Source: Paracamarosporium sp. OC-R06-R3
Lineage: Eukaryota; Ascomycota; Dothideomycetes; Pleosporales; Didymosphaeriaceae
Assembly (NCBI GenBank): GCA_019828545.1
Contig: JACVRA010000166.1
Location: 1 to 64,000 of the forward strand
Direction of reading: 5' to 3'
DNA length: 64,000 bases
The translations under genes were made by a program, and so were the position numbers. Positions 1-64,000 of this stretch are shown one piece after another. Below the pieces are notes generated by a model. The model was not told the DNA's origin, did no database searches, and saw only the letters and a program-made list of their open reading frames with translations. Each line of letters opens with the position of its first letter. The stretch's first letter is position 1.

Positions 1-1306
1 CGCAAAGTTGGTGGGGTGTCCGACTCGCTTATAAACTACGTTATACACCACTAGATTCTATGTTTCCTGCCTAGGTTTCCTCTCGAACCCGACCCTCCCA
101 GATATACCGGGCATCGATACCTTCCAGGGTCAGAGCTTTCATACCTCACGCTGGCCGCAAAACCTGCGCCACTCAGAAGAGTTTGCAGGCCAACGCCTAG
201 GTATCCTCGGTACCGGCGCCACTGGTATCCAGACCATTACCGCCCTCTCCAAGATCCCCACCGTCCAGCTGACTGTGTTTCAACGCACGGCTAATTGGTC
301 AGCACCATTGCACAATGCCTCCATATCTGCAGACGAAATGAAGGAACTGCGTCTGGGTTATCCCGACATATTCCAAAAGTGCGCCGATACTCCAACCTGT
401 TTCATGCACTCGCCAGACCCCCGCAAATCTTCTGAAGTATCACCAGAGGAGCGGCTCGAGTTATGGGAGAGCATTTATAATAAACCAGGCATGGCCAAGT
501 GGCTCGGCGCCTTCAGCGATACGTATACAGATCGGACGGCTAACAAGCTTTATTCTGATTTCATGGCAAAGAAGATTCGCGCGCGGGTACATGATCCTGA
601 GACTGCCGAAAGCCTGATCCCTAAGGATCATGGGTTTGGTCTCCGCCGTGTACCACTAGAGAGTGGCTACTTTGAAGCTTACAATCAGTCTAACGTGCAC
701 TTGGTCGACCTCAAAAAAACTCCCATTGATGTTATCACGCCGCGTGGGATCCGAACCAAAGACGGGAGGGAACATGAGCTTGACGTACTTATCTACGCCA
801 CCGGTTTTAATGCCATCACTGGGGCTTTTGCTAATGTCGACTAGCGCGGTAAGGATGGAGTGCCGTTGATGGGCAATAGTGGAACCGAGGCTGGCGAGCA
901 GGCTGTCTGGGTAGATTACCGCCCGCTGACCTACCTTGGTCTAACAGTGCCCAAGTTCCCCAATTTCTTCATGATACTCGGCCCACACCAGCCATTTGGC
1001 AACGCGACTCGCAGTATCGAGCACGCGGTTGAGGTGGTCGTTGACATGTTAGAGACATGTGTTACTAAGGGCTACACATACATCGAACCTAGAGAAGAAG
1101 CGGCACAAGCGTGGACGCAGCATGTTGCTGAGTGCAGCGAGGGCGCGCTGCTCAACGATGTCGACAGCTGGATGACAGGGGTGAATACAAATGTGGCGGG
1201 CAAATCGCAGAGGAACATTGCACGATATGCTGGCAGCGCTATTGAATTCCGGAGAAGGTGTCAGTTGAGCAAGAAGGCTGGTTGGGAAGGTCTCATATTT
1301 GCATGA
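1..1306 (+). pseudogene. Baeyer-Villiger monooxygenase fragment, in-frame stop
   Basis: This is the central and C-terminal part of a class I flavin monooxygenase, which inserts oxygen into ketones using FAD and NADPH. The visible exon starts near 75, after a candidate acceptor (CTAG at 71-74). It reads FLSNPTLPDIPGIDTF, then the BVMO fingerprint FQGQSFHTSRWP (F-x-G-x3-H-x3-W-P, about 122-157), then the second Rossmann motif GTGATG at about 209-226. The ATGF motif lies near 800. At 842-844 an in-frame TAG interrupts the sequence just after ATGFNAITGAFANVD. The same frame resumes with RGKDGVPLMGNSG and runs to a normal C-terminus and a TGA at 1304-1306. No intron of usable length removes the TAG without also deleting the conserved ATGF region. 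The N-terminal FAD domain lies outside the window. Seen: motifs and stop. Inferred: the gene is inactive or very recently disrupted. Confidence 0.8.
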
Positions 1307-1838
1307 TTGGTAAACCAACGAAGAATCCACACACCCTAGATACTCTTCTTACGCAATAATCACGAAACATATCTCTAAAATGGCACTATGGCGAAGTGAC
1401 AAAAGCATTGAGGCGTCCAGGAGAGACACTCGCAAAGAATGTGTCCAACATCCAACAAAACTACGGTCCATAGAGACGATGAGTCTTTGTAATTATCAAA
1501 GAACTCCTCATGACTTTAACGCTGCCCTGATTTGCCATACTAAACCGGACCAATGCATCCTTCATGCACTCTTGGGCCCAGTTGTACATTCACAGGGACC
1601 GAGAGAAGTTTTCAGACTTAGCGGCACCCGGCTCAAACAATGTTAACGTACTCCGTCTGATTCTCCTCCAGGACGTGATGTGCACGTGGTAATGAGACGA
1701 ATAACTGTCTCTCTGGGCGAGAGTTATGTTACAGCAGGAGCATGAAGTTATTGTCACACTTATTACGCTGAATCTGGGATCGGTGTGGTGCATTGCGCAT
1801 CCTGGTTCTTTATATGATTTTGGTAATATGTGTCATGT
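1307..1838. other. Intergenic, no gene seen
   Basis: This is the spacer between the BVMO fragment and the 3' end of the PTH11-like gene. It has only short open frames with no family motif and no consistent splice structure. It presumably holds the two convergent 3' ends. Confidence 0.5.
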
Positions 1839-2964
1839 TCAATTCGCTTCTTGTTTATCAGACGTAACGTCCCAGCTCTTATTCACTCGGATCTCATGTA
1901 CGCCATCGAGGGATCGCAGTCGAATCGCCGATTCACCATCACTGCGCGTTATGTTGTTACTGCTGCCATAGCCGTATGGTGCCGGCTTTTTGCGTGCGCA
2001 CAGTGGGCGTAGCTGTGGGAGACAAGCTAGGGCGATGGCTACGGAAGGCTCGAGGCCAGAAAGAAGCGTCGCGAGGACACCGGAGTGCGTCATGTCAGCG
2101 AAGTCAAGGTTCGTCAACTGCGTCTGGCGGTATATCGTGATGACCCAGGTTCTATAGCACAAGATTAGTTCAGCATGTGCAGCGATTGAGATGAGGAGCG
2201 TACCCAACACCAATGGTCAGCATGGCTGTAGCCAGCATTTTCCGCTTCCAAGGCATTTGTAATGAGAACAGGTATGGTAGGGGAAGCCCAAGGATGGCAA
2301 CATCGGTGACAATGTTGATGACGCCCATGGATGTGTAGAATTTAGGTTGTGATCCACAGGTCCCGGGAAGGGTTAGGTTCCAGTTGCGTGCGATGGGTTG
2401 GCAGATCGTCAGTGCAGTGATGATGTTGGCAATGTTCCACGTTATGACAAAGGCCCCAATGTACCGGCTCCACTGCAAAAGCGACTCTTGGACAAATACA
2501 GTTGTATACATTAACAGGACAGAGAGCTTACTGAAGCATACCGTCACGTTCCAGAGCATAGCGAATGCCATGATACCCTATGGAAACGTGAGCGAGACAG
2601 CGGCAGCGTTGGTTTGCTTGAACCTTACCTTAAAGAAGAACGTGGCATTGTCGGGGCTAAAGCGTACATATATCTCCTGCACATGAAATCCGAAGGCGCC
2701 GTAGATGACGAGTAAAATGAGTAAGGTGTGTAGCGCAGTATTAGCTAGCTGTTGTTTGTCATTCATCACTGTCGGACATTTGTTAACCCGCAGAATACGC
2801 ACAAATGCTCCAAAAGCACAAAAATCTCCAGCATCCCAACCTTTGATCTGGTGTTTGGCGAGCAAACGCAACGCAACAGTGGAGGTGACGAGCGCCAATG
2901 CGATGGCAGAACTGATCAAAATGCTACTCTGCAGCCCGTTTTCGATAGGCACTGCTAAAGTCAT
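1839..2964 (-). CDS. PTH11-like / fungal rhodopsin-domain membrane protein
   Basis: Predicted seven-helix plasma-membrane protein of the large fungal family that includes the PTH11-type receptors. My model is complement(1839..2151, 2204..2577, 2629..2748, 2803..2964), 322 aa. Its three introns are 52, 51 and 54 bp, and all phases close. Family signs are an N-terminal helix followed by the short loop KGWDAGDFCAFGA, helix LLILLVIYGAFGFHV, an aromatic segment FAMLWNVTVCFSKLSVLL, CQPIARNW with a paired Cys in TCG, and near the end EPSVAIALACLPQLRPL, the usual last helix of this family. The start is the ATG at 2964; in-frame sequence upstream of it has no ATG. No CFEM domain is seen. The ligand is unknown. 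The tail is polar with Ser/Arg, as in relatives. The family call is firm; a role in sensing is inference from the family. Confidence 0.8.
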
Positions 2965-4030
2965 CTTGAAGGGGGAAGTACTAAAGACGAAACTACCCAA
3001 AGTAGAGCATAGGCCACGACAGGCGGAAAACAGGCGAGGAACGCAATTCAGTACTTAACAACGATCCGAGGGTGAGGCTCACAAGCAGTACGCATACGGT
3101 GCCTCGAGCCTGGGGATAGCGTGACCCAGCCTTGCGATATTTTTTGAACACTTTCAATGGAAGCACGCGAAGGATCACAGGGGATCATGGTTCGAGTGTT
3201 CCTATTAGTGATAGCACAGTTCTTTTCGTGCCGCGATACAGAGCTAACAAGGATACTGGGGGTAGACAAGATTGACGCAACAGGACATGGCTAAACTGGA
3301 TTCAGATGGAATAGACTGGAGCGTCTCTAACGATAGATTCGAATTTCACTGTCTACTCACAGATCGTTCAACGGCGGCGTGGGTATGGATCCAAAGACAG
3401 AGCTTTGTGCCACACTTCGAGAATAAGTCTTCCTAGGCTTTTTGACATCTTTCCGCTGATGTGATTTTAGGAAATCGTGCATATAATTATCTTCAGTGGT
3501 GAAGGGCACCTGGGTGGTCTCCCGACAAATTGCCGTGTTACGCACCCGTGAGGCCGTCAGTCTCTTAGTCTGTCAGTCCATCAGTGTAGTCTAGCCTCTC
3601 ACAAAAAGAGGGGCCACTGTGATTTGGGTCCGACCGAAACCGGAACAGAGCATTGTGGTGTGAGGAAGTGCAAGGACCATTGAACCGTGCAGGTATCCAC
3701 TCACACTTACGGCAGACTACCTTTCCGACTTCGGATAGAAGCTAACTGTCCCTAACCATTAGCCGCAACCCGCGTCTCATGCGCGCGGGTCATGGTAGGG
3801 CGCCGCCTGTAGCGAAAGGTGGTAACCCTGTTCGGCAATCTCATCATCTGTTCAGATATGGGGTGAGTGATTTCTTGAGGGACCAACATTGTGGTCCCGC
3901 GCAAGCTTGTTGCCGTGCGCAAGCAATAGTGGACTTGCAGCAGAAACTAAACAATTTTCGAACTGCTCTAAAGCCCGTTCACTGCACAGAATCTCACCGT
4001 ACGTTTCTCGCACTTTCTTCAGAATTCGTG
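2965..4030. other. Divergent intergenic region
   Basis: This lies between the start of the PTH11-like gene (leftward) and the start of the SDR-NmrA gene (rightward), so it must hold both promoters. I see no convincing gene in it. The short open frames lack motifs. Confidence 0.5.
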
Positions 4031-6107
4031 ATGGGTTCAATCGATCTTCCGCATAATCGCAAAGTGGCTATCGTCACCGGTGCTACGGTACGTCTCTTAA
4101 ATCAGATTCGAAGGTAAGATCAAGTTTCATACAAGGCACCGCTGACATAGCATTCAAAAGAGTGGCATTGGACATTGGGTAGCGGAGCGGCTCCATAAAC
4201 GAGGCTATCAGGTTGCGCTCTGCGGCCGTCGCGAAGAAGAGGGGAAAGCCAACGCAACAGCACTGGACAAGTCTGGAGAGACGGCGATCTTCGTCCAGTG
4301 CGATGTAGCAAGCTGGCCGTCCCAATGTGAGCTTTTCAAAACCGTTTGGGCCAAATGGGGACGCCTTGATATTGTGGTCGCAAATGCCGGCGGCATAGAC
4401 CAACACTCATGGTACAACTTCGCTGGTCGCGAAGCTACTGTCGATGAACTGCCCAGCGAGCCCACCTCCAACTGCCTTGATGTGGATCTACGAGGTGCCA
4501 TGTATAACACAAGACTTGCAACGCACTTCATGAGGCATAACCCGGGTGGAAAGGGTGGAAAGATTATCGTTACTGGGAGCATGATCGGGATATACCCGTG
4601 CCCGACATTTCCAGAGTACTGTGCGGCGAAAGCAGGACTGCATCAATGGGTGAAGACTATCGGTCCAATCTTGCTTCAAAAAGAAAAGATCTCCGTCAAT
4701 TGTGTTATGCCGGGGGGAATCGAAACACCAGCTTTTCCTGGATTTTCCACCGCATTTCTACCAGAACACTTGACGCTGCGCTCAAACCTGTTGGCTGGCT
4801 ACGATCGCTATATCGAGGACACTACGGGGAGAACCGGAGAAACAATTGAAGCGGCGCACGACGTGCTGATCGAATGGGGACATCCCGGATATAAAAGCGG
4901 AGCGTTCGCGCAGAGGACGGAGAAAGTGTACGACCCATGGTTTGAGATGGTGCACGGTGAGAAGAGCGGGCTTCCTGGTGCCATGTCTGGCCCGCCTACA
5001 GAGGAGCGAATCATCGCTGTTACGGGAGCGACGGGCAGCCAGGGTGGTGGTGTAGTCAACGTAATGAAGAAGACTCCAGGGTGGAAAGTTCGGGCGATTA
5101 CGAGAAATACTGGAAGTGATGCAGCTAAGAAACTTGCGTCCCAAGGTGTGGAAGTAGTTCAAGCCAGTTTTGACGACGAGGAGTCGCTGAAGAAGGCTTT
5201 CAATGTAAGTGGTATACAAATAACAATTTGAAAGGCTCATGTAGAGTCTTCACGTACCATTGGGTATCAATACTAACCAGTTTCAGGGTGTCAATGCTAT
5301 CTACGCCGTCACGAACTGGTGGGAGCATCTATTCCAGGGTAAATCGCGCACTGAATCCGGCGAGATCGAAGAGCGCCAAGGCATGACCATAGCACGAGCT
5401 GCCGCAACCATCCCCACACTTGAGCATTATATGTGGTCGACAACACCATCAGCGGCGCGCATGATCAAACCATCAGGCCGCCTGCTAACGCCACACATGG
5501 ACTACAAAGCTAACATCGACGCACGCATTAAGAAAGAGCTGCCGCGCCTGGCTGCGATGACGACGTATCTGTACTTTGGATATTACCCACAAAACATGGC
5601 GTTATTCCCTCTGATCAAGCCAGTTCAGCATGTAAGCTATCCGTTCCGTTTCTAGATCGGTGGGATATGTTTGACTAACGCTGACACCAGCCCGGCAACG
5701 GACAATACATTCAGACGATTCCCTCTAAGCCCGATGCTGTCATATTGCTCTCCGGGGACATGACTGTCAATCCAGGTATATGGACGCGGCAAGTTCTACG
5801 CACCGGGTACAAGGCCTATGGCAAGTATGCCAACGTTGCCCTTGAGAAGTGGACGTTCCAGCAAATGATGGATGAATGGTCGGCTATCACAGGAAAGAAA
5901 GGCGTATACATGGCGACTACTGCGGAAGCATGGACGAATCTATGGGGCGATGCGGGAGCAGAGCTTGCGGCCCAGTTTAAGTTTGGCGAAATGTGCGATC
6001 CTTGGGAAGAGACCGAGAATCATATAAGTCCAGAGGAATTGGGGATCGACCGGAGTGAAGTGGTTGGATTCCGAGGCACGATTGAGGGTTTAAAAAACAT
6101 GTTCTAA
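4031..6107 (+). CDS. SDR-NmrA fusion oxidoreductase
   Basis: Model: join(4031..4087, 4161..5204, 5287..5631, 5691..6107), 620 aa, introns of 73, 82 and 59 bp, all phases closing. The N-terminal half (about residues 1-275) is a classical short-chain dehydrogenase: cofactor motif TGATSGIG split by intron 1, NAGG, a Ser in VTGSMIG, and the catalytic pair Y-C-A-A-K. After SGLPGAMSGPPTEER a second Rossmann domain starts with RIIAVTGATGSQGG, an NmrA-like NAD(P)-binding domain that runs to the end (ITRNTGSDAAKKLASQGVEV, then HPGNGQYIQTIP). Both halves lie in one uninterrupted 1044 bp exon. SDR and NmrA proteins are normally separate genes of about 270 and 320 aa, so this looks like an in-frame fusion. 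The internal Met at 4984 could allow separate expression of the NmrA half. Substrates are unknown. It lies near a BVMO remnant, so an oxidative or secondary-metabolism setting is possible but unproven. Confidence 0.8.
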
Positions 6108-7367
6108 GGCGGCACAATTGAGGAATCTAGTACTATACTACGGGTTCGCTCAGCCACATTGAAGTAAACTGCAAACTCGCCACGAGTCTTGTTTGATGGC
6201 CTCGACCGATATTCTTATTAGTTCTATAGACCGTACGGCCCTCAAGGAAATGGTGACGCTTCGTCCAACACATGGGTTGATTGTTGGCCCACAGTCGTCA
6301 CGTGTTCCTAGGCGATTGTGCACTTGGTCCTCGTACGATGAGTGTGGGTACTATGTCCCTAACGTGGCCATGGAGTCGCCCACGCAATTTCAGGGGCAAG
6401 AAACAAAGGAGTGTAGTACTGAAAGAGGTAATGGCTGGGTGATCGAGCATTTGGAGAGCAGCAGTCTTCGTCAGATACATTCGTAGCGTAGATGTCGAGA
6501 TATTTCACTATTTGAAAACATGGTAATCTGACCTATGCACTCTTCTTTGGTACCACACAGACCTGCTATTAGAATCCATCCTGTTAGAACCAGCAGAAGT
6601 AGCTGCCCACTTCCGGCCCCGGTCTCTGCCTAGACTACTAGTAGACCCGCTCTGCTAGCTACTTCCGCCCCTCTTGGCTTGCCGCTATAACCTCCAACAT
6701 AACGGTTTGCGGTTTTGCTGTTCCGGCTGGGCATATGCCGAGAAACTCAGAAGACTTTGACACCTCACCCCACAACTCGATCTGCATTGACCAACCTTAA
6801 TAGTATGCTCCCGCCGTCCATTATTGCCGCCTCAGGTTTGAGATGTGGTCCGCTACTAAAGATGCTTGATTGATAGGGACATTCCAAGACCACTAGAAAT
6901 GGTTAGGATGCATTGAATGTCCTGTTGCTCAGGCACCAAAAGATACTTATGCCGGGAACTCAAACTGTGAATGGGCACCTTTCTTTTGTCGCACATGGGT
7001 ATACCACTTACGAATCATCCTTTTTCTGCGTGGTTTTGCAGTGGCGGACGAGTTTCTGGTGTTTGAGATGGTTCTCTCAAGCCTTCCGAGGTTACAGTGA
7101 CACCCCGAGAAACGAGGCCTATCATGATTCATCGACATCGGTAACCAAGATACAATCTTAATAGCCGAGTGCTCCGAGCTTTGCTCTTTCGACTCCTGGT
7201 CAAGTGGTCGTGCGCACTCGCGAGTGGGTCACAGTGGGTGCGATAGTTGATAAAACTCTGGGCAACAACTGCGCCTAACCACACAAATGTATCAAGAACC
7301 TACACAGATGCCTAAGTAGAGTGACATTGTCAAAGTAAATTTATATATTGATTAGTCTATGGAATTT

Positions 7368-7458
<91 letters not shown>

Positions 7459-7958
7459 ATCGTGTTTTTCATGTGCAGGGGGTCCTTGATGGGGTATAGG
7501 AGTCTCATTTATTCTGTCAGCCACTATGAGTGCCCTGAGTCATGTGTCAGGTAGAAGCAAGCGTGTATTGACGAGCTTCTTAGAGGCATCTTCTGTAGCT
7601 TTTGTGATGCTTCACCATGGTTTTCGCTTTCGATCATGGTGCAGCGTGTACATTCTACTTCAGCTGTGCGAGAACGTGTCGAGGTTGTTAGGAAATTGAA
7701 ATACAACAATGACTGCGGGCGGCTACCGTCTTACCTATATGAAAAAATACGCCCATTAACTGCGTTACGAAATATATATCGCAAAATCCACTTCAATTTA
7801 AACAGAACCAAGTCGAGCTGCATCAATGTCTATGCTTAAAATACTATTTCGGCACCGACCGATCACTGGCAAGGAAATTATCACCCGTACAGTAATGAGA
7901 TAGAATTTGAAATTCTAGGAAATTAATGCATCTACCACCAATGTTACTTCTGCTTGCT
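6108..7958. other. Intergenic, contains microsatellite
   Basis: About 1.85 kb without a gene I can support. It holds the long TTG repeat listed separately and several short frames with no domain motif. The two flanking genes are convergent, so only 3' ends are expected here. Confidence 0.5.
7368..7458 (+). repeat. (TTG)n microsatellite, about 30 units
   Basis: An uninterrupted TTG trinucleotide run of about 91 bp. In one frame it would encode a long run of Cys, which is an artefact and not a protein. Lengths of such runs vary between isolates and are prone to assembly error. Confidence 0.95.
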
Positions 7959-9721
7959 TTAAGCATCGACCAACGAATCCCATAGTTCTTTTGAATACTG
8001 TTGCAAACACGTCTCGCAAGAACCACACCCCCTACATCCGAGCGCCATTTCCCGACCTTCGTAAACATCGAAAAAAAAGTTTTCCGGCCTTTTCCCTTGG
8101 TAAGGTCCACTTAAAAGATCATACTTGTCTGGTGCCTTAGGAAGCCCTTCTGTGCTTTTAGGTATATCCTTACTCGTAAGCGTGTGCACTTCGACCCCGA
8201 GCTCCCTCCCCACCTTCATTGCCTCTTGGAAACACACCTTGACTGTCCGTGGTCCACTTATTACCTCCCTATCGTACTTACTTCTTTCTACCTGCTCAAG
8301 GAAAATCGCTCGCAGTTTCGGGAAAGCCCCGCACTTCATCAACGCCAGTGCAAACATTTCCACATTGTCAGCATCATCCTCGTAGATACCATATCTTTCG
8401 TCAGTACCAAATTCAATTTTCCCATGTAACGTGATCGTCTCCATGTTCCCAGGATACGTCTCCTCAACATAATTTATCCAGCCATCCAGATCTTCAACCC
8501 GCTTGTGGTGTTGATAAGCGTCGTTAGATACTTGTTCCCAATTGACCGAGAAGTCCTTAAACGGTGAATACGTGAGATGGTAGGTATGGAAACTGAAAGG
8601 CGAATATGCAGAACAGCGGTACCCATTCCTATAAGAATACGGTTTCTGCCCACAATCCAGACCATAGAACATGAGCGATTCTAAATCGAGACCCTGGTAC
8701 TCGGCTAGATCATGGAGCAAATCATCTCCATCGTTTAAACGACTCCTGGAGCTTGCGTTGAATCTGAAAGCGATACTTTGGAGCCCCTTTGGCGCGGCGA
8801 AAAGGACTGATCGACAGTCCCTAGAGAGATTAATGCAGTTGTCGAGAAAGATATGCTCGACCTCGGATGTCTTTTCGGGTAAAATGGTATGACAATCTAT
8901 TCTTGTACTATCACCGTCGTGGCATTCCAAATTGTTGAGATATAGGGATATTATGCTGGGGAGGCGGAGCAGGGAGACGACGAGGTGAAATGGCAGAGCA
9001 GGACTGTCGCAAGAGTCCAACCAGGTATCTGAGGGTATGCCTATTGCTACGCTCCGTAGGTATTTGAACCCTGGCGCTTGGATATCTGCGCAGATCATTC
9101 CATAGAGCCAATGGAGGGTTGAGCCTTGATCGTGCTGCGAAGTGACGAACTTTACGTCTTCCAGACGTGGTAGGTTTGCGATCAGAAGCGCTTTGAGACC
9201 ACCGTCTTCACCGCTTTCAATCAACATTTTGGAAGAATCTTGTTCTATGTGTGGAATACATTTCATAAGTTCTTCTGAGTAGAAACTGAGTTCTTTCTTG
9301 GTGAAGTGAAATGGCCAAGGCGGTATGAGTGATTGCTCTTCACCGGGACCTTCGAAATCAAAGACCCTCCATTCGTCCAGTGTGATACGGTCGCGCCATA
9401 TCTCAATGGACCTCACGTGCCTGCATTTACATTTTTTAGTCACTTCTCTTCCTAGTTTCGGTATACTAACCAAGCTATAATAGGGTCACTAAACCCATAA
9501 GCACTTCTTAACAGCGTCGGTACTGTAGAAGGATCAAGATCGGATGTCACTCTGTATTTTCTGTACGCAGCTCTATGGCGTTCAAGTACCCTAGTAGAGC
9601 ACTCTGCGATGTGTTTACAAGTGCAGGCAAATGAAAAGTGGAATACGGGTGGTAGCTTATCAAAGATGTCCAAGATCAGATCCGTGGAGAGTTTAAAGAG
9701 TGCGGGTAAAGAAGGCTCCAT
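7959..9721 (-). CDS. F-box domain protein
   Basis: Model: complement(7959..9420, 9471..9721), 570 aa, one 50 bp intron; joining gives DPIIAWHVRSIEIW, as in relatives. The N-terminus carries an F-box-like segment (LFKLSTDLILDIFDKLPP, then FSFACTCKHIAECS, about residues 8-45). This module normally binds Skp1 in an SCF ubiquitin ligase. The remaining 500 residues have scattered Leu-rich stretches (for example LRLPSIISLYLNNLECHDG and KTSEVEHIFLDNCINLS) suggesting an irregular LRR-like substrate-binding region. A cluster of Cys near the end (GCRGCGSCETCLQQ) is unexplained. The target is unknown. The start ATG at 9721 gives a normal F-box position near the N-terminus. Confidence 0.8.
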
Positions 9722-10690
9722 GACTCAAACAAATCCATCAAACAACGGGAATGATGGGAATGGTTTGCTCATTTGTATCAAGGTGTAAACGGATAGTTTT
9801 ATATCATATGCCAAGAATTCTGGGCGCCAGTCCCAAAGCAGAATCAAGTTAGGCAGCAACGGTTAGTCTGACACTGTATACCAAATACTCATAAAGGTCT
9901 CGTCACCCGATACCGTCTTAGTCTCAGCTTAATCAGCTCTTCTGTGTCTGCATACGTCTATCTGTCGAATTATGGCACCACTCTCACTCGAGACCCGCCA
10001 TATTGAATAAAGATTCAGGAAAGTACCCAGAAAGAGGATTTTGGATCACGTATAGAGCAATCGAGTTCATCCTCGATTATTATAATGACGCTAAGAAGAA
10101 TATTGTATCTCAACAAACTGTACATTAATAATTCGCGCAGTATCGCTGAACAAATTAGCTCATATCTCTTCTAATGGACATTTAGGTGCTCATACTGACC
10201 ATAGTCGACATTGGAATAAGAGCGATCTCCTCAACTCTGTGTGTCGGTCAAAAAGTCGCTAATGTTGACACGAAAAGCTTAATTCTACGCCTACTAGAGC
10301 AACTCAAGTGATCAAAATGCAATTAAGGAAATGTTAGTGCCTAGTGAAAAGAACCACACTGACTAAAGACCTAAGAAAGCCGACGCATATAGGTGCCTAT
10401 TGAGTGTTTAAGGTTTAGTCTTCGAAGCTGCAAATGCGTTTACGAGGCATGGATCTCGTTAGAGCTAGGTGAATTTACTAATAGAACTTAAGATAACTAA
10501 TAACATGCCTACTCTAAGTTATTTTTAAAGCACCCTTGATTTTGTATAGATATCTAAGAACAAAACCAGTGTTATACACCAAAACGAGGTCGTAGAACAG
10601 ATCATTTGCTTGGAGCGAAAGATAGATAATTAGGACCAAATGCTTTTTTAAACGTATGAGTATCCTTTCCATATTGCATGAGATCATTGT
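9722..10690. other. AT-rich gene-free block
   Basis: No gene seen. From about 9990 to 10680 base composition drops to roughly one third G+C by eye, with many TA steps and stop codons in all frames. This could be a decayed, RIP-mutated repeat, but no element ends or coding remnants can be recognised. Confidence 0.5.
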
Positions 10691-11470
10691 CTATAGACTA
10701 GTTGTTCGGTCTCTTAAATACTCCTCCTCAGCCTCAGTGTTCTTCCTTCCCAGAATAGCGTTTCTGGTCGGATATCGTCCAAACCTCTCCAGCTGCTGTA
10801 TGTGTCTTTTGGAAGCTGCAATTCCCATGTCAACCCACTTGTGTTCTTCTTCATTTGTACATCTTGTCTTCAATGCTTCGAATAGACAGCGTGTCGCAAC
10901 CAATGAGATCAGACTTTCGTGTTGCATGAGTGGCATATAGAGTGCGGATGCTTTTATGACAGAGACCTGTTTATCGAACTCCTGAGCAATAGCTTTCGTA
11001 GCAACATCGCGGGCCTTCGCATCAGCGCTAAATGCTTCAGAGGTTCCGCGGAAGATGTTTCGTGAGAACTGGTCAAGCAAGGCCACGAGGGCAACGCTGG
11101 ACTCGGGATAGGCGGTCCAACTGTCGAGCTCACTGCGGCGGGCTTGCTGAACAAGGTTGCCGAAGTCTGACTTCATTTGATCGTCGAGGCCATCGGGCGC
11201 GATAATCCACTCTATGGGAGGCCGATTAAACCAGAAGGCTACCACGCGATTGACTTCGGGATCCATTGAAGTCGATATTGATAATCTGGTATGCTGTTGA
11301 ATATGGCGGCGCTGCAAATGTACGGGAATACTTTTGAGCCGAGACTGGCGCAGAATCTGGTGAGTGCCGGTGAGGCGAAGGTTGGGGAAGTATGGAGATG
11401 GCTGTGCCGCAATTGCTGACAGATATCTTGTTAGCGCCCTCATGTGGGGGCGAGAGGGTCGAACCCTCAT
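10691..11470 (-). CDS. DUF924 family protein
   Basis: A single-exon frame of 259 aa. The body matches the DUF924 pattern shared by bacteria and fungi: VVAFWFNRPPIEW, then ALVALLDQFSRNIFRGTSEA (the family's ILLDQFPRNIFRGT), then YMPLMQHES and the signature QQLERFGRYPTRNAILGR, followed by T.AEEEYL. The first 60 residues are Arg/Ser/Gln-rich with few acidic residues, compatible with a mitochondrial presequence. A downstream Met at 11443 is an alternative start. The molecular function of the family is not established; the fold is helical and TPR-like. Family call firm, location inferred. Confidence 0.85.
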   Translation of the reverse strand: MRVRPSRPHMRALTRYLSAIAAQPSPYFPNLRLTGTHQILRQSRLKSIPVHLQRRHIQQHTRLSISTSMDPEVNRVVAFWFNRPPIEWIIAPDGLDDQMKSDFGNLVQQARRSELDSWTAYPESSVALVALLDQFSRNIFRGTSEAFSADAKARDVATKAIAQEFDKQVSVIKASALYMPLMQHESLISLVATRCLFEALKTRCTNEEEHKWVDMGIAASKRHIQQLERFGRYPTRNAILGRKNTEAEEEYLRDRTTSL

Positions 11471-12468
11471 TATCGGTATTCAGAGAATAGATGCTTGAAA
11501 AGGTTACAAACTATACCGCACTTCAGTAAATTGAGAGCTGGTGAAATTGGGAGTTAGCAGTACATACATTTGCATTCTGCATGAGAGTGCGCAGGTAGGT
11601 CTCTGTGGGGCGCTAGGTTCAATGTCGAAGGATTTAGCTTTCATGCACGAAGTATTGACTTTATGCAGTCTGTTGTGTGAAATAAGCTCCTCTTGCGGAA
11701 TGCAGCAAGGAATGTACATTCGTACTGGCTCTGGCAGAACGTTTTTGATGTAATTGGAGGGATAATGACGGTGGGTATGTGGCGCATGCACACTGACCTT
11801 GCCTTGCAGATACAGATTTGTCTGCTCTGAGCTAGCCACTGAAACGGCTGATTTCTTTCTATCGTCAAGCTCATGGACGTAGCAGACATAAAGTCAGTCG
11901 AACGAGCATAGCTACTGCACCTTGCAACAAGACAACTGATGCTGTAACAGCATCTCATTCGCAGCTCGATTATACCACAATAAGTTCAATCCTTGATCAA
12001 GTAAGAGATTTGTCCGCGACAGCAAACGAGGTCGCGCGTAGGGCATATGTTGGGCTCGACATCAACATGGCTAAACGCTGGAATCATCGCAGCGTGCAGG
12101 GCACTTACTATCAGTAACTCACGATAGCTATGATTAAGAAGTGGTGGGACAATTTCGGGTTCCAGTATTATGATGGGATGATCACTATCATTGTCAAGTG
12201 ATTTGGAGAATATTGGTTAAGGAATGTTAAAGTTCAAAGACGGAACTCAAGGTACTTCGCATGAACATATGCTTAACAAAGGACTGATCAGCGGCTATCT
12301 CCGCGCCTTGAGATGGTATTTCCCTGCTTATACGGAAGATTACTTGAATGGTAGATATGGCTTAACTCCCTATCTTCTTCCCTTTCGGTCTCCCTCTTAA
12401 CTCCTGCACAATCGCTTTTTCTATCTTAAAAGCAGTCGCGTATGCATCTTCTCGAATGAGTATTCCCA
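11471..12468. other. Intergenic, no gene seen
   Basis: About 1 kb. Overlapping short frames exist on the minus strand near 11504-11958, but none has a recognisable motif, a good codon pattern or paired splice sites, so I do not annotate them. Confidence 0.45.
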
Positions 12469-13819
12469 TTAATCTTCCACCGTAGATCTCATCTTGATTG
12501 TAGACTTCGCCCAATCCTTCTTAGCCTTAGCCCAATCATCCCTCTTGCTTACGAATCCCCACAACGCCTTCTCCTGTTCGAGTTCTTCTAGCATATCCAT
12601 CAGCACCATCTTCGCCTTACTTGAGTACTCTTCTTCTTTCCCATCAACCAACATCCTACCCTCCAGTTCAACCTTTAACTCCTCCAGAGCGATCTCTTCG
12701 CTCATGAGTCCCAAAAGTAAATTCCAGCAGTCCTCTTCCTCGAGTTCTAGCGCATCAGCTAGCGTGATGGCTTTTTGGTTTTTCTTCACGTGCTGTTGAA
12801 TGATGTGCGGTGGTGCAGGGAGGTCCACGCCCTCAATCATAACACGACAGAGTGGGCAGGTGCGGTGTGGGTACTTGGCCGGATCGGCAAGAGGGGTCTT
12901 CATCCACATTGCAAGACATCCTTTCCCGATAACATGACCGCAGTACTTAATCTTGACCGGGTAATCCGAGACAAGGTCCTTTATGTCAAACAACGCAAAA
13001 TCGAGGTGCTCGTTCCGGCAGATGGGGCAGGACCCGCCGTGGTTTGATGGTGAGTCGACAATCGAAGAGATAGGGACAGCACAAGTGAAACTGTTCACCT
13101 CGACGGTCTGCAATTTGTGAAGAATTCGGGAGCGGATGGCCTCTTGCGGCGAGTCACGTTTCTTCTCGAGACGAATCCGACGGTCTTCGTGTTCTTGCAA
13201 TCTGGAAAGCACGGATGCATGCGTTTCGGCATACCGGTAATGTATCACGATAGAGAAAGCATACTCGAGGCCCTTTTCCGCATTGTCATGCTTCTCATCT
13301 GTAAGCGCCATGTAAAGCTTCTCGATATCGGATCTCGCGTTCGCCGACTTCTCAACCGCAAAGCGGAGAATGCGGCCAATACTCCCCTTTGGCAAGTGTC
13401 GGGCTTGCAACATGATGGTTCGCAGAAGCCAAAACCGTGCGTGCTTCACTTCTCGTTTCATTCGGCCTGCAGAAGCGAGTGTGTTCAAATAGAAGGGCGT
13501 ATACGGATGCATAGATCCCCAAAGATTGGAGAGGTGGTCAATGGAGCAGCAGAGCAAATTGTTTTCGCCGGGGCCATGGATAAGGGCTCGAACTTGGGCG
13601 AGACGTTTGAGGCGCTGGAGTACCTGCTGGTTCACTGTGGATTGTTACTGCTTTGTGCTTGCGTACGTACTGAACACGTGATACACTGGTTACGGTTCAG
13701 GGAGCGCTGCCTTCGTGCTGCAGCGATCATGCGACAAGCCGCGGCGACTCACCTTGCTTGTTGGCGGAAACGCTTTTCGCGCGGGGAGAGAAATTCTCTA
13801 ACCGGTCAAGTCCCTCCAT
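12469..13819 (-). CDS. RING finger protein
   Basis: Model: complement(12469..13634, 13753..13819), 410 aa with one 118 bp intron. The first exon encodes MEGLDRLENFSPRAKSVSAN and is joined in phase 1 to VNQQVLQRLKRL. A RING-type zinc site spans about residues 225-290: CPIC, then YCGHVIGKGCLAMW, then CPLCR, a C3HC4-like arrangement with a long first loop (about 30 residues, DFALFDIKDLVSDYPVKI). RING domains recruit E2 enzymes, so this is a probable E3 ubiquitin ligase. N- and C-terminal parts are helical and charged (LEELEQEKALWGF), possibly coiled coil, with no other domain recognised. Its only neighbour in the same pathway is the E2-like gene downstream on the same strand; no functional link is shown. 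Confidence 0.8.
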
Positions 13820-14792
13820 GGTGCCGACAATAGGTTTCAAAGGATGACTGGAGCGAGTGGAGTGGAGTGGAGTGGAGCGGGGCGGCCTCAGGGCGTGGGT
13901 TGTGGTGGGGCACCAGTACCTAGTCCAGCGGGCCAAGCACGTGTGAATGCAGGTACTCGCCCACGCTGTTGCGTCAGCTGGCGCGGCAGCCTTCACCTCA
14001 AAGCGCCACTGCCTTTTAGCACGCTTCCAGTGCTCCAAGTCATTATCATGACATGCTTCCGCCATGGTACGCTTGATCGCGACATTGCTAATACGCGCCT
14101 TGGCTCTGTTGAGCATGCGAGATAGATTGGAATATCGGAAGAATGGAGTTTGCCTCTACATGGCTCATATCACTTCTTTCCATTATGATCATAGCGTGAC
14201 GGCTCTCGGAGAAGTAGGCCGGTCAAGCAATTATATCTCTCAAGTATCACTAACAAAGAGAAACGTGTTAAGTGAAACACTGAGAATGCGATTGTTGTCT
14301 GCGTTGTGCCTGGTTATTGGGTTGTCGAGGTACCACTTTTCAATCTAAATCTGCTAAATGCTGTGCCAGAATCGAAACAGGCCTTTGTCATACGATCATG
14401 CATCTCATCATTACGTGCATGACTCCGGCCTGTCACCAAAATACCGAAAGTATGAATGATCTCCTTTTCTCATGGACAACTAACAAAAACCCCGAGACAC
14501 TGCCGTGCCTCAGCCTTTGCCGTGCCTTAGTCTTGGGTCTGCCCGATTTGACGCATCCCGGAAAGTGCAAGTGAGACACGACGATCAGTTTTTCATGCCC
14601 ACTTGACAGCATGTACAACTAGTGAAAGTAGTCAGCCAGAGAATCGTGATAATACGAAGCGAGATGAGCTAAAATTCTCAATAATGCATTATATCGGAGA
14701 CCAGGGCTATATATGCCAAGACCATGGTCCCGTGACAAAGATCGTCTCAAGGTCTAATAAAATAAGTTACAAAACAACCTGCACGGCACCGA
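13820..14792. other. Intergenic; upstream region of RING gene
   Basis: No gene seen. Immediately upstream of the RING gene (about 13850-13882) lies a short imperfect GAGTG/GGAGT repeat, G-rich on the plus strand and so C-rich toward the gene, a common feature of fungal core promoters. Confidence 0.45.
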
Positions 14793-16079
14793 CTAGCCAA
14801 GCTTCATTTGTTCGAGCTTATTCGCCAAACCATCGTCCTCTTCATTTGTTTGCGCTGCTGACTCCATGGACTGCTCAGAAGTCGCCATGGTCTCCGAGTG
14901 CTGTATGAGCTCGAAACCGAAGTCATTGCGCTCGTCCTCACTCATTGATTCGTGAACATAGCCTTTGCCGTCGATATCGAGCACATCTACTATAACCGAT
15001 TCTCCGCTGGCCACACTATTCGCCGACTTATTCTTTGTGTAGATAGTGACAAAGAATGGAATTCCTCTCACATCGCCAATGTGATCCGCAGTCAATCGCG
15101 AAACCGGACAATCTCCATGGATATACAGGCGTCCATCTTCGTAGTAGGCAAAAGTCATTTGGTCTCTTCCGATCGTCACATGCAACCGCATATCTCCATC
15201 GTTCATGGGCTTTCCGTGGTAGAACCATGACGTCTTTCTGTTGGCAAGCTTGCGCGCTGCGGTAGCTGTCACGCCGTTTCGCACTAGGATTGTATCCGAC
15301 TTTTTGCCCACCAGGTCGGTCTTTGAGTTACTTAAAACGATTGAGAAAATGATATCTGCGTGTAGACCTGACAGATCTACGGCAAACGAATGCACCTCAT
15401 CGGATCCGGTTTGTAGGTAGATTGGCTCTGAAGTGACGGTCTCGGAATTGCTAGCATTTATCTCCTGTGGCGCAAAAAGGCACTTTGCGGGTACGACGGT
15501 TGCCTCTACCAAAGGAATCCGGGGCACATCTGGCAAGCGAGTCTTGTATTGCTCATAAGTACTTTTTGCCGTTTGTTTGACGGTGTGCAAAACTTCCATT
15601 GACACGTACTCAGGACGTTCTCCGCCATGTTGCTGTGTGACGTAGAAGGACACAATCGCAGACATTAGAGAGGCGAAAAGCGAGCTGAGGGTATATTCTG
15701 GCTTCCAAGTCCCCCCTCGAGACTGTGAACGAAGGATGTCGAAACACATGGTGCTGCAACTCTTATTTCCAATGAAATTCCTGTAGACGTCCACATTGTA
15801 TCGTTTCGTAGGGGTGTACAGCTGCACAATCGGCGGTGACTCAGGATATTCCTCGGGGATATAGAATGTGCCAACGAGGGTTAGGTGAGCCATGGCTCCG
15901 TCGTTCGGCATCATCATGAAGTAGAAGCGCGTAGCGTCATCATCGGGGTCTGGAGAGATTATAGTCCGGAGATTGAAGAAGTCGGCGTTGGCCTCCTTGA
16001 CTTCTCTCCAGACTCGCTGTAGGGTGTTAGGTTTCATTTTGCTGCAGGTGTACAAAGACGAAATACCTACGCCAGACAT
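14793..16079 (-). CDS. Ubiquitin-conjugating (UBC) domain protein with C-terminal extension
   Basis: A single frame of 428 aa. Residues about 15-160 form an E2 core: TLQRVWREVKEAN helix, FMMMPNDGAMAHLTLVGTFY, IPEEYPESPPIVQLYTP (the YPxxPP turn), then NKSCSTMCFDIL, in which Cys of CFDIL matches the catalytic Cys of the usual CLDIL, then WKPEYTLSSLFASLMS. The HPN tripeptide before the active Cys is replaced by YRN. The remaining 270 residues are beta-rich (FAVDLSGLHADIIFSIVL, SWFYHGKPMNDGDMRLHV) and unlike any domain I recognise; the tail is acidic. Typical E2s are about 150-200 aa, so the extension is notable. The start could also be Met15 (MKPNTLQ). Activity as an E2 is plausible because Cys is kept, but unproven. 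Confidence 0.75.
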   Translation of the reverse strand: MSGVGISSLYTCSKMKPNTLQRVWREVKEANADFFNLRTIISPDPDDDATRFYFMMMPNDGAMAHLTLVGTFYIPEEYPESPPIVQLYTPTKRYNVDVYRNFIGNKSCSTMCFDILRSQSRGGTWKPEYTLSSLFASLMSAIVSFYVTQQHGGERPEYVSMEVLHTVKQTAKSTYEQYKTRLPDVPRIPLVEATVVPAKCLFAPQEINASNSETVTSEPIYLQTGSDEVHSFAVDLSGLHADIIFSIVLSNSKTDLVGKKSDTILVRNGVTATAARKLANRKTSWFYHGKPMNDGDMRLHVTIGRDQMTFAYYEDGRLYIHGDCPVSRLTADHIGDVRGIPFFVTIYTKNKSANSVASGESVIVDVLDIDGKGYVHESMSEDERNDFGFELIQHSETMATSEQSMESAAQTNEEDDGLANKLEQMKLG

Positions 16080-16853
16080 ATATATACATGTTCATCTTGC
16101 GGAGTGACTCGAATGGCTGACGGTGAGTCACTCAAGGTCGCTTAGAGGACCTGCGTCTTCAGGCCCTGGAGCACGACCGCAACATGGAGGCGGCACCCGC
16201 TGAAAAGATGGTTACGCAAATACGACGTTAATAGTGATTGCATGTAATATATCGTTGCAGGTCGGCCCAAACAAGAAAACCTGCTTCCAATTTTGCCGGC
16301 CTTGTGGTTGGGCAAAGTGGTGAGCTCTCTTCTTCGCGAAAACGAAGATTACGAGACAAGGGCGTCTTAGCCTGTCTTACATGCACTAGGCGTGGCGCTA
16401 CTGCACAAACACCTTCCCTAAGAACGCTACAGCCCATTAGATGTACAAGCCATGGATAGAAAGCGCCTGACTCATCATCAAAGGCGTATACACAATATCG
16501 CGGTTGCGAGATATGGGTAGTGTGTTAGAAGCTGATCACGTGACTCCCAGCCATCTTCTGTATATAGTATTATCTGCCAACTTCCGAAGTTGGCACCTTA
16601 ATCTATCGCTTTCTTAGTATATTTTAATAGGTTATTCAAGGCCATACATTTCACATTTACGTACTTTTGTGCACCTCTGCGCTATTCTGATATGTCTGCG
16701 CATCCCAATCTCCTAATGTAAGCTAGGAGTAACTCTAAGAGGAGGTGTATATAAGACTATTAGAGCTAAACCTACTCCGCCTCTATCAAATTCATTTATG
16801 TGTTTTTCTGGCACTCAGAATCCCCGATTCCAAAGCCCCTTACAATATTAAGA
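16080..16853. other. Intergenic; possible LTR remnant
   Basis: No gene. It contains a 21 bp palindrome (listed separately) next to a TATATAG run and a preceding TGTTAGAAGCTGATCACGTG, a composition reminiscent of a solo Copia-type LTR. No matching second LTR or clear target-site duplication is seen. Confidence 0.35.
16575..16595. repeat. Perfect 10-bp-arm palindrome
   Basis: Arms TGCCAACTTC and GAAGTTGGCA are separated by a single C. This could be a protein-binding site or part of an LTR. Too short to be a strong terminator on its own. Confidence 0.8.
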
Positions 16854-19034
16854 TTATAGTACTACTAAACGCTCTCTTACTCCACCTAGAAGCCACTGAA
16901 GCTCGTCTAGCCTCGATCCCTCAATTGATCCTACCCTACGATATGTAGCTGTGTCAGAATCGTTTCGCTGTAAGACCCATGCAAAAAAGCTGAGCTCCAA
17001 GTCATTGTGCGCACCGCGTCTAGCAACATCGTCGTCTACGCCGTTCTCATTGTCCACTTCCTTATCGTTGTCCACTTCTTCTTTGCCTTCCATTTTCTTT
17101 TTGTAATTCTTGTCGTCACTTAGGTGTCTGCGCCAAACAGCAACCGGCACACCGACTAATTCTGGCTCCACGGGCAGCTCCGCTCCATCACCCGTCCTAA
17201 AACCTCGGTCGTCAGTGGTGTACCGCCCTATAGACTCCGAGCTCGCGGGATCAGTGAGCTTGATAACCAGTTCGCGACCCCATACGTGTTCAATGTCGAT
17301 CCCTCGTACGGCGCTGACCATGGTTAAGGTGCCTTTTTCGATGGAACTAAAGGCGTCATCTAGCGGCTTGATATCTGTGCTCAGCAGCTCGCAGCACACA
17401 GCTAGCACATCGGGTTCAATCTTCTCGACGCTGCCGGCCCATTGAGACCACGCCATACATGTATCACGCGGCGCGTCGTCAGGGTACGCTACCCCGTGAT
17501 CGCACGCCGCCCATGACCAAGACGGCCCGGGGTGTTCGGCTTTGTACTGGCTGACAGGGCCGTAGTCGTGCTCAGTACTCCACGCGAGCATTTCCGTGAT
17601 TGGATACGACGACTTCCACAGGAGCCCGTAGACAAATTCCGACGCCCACAGCCCAGCCCAGTACTCGCTTCTTACTTTCTCTGCAATAATGCGCGCCACG
17701 CCTGATATCGCAGCGAAACGGTCCTGCCCCCTGGTCAGGTGTCGGCGGCTGTAATCGGCGACAATGCGGTACCACATGCCCATGAGCGCATAGGCGTCAA
17801 GCTCCTGCAGCGCGGTCTTCGTAACGATAGTAGAGTCCTCGTGGAAAGATTCCAGTGGCAACGGAGAATTGCAGGAGCGTGAGAACCGCGCCGTGTTGCA
17901 CTCATAGAAGAGCTTGCCGTTGGCGAAATAGAGGATCCGCGCAGACAACAGGCGTTCTTGGAGCGTCCAAGCCCTCGAGTTCCAGGGCCAGCCGTCGCCG
18001 GGGTAGAAGTGTTCTTGCCAGGCTCCTCGCTTAGATTGCTCAAAAATCGCAATCGTCGTCGCAGAATCTGCATTGTTCCACTGGACATTGAACTGACAGA
18101 TAGCAGCGTGCGGAGCCCAGGACGACTCTTTTAGGAACCCGCCAAAGGCGTCTTTTACGCACGACGCGATTGTCACCGTGGCGTTCGCATAGACCTCCGG
18201 CATCCGCGCGGCTTCTCTTCGCCAGTCTTCGCCATCCTGCTGAATAATGCATAGGCAGTCAATCCATAGATATTGGAAGCCGAGTGCCCGCACCACTTCG
18301 ACTGTATCGCGAAATGTCTGCGGCAAGTCGGCAATCTCTATTCCCTCTTTAATATGTCTATCGAGGCTGTCTTTGGTAGTAGTGGTCGGCTCGCGGTGGC
18401 CCCAGCAGTGGCTCAGTGCGACGTAGCGGTCAAGGCGCCCGTGTGATACAATAAGACGCACCCGCGAGGAGTCTTTGTCACCTACATCAATCACACGTGT
18501 TGGGAGCGGCCGGTCCCCAAGCGGCGAACACCGCGGATGCTTTTCACCACAAAAGCGCAACCACTCCTTAGCCGCATCTTCAACCGTTGGCCACGGCACG
18601 CTGCGAGTTATAAGCGGGCCCGGGGATCCCACGACCGGAACAACGTAGAACGGCAGCGTCCAGTGTGATTCGTACTTCCTCCAACGATATGTCTCCGCGA
18701 ACTCAATCCCCGGCGTACCAACCGTTGCGCTCCCGTCTGCCGCTATCTCAGTACCCGGACACCCAGCGCACGCGTCAAGATCTTGCCGCTGTCTTTCGAT
18801 AGCGTAGACCACCAGTGGGAAATGAGGTTCGCGCTTGAAGCGAAGGTCCGCAAGCACGCGCGAGCAAAGCGGACAGCCCTCGCCTGCGGCTAGAGTTAGA
18901 GCCTCTAGCGTCGCGTGGTGCGGGATGCTGTTTCGGTTCTTGCCCCGGTGTGTCTTAATGTGGCTGAGATCAGGTTCTGGTTTCTGGAGGATCTTAACGA
19001 AGGGGAAGGTTTGGCAGACGGTACAGAGGGCCAT
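16854..19034 (-). CDS. HET domain protein
   Basis: A single-exon frame. I choose the Met at 19034 (MALCTVCQTFPF, 726 aa) because family members begin with a short Cys-containing segment; the frame is open to 19076. The HET domain, which triggers programmed cell death in vegetative incompatibility, spans about residues 215-365. Its three blocks are all present: YVALSHCWG; LPQTFRDTVEVVRALGFQYLWID followed by CLCIIQQDGEDW; and EVYANATVTIAS. Upstream, GEGCPLCSRVLADL resembles the usual N-terminal CxLC segment. The C-terminal half is typical (RAWTLQERLLSARILYF, then ISGVARII). There is an acidic Asp/Asn/Glu-rich low-complexity insert near residue 650. Family is certain; its role here is unknown, and many Pleosporales carry very many HET genes. 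Confidence 0.9.
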   Translation of the reverse strand: MALCTVCQTFPFVKILQKPEPDLSHIKTHRGKNRNSIPHHATLEALTLAAGEGCPLCSRVLADLRFKREPHFPLVVYAIERQRQDLDACAGCPGTEIAADGSATVGTPGIEFAETYRWRKYESHWTLPFYVVPVVGSPGPLITRSVPWPTVEDAAKEWLRFCGEKHPRCSPLGDRPLPTRVIDVGDKDSSRVRLIVSHGRLDRYVALSHCWGHREPTTTTKDSLDRHIKEGIEIADLPQTFRDTVEVVRALGFQYLWIDCLCIIQQDGEDWRREAARMPEVYANATVTIASCVKDAFGGFLKESSWAPHAAICQFNVQWNNADSATTIAIFEQSKRGAWQEHFYPGDGWPWNSRAWTLQERLLSARILYFANGKLFYECNTARFSRSCNSPLPLESFHEDSTIVTKTALQELDAYALMGMWYRIVADYSRRHLTRGQDRFAAISGVARIIAEKVRSEYWAGLWASEFVYGLLWKSSYPITEMLAWSTEHDYGPVSQYKAEHPGPSWSWAACDHGVAYPDDAPRDTCMAWSQWAGSVEKIEPDVLAVCCELLSTDIKPLDDAFSSIEKGTLTMVSAVRGIDIEHVWGRELVIKLTDPASSESIGRYTTDDRGFRTGDGAELPVEPELVGVPVAVWRRHLSDDKNYKKKMEGKEEVDNDKEVDNENGVDDDVARRGAHNDLELSFFAWVLQRNDSDTATYRRVGSIEGSRLDELQWLLGGVRERLVVL

Positions 19035-20447
19035 GGTTGTAAGATGGCCTTGCATTAAGAACAGTACGATAAACAACAGAGCAAGAAATCAGATAGTGCA
19101 GAAGCGCATGAGAATACGCTGGCAGGAGACGCTATACGGCGGCGACATGCAACCGTGACGTGGGTTTTGAGGGGTCGCGAATTCCAATGAGGACTTAGTT
19201 TCCATGCCGCCATACCTGAGTAGGCTAGCTGTCTGAAGGGTTTGTGTAGGTGGGTGACTTGTGCTGCTGTACCCGCCGCTCACGGCCCGGTCCGCTTTTG
19301 GCACCAAATGAGTAGGGTTAGCGCTTAAACGTAGAGGTATATACTTCTGCAGCCTGTATACCATGCTTACACTACTTTGCACTTATTACATTTTGCCACT
19401 ACTAGTGAGGATGACTGACCTACACCAGCCATATCCTTGTAGATGTTTTGCAATACAGGTACATCGTTCTCGATATCATCCACATTCTGTGTTCAACAGA
19501 AGTCAAAACGAGCGAACGACACAGACATGATGCTTCTATACAGTTGTGTGTGCTCTAAAAACAATCGAGCCTAGTATGAGTCCTCGTATCCAAAGCGAGA
19601 TCCATCGTGTGATGCTCGTCACTCGATCAAGACTACATGTTTGATCATGGCGTACTCCAAAATGGCGGCATTATTGGCGGCTTATACTCATTCAATGTTC
19701 CGATCAGTCTGCGATGAGACACGAAGACCGAGTGATATTAATCTATAAGCAGAGTTTTTACTGGCTTCTAAATAAAGAGATAGGCCCTTTCCAGTTATTT
19801 ACTACTCAAGGATCGTATATGTGTCTCTATCGAAGAGAGAAGCGAAAATAGCCATCAGGGTATCCTGACCCAACGCATAATCCCCAGAAGGTTCCCAAGG
19901 TTCACCACTCGCAAGATACTTCTCATACTTGGAAGCACTCTTCGAAGTGCAATTGGTTTTGAGTAGGTCATGTATTGCGCAAGTGCCGTTCCTTTTCCGT
20001 CAACAAATCATACAAGAGGCCCCTACTTAAGTTAAGGCATTAGGATGTGAAAGCCGGAGTAATGCACTTGTCTACGCTTACTCGCTTATAGTCTTTCAGC
20101 ACTCAGCAAGTTAGATTGTCGGCCGGGTTTCCTACCAGAGTAGATCGAATCTATTTCAGGGTCGTGGGGATTTTAGTGGAAAACTTTCAACCACGCACCT
20201 CATGCTTCTGTGTAAGGAGCCATGAGCATGATCTATGCATTTATTCGGATCAAGACAACAAAAGAAAAGTTTTATTGATGCTAGTATATTCGTAACGACA
20301 TAACTTCAGATATTTGGGTAGAGGCGTATAGGGTTCGAAAACCTCTTTCGAGAAGGCTACAATCCATTCCAATTGCCGGACTGATTGGCGAGCAAGAGGA
20401 CTTTGACCGCCACTGTTATTTCAAAGTAGAACGTTTCTAGTATTGGC
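19035..20447. other. Intergenic, no gene seen
   Basis: About 1.4 kb between the HET start and the 3' end of the RiPP precursor. Open frames are short and without motifs. The HET promoter must lie at its left end. Confidence 0.5.
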
Positions 20448-21261
20448 TTAGTTCTTCAAGCCACCGACGTAGACAAGAGGCGCATAGGTAGCTGCAGCCT
20501 CAGCATCAGCCTCGGCATCCCTCTTCAATCCTCCAACGTAAACAAGAGGAGCGTAGGTAGCCGCAGCATCAGCATCAGCGTCCGCTTCACGCTTCTTCAG
20601 TCCACCAACGTAAACAAGAGGAGCATAGGTGGCTGCCGCTTCCGGATCAGCTTCGGCATCCCTCTTAAGGCCACCGACATACACGAGAGGTGCGTAAGTG
20701 GCTGCCGCCTCTGGGTCAGCTTCTGCGTCCCTCTTCAATCCACCAACATAAACCAACGGAGCATAGGTAGCTGCAGCCTCTGCATCCGCTTCCGCGTCGC
20801 GCTTCTTTAGTCCTCCAACGTACACCAGAGGAGCGTAGGTAGCCGCAGCATCAGTATCAGCGTCTGCTTCACGCTTCTTCAGTCCACCAACGTAGACGAG
20901 CGGAGCATAGGTTGCTGCCGCCTCTGGATCGGCCTCGGCATCCCTCTTCTTTAAACCTCCAACGTACACCAGAGGAGCGTAGGTGGCTGCTGCCTCTGGA
21001 CCGGCTTCAGCCTCCGCAGCCCTCTTGCGTCCGCCCACGTATATATTAGGNNNNNNNNNNNNNNNNNNNNNNNNNNNNNNNNNNNNNNNNNNNNNNNNNN
21101 NNNNNNNNNNNNNNNNCCATAAGTAGAGGCTTCTACCGTAGCGTCTTCCTTCTGGAACACAGATGTCAATCCTGCTAAGGACGAAGTGTCGTGATAGCAC
21201 TTACTGGAAGCGGGGCGGCCGAAGCCACGGAAGCAAGGAGAGCTAACGTAGAAATTCTCAT
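20448..21261 (-). CDS. Multi-core secreted peptide precursor (candidate dikaritin RiPP)
   Basis: Model: complement(20448..21151, 21205..21261); the 53 bp intron is GTAAGT..CAG, and the N gap 21051-21116 lies in exon 2. The N-terminus MRISTLALLASVASA is a clear secretion signal. After the gap come units of 23-24 residues: an acidic Ala-rich spacer (DAEADPEA or EADADADA), the core AAATYAPLVYVGGL, then KR or KKR, the Kex2 cleavage site. Eight cores are identical; the first is a variant (TYG before the gap, PNIYVGG after it). The last ends LKN at the stop. Fungal RiPP precursors of the ustiloxin/asperipin/phomopsin type share this plan: signal peptide, repeated short Tyr-containing core, Kex2 sites. 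The adjacent gene encodes a UstYa-type oxidase, the tailoring enzyme of that class. An alternative is an unmodified secreted repeat peptide. It is not an alpha-pheromone type, since the W-C..C-W core is absent. A TATAAA lies about 90 bp upstream. Confidence 0.85.
20451..21050 (-). repeat. Tandem 69/72 bp coding repeat
   Basis: Nucleotide repeats coding the 23- or 24-residue units of the peptide precursor. Protein identity across cores is complete, but codons differ between units (for example the core Val and Gly codons). This suggests selection on the peptide or gene conversion, and not a very recent duplication. Confidence 0.85.
21051..21116. other. Assembly gap (66 N)
   Basis: A run of N inside the repeat array. 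As printed, the reading frame before and after the gap differs by one base, so the true length is not 66. The flanks are two parts of one core (TYG left, PNIYVGG right), so the missing length should be 1 base plus a whole number of repeat units. Confidence 0.9.
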
Positions 21262-22475
21262 GGTGGAACAGTGAGTCGGGTAATGAGCAGCCTCCGCGAA
21301 GAATTATACAGGGACTGTGGTTGAGGTTGGGCGGCTCTACGTGTCTTACTTTATACTCCGAATCCAAGTACAAACCGAGCTCCTTGAAGAGATACTAGAG
21401 CTAATCCCATAGATATCGCTTGTATCCTTGCGACATGCGAGGGATCTGTAGACCTCCATATGGAAGGTGGGCTGTGGACGGATCTTGGGGGATTGTTAGT
21501 AGGTGTTATTTAGAATGCTACTGGCCAATGCATGCTTGGTGGAGATGCAGTTGGCGATCACCTTCCCACTGCGCGAGGCTTGTCATGTTGGTCTAGATGG
21601 GACTAAGTCGGACTTGATGTGTACCAAGCTTCGCGAACTTTCTATACATCATCGATGACGAGCAACTGTTCATATGGCAGTTGGTCAGGGGAGAATGCTT
21701 ATAAGAACTTAGACGAGACATAGTCAATTGGAGAAACACAAACAACTACGTCAGTGAAAAGTGCAAGGCACTGAATCAGAATATCTGATGTTGTAGCTGA
21801 ACATGTAGGCAATCATCGCTGTGATGTCTTTTACCATTCCTAATGCAGTTACAACATCAATCCTACTCAACTAGTTATACATAGAGTCACCTGACTGTAG
21901 AAATTCATGCTCACCACTTGGTCGCATACGCTAGCACGCACCAGACGACATGACCATGTGCCAATTGAGGAAGGTGGGGTGAATGCCAAGACTATACGGC
22001 CCTCTCCAATCCTACGCCTAGCGAACCTTGTCTATGCCTGGCGAATTTCGATAGCAAGTTTACGATCTGCGCAGGAAGTCTTTTCCTTGAATGGTCAGTC
22101 ACCGTGTTGAAGGATTTTGGTTGTATGAACACAATTTGTATCTTGCTGATGGATGATACATCGGAGCAAGATCGTAGATAGCACTCGCGCGATAAGCACT
22201 GGACCTTGATTCTAGTCCGCCCGCGTGTCCGGCTATCTTTGCAGAAACTCTTGGTCTTCGCTGCGCTCGGTTAACGCCGGTTAAGTGTAAAGGAGACTTG
22301 AAAATTTCCTTCTATCCAATCTGCTTCAGCCTCAAGATTCACACCAAATGCAACATGTCGCACATTGGCTCTCAAAGATCAATCAATACTTCATAGTAGA
22401 GCTCTATTACTTCGTCGTCATCCTTTGAGCACACGCGCCTCAATTCAGGTACACCTTCGTACTCAATTGTACACA
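21262..22475. promoter_or_regulatory. Divergent promoter region, RiPP precursor and UstYa gene
   Basis: A 1.2 kb region with no gene, between two divergently transcribed genes of the candidate cluster, so shared control is possible. A TATAAA on the minus strand at 21350-21355 sits 89 bp before the precursor start. No cluster-specific regulator motif was recognised. Confidence 0.6.
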
Positions 22476-23557
22476 ATGTCTTATAGCGACGACTCTGTGG
22501 ACGAACGCGCAACCTTTCTAGACGAGGAGAAATGGAAACGTAGTTCCGAGAAGCGCGGCCTCTCTTCGCGAACGTTTAAGCTTCTCACCATCTGTAATCT
22601 GGTGTTTTTCTTGGCGACGCTCTCATTGTATGCTTCGTCCTGGATCGAACAGTCCACGAAGAGGATGCTCAACCCGCTATTACGACAGATTCATTCGTAT
22701 TGTAAGTCGTTTCAGAAAAGCGTCGACTTGAGTTCGGCTGTTGATGCGAGCAGCTCCTCTCCTCGACGCGGTCGATCTCCCGCTACATGTAAAGACCATG
22801 AACGGGACGTTGTACCCTAACCACCATCCCTCAGTGGCACGCGGCCCACCAAACGCGGAAAAAGATGCTGTATGGAATGAGTGGGAGATCACACGCGTTT
22901 TTGCCGTTACAGCAGATGAGATCCGCGCCATGGGCAAAGACCCCGTGACAGCCACCAAACTCGAAGTACGCCCTTCCGTCTTCTACACATAACTCCACGT
23001 ATTAAAATGCTCAGGATGAGATTTACGGTCTCGGTGATGATGCATACGCCTCCACATTTGACGTCTACCACCAATTGCACTGCCTAAACATGCTGCGCAA
23101 ACTTGTCTACCCAGACTATTACCCTCGTGCGCGGATGCAATTCCCGCATGCACAAGACCCGAAGACCATGTTCGAAATCCACATGGACCACTGCATTGAC
23201 ATGTTGATGCAAGCGATCCAATGTAGCGGGAACCTCAACCTTATAACTATGCATTGGGTCAACGAAGAAGCTATTCCGTTTCCGGACATGAGCATCAACA
23301 AGCAATGTGTTGCCAACTTTGATGCCTTGACAGAATGGCGGAAGGAACATCAGGTGGATCCGGATAAGTATGTTGCGATGAGTAAGTACAACCGGCCTGG
23401 GCAAATCTGTGATAGGTGCTAACTCGTGATCGTAGAGAAACCTAAGGACGTAAAGCAGTTGCCAGAGGCGGATATGTGGTATAAGTATTTTAGGCCAGAT
23501 AAGGTGAATCCTAACCATATCAATGGTGCAAATCCAGATGAGGACTTCAACCTATAA
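22476..23557 (+). CDS. UstYa-like (DUF3328) oxidase
   Basis: Model: join(22476..22701, 22754..22965, 23015..23381, 23436..23557), 308 aa, introns of 52, 49 and 54 bp, all phases closing. The N-terminus is cytosolic (MSYSDDSVDERATFLDEEKW), followed by one membrane helix (LLTICNLVFFLATLSLYASSW, about residues 37-57), so it is a type II membrane protein. YSPLLDAV and LYPNHHPSVARGPPN follow, both usual in the family. The two H-x-x-H-C motifs that define DUF3328 are intact: YHQLHCLNMLRK and HMDHCIDMLMQAIQC. UstYa-type proteins catalyse oxidative cyclisation or modification of fungal ribosomal peptides such as ustiloxin, and related members act in cyclochlorotine and victorin pathways. Its position head-to-head with the repeated-core precursor strongly suggests that precursor is its substrate. 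Only one copy is present; several known pathways use two. Confidence 0.92.
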
Positions 23558-24573
23558 GAAGTCCCAGCATGCAGAGGCGTGGCTAGCATTCGAATTGTAT
23601 CCGAAAGCTTACACTTGTTCATCCATTGTATTCTTAAATATCGACGAATGCTTTCCGTATGGACTACAAGATCGTGAATCACTATCTAATAAGAAAACGG
23701 ATTACAATATGAAATATAGTTAAAGACCACAATTATAGACGTGAAGCAGCAGTTCCAGATTGCAATCGAACTTGTACTTGCCAAGGTACTTCGAGTGAGA
23801 ATGGCCAGAGTTTCTGAGCGTACAAAGTGCGCGGGTTCCATTATTTTGTTGTTTCTTATACATGCCAAGTTTCCCCGCCATTGAAGGACAGATAAACATA
23901 GAGCAGCTGCAGTGGTGATATGGGCGAGTCACGTTATCGGACCAGCACGCCTCTTGGTCCAGTGCGCTTATTAAACACACAATGAACGCTTGTATAGTTG
24001 GCAATCGTGTGTCTTCTAGTACTGACTATATGACTGGATGACGTCGTTTGTACATCACGCACGTGAAAGCAAAAGCGGCAAACTTATCTTTGACGGGCAC
24101 GTGACAATCAAGAGGACAATTGTTTGACCACAACCGAGCGAGAACTTTTCTTAACTAACGAGAAAGCGACAAGGAGTATATAAATCTCTTCCGATCAACA
24201 AGGGTCCCTAAGGTTCCTTCTGTCGCAGTGGATTAGGCGGTCGGCTGCGTGTTCAACATTCACCGTCACCTCTCACCAACTGTATTACCCGATCGGGTTA
24301 GTCATAACACCAGTGACTTGGCTCTCGATACCTTGCTACTTCATACTCCCTTCCACTCGTGTTCCTTCCCGTTTTCTTAGTCAACCACATACTCAACGCC
24401 GAGCAAGGAGGTGCAACGATCGAGTCGACGGAAAAAAGAACTTTGTCGACTAGGAGAGACGCACGACGCTTGAAATTTTTCCGGGAGAAGGGCGGTCGCC
24501 ACCAGAAGCGAAGGCATCATCAAAGACTTTTCTGTGGGTTCTGTGACCCTATCATCTTCGCAGACAGAACAAG
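23558..24573. other. Intergenic; promoter of ATPase gene
   Basis: No gene. A TATATAAA lies at 24177-24184, about 390 bp before the ATG at 24574, and the stretch after it is pyrimidine-rich, consistent with a core promoter and a long 5' leader. Confidence 0.5.
24177..24184 (+). promoter_or_regulatory. TATA-box candidate
   Basis: TATATAAA upstream of the P-loop ATPase gene. The distance to the start codon implies a 5' leader of about 350 bases. Confidence 0.45.
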
Positions 24574-26720
24574 ATGAACCCAGGAAAACTGGAGGCCCAG
24601 GTTATGTGGAAGCCTCAGGATCCGTGGGTCCCGAAACCGTGGCCTACTTTTGCACCAGACTTGACAGATTCTAGCTTCAATCGTTCCACCAAGGAAGGCC
24701 GTGCTGCATGGGTGCAATGGCACTATTGCACAAGTGCGTTCCGTCCCGACGGCTCATTCAAGGGCTGGAAATGGCTGCAAAATCACTTAGTATCACGCAA
24801 TGGAGGCAAAAAACCCGTTATTCGAGATATCGTGAAGAGTCTCCATTGCAATCAGGATTCCGAGCCCTACTCATTTCCCATGTTGGACGAGGATGGGGCT
24901 CCCTTGTTAGGAAAGATCAAGAAGATCCTACAGAAGAAGCCTGACCTACCTTCCAATACCGTTGATGAGAGTTCTATCTCGAACGCCCGCCCACAAAAGC
25001 TCAGTACACCTCCTGCGCGTTCCAGTCAACCAATTGTTAGGATTACAACTGCGGACGGAGCTGCAGATGACGACTTGTTTCAACGCCAATTAACTCAGAC
25101 GCAATTTTCTGCAGTGGATCGAGAGAGAGATTTATGGAATCCTAAAGGGCAATCCGGTCTTGGCCATGACCGCCCTGCTTATGGCTATCTTCTCAGGTCA
25201 AGAACCGCGAACGATTCTGACAACCGGGAAGAAGAATCTACAGCAGTTAACATAAAGGTTGACTTCAACGCTATGAACACCCTCTTGACGGTAGGTAATC
25301 CCTCCAAAGGTATCGATGCAGATCACCATTCAGAAATTCGCCAAGCGCCACTTATAGATGAGAACCTTTTCAAGGATAACGATACCGCAAAATCCCTTCC
25401 TCAGTACGGGCTAATGGGAACTCACGACCAAAGTCTTGACAATGCAGACTCCAAGCTGTTCTTGAATACCAATATCCCCTTCTCCGCATTCGTATGCGGT
25501 GTCCAAGGCAGTGGCAAATCACACACCACGTCCTGCATCCTCGAGAATTGCCTCATTCCGTCAAGCAATCTTGGCGCACTGCAGAAGCCGCTTTCCGCAC
25601 TCGTGTTTAGTTATGGCCTCTTCACTGGCGATGGCGCTGGTTTCACCATCAGTGAGGCCGCTTTCCTTGGAGCGCCATCTCCGAACATAGGTCGAGCGCA
25701 CGTCAAGAAAATCAACGTTCTCGTCTGCGAGACTAACTTCAAGAGGATCCGCAAGCTTTACGAGCGTCTACCAAATGTCACGGTCACCTGTTTCAAACTC
25801 GACCCGAAAAACCTCGACATTGGTATGTGGTCAGCTGCACATATGACCTAGGCATACTAACATATTCACAGATCTGATGCTCACCCTTATGAACGTGGAC
25901 GAGTCGGGTAGAGTCCCACTATACATGGCCCAGGTCCTGCAAATCATCCGCGGTATGGCCATCACCAACGAAACTTTCGATTACAGGGTGTTCAAGGAAC
26001 ACATCAGACGACAGAAATTTGAGCCCGTGCAAGAGAACATGTTGAAGATACGTCTAGACTTGTTGGAGTCGTTTCTGGACCTGGCGGGCACCAATCGGGA
26101 CAATATGATGTTCAAACCAGGCGAGATTACGATCATGGATATGAGCTGCCCGTTTGTCGATGCAAACACGGCGTGCATCATGTTCAAGTGTGGCCTGCAA
26201 CGATATCTGCAGTCTAAGGCTTCGGCCAAGTTGGTCGTGTTGGATGAAGCTCACAAGGTATGTCTCCCTCCCATTCTTTTAACTCGCTAGCTTTACTGTA
26301 TCTAACACTACACGCACGTAGTACATGTTAGACATTCCGGGTGCGAAAAGCCTCAACGATACGCTGGTCGATACCATTCGTATGCAGCGCCACACTGGTA
26401 CCCGCGTGGTCATCTCCACCCAAGAGCCCACGCTCCTGACGGACTTGATTGCCCTGTGCTCCATCGCCGTTGTTCACCGTTTCTCGTCTCCGGAGTGGCT
26501 CACAGCAATCACGAAGCATATCCGCGTCCCGAAGGAGGAGCGTGAAGCGCTTATGGAACGCATCGAGGGTTTACCAACAGGCACATCTATCGTCTACTCC
26601 CCAAATTCGATCCTTGGCTATAGAGATGGGGAGACCAAAAAAGGCACCGCCACAATGATAAAGGTCAGGATGAGGAAGCGGATTACCGCTGATGGCGGTC
26701 AATCGGTTCTAGCTGTGTAG
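24574..26720 (+). CDS. HerA/FtsK-like P-loop ATPase
   Basis: Model: join(24574..25822, 25872..26257, 26322..26720), 677 aa, introns of 49 and 64 bp, phases closing. Residues 1-280 are polar and carry no known domain (an early Trp-rich stretch around WKPQDPWVPKPWP). The ATPase core starts with Walker A GVQGSGKS (about residue 310) and has a Walker B VVLDEAHKYM (about 540, split by intron 2). It then has RMQRHTGTRVVISTQEPT, in which the Arg and the STQ resemble the arginine-finger and sensor region of HerA/VirD4/FtsK-type pumps. This places it in the additional-strand ASCE ATPases that translocate DNA or act as helicases. Its substrate in fungi is unknown. It lies just beyond the UstYa gene but has no obvious role in peptide maturation. 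Fold class fairly sure, function unknown. Confidence 0.75.
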
Positions 26721-27130
26721 GACCTTGGGTAGCAAGATCTCACGTGGAGAGAGAGCTGAGGATTGATTTTGGATGAACCGATGTTGGACCTGACTAGGTT
26801 TGCGACAACTCTTGTATTCGAGCGTTGGAGCAATACTTTGTGCTTGCATCTGATCGGTGTTGCGGTCTGACTCTATGGAAATTCGAGGCATCTAGATCCC
26901 TTGTGGTCAAACCGCTGTGTGCACGAAGATGGGTTCGTTATTGGTGGCTTAGGTTATGGTTTATCGAATCAATTTGTAATTATCATCGACCCCAGCCTCG
27001 TCGGCCTATCTAATAGAAGATACGTTCCCACTTGTCGATCTTGCCTTGCCAACAATCACCTATACTAATTCTTCCAGCTGAGTCGTGAGCTGTGCATGAT
27101 GTCGATATACACATCCTGTTCAGTGCCCCA
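26721..27130. other. Convergent 3' intergenic
   Basis: A spacer between two convergent genes (the ATPase and the MFS transporter). I see nothing besides presumed 3' ends. Confidence 0.5.
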
Positions 27131-29222
27131 CTATGCGCGCGCAATTCGCTCTGCCTGTTCCTTCTGCACATCCTCCGTCCCCTCCGCCAATGTCTCAATC
27201 TTGGTCCTTGCAAACTTCCTTGCCGAGACCTTGTTAGTAAAAAGTATGTCGAGCTCCGCATACGTCCTTCCTTTCGTTTCAGCTGTAATCCTTGTCAGCC
27301 CCGACTTGCCTGCAAAGTGGCACCACTTACGCAGCCGAAACCAAATCCAAGTATTGAACAGCAGGTTCGTGCCCGCCCAGAAAAAAGCTGCTTTCGCGCC
27401 CCAATCCCACGCTAATGGGCTGAGCTGCCGAAAGGAGATAATGTTCACAAAAGCGACGTTGATCGCATTATATACGTTGCGTGCAAGAATGATGGACTTG
27501 GCGCGAAGACGAGTGGATGGCATCTCTGAGACGATAGTGTACACTATGGGACCGATGGAGAAGTCTGCCGTGGCAGAGATGAGGAGCACCATCGTTCCTG
27601 CTGCCCAAGACGTGGCTGTCGTTTGCTCTTTGGGAATGCCCATGCAGCCTGTAATTCTAATTCGCGCTATTAGTTCAAGAAGAGGTAAGCTGCAGGCAGG
27701 GAGAATAACATACATGAGCAGTATGAAGATTACACACATGCCGCTGAACATGAGCGTTTTTCTGCCGACTTTATTCAGCACAAACCAACTTGCGATGGTA
27801 CCTACGGCACCAATGGCACTCTGTCCCCAGCTCAGCTTAAACGCGTCACTGTCAGATATCCCGGCTTGTTCATAAAAGAATGCTGAGAGGCCGCCGAGAG
27901 CAGTGCCAGACATAGTTTGTGCAAGCCAGGTCATGCATACGATTTCGGTACGGCGGAGGTTTACGCCCTTGAAACAGTCCCAATAGCGGGTGCCAGATTG
28001 GACCTGCTTCTCCATTTCATCTGTGTAGAGCATGACTTCTCCCATTTAGAAATAATCACTACACGAAGGAGTAGAAACTCACGAGCCATAGCTGCATCAG
28101 CATCCCTCTGCGAGAAGCCCGAACTCCGTGCTAGACGCTTTAGCGAAGCTTCAGCCTCTGCCTTTTTCCCACTTCTTATACACCACCATGGACTCTCGGG
28201 AGCAAGATACGTCCCGATTGCGATCGGAATGGGCCAGATCCACTGCAACGCAAAGGGGATTTTATAGCCCCATGCATCATCCCTGTGTAGGAACGCTACC
28301 AAGACGCCCGCCTTCATGAATTGGCCGATGATCCAACAAAGGTTGACAAAACACGTTAGATAGTGTCGTAGTGGTACGGGACACACTTCTGCGGCGTAGG
28401 CTGTCGTCATGGTTTGGAACACGCCCCATGGGATGCCCATAAGGAGATTACCGACGAGAAAAATGGTGAGTGTGTGTGCATAGAAGGGGATGAAAATTAG
28501 TCCTGTCAAGGCAATAAGGGCGAGTATGAGGGTCCAGCGATACCCAAAACGGTCAGAAAGAATACCAGCAAACTGTATCATTCCATTAGAGAAGAGCCAA
28601 ATAGCCAAGTGAGACGAGGGGTGGCGTACCTGGAGGCCAATGATCTCGCCGGCGTTACGTGCACCGCTTATACCGTTTTGCCAATCTGGGGGGATCTGGT
28701 ACGTGCCATCTTTGGCAAGAATACCGAATGCGTTCTTGAACGCTGGATATGCTGCATCTGTTGCAGAAATTACCCGGCGTGCCTCGGATTGGTTGGGACC
28801 TTACTCACATGACCCCACGACAGAAGTGTCGTATCCTTCCATGATGAGACAAGAAGACAACACGATAGACCAGCCGATCGCTTTGGGGTACACGCTGAAT
28901 GCGGTTTTGAGAGACATGCCACGCTCTCGTCGATTAGCAGCGTCTGCTTCAGCGACGAGTGTCTACGCAAGAGGGTAGCTCAAAGCTTAGAAGATAAGAT
29001 GACAAAGGAATATACCATAAAGTCGTCCACATTCTCGGCCACTTTTCTTGCGATAGATTCGTCGATGTGGGCGTGATGTTCGTGTGTCTTTTGTTCCGGG
29101 ATCTCTTCGAAGTGCTGCGACTGCTCTTTTGCTCTGTGATAGGTTACCGCTTGCATCTCGAGTGCTTTCATCAGGACGTACAAAGACTCGCTTTGCTTTT
29201 CTACGGACGATATATCTGCCAT
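27131..29222 (-). CDS. MFS sugar transporter, maltose permease type
   Basis: Model: complement(27131..27282, 27331..27656, 27714..28020, 28083..28572, 28630..28757, 28809..28962, 29016..29222), 587 aa, six introns of 48-62 bp, all phases closing. It is a twelve-helix sugar:H+ symporter of the fungal alpha-glucoside (MAL-type) branch: a long cytosolic N-terminus, SLKTAFSVYPKAIGWSIVLS and MEGYDTSV for helix 1, IPPDWQNGISGARNAGEIIG, GILSDRFGYRW, a central PESPWW, NKVGRKTLM, and the C-terminal PETKGRTYAELDILF that is diagnostic of the family (formed only when the last intron is removed). The likely substrate is maltose or another alpha-glucoside, taken up at the plasma membrane. No glucosidase is nearby. 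The N-terminal region is rich in His and Glu. Confidence 0.9.
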
Positions 29223-29718
29223 GCTTGCTCAGTTTGTGCTGGACCTGCAAAGATAAGAAGCGGCCTAGGTCCATGCTGGCGGTGACTGGTTATATATGAG
29301 GTGCGGGTGGTGGTGGTAAAGCAATACATGGGTTGAGTGCGGGGCTCCGATCTTTGCCTGATCAGAAGAGGAAGTTCGCATGCTCTTGCAGATGTGCGGC
29401 GTAGTCATGTCAGCAGAGACCTTGTTTTCCAGATGCGCTCGCTGGTGTTCATCTGCAAGTGGTAGTGCGTGCGAGTGTTGACTATGAATGATGACACGAC
29501 AGAACAACAGCACAACAACGAGCGATGCACGAGATGCCATCTCGCTATGCGATATTATCTGGTACGAGCAATAGACGATGGACATTCGGAATAGAAACGA
29601 AGTGCGGGTCAGGGTCCATGGGCGACGCGGTGTCACGTGAGCACACATAGAAAAAGTGCCCCGCGTCGCATCGCGAAGCTTGCTTGCCAGCACAACGCTG
29701 GTGCAATTGCTTCACATC
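29223..29718. promoter_or_regulatory. Divergent promoter region, MFS and QTRT2 genes
   Basis: A 496 bp region between divergent starts. It must contain both promoters. No distinctive element was recognised. Confidence 0.4.
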
Positions 29719-31231
29719 ATGTCGCAGGATGCGCCCGAAATGCTGGATTTCGCCCTTCTGAAAACCACGGGCGCGCTCGCCCCGCGCCTCGGACGCCTGA
29801 CGCTGCCTGGACGGAAACCCATCTCGACGCCTGCGTTTCTGGGAAACACGTCGCGCGGTGTGATTCCCCATGTCTCGCAGGACAACTTCCGCAAGTACGC
29901 CGGGCGCAATGGCGTGTACGTTGCGCTGGAAGACTGTATGTCGTGGGTGCCTCCATGTGCAGCGACGGCAAACTAACGTCGCAGTCATAGAGAAACATCC
30001 CCAGCAGACACCGCCCATCTTCGAATTCCAGGGACCCGAGCCGCTCCGCAGATTCGTCTCCCTCCCGCAGGACACGCCGATTGTCCTGGGCGCGCGTCGC
30101 ACCCCGCCCATAGCCACCCCCGCAGCGCACACAAACACCGACATCAGCCTGCTGACGTCGGTGGGCTTCAAGGCCATGAGCTCAGAGTACTACGCGGCCG
30201 CGGCACGGAAGCTGCAGCCAGACATTGTCGTGGCCATGGCAGACATCCCCTTCGGCCAGGAAACCATCAGCATCAAGCGCAAAGACAAGATGAGTGACCG
30301 CACCGAGTCGTGGCTGCGCGATATCGTAACCAAGAGGAATGCTATTGTGGCGGGCGAGCCGCGCTTCGATATCTTCGCCCCTATCCTGCCAATCGAGCGG
30401 GACCTGCAGTCTTGGTATCTCGAGCACTTGCTAGACGACATGGTTGACAGTATTAGCGGCGTCGCCATCTACGACGCTTACCTACTCGACGATTTGCCTG
30501 ACGCCCTGCACCACCTTCCACGCCTATCCTTCCATGTCCCCGCCAGCCCGCACGAGCTGCTCCGCCAGATTAGCCTGGGCATGGACCTCCTGACCATTCC
30601 TTTCATCTCGTCTGCTACCGACGCCGGCATAGCCCTCGACTTCACCTTCCCTCCTCCCGAAAAAGTAAACGGAGATGAGAGACAGGCATTGGGAATTGAC
30701 ATGTGGCATGCTGAGCATGCGCTCTCTGTAACGCCCTTGTCGAAACAGTGCCAATGTTACGCTTGCACCAAGCACCATCGCGCGTACATCCAGCACCTCC
30801 TCTCTGCCAAGGAAATGCTCGGCTGGTTTCTCATACAGGTGCACAATCATGCCGTTCTCGATTCCTTCTTCGATTCCGTTCGCAATTCCATTCAAGCTGG
30901 CACATTCGACGCAGATGTGGCGGCCTTTGAAGCTTTCTACGAGCCACAACTGCCGGAAAAGACGGGGCAGGGTCCGAGAGTGAGAGGGTATCAATTCAAG
31001 AGCGAAGAGCATGCCAAAAAGGAAAAGAAGAATGCGAAGAAGTGGAATGGAGAAGTGGGTGGCAAGGGGAAGGTGATACTCAAGGGTGCGCATGGCCAAC
31101 AGCCGGAGAGGAAGAAAGAGATGAGGGATGTCATTGATGATGAGGCACTAATAGGCCTTGTGGGGATAGAAGACGAGGTAGAGGCAGTACAGCTGGATGA
31201 CTTGAAGATTGAGGATGATGCGAAAGCGTAA
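29719..31231 (+). CDS. QTRT2: Queuine tRNA-ribosyltransferase accessory subunit 2
   Basis: Model: join(29719..29935, 29985..31231), 487 aa, one 49 bp intron restoring LEDFIEKHPQQ. It belongs to the tRNA-guanine transglycosylase (TIM-barrel) family: LTLPGRKPISTPAFLGNTSRG and VIPHVSQDN near the start, DIVVAMADIPFG, and a zinc site C-x-C-x2-C with a downstream His (QCQCYACTKHHRAYIQHLL, about residues 318-336), followed by EMLGWFLIQVHN. In eukaryotes the QTRT1-QTRT2 heterodimer exchanges queuine for guanine at position 34 of certain tRNAs. QTRT2 is the non-catalytic partner, and the long N-terminus plus the Lys/Glu-rich tail here fit that subunit better than QTRT1. It ends 9 bp before the end of the convergent small gene. 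Confidence 0.85.
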
Positions 31232-31240
31232 TGAATCCCC

Positions 31241-31784
31241 TCAAAAGGTGGCTCCAGTTGTGGGAATGCAGCGAATGTATTGCGTCTGCAATCCTTCGTC
31301 TCCATCGATAATCATCTTACCGCCGATATCCATTTCGCTGCCTTCGCCATCGCAATCAAAGTCCTGGGATATGTCTCGATGCAGCCAGTCCTCACTCTGC
31401 GTCCTGACGCTGAAGACCCAAGATGCTCGAGCGCAACCGGCGTAAACCTTTGTCGATAAAACTTACTATGCATGAGGTACGGGGCCGTGTTCTGCTTCCC
31501 AAAGCAGCGGTAGACAGAGTTCACGACATTGGTAGCAGAAGCAGCCTTCGTAGCAAGAATAGACGGTCGCCATTTCTGCGTTGGGATGAAGGCTGCTGCC
31601 GTTAGCAGATGATTGCTATGCGAGGAGAAAATTAAGTGCAAACTCATTATAGGCTGTACCAATCTATATACAGACCAAGCTACCTGCTTGCGGTGGCCTG
31701 GTCAGCTTCAATGAAATGACAAATAGAATGGGATAGATATTAGTACAACACATAAATTCATACCCCTTTCGGGATCTCGATCAT
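31241..31784 (-). CDS. Small four-exon protein, unknown
   Basis: Hand-built model: complement(31241..31425, 31467..31592, 31684..31705, 31764..31784), 117 aa. Support: introns GTATGA..TTGAAG (58 bp, with an ACTAAT branch), GTAGCT..GCAGCAG (91 bp, with CTAAC) and GTAAGT..CTCGAG (41 bp, short). All phases close. The third exon uses almost no A-ending codons, and the last exon reads cleanly through EDWLHRDISQDFDCDGEG to a TGA. The protein has a basic, Ala/Ser-rich middle (ATKAASATNVVNSVYRCFG) and an acidic C-terminal half. No family is recognised. The acceptor of intron 3 and the tandem CAGCAG acceptor of intron 2 are the weak points. It is tail-to-tail with QTRT2, 9 bp apart. Confidence 0.45.
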
Positions 31785-32015
31785 CTGATCGTACGGCGTT
31801 GATTGCGTACGTATCACAAAGCATACTCATTGATTGCGATACTCCATGGTGTTACTCTTTGAGGCATTCCAGGAGCCTTTGATTATTTCAGCAGCTCGAG
31901 ACAGACCCAATAACTTTTGCAACTATGACACTGAAATTCCAATTCGGAGGGGTGCGGCCATTTAAAACCATCGTGAAGTAGACAGACATTTCACATTCAC
32001 GATACGTAATCACAA

Positions 32016-32827
32016 TTAACTGAGCAACGGCCGGCTCTCATCAATGGCAATCCTCCCCTGACGAACACCACTCATCCACGTCCACCAACTTCTCTCCCGC
32101 GTCCCTCCATCGATTTCGAGAATTTCCTCCTCTCTTTGCCGCCCGACAAGCCGTCTCCACCATCGCCCCCAGCTCTCACCCTTCCTCACCCAAACGCCCT
32201 CCCTCCCATCACCATATACCACCCAACCGCCTTTCCTAGCCTTCAGAGCCAAGCTGATACTATCGCTAGCACGAAAAAGAAAGTAAAGAACGAGAACACC
32301 GAACAGCGTGCAGAAGATGGTGACGATGGAGGTCAAGAATGTGATGGTCGACACTTGACACCCTAGACCGCTGGTGCGCAGTTCAAAGCGCTCGGGACCA
32401 GTAGCACATATGAATTTGTACCGCATAGGAGAGAGAAGAGGGAAGGCACGAGACAGGGGATCTATTGGCAGCGGGAGACAGGTGCTCGACTGAAGCAAGT
32501 TAGGCGTAGTACGATCAGGAGGGGCATGCACATGCTAGGAGCGAGTGCTAGTAAAGCACACGATATACAGTGATGGAACGTTATCGAGGGCAAGCGGTGT
32601 TCGAGCATCGGGGTAACAGCTTAGTAAAACAAACGACTCACGATTGCACACCATCCGCAATGTCCTTTGCTACGATGACAATCCCCACAGTCGTTGTATC
32701 CCCAGCAGAGCTCCAGTCTCTTTCTATTGTCTTCAGGGGTATCTTCCCATCGCTCCTGGAATATTGCGGTAAGGTTGAATAGAGTATCTGAGGAGGATCG
32801 GCTTATCGCCGGACAGCCTGATGCCAT
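32016..32827 (-). CDS. PSI-like single-pass membrane protein
   Basis: Model: complement(32016..32489, 32642..32827), 219 aa, one 152 bp intron in phase 0. Cys spacing of the luminal part (ELCWGYNDCGDCHRSKGHCG, then WCAI, then SSTCLPLP) matches a PSI-type (plexin-semaphorin-integrin) cystine module. It is followed by CATGPERFELRTSGLGCQVS, a single membrane helix (FLTSIVTIFCTLFGVLVLYF) and a basic Trp-rich cytosolic tail ending DESRPLLS. Such a protein needs a signal peptide, which the ATG at 32827 does not supply. A likely 5' exon lies within 32900-33051, starting MDEKKRSSTRSWELAAALAA and joined by an intron ending near 32850, which would give a longer leader. That junction is not certain, so it is left out of the coordinates. 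Confidence 0.6.
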
Positions 32828-33880
32828 GTAGCTTGACAGAAGGACGAACTATGGAAAGAGGTCTAAAAGTGACTGTAATGTGATACTATATTCTGCGAAA
32901 TGGGCTGTAGTACAATTTGCGCCGTGATGTGGAAGAGGTATGATGTCGTTGGGGAAGGAGGCTGGGCACTGTGGGGTACCAGTAGACCAAGAGCAGCTAG
33001 CGCGGCTGCCAACTCCCAAGATCTTGTTGACGAGCGTTTCTTCTCATCCATCCTTCTCGATGCTTCAGGTACAACTTTTTGCTAGACAGCTGGTACCTTT
33101 TGCCTCCGAGGCTTGACTGCGCGGAAGGAAAGATGGTAGAAGACAAACGCACAGAGATGTCTTCAAAGAACCAGGCCAGGGAGATCTAAAGCTCATAGGG
33201 CTGAAATGAAAGAAACGGTCATTGGAAGAGCTGCCCAGACACAACACTCATTGGAAACTATCAAAATAACGTAGACACAGAATCCAAGACTTGAAACCTC
33301 TGGGTCGTTTGTCCTGTTCTGAGAAATTTTGCGAAAGCTCCACCCTCCTAGGAGTCACAAACAGTTCACTATACGACGATAAAGTGGTCAGTGCTCTTGG
33401 GAGCTTCTTCGGCTCCTCTCAAGCCTCTACAATCGGTCAGCTTGTATAAGAATGTGTCGTGTGCAAACCTCACGAGGCAAGATATCCTAGTGTAGCTTAA
33501 TCGTATGATTGATTGTCAGCCCTTGTACAGTGACCGTCTCAGTTCAAATAGCTCATCTGTGACCCAGCAGCACAATATATACGTCACAGCAGGTATAAGG
33601 AACGGCCAATTTTAAATAATACTTTGTTCTTAGTACTAGTTATTGACAAGCGAAAAACAGAGTGGTATATACAACATAAATAAACTCAAAATGCGATCCC
33701 AGCCTCTATCCTATACACAAAGCTTCCCCATAAGCCTACCCATTTTGTCTCTAATATATCGATCTTGGAAGTACAGCTACCCGAACCTGATCATATTCCC
33801 ATTGGCCGATGAAGTACTGACTACCTCTTATCATCAAGGCTGCTTTCGCATCGAAAGGGTGTAACCACGGGATGTGGCGT
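32828..33880. other. Intergenic; may include 5' exon of the PSI-like gene
   Basis: About 1 kb. The left part (to 33051) may hold the signal-peptide exon described for the PSI-like gene. Beyond that I see nothing. Confidence 0.4.
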
Positions 33881-35292
33881 TCAAGCCATGGCATTGGGGT
33901 TGATGAAGCGAGCAAGGAATTTGCGGTTCTTTTCGCGGCGGTTGTTCCTGTTACGGCCGTTGCCCCTATTGCGACCGTTTCCATTGCCAAATCCATTTCC
34001 GTTACCAGTCGCAGCGTTTCCATTACCAGCAGCGGCATTTCCATTACCAGTAGCGGCGTTTCCGTTACCAGTCGCGGCATTACCGTTACCAGTAGCAGCA
34101 TTACCGTTACCAGTAGCAGCATTGCCGTTGTTTCCAGTGGCCGCATTGCCGTTGTTGGCGTTGCCGTTGTTCGCATTTCCATTGTTCACGTTGCCGTTAT
34201 TCGCGTTGCCGTTGTTAGCGTTGCCGTTGTTGGCATTTCCGTTATTGGCATTTCCATTGTTGGCGTTGCCGTTGTTGGCATTGCCGTTGTTCGCGTTTCC
34301 AGTGCCAGCAGCGCCAGTCTGGGTTGCGGCAGGGAGCAGAGCTGGTTCATAGTTAGTAAACACCTCGTGAGAAGATCGTACGGAGGAAAAGCAACGCACC
34401 AGAGACACGGCTAGCATCAGCATTGCCGCCCACCGCGCCAGCAGCAACGTTGGCAGCAATAGCAGCGGGGAGATCCTTCTTGTTCTGGGCAATCTGCTTA
34501 TTGATGCCATCGAGCGTCTGGGCAGTGGTGATGGCTGGGGTAACGAATGAGTCATTGTGCTCAGGGAATGCTGTGAGATGGTTCGAACTTACAATCAGCT
34601 GTAGCGTTGTTTGCACGACCTGTTCCGTCGGTCTGCTGGACAGGGAAACAGCCACCGAAGGGGCCAGCGACAGCGGTGTTACGGCATCTCACAGTGCAAA
34701 TGTCTCCTGTGGACCCACCGACACAGTTGAAGTCGTCAGGCATCTGCACGTTGATGGTGAAGTCGGTAGCCTCGGCTTGCGAGAGGCCGTTCGCGCCAGG
34801 AACATTATTAGAGACTTGGAGCTTGACAAAGCTGGTCGCTGCGTTGCTGGTCACATCGAGGTCACATTCGTATGGACCAGCACCATCGGCGTTGACCTGG
34901 TGGATGGTGACAGCGAGATTCGTGCCTTGCTTGACTGTTGTCACGGCATTGGCGGCAATGGCTTTCTCGGTTTCTCCTCCGACATCGATGTTACCGTCAA
35001 TTTCTGTCCGACCGCAAGAGTTTACGATGTTTTGTTGGATCTCGCTGTCTCTGATAATGGTGGTGTCCTGCTGGCACGGGCTGATGCCCGTGCAGTTGCG
35101 AGCAAGAGAGTCATCAACTGATTCTATGTTAGTCGATACGCCCCTTTAAAGTGCAGTGGTAAATGATCATCGTGGCTTACCTTTGAATCCCTTGCTTTCA
35201 CCAGATTCACCAATAGCCGATTCGATAGTGCCATGAGCATAGGCGGAAGAGAAAACCGCGGCTAGCGCTAGGATAGAGGTCTGGAAATGCAT
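33881..35292 (-). CDS. Egh16-like (DUF3129) secreted protein with Asn/Gly-rich tail
   Basis: Model: complement(33881..34341, 34400..34534, 34593..35117, 35181..35292), 410 aa, introns of 58, 58 and 63 bp, all phases closing. A signal peptide (MHFQTSILALAAVFSSAYA) is followed by HGTIESAIGESGESKGF, the start typical of the Egh16/Mas3/Gas family of appressorium-associated secreted proteins. The core then has SLARNCTGISPCQQDTTIIR, an ECDLDV strand, and paired Cys in DDFNCVGGSTGDICTVRCRN. The last 150 residues are low complexity: ten NANNG-type pentapeptides, then NAATGNG repeats, then a basic end. Members are implicated in host penetration in Blumeria and Magnaporthe; the exact activity is unknown. 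Gene expression during infection is inference from the family. Confidence 0.85.
33974..34297 (-). repeat. Tandem 15 bp coding repeat (NANNG / NAATG units)
   Basis: Ten consecutive NANNG (one NVNNG) units followed by NAATGNG units inside the C-terminal exon of the Egh16-like gene. It also opens artificial long frames on the opposite strand. Unit number is likely to vary between isolates. Confidence 0.9.
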
Positions 35293-36415
35293 TTTGAGTT
35301 AAATGTTAAAGCGCCCAGCGCGACGAATCGAATCGAATAGAATAGGGAAGTAAAGGAAAGACTAAAAAGAACGGATCTCCAGTATCCCAGAAGTGAATGA
35401 TGATCAGAGGATGGTTCTCCCACAGCGGACCGCAAGACACCTTATATTGTAGCCTGAATGGCCTCACTCGGTTTGGCTTGCGTAGATATTGGGCGCTAAC
35501 TCGCGCATGCATTCTCCTTTCAAGATGCAACGTCCCATTGTGGCCCACTTTACGATGCCACTAGGCACTGGTGTGGTGGTTGTAGGTGTCTGTGGACTCC
35601 ACCTCTGCCTCAGATGGTGTTCATTGTAGGGGTGTGTAAGAACAGGCAGCCCAGATCGCGTGACAAACACGGGAATAAACCCCCAATGCATATGTTTCTA
35701 GGGCTATAGTTCCCCTGTAGTAAGGCGCGTTGCCGCCGAGCCTCATGCTTTGCGTTTCTGTGCATCTCCCTGCCAAGCCACGGCAATGACGGACATCACG
35801 CGATGCGCTGTTTGACAGTTTGGAACATAGACGTTTTCGCTGTTTCCGCTTGTAGGGTCGGTTTGGGCACGTGTAGTGCCGCAGACAAGGTTTCGAAAGA
35901 CATGCGTCGCGTTTCGTAGTAGCGCTCGGAGCACGCAGCTAGCACCAAGCTGGCTTAGGTAGCGGTTCATGGTACAAGAGCTGCTTGATCTACGCCGCAA
36001 AGCTTAGATTGACGATTCGAGAATGCGTGTTACCTCATAAGGCAGACCGTTCGGCTTCTATCCGATGAGATATCCGTGCGACCGATGAGATCCGGGTGCA
36101 CCTGCCGCAGAGGTCTTCGCCAAGGTGTAAGAAGAGAAACATGGGATCTCGGTTGTGATATGCAGGAGTCAAGGATGCTGTCAAACTAGCATGACAACCG
36201 ACAGACATGAATCGTCAGACAAAATTGGGCAAGAAGGCCGGTGGCCATCGCTGTTGAACTCAAACGCGGGAGTTGAAAAAGAACGCCGAACTTTTGCAAG
36301 CATACATTACCAACCATTCTAACATGCAGTGGAGCTGTGCTCCGTAGCGCCTGCTAAATATTGTTCGCTTGCAGTGAAACTTGCGTTGATTTAGGGTATT
36401 GTGGTATTTGGTATC
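35293..36415. other. Intergenic, no gene seen
   Basis: About 1.1 kb upstream of the Egh16-like gene and downstream of PWP2. No motif-bearing frame was found. A GAATC/GAATA-rich stretch (35325-35345) lies just upstream of the Egh16-like start. Confidence 0.5.
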
Positions 36416-39241
36416 TCAGTCAAAGCCCATCCAGTCGCCGTCGCCATCATCCGAGCCATCCTCCATGACCTCGTCTACGCCAACCTCCACGTCTTTCACA
36501 CTAAAATCCAATCGTAGCGCGTCTTCCTGCTTTTCGATAGGTTGTGCGAGCAGATACTCTATGCGGTAGATGTTCTCATCTGCTAATCGAGCCAATTCTG
36601 TTTGTATTCGCCGTACCGCTTTTTCTACACTCCGCAATTCTGCTTCCATGCCCACTCGGTTATCTTTCATCCAGCGACCGTGTTTACTCAGGAGAGCCTC
36701 GATCCACATCAAATTAAATTCAAGATGCGGCGATTCTTCTGCTTGCAACGCAACGAAGCGAACCAATCGTCCAAGATAGACCTTTGGCAAGTCCTTGACG
36801 ATGAGCGATATATCTGTAGTCGGTGTCGCTTCGAACACGCGGCGAATAAGGTTGCGCTCGTTAAGTCGGAAGGCCATAACAAGCGCCTTCAAGTATTCCT
36901 TCTGGGCAAGCGTTGAGAGAGTCGTTCCGGGTGTGACGGTAATGTCGAGATCAAAAGGATCGAATTGGAAAGTCGTATCCAGCGAGTATATAAGCAAGCC
37001 CTCCGTCGAAGCGGCGCAGAAGGCTCGACCTGTCGGTGAGAATGCTACAGCTGGTACGCGGACCGCTGCCCGTGTTCTTCTTGCACCCGCTCCACGCTGG
37101 GCTCCAGGAAGTGTAGGATCTCTTCGGTTTTCAAGATCCGACTCTTCACCTTGTTCGTCTAACAGGCCTTGCGGTCCGGCTTCGGTAAGCAGCTTGCTGT
37201 TCAAAAATTCTTGCGTTCCGTCGAGCGAAAGGTTCACCGAAACGGTGAATTTCTTGATCAAAACGCCGGACTGGACGTCGTACAGACAGATGTACTTGCT
37301 CTTACCGCCAGCAAGCACGCATGTTCCGTCGGCACTGTATCTTACAGTATCGAAGGCCTTAGTTCCAGCAACATTTGCGGCAGTCCGTCGATCCGTCATT
37401 TTGCGACCGCCAGAGACGTCCCGTCGAGCATCAACGCCGGAATGCTGCGTGGCTTCCGATATTGACCAGAAAGTCAATTGACCATCTAACGTGGTGACCG
37501 CAAGCTGTTTGGAATCTGGTCGGACAGCTAATGACGTTACATCAGCCATAAGCTGGAGGGGTTCACTGGTTTGCGATCGTGCGAAGATATTCCAAAGACG
37601 CACAGTGCGATCCCAGCTGCCGCTCACCAGTGTGCTTCCGTCTGGTGAGAATGCTAGTGACATGACGGGCCCTTCGTGGCCGGCTAACCGATCCAACAAT
37701 TGCCCGGTCTGAACAGACCAAATGTGGATGTCGAAAGAATCGAGCGAACCTGCACACACGACTTCGCCACTCGGATCGACCGCTAACGAAGTGAATTGAA
37801 TCTTCGAGGGCGCCGTGAACGTTCGGAAGTTGCGGTATCTTATCAGATCCCATGCTCTCACAGACCCATCCAGGCTTGCAGTGAACAAAACGTTCCCCCT
37901 CTTAGCGAATTCACAGGCCGTAACTGCACCGATATGCTCCGTGAAGGTCACCACGCAGAATCCTGAGTTGACATCCCAAACTTTGATTTTACCATCATCG
38001 GCAGCAGTGATGATGCGTTGGCCTTCCGGCGAGTAAGCAATGGTATTCATCACGTCGTGGTGGGCTTGTTGCTTTAGGATATACGACTCGGATTGCCACT
38101 CCCACACCAGGAGTTGACCTAATTTTGAAGCGCCGAAAGCGAGCCATTCACCTGTCTTGTTGATTGCGACATAATCTATGTCGTTTTGCGATATGCTGAA
38201 TCCCAAGTTAGCAAAATGAAGGACAGCCCAGAGTTCTCGGCATGTACCTCAAGTTCTGAATTTCGCTGAACGTAGGAAGCTCATGGATAGTGAAAATTCC
38301 GTGGGAAAAGCCAGTGACCAACAGCTTCGTCTCCGGGTGAAAGCTGGCACAAGTGATATGAGCGTTATTTTGGTGAAAGTAGAAGCGCTCTGCAATACCC
38401 CATGCCAAGTTCGTGTCATCCTCCTCATCCGCACCTTCTGGAGCATCATATCGCAACATGTATTTCCAAACGAAGAGAGCGCCGTCTTTGCTGACTGTGT
38501 ATATCGTTTCCTGGTCGGCACTGAACCAAGCGCCTACCACAGCCTGCTTATGCGCTGAAAGCGTGGTGGGTCTGAATCCTTCTTCGGCCTCGATACTCCA
38601 TATCCGAGTAGTTATGTCTCTCGATGCGCTGAGGAGAAATCGCGAGTCTCTAGACCATTCGATTGTTGTTACTGTGTCGTGATGCCCTGTGAATATACGG
38701 TGTCGCACGAAGGGTGCGAATTCGAGATCACCATCTGCGACGTCCGGAGTTGACGGTGTCTTCCATATCTCGATCTGTCTTCCTATACCGACTGCGAAAT
38801 GTCTCCCGTCTGGAGCAAAGACCAGCGCATTCACTTCGCCGCGGAGAGAAAAATGGTACAGGACGATCCGGCGAGGGACGTTTGTGAGAATCGCATGGCC
38901 ATCAAGGTCTACTGTAAGGAGGAGGTTGCCTTTCGGATTGAGTGCGAGCCGAGCGATGTTTTTGCGATGTGCGAAAGGAAGCGTGTACGATCTCGAGCTG
39001 TTGTTCCATTAGCAGCGCATTCTTATTTGTTCCTTCCTCCTTCCTTATTTTGAGACGTACTTGACTAGGTCAAAGACGGACACGCGATTGCCTACGGGTG
39101 AAAGCAGGCACGTGCCGTCTGGTGTGAATACAAGGTTGCCTCTGCTGTAGACGGTGCCCAGCAGGTTGGAGAACTGTCGCGATTGTCAGCGAGATTCGGT
39201 GCAGACATGCGCACGATGCTCACCCGGAAGTCAGTCTTCAT
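36416..39241 (-). CDS. PWP2: Periodic tryptophan protein 2 (U3 snoRNP component)
   Basis: Model: complement(36416..38195, 38248..38997, 39061..39173, 39224..39241), 886 aa; the first exon codes only MKTDFR. Introns are 52, 63 and 50 bp and all phases close. It contains two WD40 propellers with many recognisable repeats (for example HRIFTGHHDTVTTIEWSRDS, GHEGPVMSLAFSPDGSTLV followed by SGSWDRTVRLW). A C-terminal Utp12-type helical domain (LIVKDLPKVYLGRLVRFVAL, then IEALLSKHGRWM) and an acidic end with DWMGFD follow. PWP2/Utp1 is part of the UTP-B subcomplex of the small-subunit processome and is needed for 18S rRNA maturation in the nucleolus. Length is close to yeast Pwp2 (923 aa). Its start is divergent from the septin gene, 400 bp away. 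Confidence 0.95.
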
Positions 39242-39641
39242 TGTGCGTGTGTCGTCGTCACAGCATCGCGGCGGGGGCGGGGATGCGTCTGTCGCCAACT
39301 TTTTTTTGAGATTGAAGCTCGGGCCGCTAGTGAAATCCCCCGGCGCGCGGTCCCCTAGCGCGCCTTTCCCCGTTCGGTGGCAGCGCTTGCCGAGAGAGGG
39401 CGTGCAGGAAAGGGGACGCCAAATTATCCAGCAGCAGCACCACGCACCCACGCACTCCACACTTCACCGACCGAAAGCGTCCGGTTTGCCCTTCTCCCGC
39501 GCCCGCAGCTGCACAAATCCAGGAACTCAGCGTCAGAGGTGCCCCTTCAGACCGTAAGCTCGCAGCCTGCATGGAGCTGCCTCCGCTAACACGCCGCACC
39601 AGACGCCCTCCCAACACAGTAGACACACCAACAACAACACA
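39242..39641. promoter_or_regulatory. Bidirectional promoter, PWP2 and septin
   Basis: A 400 bp region between two divergent housekeeping genes. It is GC-rich with short pyrimidine tracts. No TATA box was seen near either start. Confidence 0.5.
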
Positions 39642-41040
39642 ATGGCCGATTCAGCGTCCCCAATTGGCATTGCCAACGTACGTATGCACCATGCCACAGC
39701 TCTACCTGCCTCTCACTGACTTGTTCTGCAGTTGCCCAACCAGCGGTATGCCCTCCACACGCAGACAACCCTCCTGCGAGCCTAACATGAGACAGGCACA
39801 AGATTGTCGCGAAGCGTGGTGCAAACTTCACCATCATGGTACGCACACCATGGCGATGCAGGCCCAGGGAAACGTACTGACAGGCACAGGTTGCCGGCGA
39901 GTCGGGGCTCGGAAAGACGACCTTCATCAACACCCTCTTTTCCACCACCATCAAGAACTATGCCGACCACAAGCGCCGCCACATGAAGCAGATGGACAAG
40001 ACGGTCGAGATCGAGATCACAAAGGCAGAGCTTGAGGAGAAGTTCTTCAAGGGTACGTACTGCAGTCTCGGGCCAACGTTGCTGGATACTGACACGGACA
40101 GTGCGCTTGACCGTCATTGACACACCCGGCTTCGGAGACTACGTCAACAACCGCGACTCCTGGCAGCCCATCATCGAGTTCCTCGACGACCAGCACGAGT
40201 CGTTCATGTTGCAGGAACAGCAGCCGAAGCGCAGCGATAAGATCGATCTCCGCGTGCACGCCTGCTTGTACTTTATTCGTCCCACTGGCCACACCCTGAA
40301 ACCCCTCGACATTGAGGTGATGAAGAAGCTTTGCACACGTGTCAACCTCATCCCTGTCGTGGCAAAGGCGGACACGTTGAGCCCGTCTGACCTGGCTAAA
40401 TTCAAGTCCAGGGTACGTTACACGCTACACAGGGTCACACAGGTGCTAATCGTAATAGGTGCGCGCCGTTCTTGAAGCCCAAGGAATCAAGTTCTACCAG
40501 CCCCAACTTGAGGACGATGATCAGGCCGCCATGGCACACGCCCAGGGCTTGATCAATGCTATGCCCTTCTCTGTCATCGGTTCCGAAAAAGATGTCCAGA
40601 CCAACGATGGCCGCACTGTCAAGGGAAGGCAGTACGCTTGGGGTGTTGCTGAGGTTGAGAATGAGGAGCATTGCGACTTCAAGAAGCTCCGCGCCATCCT
40701 GATCCGGACCCACATGCTCGACCTCATCCACACAACCGAAGAGAACCACTACGAGGCCTACCGTGCACAGCAGATGGAGACACGCAAGTTCGGCGAAGCC
40801 CGTCCGCGAAAGCTCGACAACCCGAAATTCAAGGAAGAGGAGGAGGCGCTCCGCAAGCGCTTCACCGAGCAGGTCAAGGTCGAGGAGCAGCGGTTCAGGC
40901 AATGGGAGCAGAAGCTCATCTCGGAACGCGACCGTCTCAACAAGGACCTCGAGGCCAGCCACGCCATGATCAAGAACCTCGAAGCCGAAGTCGAATCTCT
41001 ACAGAGCACCATGGGCAACCGCTCGCACGGCCGTCGTTAA
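39642..41040 (+). CDS. aspA: Septin, Cdc11/AspA group
   Basis: Model: join(39642..39677, 39732..39745, 39796..39838, 39890..40052, 40102..40412, 40459..41040), 382 aa. There are five introns clustered at the 5' end, including a 14-base exon coding LPNQ; all phases close. GTPase motifs: P-loop GESGLGKT, switch II/G3 DTPGFGDY, G4 AKAD. The septin unique element precedes a C-terminal coiled coil rich in Glu/Lys/Arg (FKEEEEALRKRFTEQVKVEE). The N-terminal IGIANLPNQRHKIVAKRGA and the C-terminal coil fit the Cdc11/AspA orthologue group. Septins form hetero-oligomeric filaments at hyphal tips, septa and branch points. Highly conserved; the group assignment rests on memory of family sequences, not on a tree. 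Confidence 0.93.
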
Positions 41041-41430
41041 GCGTATCTCCAGGGCGTCGGGGAGTTAGCTTCAAACCTGGCTCGTGGCGCGGGCCTAATT
41101 ACCTTACATTTCGTGATTCCCCTTTCTTTTATCTTTCATATGTTTGTAATCGAAGCGGATGTTTGGCTGGAGCAGTCTTGAGCGTAGTATGTTATCGATA
41201 TATCAACTTGGATTGGCGCGGGGAAGGTTGATACGCAGCCTGCATGGTGCGTGGTGCCTTCTGACTGCTATGTCAGTTGCGCTAGAGGTAGAGGTACGGC
41301 AGAGAACTAGGTGTGAGCCAGTTTCCAGGACTTGTAGATTAATTATTCATGGTTTCCGCTGGTCGAACGAGTCTCTGTGCTCCGTCATTATAACCAGACG
41401 CCTAGCTACCTCACGCATTTCATGATGTAA
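41041..41430. other. Convergent 3' intergenic
   Basis: A spacer between the septin gene and the leftward unknown gene. Nothing recognised beyond presumed 3' ends. Confidence 0.5.
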
Positions 41431-42038
41431 TCACTTCAGATCCATACCCCCAAACGCTCTGTCTAGCTCTTCCCCTTCCCTAGAATCTAGCGGTCCGTCT
41501 CGCTGTTCAACTAGTGCTTTGATCCCTACGCTCATCCGTTGTGCTCCCGGTTGTACCTGTCCTTGGTCTTGTGCGCTTGCCTCGCCCATTCCTGTATCCT
41601 CTCCGCCGCTGGTGCTGCCACCAACGTTCTCCGGCTTCAGCAACTTCACATCTCCATCCAACCACCCTGGCGCAACTCTCCTCTTCTCCGCCAAATCCTC
41701 CGCTTTTCGCTTATCCTCCCACGCCCGCAACGTGTTCCGCGCTTCATTTTCGAGGCTCTGCAGATGCGATTGGAGCGCGAGGCAGGAAGAAAGGATTTGG
41801 TCGGGGGTGGCGGTTGTGCCGGTACTGGAAACGACGTAGGCGGGTGGTTGTTGGGACTGGGTTTGTGATTGTGGCTGCGTAGGGTCGGCGGCGGTGGCGT
41901 TTGAAGAGAGAACGCTTGGAGGGAGTGTGGAGGGAAGCTGCTTGTAGGTGTATGGGAGCGGGGTTGCTGTTGGGAGGGAGAGGAACGGGGACACGGTGAG
42001 GGGGACCTGGGCAAGGAGGGGGTGCGGGTCTATGGGGT
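41431..42038 (-). CDS. Hypothetical protein, 5' end unresolved
   Basis: One long minus-strand exon of 202 codons ending at 41431. It starts after a strong acceptor (CTATACTATACTAACAG, ending at 42039-42040), so an upstream exon must supply the start codon; I could not place it with confidence. The exon reads DPIDPHPLLAQVPLTVSPFL, then a Pro/Gln/Thr-rich linker, then a helical charged block (SCLALQSHLQSLENEARNTL, then RAWEDKRKAEDLAEKRRVAP, GWLD), a Gly/Gln-rich stretch and an acidic end LDRAFGGMDLK. The helical block could be a coiled-coil interaction segment. I do not recognise the family. The ATG at 42064 is in another frame and sits inside the presumed intron. Confidence 0.55.
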
Positions 42039-42751
42039 CTGTTAGTATAGTATAGAGAATTCATGGTGGTTGAGTGGGAGGTTCAGGTCTGGAGGTTTTC
42101 TTTTCGTAGGTTGTTGCACACGATGATCAAGTGCTTGCGAGTTATGAGGGAGAGTGTCACACGCCGCGTCTATTGTCGTGCGCACATCTCATCCTCAACG
42201 ATGCGCGGTTTCAGCAACACCACCTCAGAGCTTCCGTATAGGCAAGCATGTGCACTAGTCGCGCGCCGCGACGTGGAGCGAGGCGGCTCTGCGTACCGTG
42301 CGCGCAGGGCATCTTGCGGACAAGCGCAACATAGGGATCGAGAGATCTGAGACTCACGTTCGTCATGCATATTGCAGAGATCGGCTGTGCGTTTATCTGA
42401 TATTGAGGTGCGAGTGTAATCTGCGTCGGGTAAAGGGCAGTGGAAATACAATGGCAGATGGCTCAGAGAGTATTGTGGAGGTTCGATGCGGAGACCGGGA
42501 GCTAAGCCACTGATGTCGGCCGTTGATGCGGGTTGCACGTGATTGAACTTGGCTGTGGGGCATGAACCGTAGGTAGAGGCTCTGGCATGGGACAAACGTC
42601 GCATTTGGGTTAAGAGTAACAACCTGAGGATGTGTATCGCCTCCAATGGTACAATCACATTTGAGACCGCAATAGTCCAAAAGACAACAATTTGGTGTGC
42701 TTCGCTGCTATCTAGCTTTGCTACTTGAACGACACTCCGAAAGCTTGACCA
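42039..42751. other. Mostly non-coding; 5' exon of the upstream gene expected
   Basis: The short missing first exon of the 41431-42038 gene probably lies at the left end. The rest has overlapping short frames without motifs. Confidence 0.35.
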
Positions 42752-43818
42752 TCAGCAAGTAAACGGTCTAGGCCCTGGTATGGTGTAGGAGGTTGGCTTG
42801 GGCCAGTACATCTGGAATTTTATGCCCGCGTCCGATCCCTTGTATGCTCCAGGGAAGCTAACGGTTGGCGGGCTTGCGCTTCCTCCTCCAGACACATTGA
42901 GTTGAGCACATTCCATATACAACTGGGCCCCAGGGTAGCTTGCGGCACCGTGCAATGCGATAACCTCAGCTCTCAAAAGGTACCTGCATGGCCATTCAGC
43001 ATAACTCACGTAGAGGTCATTGTAAAATGACAGAGTATGATCGAGAATACAAGTACATACTGGCCGCTTGTAATGCATGACGGTAAGGTGAAGTTCACTT
43101 TGCCTTTATTGTTGAAAAGCCTGGTTACTCCCCATTGGCCATTGGCATCCATTCCGTCTTCGTATATCTTGAACCCTTATTTTCGATTAGTCAATTGATT
43201 ATAATCATCCATGTGACGCACATTTAAGGCCGGTCACTTTTGTCGTTAAGGCATCGTCAACCTTAGCGAGATAGACCATCACAGGACCCAAATGGCCTGG
43301 ATCGATAGGATCAGCGGGATCGTTGCCGAAGGTGCTGTCCAAGGTGTGGTGCCATTCCGCAGAGAGCTTGTCGCCGGCTTTGACCTGTCTTGAATTAGTA
43401 AACTCCAGGGTGGCAGCATTCTACATAAGCGCTTATATACATTGATAATGTCTTTGGGTAGAGGCGTTCTCAGAGGATTGGGGCTACATGCATGTCAGGA
43501 CCGTTTGTGCACTGCTTCACATGGGTACAAACCCGCCGTTGCAAATAACGTCGTTGGACGTGACATCGGTGATTGGTCTGTATGGATGGGTCAATTGTGG
43601 CCGGACCATGATGGCGCCATTGGAACTATGTACCCGTCGTATGTCTACCCTTTACGATCAATGTCCGAGAGGAGTGCAGGGGTGGGGTAGAGTTTGCATA
43701 CAGGAACTCGGATGCCTTTAGTGTGTCCTTGCGCCACACCGTTGACATGGAGCTGCGTAAAGATTGTGTGCGCGGTGGCACTAGCGACGAGGGCGCACGT
43801 GGTGATCCAAGACTTCAT
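42752..43818 (-). CDS. AA9 lytic polysaccharide monooxygenase
   Basis: Model: complement(42752..42983, 43061..43175, 43222..43384, 43441..43483, 43533..43577, 43634..43644, 43702..43818), 241 aa, seven exons including one of only 11 bases; all phases close. The signal peptide [16 protein letters not shown] is followed directly by His ([11 protein letters not shown]), the first ligand of the copper histidine brace. Then come [43 protein letters not shown] (second His region), [44 protein letters not shown], and [19 protein letters not shown] with the conserved Gln-x-Tyr. AA9 enzymes cleave cellulose oxidatively using an external electron donor. There is no cellulose-binding module. The neighbour across the shared promoter region is a cellobiose dehydrogenase, a known electron donor. 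Secreted. Confidence 0.93.
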
Positions 43819-45073
43819 GTTAGGCGTTGTTGGGGTGTCAAAACTGTTTTCCAAGCATCACTCAGCTCGAAGGCGCTTTCTTATAGAGGAGCCTTCTTGC
43901 AATCAAATGTCTACAAGCGTCCGTTTTGGACACGGAGCGATACGGCTTTTAGACAGGCCCTGCTCAATTCGGTAGTTGAACATCTGCTTGAGTGTGGGAA
44001 GAAGCAGACAGGAGCTTCGTTGATGACTTTGGCGGACCAAATGGCGGGCTTGTCAGAGCTGACCCTGCTCCACAGTAACCACGTGCGAGGTGGCCACAGC
44101 AGAAACAGACGGGAAGCATCGGCAACTCGAAAGCAAAAAAAAAAGTCCGTGCAGAGCCATCCTGATGGGGCAGCAGGTACTTGAGCCGAGTTGCCAGAGG
44201 CGAATCTGGAAGCAAGGAGCCGGTGGGTAGAGGGAACTGCCCCGGAAGATCAGTTGCATGAGAAGGAGTGAGAATTACCAGTACCACCAGCAGGATCAGA
44301 GTTGGACATTGGCCGGCGAATCCTAATCTAATAGATTGACAACTATTGGCGGGAGACTATGCTACAATGCTCAAGCGTTTAAAAGCGGAAGAAGTCTGCT
44401 ATTGACAGGGAACAGCCTTTCATTTGGAGGCGACGCCACGCGGAGGATGCGGGCGCTGGAACGGGTCCAGAAGCTTGACGGTGGATGGCAGTCAGGCACG
44501 CTGCCGGCGAGTCTCCTGAGAAATTCCAGGAGGATTGAGGTGTTGTGGTGCTCGAGAGAAGTTCCGCCTACCACCGCCCGTCGTAGATCGCCGCTGGCGG
44601 TTCGGACCCTTTGCGCTAAGCCGCTCCGGGGCAGGCAAGCGAGACCAAGCCCCAGGGCGTGCCGGCAACTAGGCCTGTGTCCCGTCCTTCATCAATCAAC
44701 CTCAATCTATTTCGTTCCTCGACTATTCCTGCGCAGATTGCACATTTCTTACCCTCTCCATCCGGAGTGCCATGTGACATTCCAGCGAATCATGTGTCCG
44801 CCTTTTCTCAGCCGGTCCTTTACTTTGGAATAGCCTGGCTGGGGGCGGCATGCTAGTGATCCTGGTTCCTGGATAGGTGCAGCGAGCCTCCGCGACGGCT
44901 GGCACCCTTCGTGGCGCCCGAGACGCACTCCACACCCAAGGCGCTTTCCACAGTCCGGGGTAAAACAAAAATGTATAAAACGAAGGCCGTGGGCCCGGCA
45001 TGGGTCGGGTCAGTGGCCGTTGACTGCTCTTTGTTTCCTCGGTATCCCATCCAGTGTGTGCTGGTAGCTGAAG
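43819..45073. promoter_or_regulatory. Shared promoter region of AA9 LPMO and CDH
   Basis: About 1.25 kb between divergent starts and no supported gene inside. TATAAAA at 44974-44980 lies 94 bp before the CDH start. On the other strand, CTATAAG near 43880-43886 lies about 60 bp before the LPMO start. Several CreA-like SYGGRG words (CCGGGG near 44627 and 44956, CTGGGG near 44838) fit carbon catabolite repression; such words are common by chance. No GGCTAA XlnR site was noticed. Confidence 0.55.
44974..44980 (+). promoter_or_regulatory. TATA box of the CDH gene
   Basis: TATAAAA 94 bp upstream of the CDH ATG, at a usual distance for a strongly regulated fungal gene. Confidence 0.6.
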
Positions 45074-47907
45074 ATGAAGGGTTTTACCGCTTTCAAGGCG
45101 GCTTCGCTGCTGTCCGCTCTTTGTGAGTCGACACGCTACCCAAGGTTGTGAATCCAACACGTGGCTGACGAGTGTGTAGCTGTCCCGGCTGCTTTGGCCC
45201 AGGACTCATTCACGCATACTGGCACTGGGATTACGTTCTACCGTCAAACCATCTCCACCGGCGAGACTACTGGTGGCCTCGAATGGGGTTACGCTCTGCC
45301 CGAGACCGGATCAGGCAATGCTGAATACATTGGTTACATTGTGAGTGCTTCGGATCGTGTACATGACGCTAGAGCTCTCGTCTGACTTGTGACAGAAAGG
45401 ATCTACACCAAGCGGCAAAGGATGGAGTGGCATCAGTCACGCAGGTGGCATGGCCAACTCTCTCCTTCTTGTAGCCTCGCCCGATGGCACCAATGTCAAG
45501 ACGCAGTTCGTCTGGGCAGGGTGAGTCATGTGCGGCTCTTCTTTCAATGGGTCGTTTGCTAACTCCCTTCAGTGGATACACCGCTCCCGAGGACTACACT
45601 GGCAATGCAACAATCACCCAGATTTCGCACACTGTCAACACCGACAACTTTGAGCTCATCTACCGATGCGAGTGGTGCTGGGTCTGGGACCAGAACGGTG
45701 CAACCGGCTCGCAGATCCCCGACGAGGTTCAAGTCATCGGATGGGCTCAGCACAAGGATCTTCCTTCGAAGCCATGGGTTCAGCACAACAACGGACAGAG
45801 CATCTTCGGTATTCCGGTTGCGGACGCCAGGAACGCCAAGTACTCTGACTGGATCAAGCTACCAGGGGGTACTCCCACTGCCACGCCTACTGCTACTCCA
45901 ACTCCGACATCCTCGACTCCTGCGACTCCGACATCATGCGTTGGCCAGCCCGCTCCTACCGAGGCCTATGATTACATTGTAGTCGGTGGAGGTGCCGGAG
46001 GTATCCCGGTTGCCGATAGGCTTTCTGAATCTGGCAAGAAGGTTCTCCTCATCGAGAAGGGCCCACCATCTCTGGCACGCTTCGGTGGAACCATGAAGCC
46101 TGCTTGGCTCAAGGACTATCAGCTAACGCGATTCGATGTTCCGGGTCTTTGCAACCAGATCTGGGTCGACTCTGCAGGCATTGCTTGCACAGACACTGAT
46201 CAGATGGCTGGGTGCCTCCTCGGTGGAGGAACTGCAATCAATGCTGCTCTTTGGTGGAAGCCTGTTGCAGTCGACTGGGACGCCAACTTTCCCGCGGGCT
46301 GGAAGTCGGCCGACATCAAGTCCTCGGTGGATGCCGTATTCAAGCGTATCCCTGGCACCGATACTCCCTCTTCAGATGGCAAGCGTTACAAGCAGGAAGG
46401 CTTCAACGTGCTTGCCACCGCCTTCACTGCGGACGGCTGGAAGCAGGTCACGGCCAACGACGTCCCCGACCAGAAGAACCGCGTCTTCTCGCACTCTCCA
46501 TTCATGTACGAGGGCGGTCAGAGGCAAGGTCCTCTTGGAACATACCTTGTTACCGCTCTTCAGAGGAGCAACTTCAAGCTCCTCACTAACACCACTGTGA
46601 GGCGTGTTGTTCGAACCGGCAGCAAGGCGACCGGTGTCGAGCTCGAGAGCGGCTACTGCGGCACCGTTAAGCTGAACACCGGTGGACGTGTCATTCTTTC
46701 TGCTGGTGCTTTTGGATCCTCCAAGCTCCTCTTCCGCAGTGGTATTGGCCCAACTGACCAGCTCAACGTTGTCAAGAACAGTGTACAGGATGGTCCCACA
46801 TTCATCAACTCCACCAGCTGGATCAACCTCCCAGTTGGCCAGAATTTGAACGATCACACCAACACTGATCTTGTTGTCCAGCACAACAACGTTTCTTTCT
46901 ACGACTTCTACCAAGCCTGGACGGACCCTATCGCCGCCGACAAGAAGCTGTATCTCGAAAGCCGCGCTGGTATCCTTGCTCAGTCCGCACCTAACATCGG
47001 TCCTCTCGCCTGGGAAGTCATCAAGGGTACGGATGGCATCGACCGTCAATTCCAATGGACTGCTCGTGTTGAGGGCCCCAAGGAAGGTGACAACTTCTCC
47101 ATGACCATCTCCAACTACCTTGGCCGCGGCTCGACATCGCGTGGTGTCGCCACTATCAACGGCGCGCTCAGTATGACTGTTAGCAAGGCCCCTTACCTGT
47201 CGCAGCAAGCCGATACCGACGCTGTGATTGCCAGTTTGAAGAGCATGCAGAAGGCTGTTTCTAAGTTGCCATCGATTACTTGGGAAGTTCCCGCACCCGG
47301 CGTCTCCATCGAAGACTACGTTGCCAGTCTTCCCAAGACTCCCTCTGCTCGCCGTGCAAACCACTGGATCGGTACTGCTAAGGTTGGGACTGACAGCGGT
47401 CTCAAGGGCGGAACTGCCGTTGTCGACACGAACCTGCAAGTCTACGGTACTGACAACATCCACGTTGTCGACGCCTCTATCTTCCCTGGGTAAGCCATCC
47501 ATAGCTCCTCATAATTTGGTAAACATGCTAACCGATGTGCAGTCATATCACTACCAACCCGACCTCGTACATCGTCACTGTTGGTGAACATGCAGCGAAG
47601 AAGATCCTAGCATTGAAGTCTACGGCTGCCGCGGTAGGTGCTTAAGTGCGCTTTCCTGAATGCGATCGAGGGGAGAATGGATAATCGACGCCGTTATACA
47701 CTGGGTCTGCGCCACGTGAGTCTAAAACTGATGTTGTGTTGCTTGCAGGGTGAGCAGTGCGGCGGTATAGGGTGGAAAGGCCCGACCCAGTGTGTAAGCG
47801 GCTACAAATGCAAGGTATGTTTAACGTGCGAGGTCATTCTAGTGCCTTCAGAGCTAACAGACCTACAGAGGCAGAGTGCAAGGAAAAGCATATGTGTCAA
47901 AGCATAA
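45074..47907 (+). CDS. cdh: Cellobiose dehydrogenase with terminal CBM1-like module
   Basis: Model: join(45074..45122, 45180..45340, 45396..45520, 45573..47489, 47543..47633, 47749..47814, 47869..47907), 815 aa, six introns of 52-115 bp, all phases closing. Signal peptide (MKGFTAFKAASLLSALS, then VPAALA). Residues about 20-210 are the haem b cytochrome domain (GITFYRQTISTGETTGGLEW). A Thr/Pro linker (PTATPTATPTPTSSTPATP) follows. Then a GMC flavin dehydrogenase starts at VVGGGAGGIPVADRL, with the catalytic His in ANHWIGTAKVG and Asn in HITTNPTSY. The last exons add GEQCGGIGWKGPTQCVSGYK and a final Cys, a family 1 carbohydrate-binding module. The enzyme oxidises cellobiose and passes electrons through the haem to LPMOs. 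The CBM1 end (CKRQSARKSIC) keeps Cys spacing but lacks the usual Asn, Tyr and Gln. Confidence 0.92.
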
Positions 47908-48234
47908 ATTGTTGTAAAAGCCCGTCGGCATCCGTATCTTGTGCTTTGATCCTATTACAATTCTCCTGTATATATTTCAATCAATCACAAATGATCCAAC
48001 TTCAATGTTCTCCTATGGTACTAATCATGTGAATGTTGAAATTAGGCAGACGAATCTGCAGAAGAACTAGCGCTTGCTTAGTAACATAATACGTCCAGGC
48101 TGACGCTTGACCTGAGCGGCACGACTGCAACGTTTCATTCTGCGTTGCCACGACTAACATTACGTTTTTGCTTGTATATACTACACGCAGCACTGAGACA
48201 AACCATAGGGGCCTGATTACTATCTGTCGGAACA
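47908..48234. other. Intergenic, no gene seen
   Basis: A short spacer between two rightward genes. It holds the CDH 3' end and the promoter of the F-box-like gene. Confidence 0.5.
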
Positions 48235-48243
48235 TTGCGTATC

Positions 48244-49167
48244 ATGCATTTACTATCTCTACCACCGGAACTCATCCATGCTATCCTCCACTTTTCAGAC
48301 TGGAGTGACATTCTCTCCTTCATTTCGACCGCAAAGTATATCACGGATTTCATACTTTCGAAGTCAGACATAGCCCGTCTACGGCGCAACTGTCGCGATC
48401 GTCTGTTAGCCTGGGAAACCGAACGCCGAATAGAGAGAGGGTGGCCGCTAGAACCAAATCCAATCAAAGGCGCTTGGTATGAACATGCTCTGATACATGG
48501 AGAGCATATGTATCTATGGATTCCCACGAAAAACGAAAGCCTTGCATCAATACCATGCTATACATGTTTACGCTTTCGACCATATACCATGTTCACGTCA
48601 AGCATGCGCAGCGGTAGAGAGATGGTTGGTCAAGCATCTGCCAGTAGACGCATTTGTATTCCTTGTGGGGTGAAGACAGGTTTCTACTACGGGGGAGGAA
48701 AATTGCGCGCCTGCTTCTCCGTGTGTGAAAGATGCACAAATATCATGTCTCCTTGGAACGGTGCGAGGCATCACCCGGATACCCTGGAGAAGATTCCTGG
48801 GACCGCAGAATACGACGTGTATATTGAGCGTGGTGATGAACCCATGAGGATCGAAATCGAGAACTATTGGTGGTGGACCTACAGCCACATGTGTGCTCTC
48901 TGTGCGGCGGAAGCGGGCTACTCAGTAGAGCAATTGTTGGCAGCAAAGCCCAAGAAAGATGTCTTGACGACTAGGATGAAGGATCGATACAGACGAAGTA
49001 TGCTAGCATCTCTAGAGAAGCGTCAAGAGCGAGGGAGAAAGGTGAGGGCTACTCGAGGAATTGCAGAGCCTGAAAAGCTTCTGGATATTGAAGCTTTGAA
49101 ACTAAAGGATGAACCGTTCCCGAACTTTAAGCCTACCCCTATTATACCCTATTACCCTACAATATAA
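48244..49167 (+). CDS. F-box-like protein with Cys pairs
   Basis: A single-exon frame of 307 aa starting at the first ATG (48244). The N-terminus HLLSLPPELIHAILHFSDWS, followed by DILSFISTAKYI, is an F-box-like Skp1-binding helix set. The rest carries four Cys pairs: CYTCLRFR, CIPCGVKTG, CERC and CALC, which may bind zinc, as in many fungal F-box proteins that have a central Cys-rich block after ERGWPLEP. The C-terminus is basic then acidic and ends in NFKPTPIIPYYPT. Likely a substrate adaptor of an SCF ubiquitin ligase; the target is unknown. Confidence 0.75.
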   Translation: MHLLSLPPELIHAILHFSDWSDILSFISTAKYITDFILSKSDIARLRRNCRDRLLAWETERRIERGWPLEPNPIKGAWYEHALIHGEHMYLWIPTKNESLASIPCYTCLRFRPYTMFTSSMRSGREMVGQASASRRICIPCGVKTGFYYGGGKLRACFSVCERCTNIMSPWNGARHHPDTLEKIPGTAEYDVYIERGDEPMRIEIENYWWWTYSHMCALCAAEAGYSVEQLLAAKPKKDVLTTRMKDRYRRSMLASLEKRQERGRKVRATRGIAEPEKLLDIEALKLKDEPFPNFKPTPIIPYYPTI

Positions 49168-49272
49168 TAGTAACAAGATCTCTGTATGTCGATAGGAATG
49201 TTATACAATCTACGCCTTTCACTCAAAGTGTGACATGCTAGGCTGGGCGGTGCAAAGGCAGATGCCACCCCC

Positions 49273-49762
49273 CTATAGAAGCGCCCACCCTAACACCGCC
49301 GAGCCTAACATCACCCCGACCTGTCCCAATTCTCCACCCGTATACCATTGGCCATATAGGCCGCCTGAGAATCCAATGATTGCCATGCGCAATCCTGTTC
49401 TTCGCGTTTTCGATCGGAACAGCAATGCCGCTGCGATGAGATCAAAGACACCAAAAAGTTGTTTCAGCTGTGACGTCAGCTATGCTAGATAAGACTCAAG
49501 GGATAGATTTACCTGTGGGTACGAGAGGTTCAGAAACCAGAATGCCCGATGCGAGCGTGGTGTCATCTCTTCTACCTAGCAAAACCGCGTGTGATCAGCG
49601 TATATCTTGGACCGCCAGGAATATCATATGGTCGTTCAGACTTACTTGCGCGGCGAGGTCCGGTGTGAAGCGGTCCGTGAAGTGGGCTTGCCCGGCCAGA
49701 GTGTAGAGAATGGCAATAGCGATACCGATAAGATGACCGGTTGTTTTGCGAATATTAGCCAT
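49273..49762 (-). CDS. Small four-helix membrane protein, DoxX-like
   Basis: Model: complement(49273..49467, 49513..49575, 49646..49762), 124 aa, introns of 45 and 70 bp, all phases closing; each exon is too short to stand out by length alone. It has an N-terminal helix (HLIGIAIAILYTLAGQAHF) with the family-like AGxxHF, then FTPDLAAQVEEMTP, AFWFLNLSYPQLKQLFGVFD and LIAAALLFRSKTRRTGLR. A short Gly-rich helix (AIIGFSGGLYGQWYTGG) and a last helix (VGVMLGSAVLGWALL) follow. The layout resembles DoxX-type proteins, but the match is by eye only. Function unknown; probably an organelle or plasma-membrane protein. Confidence 0.75.
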
Positions 49763-50258
49763 GGCTAGAAGTGTAGATTGGCTGCTATGAGACGAGGCTA
49801 TGTTGAGATACTGGTAGTGGTTCAGAAGTGTTTTTCTGAATGCCTTCTTTGTTCGCCTATATGGACACTAGTGCTGACGGCATACGAACCCGCACCGCAA
49901 TGAAGCAACAAAGTGGAAATCACATGATATGGCGCTGTTTTCTCCATGGTGGGTCATACCAAAATGTAATGAATTATGAACCCGGACTATCTATGTGAAC
50001 GTCTCGTGGATCCACCTCGCGCGTAAATGAGTATATCACGTATCACATTGCAGTGCACCGTGAGATCAATACTTGACTTCCCTCTCGTTCAATGACACTA
50101 GAAATATCCCCTTTAAATGCATCGTTAAGAGAAGCAACGCTAGACTTCAATAAATCCAGGTGAAGGAAGAGTGACAAAATTAAGGCAGACATACCTTCAA
50201 CACTTAGTCCGAAGAACAAGCAGTCTACTGCCGCCGGTGGATATGCGTCGAAGATGCC
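49763..50258. other. Intergenic, no gene seen
   Basis: About 0.5 kb between two leftward genes, holding the promoter of the small membrane protein and the 3' end of the SDR gene. Confidence 0.5.
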
Positions 50259-51241
50259 TTACAAGACGTCAGTCACTTCATCATACGATTTAGCTGGGGT
50301 ACTTGCCTGGTGTGATGGGTATAACAGCGTATCCGCAACCACAACATTCTCTCGCCTCCCAGCTGCAAACACAATAACTTCGGCCACATCATCCGGTGTT
50401 AATGGATCGCAACCACTGCCAAAGGTCAGCGCCACCTAGTAAGCGAACAACTGAACTCACGCATAGACTGCATCCGCTTTCTCTTTGTCAAACCGATATC
50501 GAATATCGTTGAATTCCGTGAGCACCTGCCCTGGATCCACAGTCATGACGCGGATTCGCGTGTCGATCAGCTCTTTTCGTAGCGAATCTGTAAATGCTCG
50601 AATCGCTGCTTTGCTGGAACAGTAGATCTACGTTCCTTGTTACTTCATCTCGGTTGATACAACTTGATTCAAAGTGCACTTACGGTACCCCCTGCATATG
50701 GTTCTCGCCCTGCCATACTTCCCAACATGATGATGTCGCCCTTCCTACCATCGGGTCGCTTTTTGAAAATCTCGAGAACAGATTGCGTCATATGAATCAC
50801 GCCCATAACATTTGTCGCATACACGCTCGTTATTACATCAGCCGGTACATCGGGCGGTCGTTCCACGCCAGACATGAAGCCCCTTTACCCACTCATCAGT
50901 ACATTTTATCTCTTCCAGAAATATACTCACGCATTGTTAACCAAAACGTCCACCTCTCTGAAATCTTCATCTAAGCTTGCAAGCAATGCGTCGATTTCCT
51001 CTTTCTTACTAACGTCCAGCTGCTTCACACATACCTTTACACCATCACCGACTTCTTTCTGGATTTGGTCTCTGACTTCATTGAGACGGTCGAGACGGCG
51101 AGCTGTAAGGATAAGTTTTATATCTTCAGGACACGTGCGTGCGAATTCGAAGGCGGCGCTGCGGCCGATGCCAGAGGAGGCGCCGGTGATGAGGATGGTT
51201 TTCCCCGCTAGATTGCGCTGCATTGAGGTTGAAGGAGGCAT
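50259..51241 (-). CDS. NADP-dependent SDR, YMR226C/serine dehydrogenase type
   Basis: Model: complement(50259..50415, 50461..50627, 50684..50882, 50931..51241), 277 aa, introns of 45, 56 and 48 bp, phases closing. Classical short-chain dehydrogenase motifs: TGASSGIG cofactor loop, ARR for NADP preference, NNAG, Ser in MLGSMAG, catalytic Y-C-S-S-K, and [10 protein letters not shown]. The end [20 protein letters not shown] followed by [13 protein letters not shown] is characteristic of the yeast YMR226C group, which oxidises L-serine, L-allo-threonine and 3-hydroxy acids. It is cytosolic. An upstream in-frame Met at 51286 would add 15 residues; I prefer 51241. Confidence 0.88.
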
Positions 51242-51949
51242 ATTAACTGGGATTCGAAAGCTTTGATTGGAAAACAAGGATTTCAAAGTTTTAATGGAAT
51301 ACTGAAGAATGTAGATGTTAGACAGGTAAGGGTTTGGGCAAACAGAGTGTGGGGAAGTGGAGTCACAACCACGATTTCAGGGTCGAGGGCTAACCGGATT
51401 AGGCTACGAAAACGGTGCATCAGTTAGAGTATGGTACAATGGCACTTTTCTTTTTACCTTGTGCAAAACACAAGCTGAGCTTAAGTAGCATATTCGATCT
51501 TTTCTGGTCACCCGAAACGAGATCGCTTATGCATTGGTACATATTCTTGAAGCCTCACCCTTTACTTGGATCTCGATCCTTCGATCTTCCTATTCAGGTA
51601 ATTTTTATAGCGTTTTATAGAGGAAATCTAGGACTTTCTAATGGCGTTATTTTGTAACCTAAATGTACTCGCCTTGCCGATCAATCCTTAGGGTAAGCTT
51701 CTAGGGCGTACGACATAGCTAAGGACCCCAACTTCGTAACTTATAGAAAGATTATGGCCAACATAGTGTCTACGCTGCTAATCGAGAGGGATAATGAAAC
51801 GTTAAGGCTGGTAGGAAAGCCCTTCTTGAATAGAGCAGATATCAATCTCAACGGGAAGTATGTAGCTCACCAACATATCCTATCAATCAAGGGCAACAAC
51901 CTTCAAACCGATAAATCTAGCAACTTTCTACTGGACCGGCAGTCTTGCC
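51242..51949. other. Intergenic, no gene seen
   Basis: Moderately AT-rich, with no motif-bearing frame. It contains the promoter of the SDR gene. Confidence 0.5.
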
Positions 51950-52930
51950 TCACCTCTTCCAGAGCCAATCCTCGAATTCCTTCAATCCAAGTCCCTGCGG
52001 AATTTCATCCAGCGTCGTCTTCCACTTCATTGATATACCGTAGTAATCATGGGTCGTAGGGTCTTGAACCAGCTTCCTGTACTGTATCACATCCGGACTG
52101 TCGGCACCGAGGGTGGTCAGATACAGTGGCACCAGTCTCTCTGCGAACGTGCGGGCCCTCGCCAAATCACCATTTGCGACAGCAATTTGGAAGGCGTCGG
52201 GATATGCCCGACCCAGGCCGACTTCATTCGGAGTCGGGTCATTCCAGAGCCGGACCTGTTCATCGACGTAGCTGAGCATTCGCCGGGAGGATGAGACGAG
52301 GCCTGGTACACCACCTTGATCGATGATGCAGTCCAGTTCGTGAATACGATCCAGCTTCAAGTCGCTCTCTCTGCTCTAATGGGACGGTAAAGAGCAGAGT
52401 TGACAGAAGCATGTGAATTTGAAATTCTTCTGGAGCTCTTCCTGCCGCGTCCGGCGATTTCTGCGACTGCTCAGGTAATATATCGTTATCTCCTCCCCTT
52501 TAAAAATATCTCTCACAGCGTGGATTGTGAGCTGGTTGAGGTTCTCGTTCCAAAAGTTCTCTGCATTGTTATCACAAGCGTGATTGATCCGGCATGCTTT
52601 TAAGAAAACACCCCCAGTATCTAAATCCGATCCGACAGGTAGGGCATTCGTTTGAAAGATACCGCGCCATTTCTCTGCAGAGTTGGTGTAAGGATAGACG
52701 TTGTCCATAGAAAGGAACTCGCGTATCTGGTCTTCGCTTAGAGAGCTGACTTGCTGATAGATGCGAATCTCTAACTGCTCCATGTTTGCGACCGGAGGTC
52801 CTACAGTGACTACGGGCTTCTCAGAGATGATCCGTGTGCCCTTGGGTATATCCCTGGTCGCAATGACGCCTTTACCCTTCCCGGGCACATCTTCAACAGC
52901 GTACATAGGTAGGCTCGCTGAAGCTCCCAT
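51950..52930 (-). pseudogene. SET domain protein, in-frame stop
   Basis: A minus-strand frame of 326 codons interrupted once by TAG at 52376-52378. The N-terminal part is a SET methyltransferase domain: KGKGVIATRDIPKGTRIISE, the core KACRINHACDNNAENFW (N-H-x-C), AVRDIFKGEEITIYYL, and a zinc-binding C-F-C-Q-L-C post-SET. Directly after CSLPSH comes the TAG, then the same frame continues with SRESDLKLDRIHELD and a helical C-terminal domain (LARARTFAERLVPLYLTTLG) to a normal end. Both halves belong to one fungal SET family in which these parts are continuous. A CAG-to-TAG change is the simplest explanation. The SET half alone might still fold; hence pseudogene, or a truncated but expressed protein. 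Confidence 0.75.
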
Positions 52931-54351
52931 CGCGCCGGTTTTTTCCTCTATCTGGGAGTTGCTCTTTGCCGAGAGTCAATTTTGAATTCGAACGCCTTGG
53001 CTTTCTACTATATTACTTATGAGATAGTGTGAAGAACGAATGCGGTGGCCGTAGACATGAGTAGTAGGACGGCATTCCCACCGTGATGTCTTGAAGATTT
53101 CGTTGCGCCTAGAGTATGATGCAGAAACCTGCAAGTCCATGCGGCAGATAGTGATTGGCTGAGAACCTAACGGAAGCGCCTGCAAGGTAAGCTGAACTTC
53201 CGCACATACAGGTCTGTACAGGTTCAACACGAAGCTAGTCATCCAGAGCAGCTACCTTCAAGCTATTTCTCGCATTAGTCCCTTACCATTCAAAGGCGGG
53301 GGCAGCCGCTACTTCAATGGTAAAGACAGGCTTCAGACAGACCTTGGCAATTTTCAGGACAGGTGTGTTGGACAGTGGACTTCTGAGGAGCGGGGTAATC
53401 CGTTCGATCGTGATTGTTGCGTGGAAAATGCACATGACACCAATGGCTCGGCTGATGTCTGACCAGGACATCATTTCTTTAACTGCCGACAATCAGGGCT
53501 AAGCATACTCACTGGCAGCTTATTGTGTATATGTGCAAGGGTGAAGCCGCATTCGCTAGCGACTGTGCTTAACGAGCCACAGCCAAACATCACAGTCAGA
53601 TAATCACCAACTCCCCCAGGAGATGACAAATATATATTACAGTGAGCTGATTACGTAGCTGTGCTGTTCTAATCCCATTTAGAAATTGCCTTGTTGAAAG
53701 TACCGCGGACTATAGCGACTGGGCCTAAATCCGCTCACTATAACGCTGCTATGTACCTGATAAGATACGTTATCATATACTAAGGCTTCAAACTAGGCGA
53801 AAAGTTTCGATGTGAGTGAGGATTGTTAACTTGTAAAATGCAATTTAAGTAGCGAAACAGACCGTTCACCCTCACTTCGAACCCCAACTTCCCTCCTACT
53901 ACCAGCAACCTACTGTGCCAGTTGAAATATTCTAATGCATCGAAACATAGTCTATCCAGCCTCGACAGCAGAAACATAGTCCTCGGCATGATGTAATGGC
54001 ATGTCGACAGCCCTGCACCCATTTGAAGGTCCTCGAATGTGGTGATATCGTAACGGAGTTGCTTGTCGGGGCTTGTAGAGGCGTGGCCTTACGACTTGAA
54101 ACGGGGCTATATTGAGAAGATTTGAGGCGAAATTCAGCGATGCAACCGTTGCCGTGCTAGTCCCAAGGGTAATCGGGATATTTTAAACTATTCCCGGCAG
54201 GTGTTGATGAGCGAATTTATGGGTGCTCATAGGGCCGCGTGGATAGTGAAGCACAAGTGCACCAGTACCGAGTGATGGTCAGCATGAGGGCCAGATTCGC
54301 CTCGAGATCGTCTTTGCCAGTCGAGTTATATCATAGCCCTTCTTCAAGCGC
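52931..54351. other. Intergenic, no supported gene
   Basis: About 1.4 kb. Minus-strand frames at 52976-53242 and 53283-53492 show no recognisable motif and have no joining splice sites that I trust; they might be a decayed gene. The stretch 53640-53770 is AT-rich. Confidence 0.4.
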
Positions 54352-54787
54352 TCATACAACGACTCCACTTCGCTGACCAGGAAGCGTGCTCTCCTCGAAT
54401 TCGATTTTCCTCACGTGGGCGCCTGGAATGACCACCAGGCCAACATAACGGCTATTCCAGTTGACAGGCGCCGAAGGGTTCCCCGACTCCTCAATAGCTT
54501 TGCGAATAGCCTCTGCAGATGGTGCGCGATATTCGTAGGTAAGGGCAAGGATGATGTTTCGGTCCTATGGTGGGGTCAGCGGGCTCAGTATATTGGACAT
54601 TATCAACCCAAACGATGCATGCGTAACACTCTCGGTAAGCCCAGCGCGAGAGAGACTACCCTGGAGGGATGCTTACTTTGTCCGTACACTTCATCTGCCC
54701 GCCGAACACGCGGCCGTCAGAGGCGTGGATGCGCAGCGGCTGGCCAATGAACTGGGAAAGGTACGAGGTTGCCTCGTCGTTGTCCAT
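54352..54787 (-). CDS. NAA38: LSM-domain NatC auxiliary subunit (NAA38/Mak31)
   Basis: Model: complement(54352..54564, 54677..54787), 107 aa, one 112 bp intron in phase 0. The protein is a short Sm-like domain: YLSQFIGQPLRIHASDGRVF, GGQMKCTDKDRNIILALTYE (Sm1-type strand pattern with the D-x-N-I-I-L turn), then after an insert SRYVGLVVIPGAHVRKIEFE (Sm2). The G-L-V-V-I-P-G segment and small size match the Naa38/LSMD1/Mak31 group, an auxiliary subunit of the NatC N-terminal acetyltransferase. Both exons are short, so the gene is easily missed. Its start is 211 bp from the divergent start of the next gene, suggesting a bidirectional promoter. Confidence 0.8.
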
Positions 54788-54998
54788 TGCTGTAGCAAGT
54801 CTCTTAACGTCTTAGCTAGCACTAGTTTTATAATAAAAGCCTTAGGTGTGAAGGAGAAGTTGGGAAGAAAGCGGGCACGTGGTTTGGGGTGTGCCGGTGA
54901 ATTGATGTTCCAGGCTTGGCGCGTTTGCTATGTTTGGCCAAAAGTTTTGGCGGGCTCAAGCTTCACGGCGGTTAGGAGAGAGCGTCCGTCACGACACG

Positions 54999-56248
54999 AT
55001 GCATTCAATACGGCGAAGCTGCCGTGCGGCGCTCTTGGACAGCAGCCAGATATTAGCCCTCGCCAATGGCTCGCGACGCGCCTTTTCGCGCAGCGCTATC
55101 CACCATCGAGGTGCACTCCCCGTCTACCTCGAAGCCTCGTCGCCCGAGCTCTCGCAACTCCTCTACACGCTGAACTCCAAGATCCTTCTCCCTCATCACC
55201 TCACTTCGGAGCAGGAGAAGCTCGTCTACAAGCCCGAAAACCGCGCAAGGCTAGAGCAGGAACCCATTGAAATCACCCTCGGCGACGTAACGCTGCCCCT
55301 CGAACACATCGACCGCAACAAAGACGTCCCGGCGTACAGGGTGCACCTGCGCAACATCCTCCGGGCAAGCAAGACACCCGAAGACTGGGAGAATGTTGTG
55401 CGCGCATTGGAAGGCTACTCCAATGCCGGCTTGCGTCCACGGCCGGAGCAGATGGCCATGGCCGTGCGCCTTCTCAACAAAGCCGGCATGCAGCATCTGG
55501 TGCTCAAGGCAGTGCAGAGGGCCAAGGCGACAGGCATGAGGCTGAGGAACTTCGAATTGATCGTGGCCGTGTTGCGCAGTATGAGGGACAAAGCATGGCA
55601 ATCGGGCTGCGAGAAGGAGGAGCTCAAGAAGGCGCTGAGCATGACCGAGCAGGTGGTCGAGCTCCTGGACAGCGACGAGCACTTGGGCAAGCCAGCCGGT
55701 GTCCAACAAGACTATCGGACGCACCCAACCGTCGTCGCGGTGCCGTTGGAAATGGCCGCCGAGCTTGCTTACAGGCACGATGGCGAGACGGGCAAAGTCA
55801 AGCGATACGCTCTGCGGTTGATGAACGCATTGAAGCAACAAGACTTTATGGCCGTATGTGGCTTCCACTTTCTACCATGACGTGTTGCTAATAGCACCAG
55901 GCCGATGTTCAAAGAATAGAAGCATCCTCCGCAAAGACCGAAGCCGATTTCGACAAAGTTCACCAACAAGTACGAGAGCTCGCTACACTGCATGATAATC
56001 TATGCTCGCTCATCCCCATCTGGAACGGACTGAGCACCGCGCGCACTGTCTTGGACGCTGATATGCCCATGGCTGATGACGCCGAACGTGTTCAGCGCCA
56101 ATTACGGGAAGTCCTTCAGAAGGGCGAGGATGCTTTGGACAGATTGAGGCAAAGAGCTGGGAAAGAGCTTGCGAGTGCGGCCCCCGAAGGCTATGCGGGG
56201 TATATCAAGAACGCGATCAAAGTATGCGAAGAGGATGCGGAGGAATAA
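54999..56248 (+). CDS. Mitochondrial protein of unknown function
   Basis: Model: join(54999..55853, 55901..56248), 400 aa, one 47 bp intron in phase 0. The start MHSIRRSCRAALLDSSQILA with NGSRRAFSRSAIHHRG is Arg/Ser-rich and lacks acid residues, a typical mitochondrial presequence with a probable cleavage after the Arg-Ala-Phe segment. The body is all-helical with helix pairs (ENVVRALEGYSNAGLRPRPE, MAMAVRLLNKAGMQHLVLKA, NFELIVAVLRSMRDKAW), resembling a PPR/TPR-like solenoid. A coiled coil lies in the second exon. The C-terminus is acidic. Perhaps a mitochondrial gene-expression factor; this is inference from architecture only. Confidence 0.7.
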
Positions 56249-56895
56249 GCAGAAGAATGAAGCGACCAAAAGCTGTACAATATCGTGTTGGATATACGCA
56301 TTGAGTTGTAAGAGTAGGGCGTCGTGGATCAAAGATAGAAGCTGTTACATCAGCACAATGTACGAATTCCAAGCAGGGACACACCAACGAAACCATGTTC
56401 CGTGGCACTATACTATTGAGGTGTGACTGCGAATTCGTCTGCCTATTCTTTTAATCTCTTTTCCTTGAGATTTGTTCCCTTGGCAAGCGTGTCCTCTCAG
56501 GAATCTTTAAGCTATGTTTACGACCACTACTTACCGTTTGCGAATAGGCCACCAGTGTTGACTTGCATGCCAAGCGACTCGACATCACATTCCGAAGACT
56601 AGCGAGCACCGCTCATCAGCTGCTACAGAGCCCATTGCCATGGGTTCCTCAAGCTTCAAGCAATATGCCTCTCAATTACCACTTGTATGTGCGACCTATA
56701 GCATTCTTTCCGGGGACACTGCAACTGCCAAGGCGGATATGACGGTATACTGCATGGGCGCGCAGCAAGGCTGAGACTATGCATGCCAGGTGAAAAGAAA
56801 CCTGCCATCAAACACAGAATATATTTGCAACCTTAACTCGCTGTCCCTTCGACACAAGAATTCCGCGCAACACCTAACATACGTACAATCTCAAC
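56249..56895. other. Intergenic, no gene seen
   Basis: About 650 bp between two rightward genes, with no motif-bearing frame on either strand. Confidence 0.5.
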
Positions 56896-57947
56896 ATGGC
56901 TACCGTTACGAACGCCGACGGTGAACATGTACCCATCAGACCACGCAACCCTCTCACGCAAAAGTATATAGAGACGGGTCTGGACGATCCAGAAAAAGCG
57001 AACAAGCCCGTCGATGCGACCAAGATCGCGGATGCAAAGGCTACGATTGGAACGGGAGGGAGGATGCCGCGGTTCTTCCTGAGCGAGAACGAGCACGACG
57101 GCGCATATATATCCGCCATGGCGGGTGCAGAGGTGAGTAACCATCGAGACCGATGCGACTTTGGCGTAGAAACGAAGCGAAAATCGGTCGCGGAATCCGA
57201 CATCGCCTCGTGGCAAGTACTGACTGTGCACGTGCTCAGTTCAACGCCTTTCTTCCTCTCTACTTGATTCCCGATGCATTCCAGCCAGGACAGAAGCGTC
57301 TGGGCGTCGGAAAAATGAGCTGGAAGCCGGGAGTGGGGATCCCGGGGGAACAGGGGAACCAGTTTAGGAGGGAGTGGTGGAAGTACGTCAAGAGTCTGGA
57401 GAACGAAGCGCAGAGTAAAGAGAGCGATGACGACGGCGAGCAGCAGAGCGAAGGCAAGGTTCCAACGCTGTTGGACGGCGTGGACGTAGGCCCGCAGAAT
57501 GCAGACGAAGCAGCTACGCAGTTGGCGCCGCAGCTGAAGCGCGCAAAGTGTATATATGCCATTGACGATCCGTCTACGCATTCTGGTTCCGGCATACAAA
57601 TCGATCACCGTAGGCTGCGCTACTATAGCGAGAAGTCGTACCTGACTAAGCGCAAATTGCACAAGGGATATAAGCTGAAGCTAACGCATGGGCGGAAGTG
57701 GAAGCTTGAGCCTACGGACGAAAACACGGTGTTGTATAAGGATCATGAAGGGAGGGTGGTTGCGGAAGAGATCAGAGAGTCGAGGCAGTGGGGGTTCCTG
57801 GATACGGTGGAGTTGGTGCTGAAGGAGGAGTTCGAGCAGATGGTTGGGCTGGGAAGTGTGGAGTTGGCGGTAGACTTTTTGATTACGGTGTGGATTGCGA
57901 GGGTTGCGGCGGAGGCGGGCATGTTTGAGAAGAAGGCTGGGGCGTAG
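56896..57947 (+). CDS. Conserved-looking hypothetical protein
   Basis: Model: join(56896..57132, 57240..57947), 314 aa, one 107 bp intron that joins AMAGAE to FNAFLPLYLIPDAFQPGQ. There is no signal peptide. A variable acidic Ser/Asp/Glu/Gln-rich linker lies at about residues 120-160, followed by a beta-rich block (CIYAIDDPSTHSGSGIQIDH, YYSEKSYLTKRKLHKGYKLK, LTHGRKWKLEPTDENTVLYK) and a C-terminal amphipathic helix (VELAVDFLITVWIARVAAEA). I do not recognise a named family. Codon use and intron structure support a real gene. Confidence 0.65.
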
Positions 57948-58237
57948 ATGGAGATTGTGTATGTGTATCACCTCTCCTATGAACTTAGGCATAAATTGAT
58001 GGGGTTGAGCCAGGAGACTTATTTCCTAGTATAATGCACGCTGATAGACCCTGCATGTGACCTATTTGGGAAGGTGTTGTGCAACCAGACCTAACAGTAA
58101 CTGATGACAAAAGATCTCATAGCTGAACCGGTAGCTTTCTTACTTCTCTTTCCTTTCGAAGTTCGAATCGGTCAGTTTCTGCTTCACGACTTTCTTCTAC
58201 ATCCGTCGTTGAGCTCTGCGCAGCCTGCCTAGCTCTT

Positions 58238-59999
58238 ATGATGCGGGGTATACCAATCGTGCTTTTCGTTCTCAGCTCCGCTACGCTCAGTCGTGCATCA
58301 GCTCAAAGCACATTCGAACCACCCAACTTTGATGCTGCAAAGGCACTCTTCAGCAACGGCGTCGACGTGACGAACATCCCAACACTCTCAGGGTACTCGG
58401 GCCCTAGTGGAGCAAGCGGGTGCGAGGCTGCTGTAAGCTCCTCGCGCCATTTATCGCGTTGTTTTGAGCATCGCTTGTTACCTCGGATCAAGCAAAGACA
58501 GTACTAGAACTTTGGAGTTCATACCGCATTTTTCTGGATGAGCTGACATCAATGTCTAGTGCTCGTCTTTTCAACACATATTTAGCAGCAAGGTCATCAC
58601 CCAGAACACCTCTACTTACAATTCCTTCACTGGTTCGTACTAGTCTACACAACAGGCCTCCGTGGAGCCTCAATGCATTTTCAGCCCAACTACCTCTAAG
58701 GATGTATCTGTTCTTATCTTGGTCGCTCGATTAACGCAATGTCCCTTTGCGGTCAAGAGTGGAGGGCACGCAGCGTTTGCAGGTGCAAGCAGCATCCATG
58801 GCGGTATCACAATCTCATTCGACAACATGAAGGGTGTAGTACTGTCGAAAGATCGAAAGATCGCGAGCATTGAGCCTGGAAACACGTGGTACGACGTGTA
58901 CTACAAGCTGGAGCCGGAGAACCTAGCGGTGGTTGGGGGTCGCGTTTCCGCCATCGGTGTAGGAGGCTTGACCCTGGGTGGGGGTATATCCTTTTTCTCG
59001 AGCCAATATGGCTGGGCATGCGACAACGTAGGTTCGTTTGAGGTCGTTACAGCATCCGGTGCCGTCGTTACGGCGTCACCATTCAGCCATGCTGATCTAT
59101 ACTGGGCCTTGCGCGGAGGCGGCAACAACTTCGGGGTCGTCACTAAGTTCAATCTAGAGACAATACCGCAAGGTTTGATGTGGGGAGGTGCACGAATACA
59201 TCTCGAAGCGCAGTTTGCGGCCGTTCTCGATGCGTTTCATAATCTTGGGGTAAACTCAGCCCAGGACGTTGCTGCGGCTCAGATCCTCTCGTTTGCATAT
59301 GCTCAGAATACCAAGATTGCATCGTCGGAGCTACAGTACGCGAAGCCAAATGCCAATGCTTCGATATTTTCCGAGTTCCTCGCCATCCCAGCTATACAGG
59401 ACGGTACTATGATCCGCACGCTCGCCAACCTTACATTGCAGATGAACACTAACAACCCCAATGGCTTACGTGAAACGTATTGGGCGGCCACTTTTAAGTT
59501 AAACAGGGACTTCAGCTCATTCGTTGCAGAGGTGTTCTTTGAAGAGGTTGTATCAATTGCAGATGCCGCCGCATTGACACCTGCGGTTACGCTCCAAGTG
59601 ATCACCGTTCCCATGCTGCGCAACTTTGCGAAAATGGGCGGGAATGCGCTTGGCTTGTCAGATCAGGATGGGCCGTTGCTCTTGCTACTGTCGAACATGA
59701 TGTGGGCGGATGAGACGGACGATGAACGGGTATTGCGGACCAACAAGAGGATCATTGACAGGTCTATCGCGGAGGGAAAGAAGAGGGGCCTGTTTGTTGA
59801 TTACATCTACATGAACTATGCCAGTCAGTTCCAGAAGGTAATCCCGAGCTATGGGCTAGAGAAGCACGCGAGGTTGAAGGGTGTGGCCAAGAAGTACGAT
59901 CCTAAGGGCGTGTTTCAGGTGTTGCAGCCGGGGTACTTCAAATTGGATGGCGCGCCGTCAGAGTGGCAGCAATTGGCAAGTAGGAGCCGCGCTCGTTAA
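58238..59999 (+). pseudogene. BBE-type FAD-linked oxidase, in-frame stop
   Basis: Model: exons 58238..58432 and 58560..59999 with a 127 bp intron in phase 0. The signal peptide MMRGIPIVLFVLSSATLSRA begins a secreted FAD-linked oxidoreductase (FAD_binding_4 plus BBE). Motifs: FAVKSGGHAAFAGASSIHGG with the flavin-linking His, then GVGGLTLGGGISFFSSQYGW followed by ACDNVGSFEVV, and the C-terminal YDPKGVFQVLQPGYFKL. The second flavin-linking Cys typical of bicovalent members is not seen (TLGGGIS). An in-frame TAG at 58641-58643 replaces the Trp of the family's Y-W-S-x-Q-Q motif (SFTGSY, stop, STQQASVEPQ). No intron of normal length can remove it. Everything downstream is intact. Probably a recent nonsense mutation. 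Relatives oxidise sugars or secondary metabolites. Confidence 0.8.
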
Positions 60000-60707
60000 T
60001 GGTCATTTTGAAGTTTCTTTCAATTCTTGCAGGGTGTGTTTTGGGCAAGGCGGAGAATCTGGCGATGTTGGCGGTGTGATGGAGTTGGCTACGAATGGGC
60101 GGTGAGCTTGTGTATGTTGCTTCTGCATCGATGACGCGGGGCCCCACGGTGGATTCTGGGGTTGATGGCAGAAGCAAAAACGTATGATAGCTACACGGAG
60201 CAAAAGGAATGCTGGAGAAACTTGATGCCGCGTATCGTTCGCGATGGGCGAACGTCTAGATAGGCGAGCACGTGGATTTCGCTGGCGTGACAGACGAACC
60301 GGTCAGGAAGGAGCTTGACGTCACCATGAGAGAAGGCTAGCCGTCCTTCCACCAGGCACAGCGTTGTACGCCCGTCACCAACGCCATCGGGCGGCACGGC
60401 GGCGAGAGCAAGGCGAGAGCAAGGCAGGACAGCAGCAGAACGAGGAGCAGCACGAGGAGCAGCACAGCGTCAGAAAGGCATCCAGGTCAAGCCAAGTTCC
60501 CGCGACAAGAAGCACCCAGAGGCGAGTCCTGCATCAACGCGTGCCGTGCCCCAAAGTGCGGCCAAGCGAGGTGAGACGGGCGGGGCTAGAGGGGTAGCTC
60601 CGTGCACGTGCACAGGCGCTAGTGAAGGTCGCTATCGCCTTCTTCAAAAAGCTTGCGTGCATTCTCTCGGTCCTCAATCTCATCTCAATCGCCATATCTA
60701 CCCTACG
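60000..60707. other. Intergenic; promoter of MFS gene
   Basis: No gene. The stretch about 60385-60500 is purine-rich with repeated GAGCA/AGCAG words on the plus strand. A possible 5' leader of the MFS gene follows. Confidence 0.45.
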
Positions 60708-62569
60708 ATGCCTCTGGATCCCAAAGATGAGCCTTTTCCGTACAAGCAGCTCATCATTGTCGGTGCGTCCATCCCTATACCCCCCGCAAGTGCTGCTTCA
60801 AGCTGATAGGTGGACCGTAGGAATATGCCGATTCTCCGAGCCTCTTGCGTTCAACTCCATCCTGGCGTATTCGTACGTCATGGTAAAAGATTTGGGTATC
60901 CATGAGAAAGATGCTTCGTTTTACTCGGGTCTGCTGCTTTCGGCCTATGCTGTCGCAGAGGCCATTACCGCCCTGGGTTGGGGCGCCATTTCCGATGTTT
61001 ATGGAAGAAAGCCTGTCGCCCTGATTGGCCTGGCCGGCGTGGCGCTGAGCAGCCTTGCATTCGGCTTCGCAAAGACCTACTGGGTTGCTCTGCTGGCGCG
61101 CTTCGTGGGCGGTGCCTTGAACGGGAATGTTGCCATTATGCAGACCATGGTCCAGGAAATGGTCAAGAACCCTGCACACGAGCGTGAGTGTCGATCCTAG
61201 TGAGAGATTTAATTGAAGCTTATCGTGAACAGCCAAAGCATATGCTACGCAACCCTTCGTCTGGACGCTTGGAGGTATCATTGGATCTGCCATGGGTGGT
61301 TTCCTTGCCCAGCCTGCGAAATTCTACCCCGGTACCTTTTCTGAGGATGGCTTGTTTGGGAGGTACCCGTATCTGCTACCCAACGTCGTGGCCGCCCTCG
61401 GAATCGTTTTGGCCATCGTCCAGGGCATGCTTTTCTTGGAAGAGACTCTCCCCATGGGCGAGGAGCCCGAGGAGACGACCCAGGCGGCGCTCATCGAGCC
61501 CATCAACGAGCGAGCCCCCTTGCTCCAGAACGCTCATTCGACGTTACCGCGAGACGCTGGACGTCCTCGCGATCGCAGCTCAATATCACGTGCCTCCGTC
61601 ACACGCGCCTCCCGCTCACGAGCATTTTCTGGCGGTAGCTTCCGTAATCGTTCGTTATCTATTGTAGATGGTTTACGCCAGATCCGCAAGAAGCCTTCTT
61701 TCCTCGAAGATGGTATGCCCTCAGCCATCGACCAGCGATTCGATATCCGCCGCGACTCTTTCGGTACAATGCACAGTATCAAGATCGCACACCACGAGAT
61801 TCTACCAGCTCCCATCACCCGGCCTGAACCCACAGGCCCAAAGAAGACGTTCAACTTCACAGTCGTCATGCTCACGCTTGCCTTGACCATTATCGCTTTC
61901 CATCAAATGGCCTACATCACGAACTTACCTGTCTTCCTCCTTGACGATTCCGTTAGTGACGGCATCGATTTCGTTGGCGGTCTGGGTCTTGATCTCCACG
62001 ATGTAGGCACCTTCCTCGCTGTCAACGGCCTCATCGCGTTGTTTACGCAGGGTGTCATCTTCCCATACTTCGTGGAAAAAGTAGGCGTCTGGAGCACCTT
62101 CGTCAGCATGATTGTTCTGTACCCGACAACATACGTTATCGTTCCCTTCATCAGTGCACTCCCGGAAAAACTCGTCTCCCCCGGCGTCTACCTCTCGCTG
62201 TTTTTGCAGGGCTTCTACGGCATTCTCGTTTTCCCCTGTGCCCTCATTTTGCTCAAGAATGCAACACCTTCGCCGCTCGTGTTGGGCCGCGTCAATGGCG
62301 CTGCCATGTCAGCATGCTGCCTTGCACGAACCGTCTCCAGCCCGCTTGTTGGCGTCGTGTACGCCGCAGGAGGCAGTGCAGCGGCGTGGTTCTTCCTGGC
62401 CGGGTGTGCCATCGTCGGAGTGGTGCAGCTAATCTGGGTGCCCAAGGAACACGTAGATCGAGTTAAGGTTGAGAATGTGGTCAAGGACGCTGTGACTGAG
62501 GTTATTCACCCGCATCATCATCACATCAGCGATACTGATAGCGTGGCGGTTGCGGATTACGACGATTAA
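60708..62569 (+). CDS. MFS transporter, ZIFL / YCR023C type
   Basis: Model: join(60708..60762, 60821..61183, 61233..62569), 584 aa, introns of 58 and 49 bp, phases closing. Twelve-helix major facilitator: CRFSEPLAFNSILAYSYVMV (helix 1), ALGWGAISDVYGRKPVALIG (the loop 2-3 MFS signature), RFVGGALNGNVAIMQTMVQE, ATQPFVWTLGGIIGSAMGGF, and then a long cytosolic central loop rich in Arg/Ser (SRASVTRASRSRAFSGGSFR) before helix 7. The C-terminal half has FLQGFYGILVFPCALILLKN and ends with a His-run (HPHHHHI). The motif set fits the fungal relatives of plant zinc-induced facilitators and yeast YCR023C. The substrate is unknown; the His-rich tail could bind metal, which is speculation. Confidence 0.88.
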
Positions 62570-64000
62570 GTTTTGAATGTTAATTTGGATACAAGTTGAA
62601 TATGGGTTGGTCCCATGGTGGGTGAACGGAAGGCCTACAGAGCACGGGCAGTTATATTTCACGTTCTCTTTTCGGTCTTTTGATTCATGTCGCGGTAACG
62701 ATTTTTGAGATATTCCCATTACGGTCTGACGCGTTTTGTTTGTTGCGGGCGTTTTGTGGTGTTTTGTGTTTCTGTTTAGTAGCATGGCGTTTTTTTGCGC
62801 TGCTCCCGTATGGGGCTCGTGTCTTTGGCATTGTCATGGAGCATGGCACGGTGTCATTTCTTTCATCTCGTCACGAGCTACGCCTGCAGTCTTCCCGTCC
62901 AGTCCATCACTCCTCTATCTTCAAAGCTGCTAAACCGTCATCCACGCTGATGCAAGCGTACGCTCGTTTTTCCGCAGCGCAACCGTCTCTGTACCACAAC
63001 GTTGCATCTTTCTTTGCACAACCTCGCTTGCCAACGGCATACGTAGACCCCGTCGCACAGAGAGGCGTTCACGTCATGACGATCCCGAGGGCGCTAGGGC
63101 CCGCTCGGACGGTCGGGAGGCGTCGAGGCGGTGCGGATCCCATGTGATGTCGTGCGTGTGCGGCGTACTCGAGCCCTGTGGTACACGGCGCGCGCGCGTG
63201 CGGTGCGACGTTGTGCTGCGTGCGGGGCTCGGATGGTGTCTTGGATTCAGTCGAACAATGGGTGTGGGTTTGAGAGATCTGGTGGGCTGGCTTAGTACGC
63301 TGTGTGAGGTTGTTGTCATGTTGTTCGGAACGGTGCGGCCGAGGTGTGGAGAGGGCATGACCAAGGCGTCCAGCTTTGTTCTCGCTGACTGAGATGGTTG
63401 TCGTATGCTGCTGCGGATGGAGCGGTGCTGCTTAGTACTCTCGTCGGGTTGGTTCCTGCTTCACGAAGCGTGGTTTGCAGCAGACAAGTGGAACAGAGCG
63501 CGCGTGACGATGTAAGAAGCAGAGAGTGCATGTCAGTTGAGTGAGGATTTGCTCGGAGCGATGCGGGTTGGGCTGGCTGATGGCGTCCTTTGCGCCTTCC
63601 TATGCGTTTGCTGCAGCAACATCGCGCCTTCCTCGCAACCCTCTCAACGTGTCACTGCTCGCAACGAGCTCCTGACGCTACGCTCTCCGCCCATATCTGA
63701 TCAACTATCCGTCCTCTGTTGAACTCACTCAAACGTGCTCACCCTCTACCCTGTCTCAAATAAGTATAAAAAGCAGTTGGCAGACCCTAACCCTCGACAC
63801 ACAACTTCCTACTGCAGCCGCCGCCCAATGGCCACCTCCCACCTTTGAGCATGCTGTGCGCCTTTCCCTGCATTCGTCGACGCCATTTGGTGTAGCCGTG
63901 GCTCACGGCTGATGACCGACATGCCAGGTGCTACCGCATTAGGCCCGCTCTGCGCCGTCGTTGAGGTGCTCCCAGCCCAAGCCTCCAGCTCCCAGCCCAT
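62570..64000. other. No supported gene; possible promoter near right edge
   Basis: About 1.4 kb. Plus-strand frames at 62680-63147 and 63144-63392 lack motifs and good starts. The stretch 63150-63240 is rich in G and CG steps. A TATAAAAAG near 63766-63774 on the plus strand suggests a promoter for a gene beyond the right edge; the first ATG after it (63829) is followed by a stop within six codons. Confidence 0.4.

What the first reader, a model, noticed from the sequence alone, without database searches (positions are those of the whole stretch)
20448..23557. Candidate fungal RiPP locus: repeated-core precursor head-to-head with a UstYa oxidase
The sequence shows a signal peptide followed by at least nine near-identical cores between Kex2-type KR/KKR sites, and 1.2 kb away on the opposite strand an intact DUF3328 protein with both HxxHC motifs. 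Established knowledge: this pairing defines dikaritin-type RiPPs (ustiloxin, phomopsin, asperipin-2a), where UstYa proteins cyclise Tyr-containing cores. The core here (T-Y-A-P-L-V-Y-V-G-G) is not one I recognise. Two Tyr five residues apart offer sites for oxidative cross-linking. Inference: a small two-gene pathway making an undescribed cyclic peptide.
Basis: partly seen in the sequence, partly recalled or inferred. Interest (0 to 1): 0.9.

Follow-up and report, generated by a model that had tools for sequence, protein, structure and literature searches.

The report
Repeat-peptide gene paired with oxidase
A fungal gene encoding eight identical copies of a small tyrosine-containing peptide sits head-to-head with an enzyme gene of the kind that cross-links such peptides, and the same fungus carries several more such pairs, so this is probably one of a set of small pathways for modified peptides.

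Summary
A minus-strand gene (21261 to 20448) encodes a signal peptide on its own exon, then 8 identical TYAPLVYVGG(L) cores and one diverged partial core; a 66-base N run (21051-21116) hides part of the array. The plus-strand UstYa/DUF3328 gene (22476-23557, four exons, 308 aa) has both HxxHC motifs; 1,214 bases separate the start codons. The cores differ at synonymous sites (pS 0.61) but at no amino acid, so the peptide is selected. Of 28 UstYa neighbourhoods examined (of 48), 10 hold a Kex2 repeat precursor, each head-to-head with a UstYa gene; shuffles and the rest of the window give none. Spacers before the core are 40 of 41 xA/xP dipeptides in register, as in alpha-pheromone precursors; better pheromone genes lie elsewhere and no relative of the core was found. 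Most likely: a minimal dikaritin-type RiPP locus whose peptide TYAPLVYVGGL is released by Kex2/Ste13-like trimming and oxidised by the UstYa, probably at Tyr. Cross-linking itself is untested. New member of a known kind; the pheromone-style spacer and the set of head-to-head pairs are the interesting parts.

The parts
21205..21261 (-). Precursor exon 1: signal peptide MRISTLALLASVASAAPLP
   Evidence: Translations; splice donor GTAAGT and signal peptide judged by eye.
21152..21204 (-). Precursor intron, 53 nt, GTAAGT...TTCCAG
   Evidence: Sequence read; inferred, no transcript data.
20448..21151 (-). Precursor exon 2: KEDATVEASTYG, unread gap, PNIYVGGRKR, then 8 units of xA/xP spacer + TYAPLVYVGGL + K(K)R (the last ends LKN), stop at 20448
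21051..21116 (-). 66-base N run inside the repeat array; unread, its length not in frame with its flanks
21262..22475 (.). 1,214-nt region between the two start codons, putative shared promoter
   Evidence: Coordinates; promoter role is inference from the recurring head-to-head layout.
22476..23557 (+). UstYa/DUF3328 gene, exons 22476-22701, 22754-22965, 23015-23381, 23436-23557; 308 aa, N-terminal hydrophobic helix, YSP, HQLHC and HMDHC motifs
   Evidence: exon borders by eye, supported by full-length alignment to relatives of 306-307 aa.

Best explanation
A minimal dikaritin-type RiPP locus of a Pleosporales fungus near Didymosphaeriaceae. The precursor enters the secretory pathway; a Kex2-type protease cuts after K(K)R; a Ste13-type dipeptidyl aminopeptidase removes the in-register xA/xP dipeptides and a Kex1-type carboxypeptidase the basic residues, giving TYAPLVYVGGL (linear [M+H]+ 1152.630). 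The membrane-anchored UstYa oxidises the core, most likely at Tyr2 and/or Tyr7 (minus 2 H per cross-link, [M+H]+ 1150.614 for one). The two genes are transcribed divergently, and the locus is one of at least eleven such precursor-UstYa pairs in this genome. Shown: genes, motifs, repeats, selection on the core, layout, kexin and DPPIV-type genes in the genome. Inferred: processing order, UstYa acting on this core, Tyr chemistry, co-expression, Kex1 (not searched for).
For: Eight cores identical in protein with pS 0.61 against pN 0.008 (the latter only path counting between Leu codons); spacers pS 0.66, pN 0.10. Both HxxHC motifs invariant in the 54-sequence alignment. UstYa relatives at 82-90% in Kalmusia, Paraphaeosphaeria and Paraconiothyrium. 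Kex2-repeat precursors in 9 of 16 stretches of up to 10 kb around UstYa genes and 1 of 12 upstream 3.1-kb stretches, each head-to-head with a UstYa gene; an eleventh (C172) found by another route. 9 of the 10 precursors have Tyr in the core. 0 hits in 80 shuffled stretches and in 54 kb of the window away from the locus. 40 of 41 spacer dipeptides are xA/xP in register. One kexin P-domain match and three DPPIV_N matches in the genome. Literature: 1,758 of 7,878 KEPs have DUF3328 genes within 15 genes, peaking at the next gene (PMC7329392 section 7).
Against: No expression or product data. No second UstYa, tyrosinase or S41-type peptidase was recognised among 39 of 89 window ORFs scanned. Ste13 is said not to be predicted for ustiloxin and phomopsin precursors (PMC6339444 section 16). 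18 of the 28 examined UstYa neighbourhoods show no precursor, and repeat precursors without a UstYa nearby also exist here (C276, C17, C90). One head-to-head precursor (C42) has Trp but no Tyr, so Tyr chemistry is not general. No orthologous precursor was found in the three relatives that have the UstYa, though unannotated genes would be missed and one search scored only the 7,990 candidates sharing most words. The AlphaFold model of the Kalmusia relative (pLDDT 77) gave no solved relative.
Confidence: 0.6

Rival explanations
1. The pair is a RiPP module, but the UstYa does another oxidation (desaturation, hydroxylation or chlorination) and the peptide stays uncyclised.
For: UstYa proteins are reported to be needed for desaturation in phomopsin biosynthesis (passage of PMC10512285) and to perform hydroxylation and chlorination (passage of PMC12048977). 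The C42 pair has a Trp-only core VWLW.
Against: Two unvarying Tyr five residues apart in the core; Tyr in 9 of 10 paired precursors here and enrichment of Tyr in DUF3328-linked KEPs, 65.6% against 38.2%.
Confidence: 0.25
2. The precursor yields a linear pheromone-like signalling peptide and the UstYa is not its enzyme.
For: Kex2 plus in-register Ste13-type spacers, the alpha-pheromone plan; the three database hits at E<=0.01 are proteins named as pheromone or mating-factor precursors.
Against: Those hits rest on the spacer: with spacers masked the single hit at E<=10 is an unrelated protein at E 2.4. Two better alpha-pheromone precursors, with PGQPIG and Cys-type cores, lie on C17 and C90, contigs without a UstYa match. 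Pheromone-annotated KEPs have DUF3328 neighbours in only three reported cases, while the head-to-head layout recurs here.
Confidence: 0.1
3. Chance neighbours: a repeat precursor and one of the many UstYa genes happen to be adjacent.
For: UstYa genes are many here: 75 matches, merged by hand into 48 neighbourhoods.
Against: Leaving out the window pair (chosen for its layout) and C200 (two UstYa genes), the precursors in the ten-kb stretches are head-to-head in 7 of 7, about 6e-5 if the four layouts were equally likely and independent; none in control sequence.
Confidence: 0.03
4. The precursor is decaying or misassembled, so nothing is made from it.
For: The N run is out of frame with its flanks and the core beside it is diverged.
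Against: Eight cores show strong purifying selection and the frame is open to the stop; a gap in a tandem array is a usual short-read assembly effect (inference; whether the run is an assembly gap or a withheld stretch I cannot tell).
Confidence: 0.02

Closest known systems
Asperipin-2a locus (Aspergillus flavus), dikaritin / ust-RiPS type
   Same: Signal peptide, Kex2-separated repeated cores, a single DUF3328 protein, ether bonds at Tyr.
   Different: Different core; four genes were used for its heterologous production (passage), here only two candidates are recognised; pheromone-type spacers here.
Ustiloxin and phomopsin loci
   Same: Repeat precursor plus UstYa-family oxidases.
   Different: Cores YAIG/YVIG and YVIP, 2 and 5 DUF3328 genes and a tyrosinase; no Ste13 processing predicted.
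Ascomycete alpha-pheromone precursors (own-genome C17 and C90; P0001-P0003)
   Same: Signal peptide, Kex2 sites, xA/xP spacers, repeated short peptides.
   Different: Core lacks the PYG[LM]P[IV]G or two-Cys pattern given for Dothideomycetes (passage); a UstYa gene is adjacent.
KEPs with nearby DUF3328 genes as a class (Umemura 2020, PMC7329392)
   Same: Exactly this pairing; 1,758 such KEPs reported. Ste13-type KEPs with DUF3328 are not unheard of: 17 of 76 KEPs related to putative Basidiomycota pheromones had one nearby, and three annotated fungal pheromones did (passages).
   Different: The parts I read do not report gene orientation; at least 11 pairs in this genome compare with a mean of 5.25 KEPs of any kind per Ascomycota strain (standard deviation 4.78).

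Membership tests
Dikaritin (newer definition: KEP precursor, UstYa/DUF3328 as class-defining enzyme) | Secreted precursor with Kex2-separated repeated cores | tested here: met
   signal peptide judged by eye.
Dikaritin (newer definition: KEP precursor, UstYa/DUF3328 as class-defining enzyme) | Adjacent DUF3328 protein with two HxxHC motifs | tested here: met
Dikaritin (newer definition: KEP precursor, UstYa/DUF3328 as class-defining enzyme) | Core cyclised by the UstYa protein | not testable with these tools
   Needs mass spectrometry of wild type and deletion strains.
Dikaritin (older five-gene definition, as cited in PMC12048977) | Tyrosinase, methyltransferase, several DUF3328 and transporter or peptidase genes in the cluster | tested here: not met
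   In 39 of 89 ORFs scanned: sugar-type transporter exons at 27134-28800 and a SET-domain protein at 52379-52975, but no tyrosinase, no second UstYa, no peptidase; the only tyrosinase match on this contig is 43 kb away. The same passage says known dikaritin clusters also lack some of these.
Alpha-type mating pheromone precursor | Kex2 sites with xA/xP Ste13-type spacers | tested here: met
   40 of 41 dipeptides in register.
Alpha-type mating pheromone precursor | Core of the known Dothideomycete pheromone patterns | tested here: not met
   TYAPLVYVGG has neither pattern quoted in PMC6339444; no core relatives found.
Alpha-type mating pheromone precursor | Perceived by the Ste2-type receptor | not testable with these tools
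   One STE2 match exists in the genome but binding cannot be tested.

The most novel reading that the evidence does not exclude
A UstYa-modified, Ste13-trimmed signalling peptide: a pheromone-style precursor captured by an oxidase, a living intermediate between linear mating-type peptides and cyclic toxins, in a fungus that has multiplied head-to-head precursor-oxidase pairs into a repertoire of at least eleven different modified peptides.
Probability: 0.22. Interest if true: 0.7.

Novelty: new member of a known kind. Interest (0 to 1): 0.48.

Why it matters
According to a 2022 review only five dikaritins had been reported (passage of PMC10512285), against 1,758 predicted precursor-DUF3328 associations. 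This locus is about as small as such a pathway can be (one substrate, one enzyme recognised), the spacer register predicts the exact peptide and its mass, and the same genome offers ten sister pairs with other cores, including one without Tyr, so substrate rules of UstYa proteins become testable side by side. If the peptide is both Ste13-trimmed and oxidised, it would link pheromone processing to RiPP chemistry, a transition that PMC7329392 puts forward as a hypothesis.

Full report
What is there. The window is fungal DNA (43.1-Mb assembly in 337 contigs; window = start of contig C54). On the minus strand, ATG at 21261 starts a 57-nt exon coding MRISTLALLASVASAAPLP, a 53-nt intron follows (GTAAGT...TTCCAG), and exon 2 runs to the stop at 20448 (splice sites and signal peptide judged by eye). 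Exon 2 starts KEDATVEASTYG, is interrupted by 66 N (21051-21116), and continues PNIYVGGRKR followed by eight units of spacer, TYAPLVYVGGL and K(K)R; the last ends LKN-stop. The N run is the only one in the window and its length is out of frame with its flanks, so the repeat number is unknown; I did not fill or bridge it, and cannot tell whether it is an assembly gap or a withheld stretch. On the plus strand a four-exon gene (22476-23557) codes 308 aa with a hydrophobic N-terminal helix, YSP, HQLHC and HMDHC; exon joins were read by eye and give a protein that aligns full length with relatives of 306-307 aa. The start codons are 1,214 nt apart, head-to-head.

The core is selected. Among the eight cores each of the ten codons varies synonymously, but no amino acid changes: pS 0.61, pN 0.008 (the five 'nonsynonymous' steps come from counting paths between CTN and TTG Leu codons). 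The ten residues before the core give pS 0.66 and pN 0.10. With synonymous sites this diverged, identical cores are not explained by recent duplication alone; the peptide is what is kept.

How it is probably cut. Between each Kex2 site and the core lie 10 or 12 residues that read as dipeptides, 40 of 41 of them xA or xP, in register up to Thr. That is the Ste13 signature of alpha-pheromone precursors (PMC6339444, passages). It predicts TYAPLVYVGGL as the linear product. The genome has one kexin P-domain match and three DPPIV_N matches; Kex1 was not searched. PMC6339444 (section 16) says Ste13 is not predicted to process ustiloxin and phomopsin precursors; here a Ste13-type precursor sits beside a UstYa. 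The combination is not unheard of: PMC7329392 (passages) mentions 17 of 76 KEPs related to putative Basidiomycota pheromones, and three annotated fungal pheromones, with DUF3328 genes nearby. The C200 precursor of the same genome has the same kind of spacer in 6 of 6 units (EADP, KADP, KANP, DAEA, KADP, KADP).

Probably not the mating pheromone. The protein search with the readable part gave three hits at E<=0.01, all named as pheromone or mating-factor precursors (in which only the 7,990 candidates sharing most words were scored); with the spacers masked the single hit at E<=10 was an unrelated protein at 2.4. The genome has an alpha-pheromone-type precursor on C17 with NCRFPGMPCS and FRRFPGQPIG cores and another on C90 with FRKFPGQPIG, resembling the two-Cys and PYG[LM]P[IV]G patterns quoted for Dothideomycetes, and one Ste2-type receptor match.

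The pair is one of a set. A PF11807 search found 75 matches, which I merged by hand into 48 neighbourhoods, one of them below the cut-off. The 16 were led by the best-scoring hits, so rates are not a random sample. A script that splits every open frame at KR/RR and asks for three or more similar pieces found a precursor in 9 of 16 and 1 of 12; a looser version found none more in the 18 negatives and none in 180 shuffled stretches. Cores: QWYDLTYID (C200), TNFEIDTILDVNRNPDKSSYATTE, TEFAPWYRATNILPASDD, DVDQAFVNVAYFGLKE and WYTDSASGV (all C260), QYHGKNVVKI (C302), VNGSQNYTGPGNG (C110), TYAPLVYVGG (window), KDSDDVWLW (C42), TVDEGFSKIIY (C142). Nine of ten contain Tyr; C42 has Trp only. An eleventh, YARADGVPLSFNIV on C172, came from another search and was missed by the strict detector but seen by the looser one. 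In all eleven the precursor is head-to-head with a UstYa gene; from open frame to first UstYa match the distance is about 0.9 to 2.4 kb, an upper bound because several gene models are partial. C200 has a second UstYa downstream on the same strand. Leaving out the window pair and C200, 7 of 7 precursors in the ten-kb stretches are head-to-head, about 6e-5 if four layouts were equally likely and independent. Controls: 0 hits in the 54 kb of the window outside 18-28 kb and 0 in 80 Markov-shuffled stretches; I had no random loci of this genome. Repeat precursors without a UstYa alongside also occur: C276 (L011; its contig's UstYa match is 65 kb away), C17 and C90 (no UstYa match on these contigs).

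The enzyme. Its closest relatives are in Kalmusia (83%), Paraphaeosphaeria (82%) and Paraconiothyrium (90% over 77% of its length), then about 50-60% in Apiospora, Bisporella and other ascomycetes, which places the fungus near Didymosphaeriaceae by this one protein. H164, H167, C168, H201, H204 and C205 are invariant in the 54-sequence alignment. On a tree the precursor-linked UstYa genes do not form one group (7 changes against 6.9 in shuffles); the supported group around the window UstYa holds four own-genome members, all precursor-linked. The AlphaFold model of the Kalmusia relative (pLDDT 77.1, pTM 0.67) has no recognisable solved relative.

Neighbourhood. Pfam scans of 39 of the 89 longest non-overlapping ORFs, plus the main UstYa exon, show a HET protein at 16857-19088, sugar-type transporter exons at 27134-28800, and genes such as queuine tRNA-ribosyltransferase, WD40/Utp12, SET, RING and UQ_con. 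Oxidoreductases exist farther off: FMO-like (35-841), SDR/NmrA (4146-5228), GMC with CDH cytochrome (45475-47490) and an FAD_binding_4 protein (58644-59996), 15 kb or more from the pair with other genes between; I do not assign them to it. No second UstYa, tyrosinase or S41-type peptidase was recognised; the only tyrosinase match on C54 is at 66173-66774, outside the window. So the best reading is a two-gene module, possibly helped by enzymes elsewhere.

Place in the known. Umemura 2020 (PMC7329392; abstract, passages and section 7 seen) reports 7,878 KEPs, 1,758 with DUF3328 genes nearby, most often at the next position, and almost none among annotated pheromones. By the newer definition of dikaritins (passages of PMC10512285 and PMC12048977) this locus qualifies except for the untested cyclisation. 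It is therefore a new member of a known kind. What stands out is the pheromone-type spacer beside a UstYa and the size and head-to-head layout of the set in one genome; I saw no print on the latter in the listings, which is weak evidence of absence.

Noticed in passing
L010 / L025 (C200:18544-22079): A second repeat precursor (QWYDLTYID x6, xA-xP spacers) lies between two UstYa genes, one head-to-head and one downstream on the same strand.
   Followed up: partly
L038 (C42:9700-19699), precursor at 6567-6950 +: A repeat precursor with Trp-containing cores (SDDVWLWKR) and no Tyr sits head-to-head with a UstYa gene, which hints at chemistry other than Tyr cross-linking.
   Followed up: partly
L014 (C17:150836-151219): One alpha-pheromone-type precursor mixes two core types, two-Cys NCRFPGMPCS and FRRFPGQPIG, while the passage read in PMC6339444 describes the two kinds as separate subgroups of species in Dothideomycetes.
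   Followed up: no
L011 (C276:189083-189478): A ten-unit repeat precursor (GPPSTVITWGKEKR type) with no UstYa match nearer than 65 kb.
   Followed up: no
C260, four pairs at about 38, 146, 217 and 247 kb: Four of the precursor-UstYa pairs, with different cores, lie on one 262-kb contig.
   Followed up: no
window 33994-34297: Adjacent tandem arrays (21-nt and 15-nt units) overlapping a 235-aa minus-strand frame without Pfam match.
   Followed up: no
window 7368-7458: A perfect TTG microsatellite of 30 units.
   Followed up: no
C54:66173-66774, just outside the window: A tyrosinase gene about 43 kb from the pair; too far to assign.
   Followed up: no
window 24547-25848 +: A 434-aa frame with a Walker A-like motif (GVQGSGKSHT, judged by eye) and no Pfam match, the next long frame after the UstYa.
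   Followed up: no
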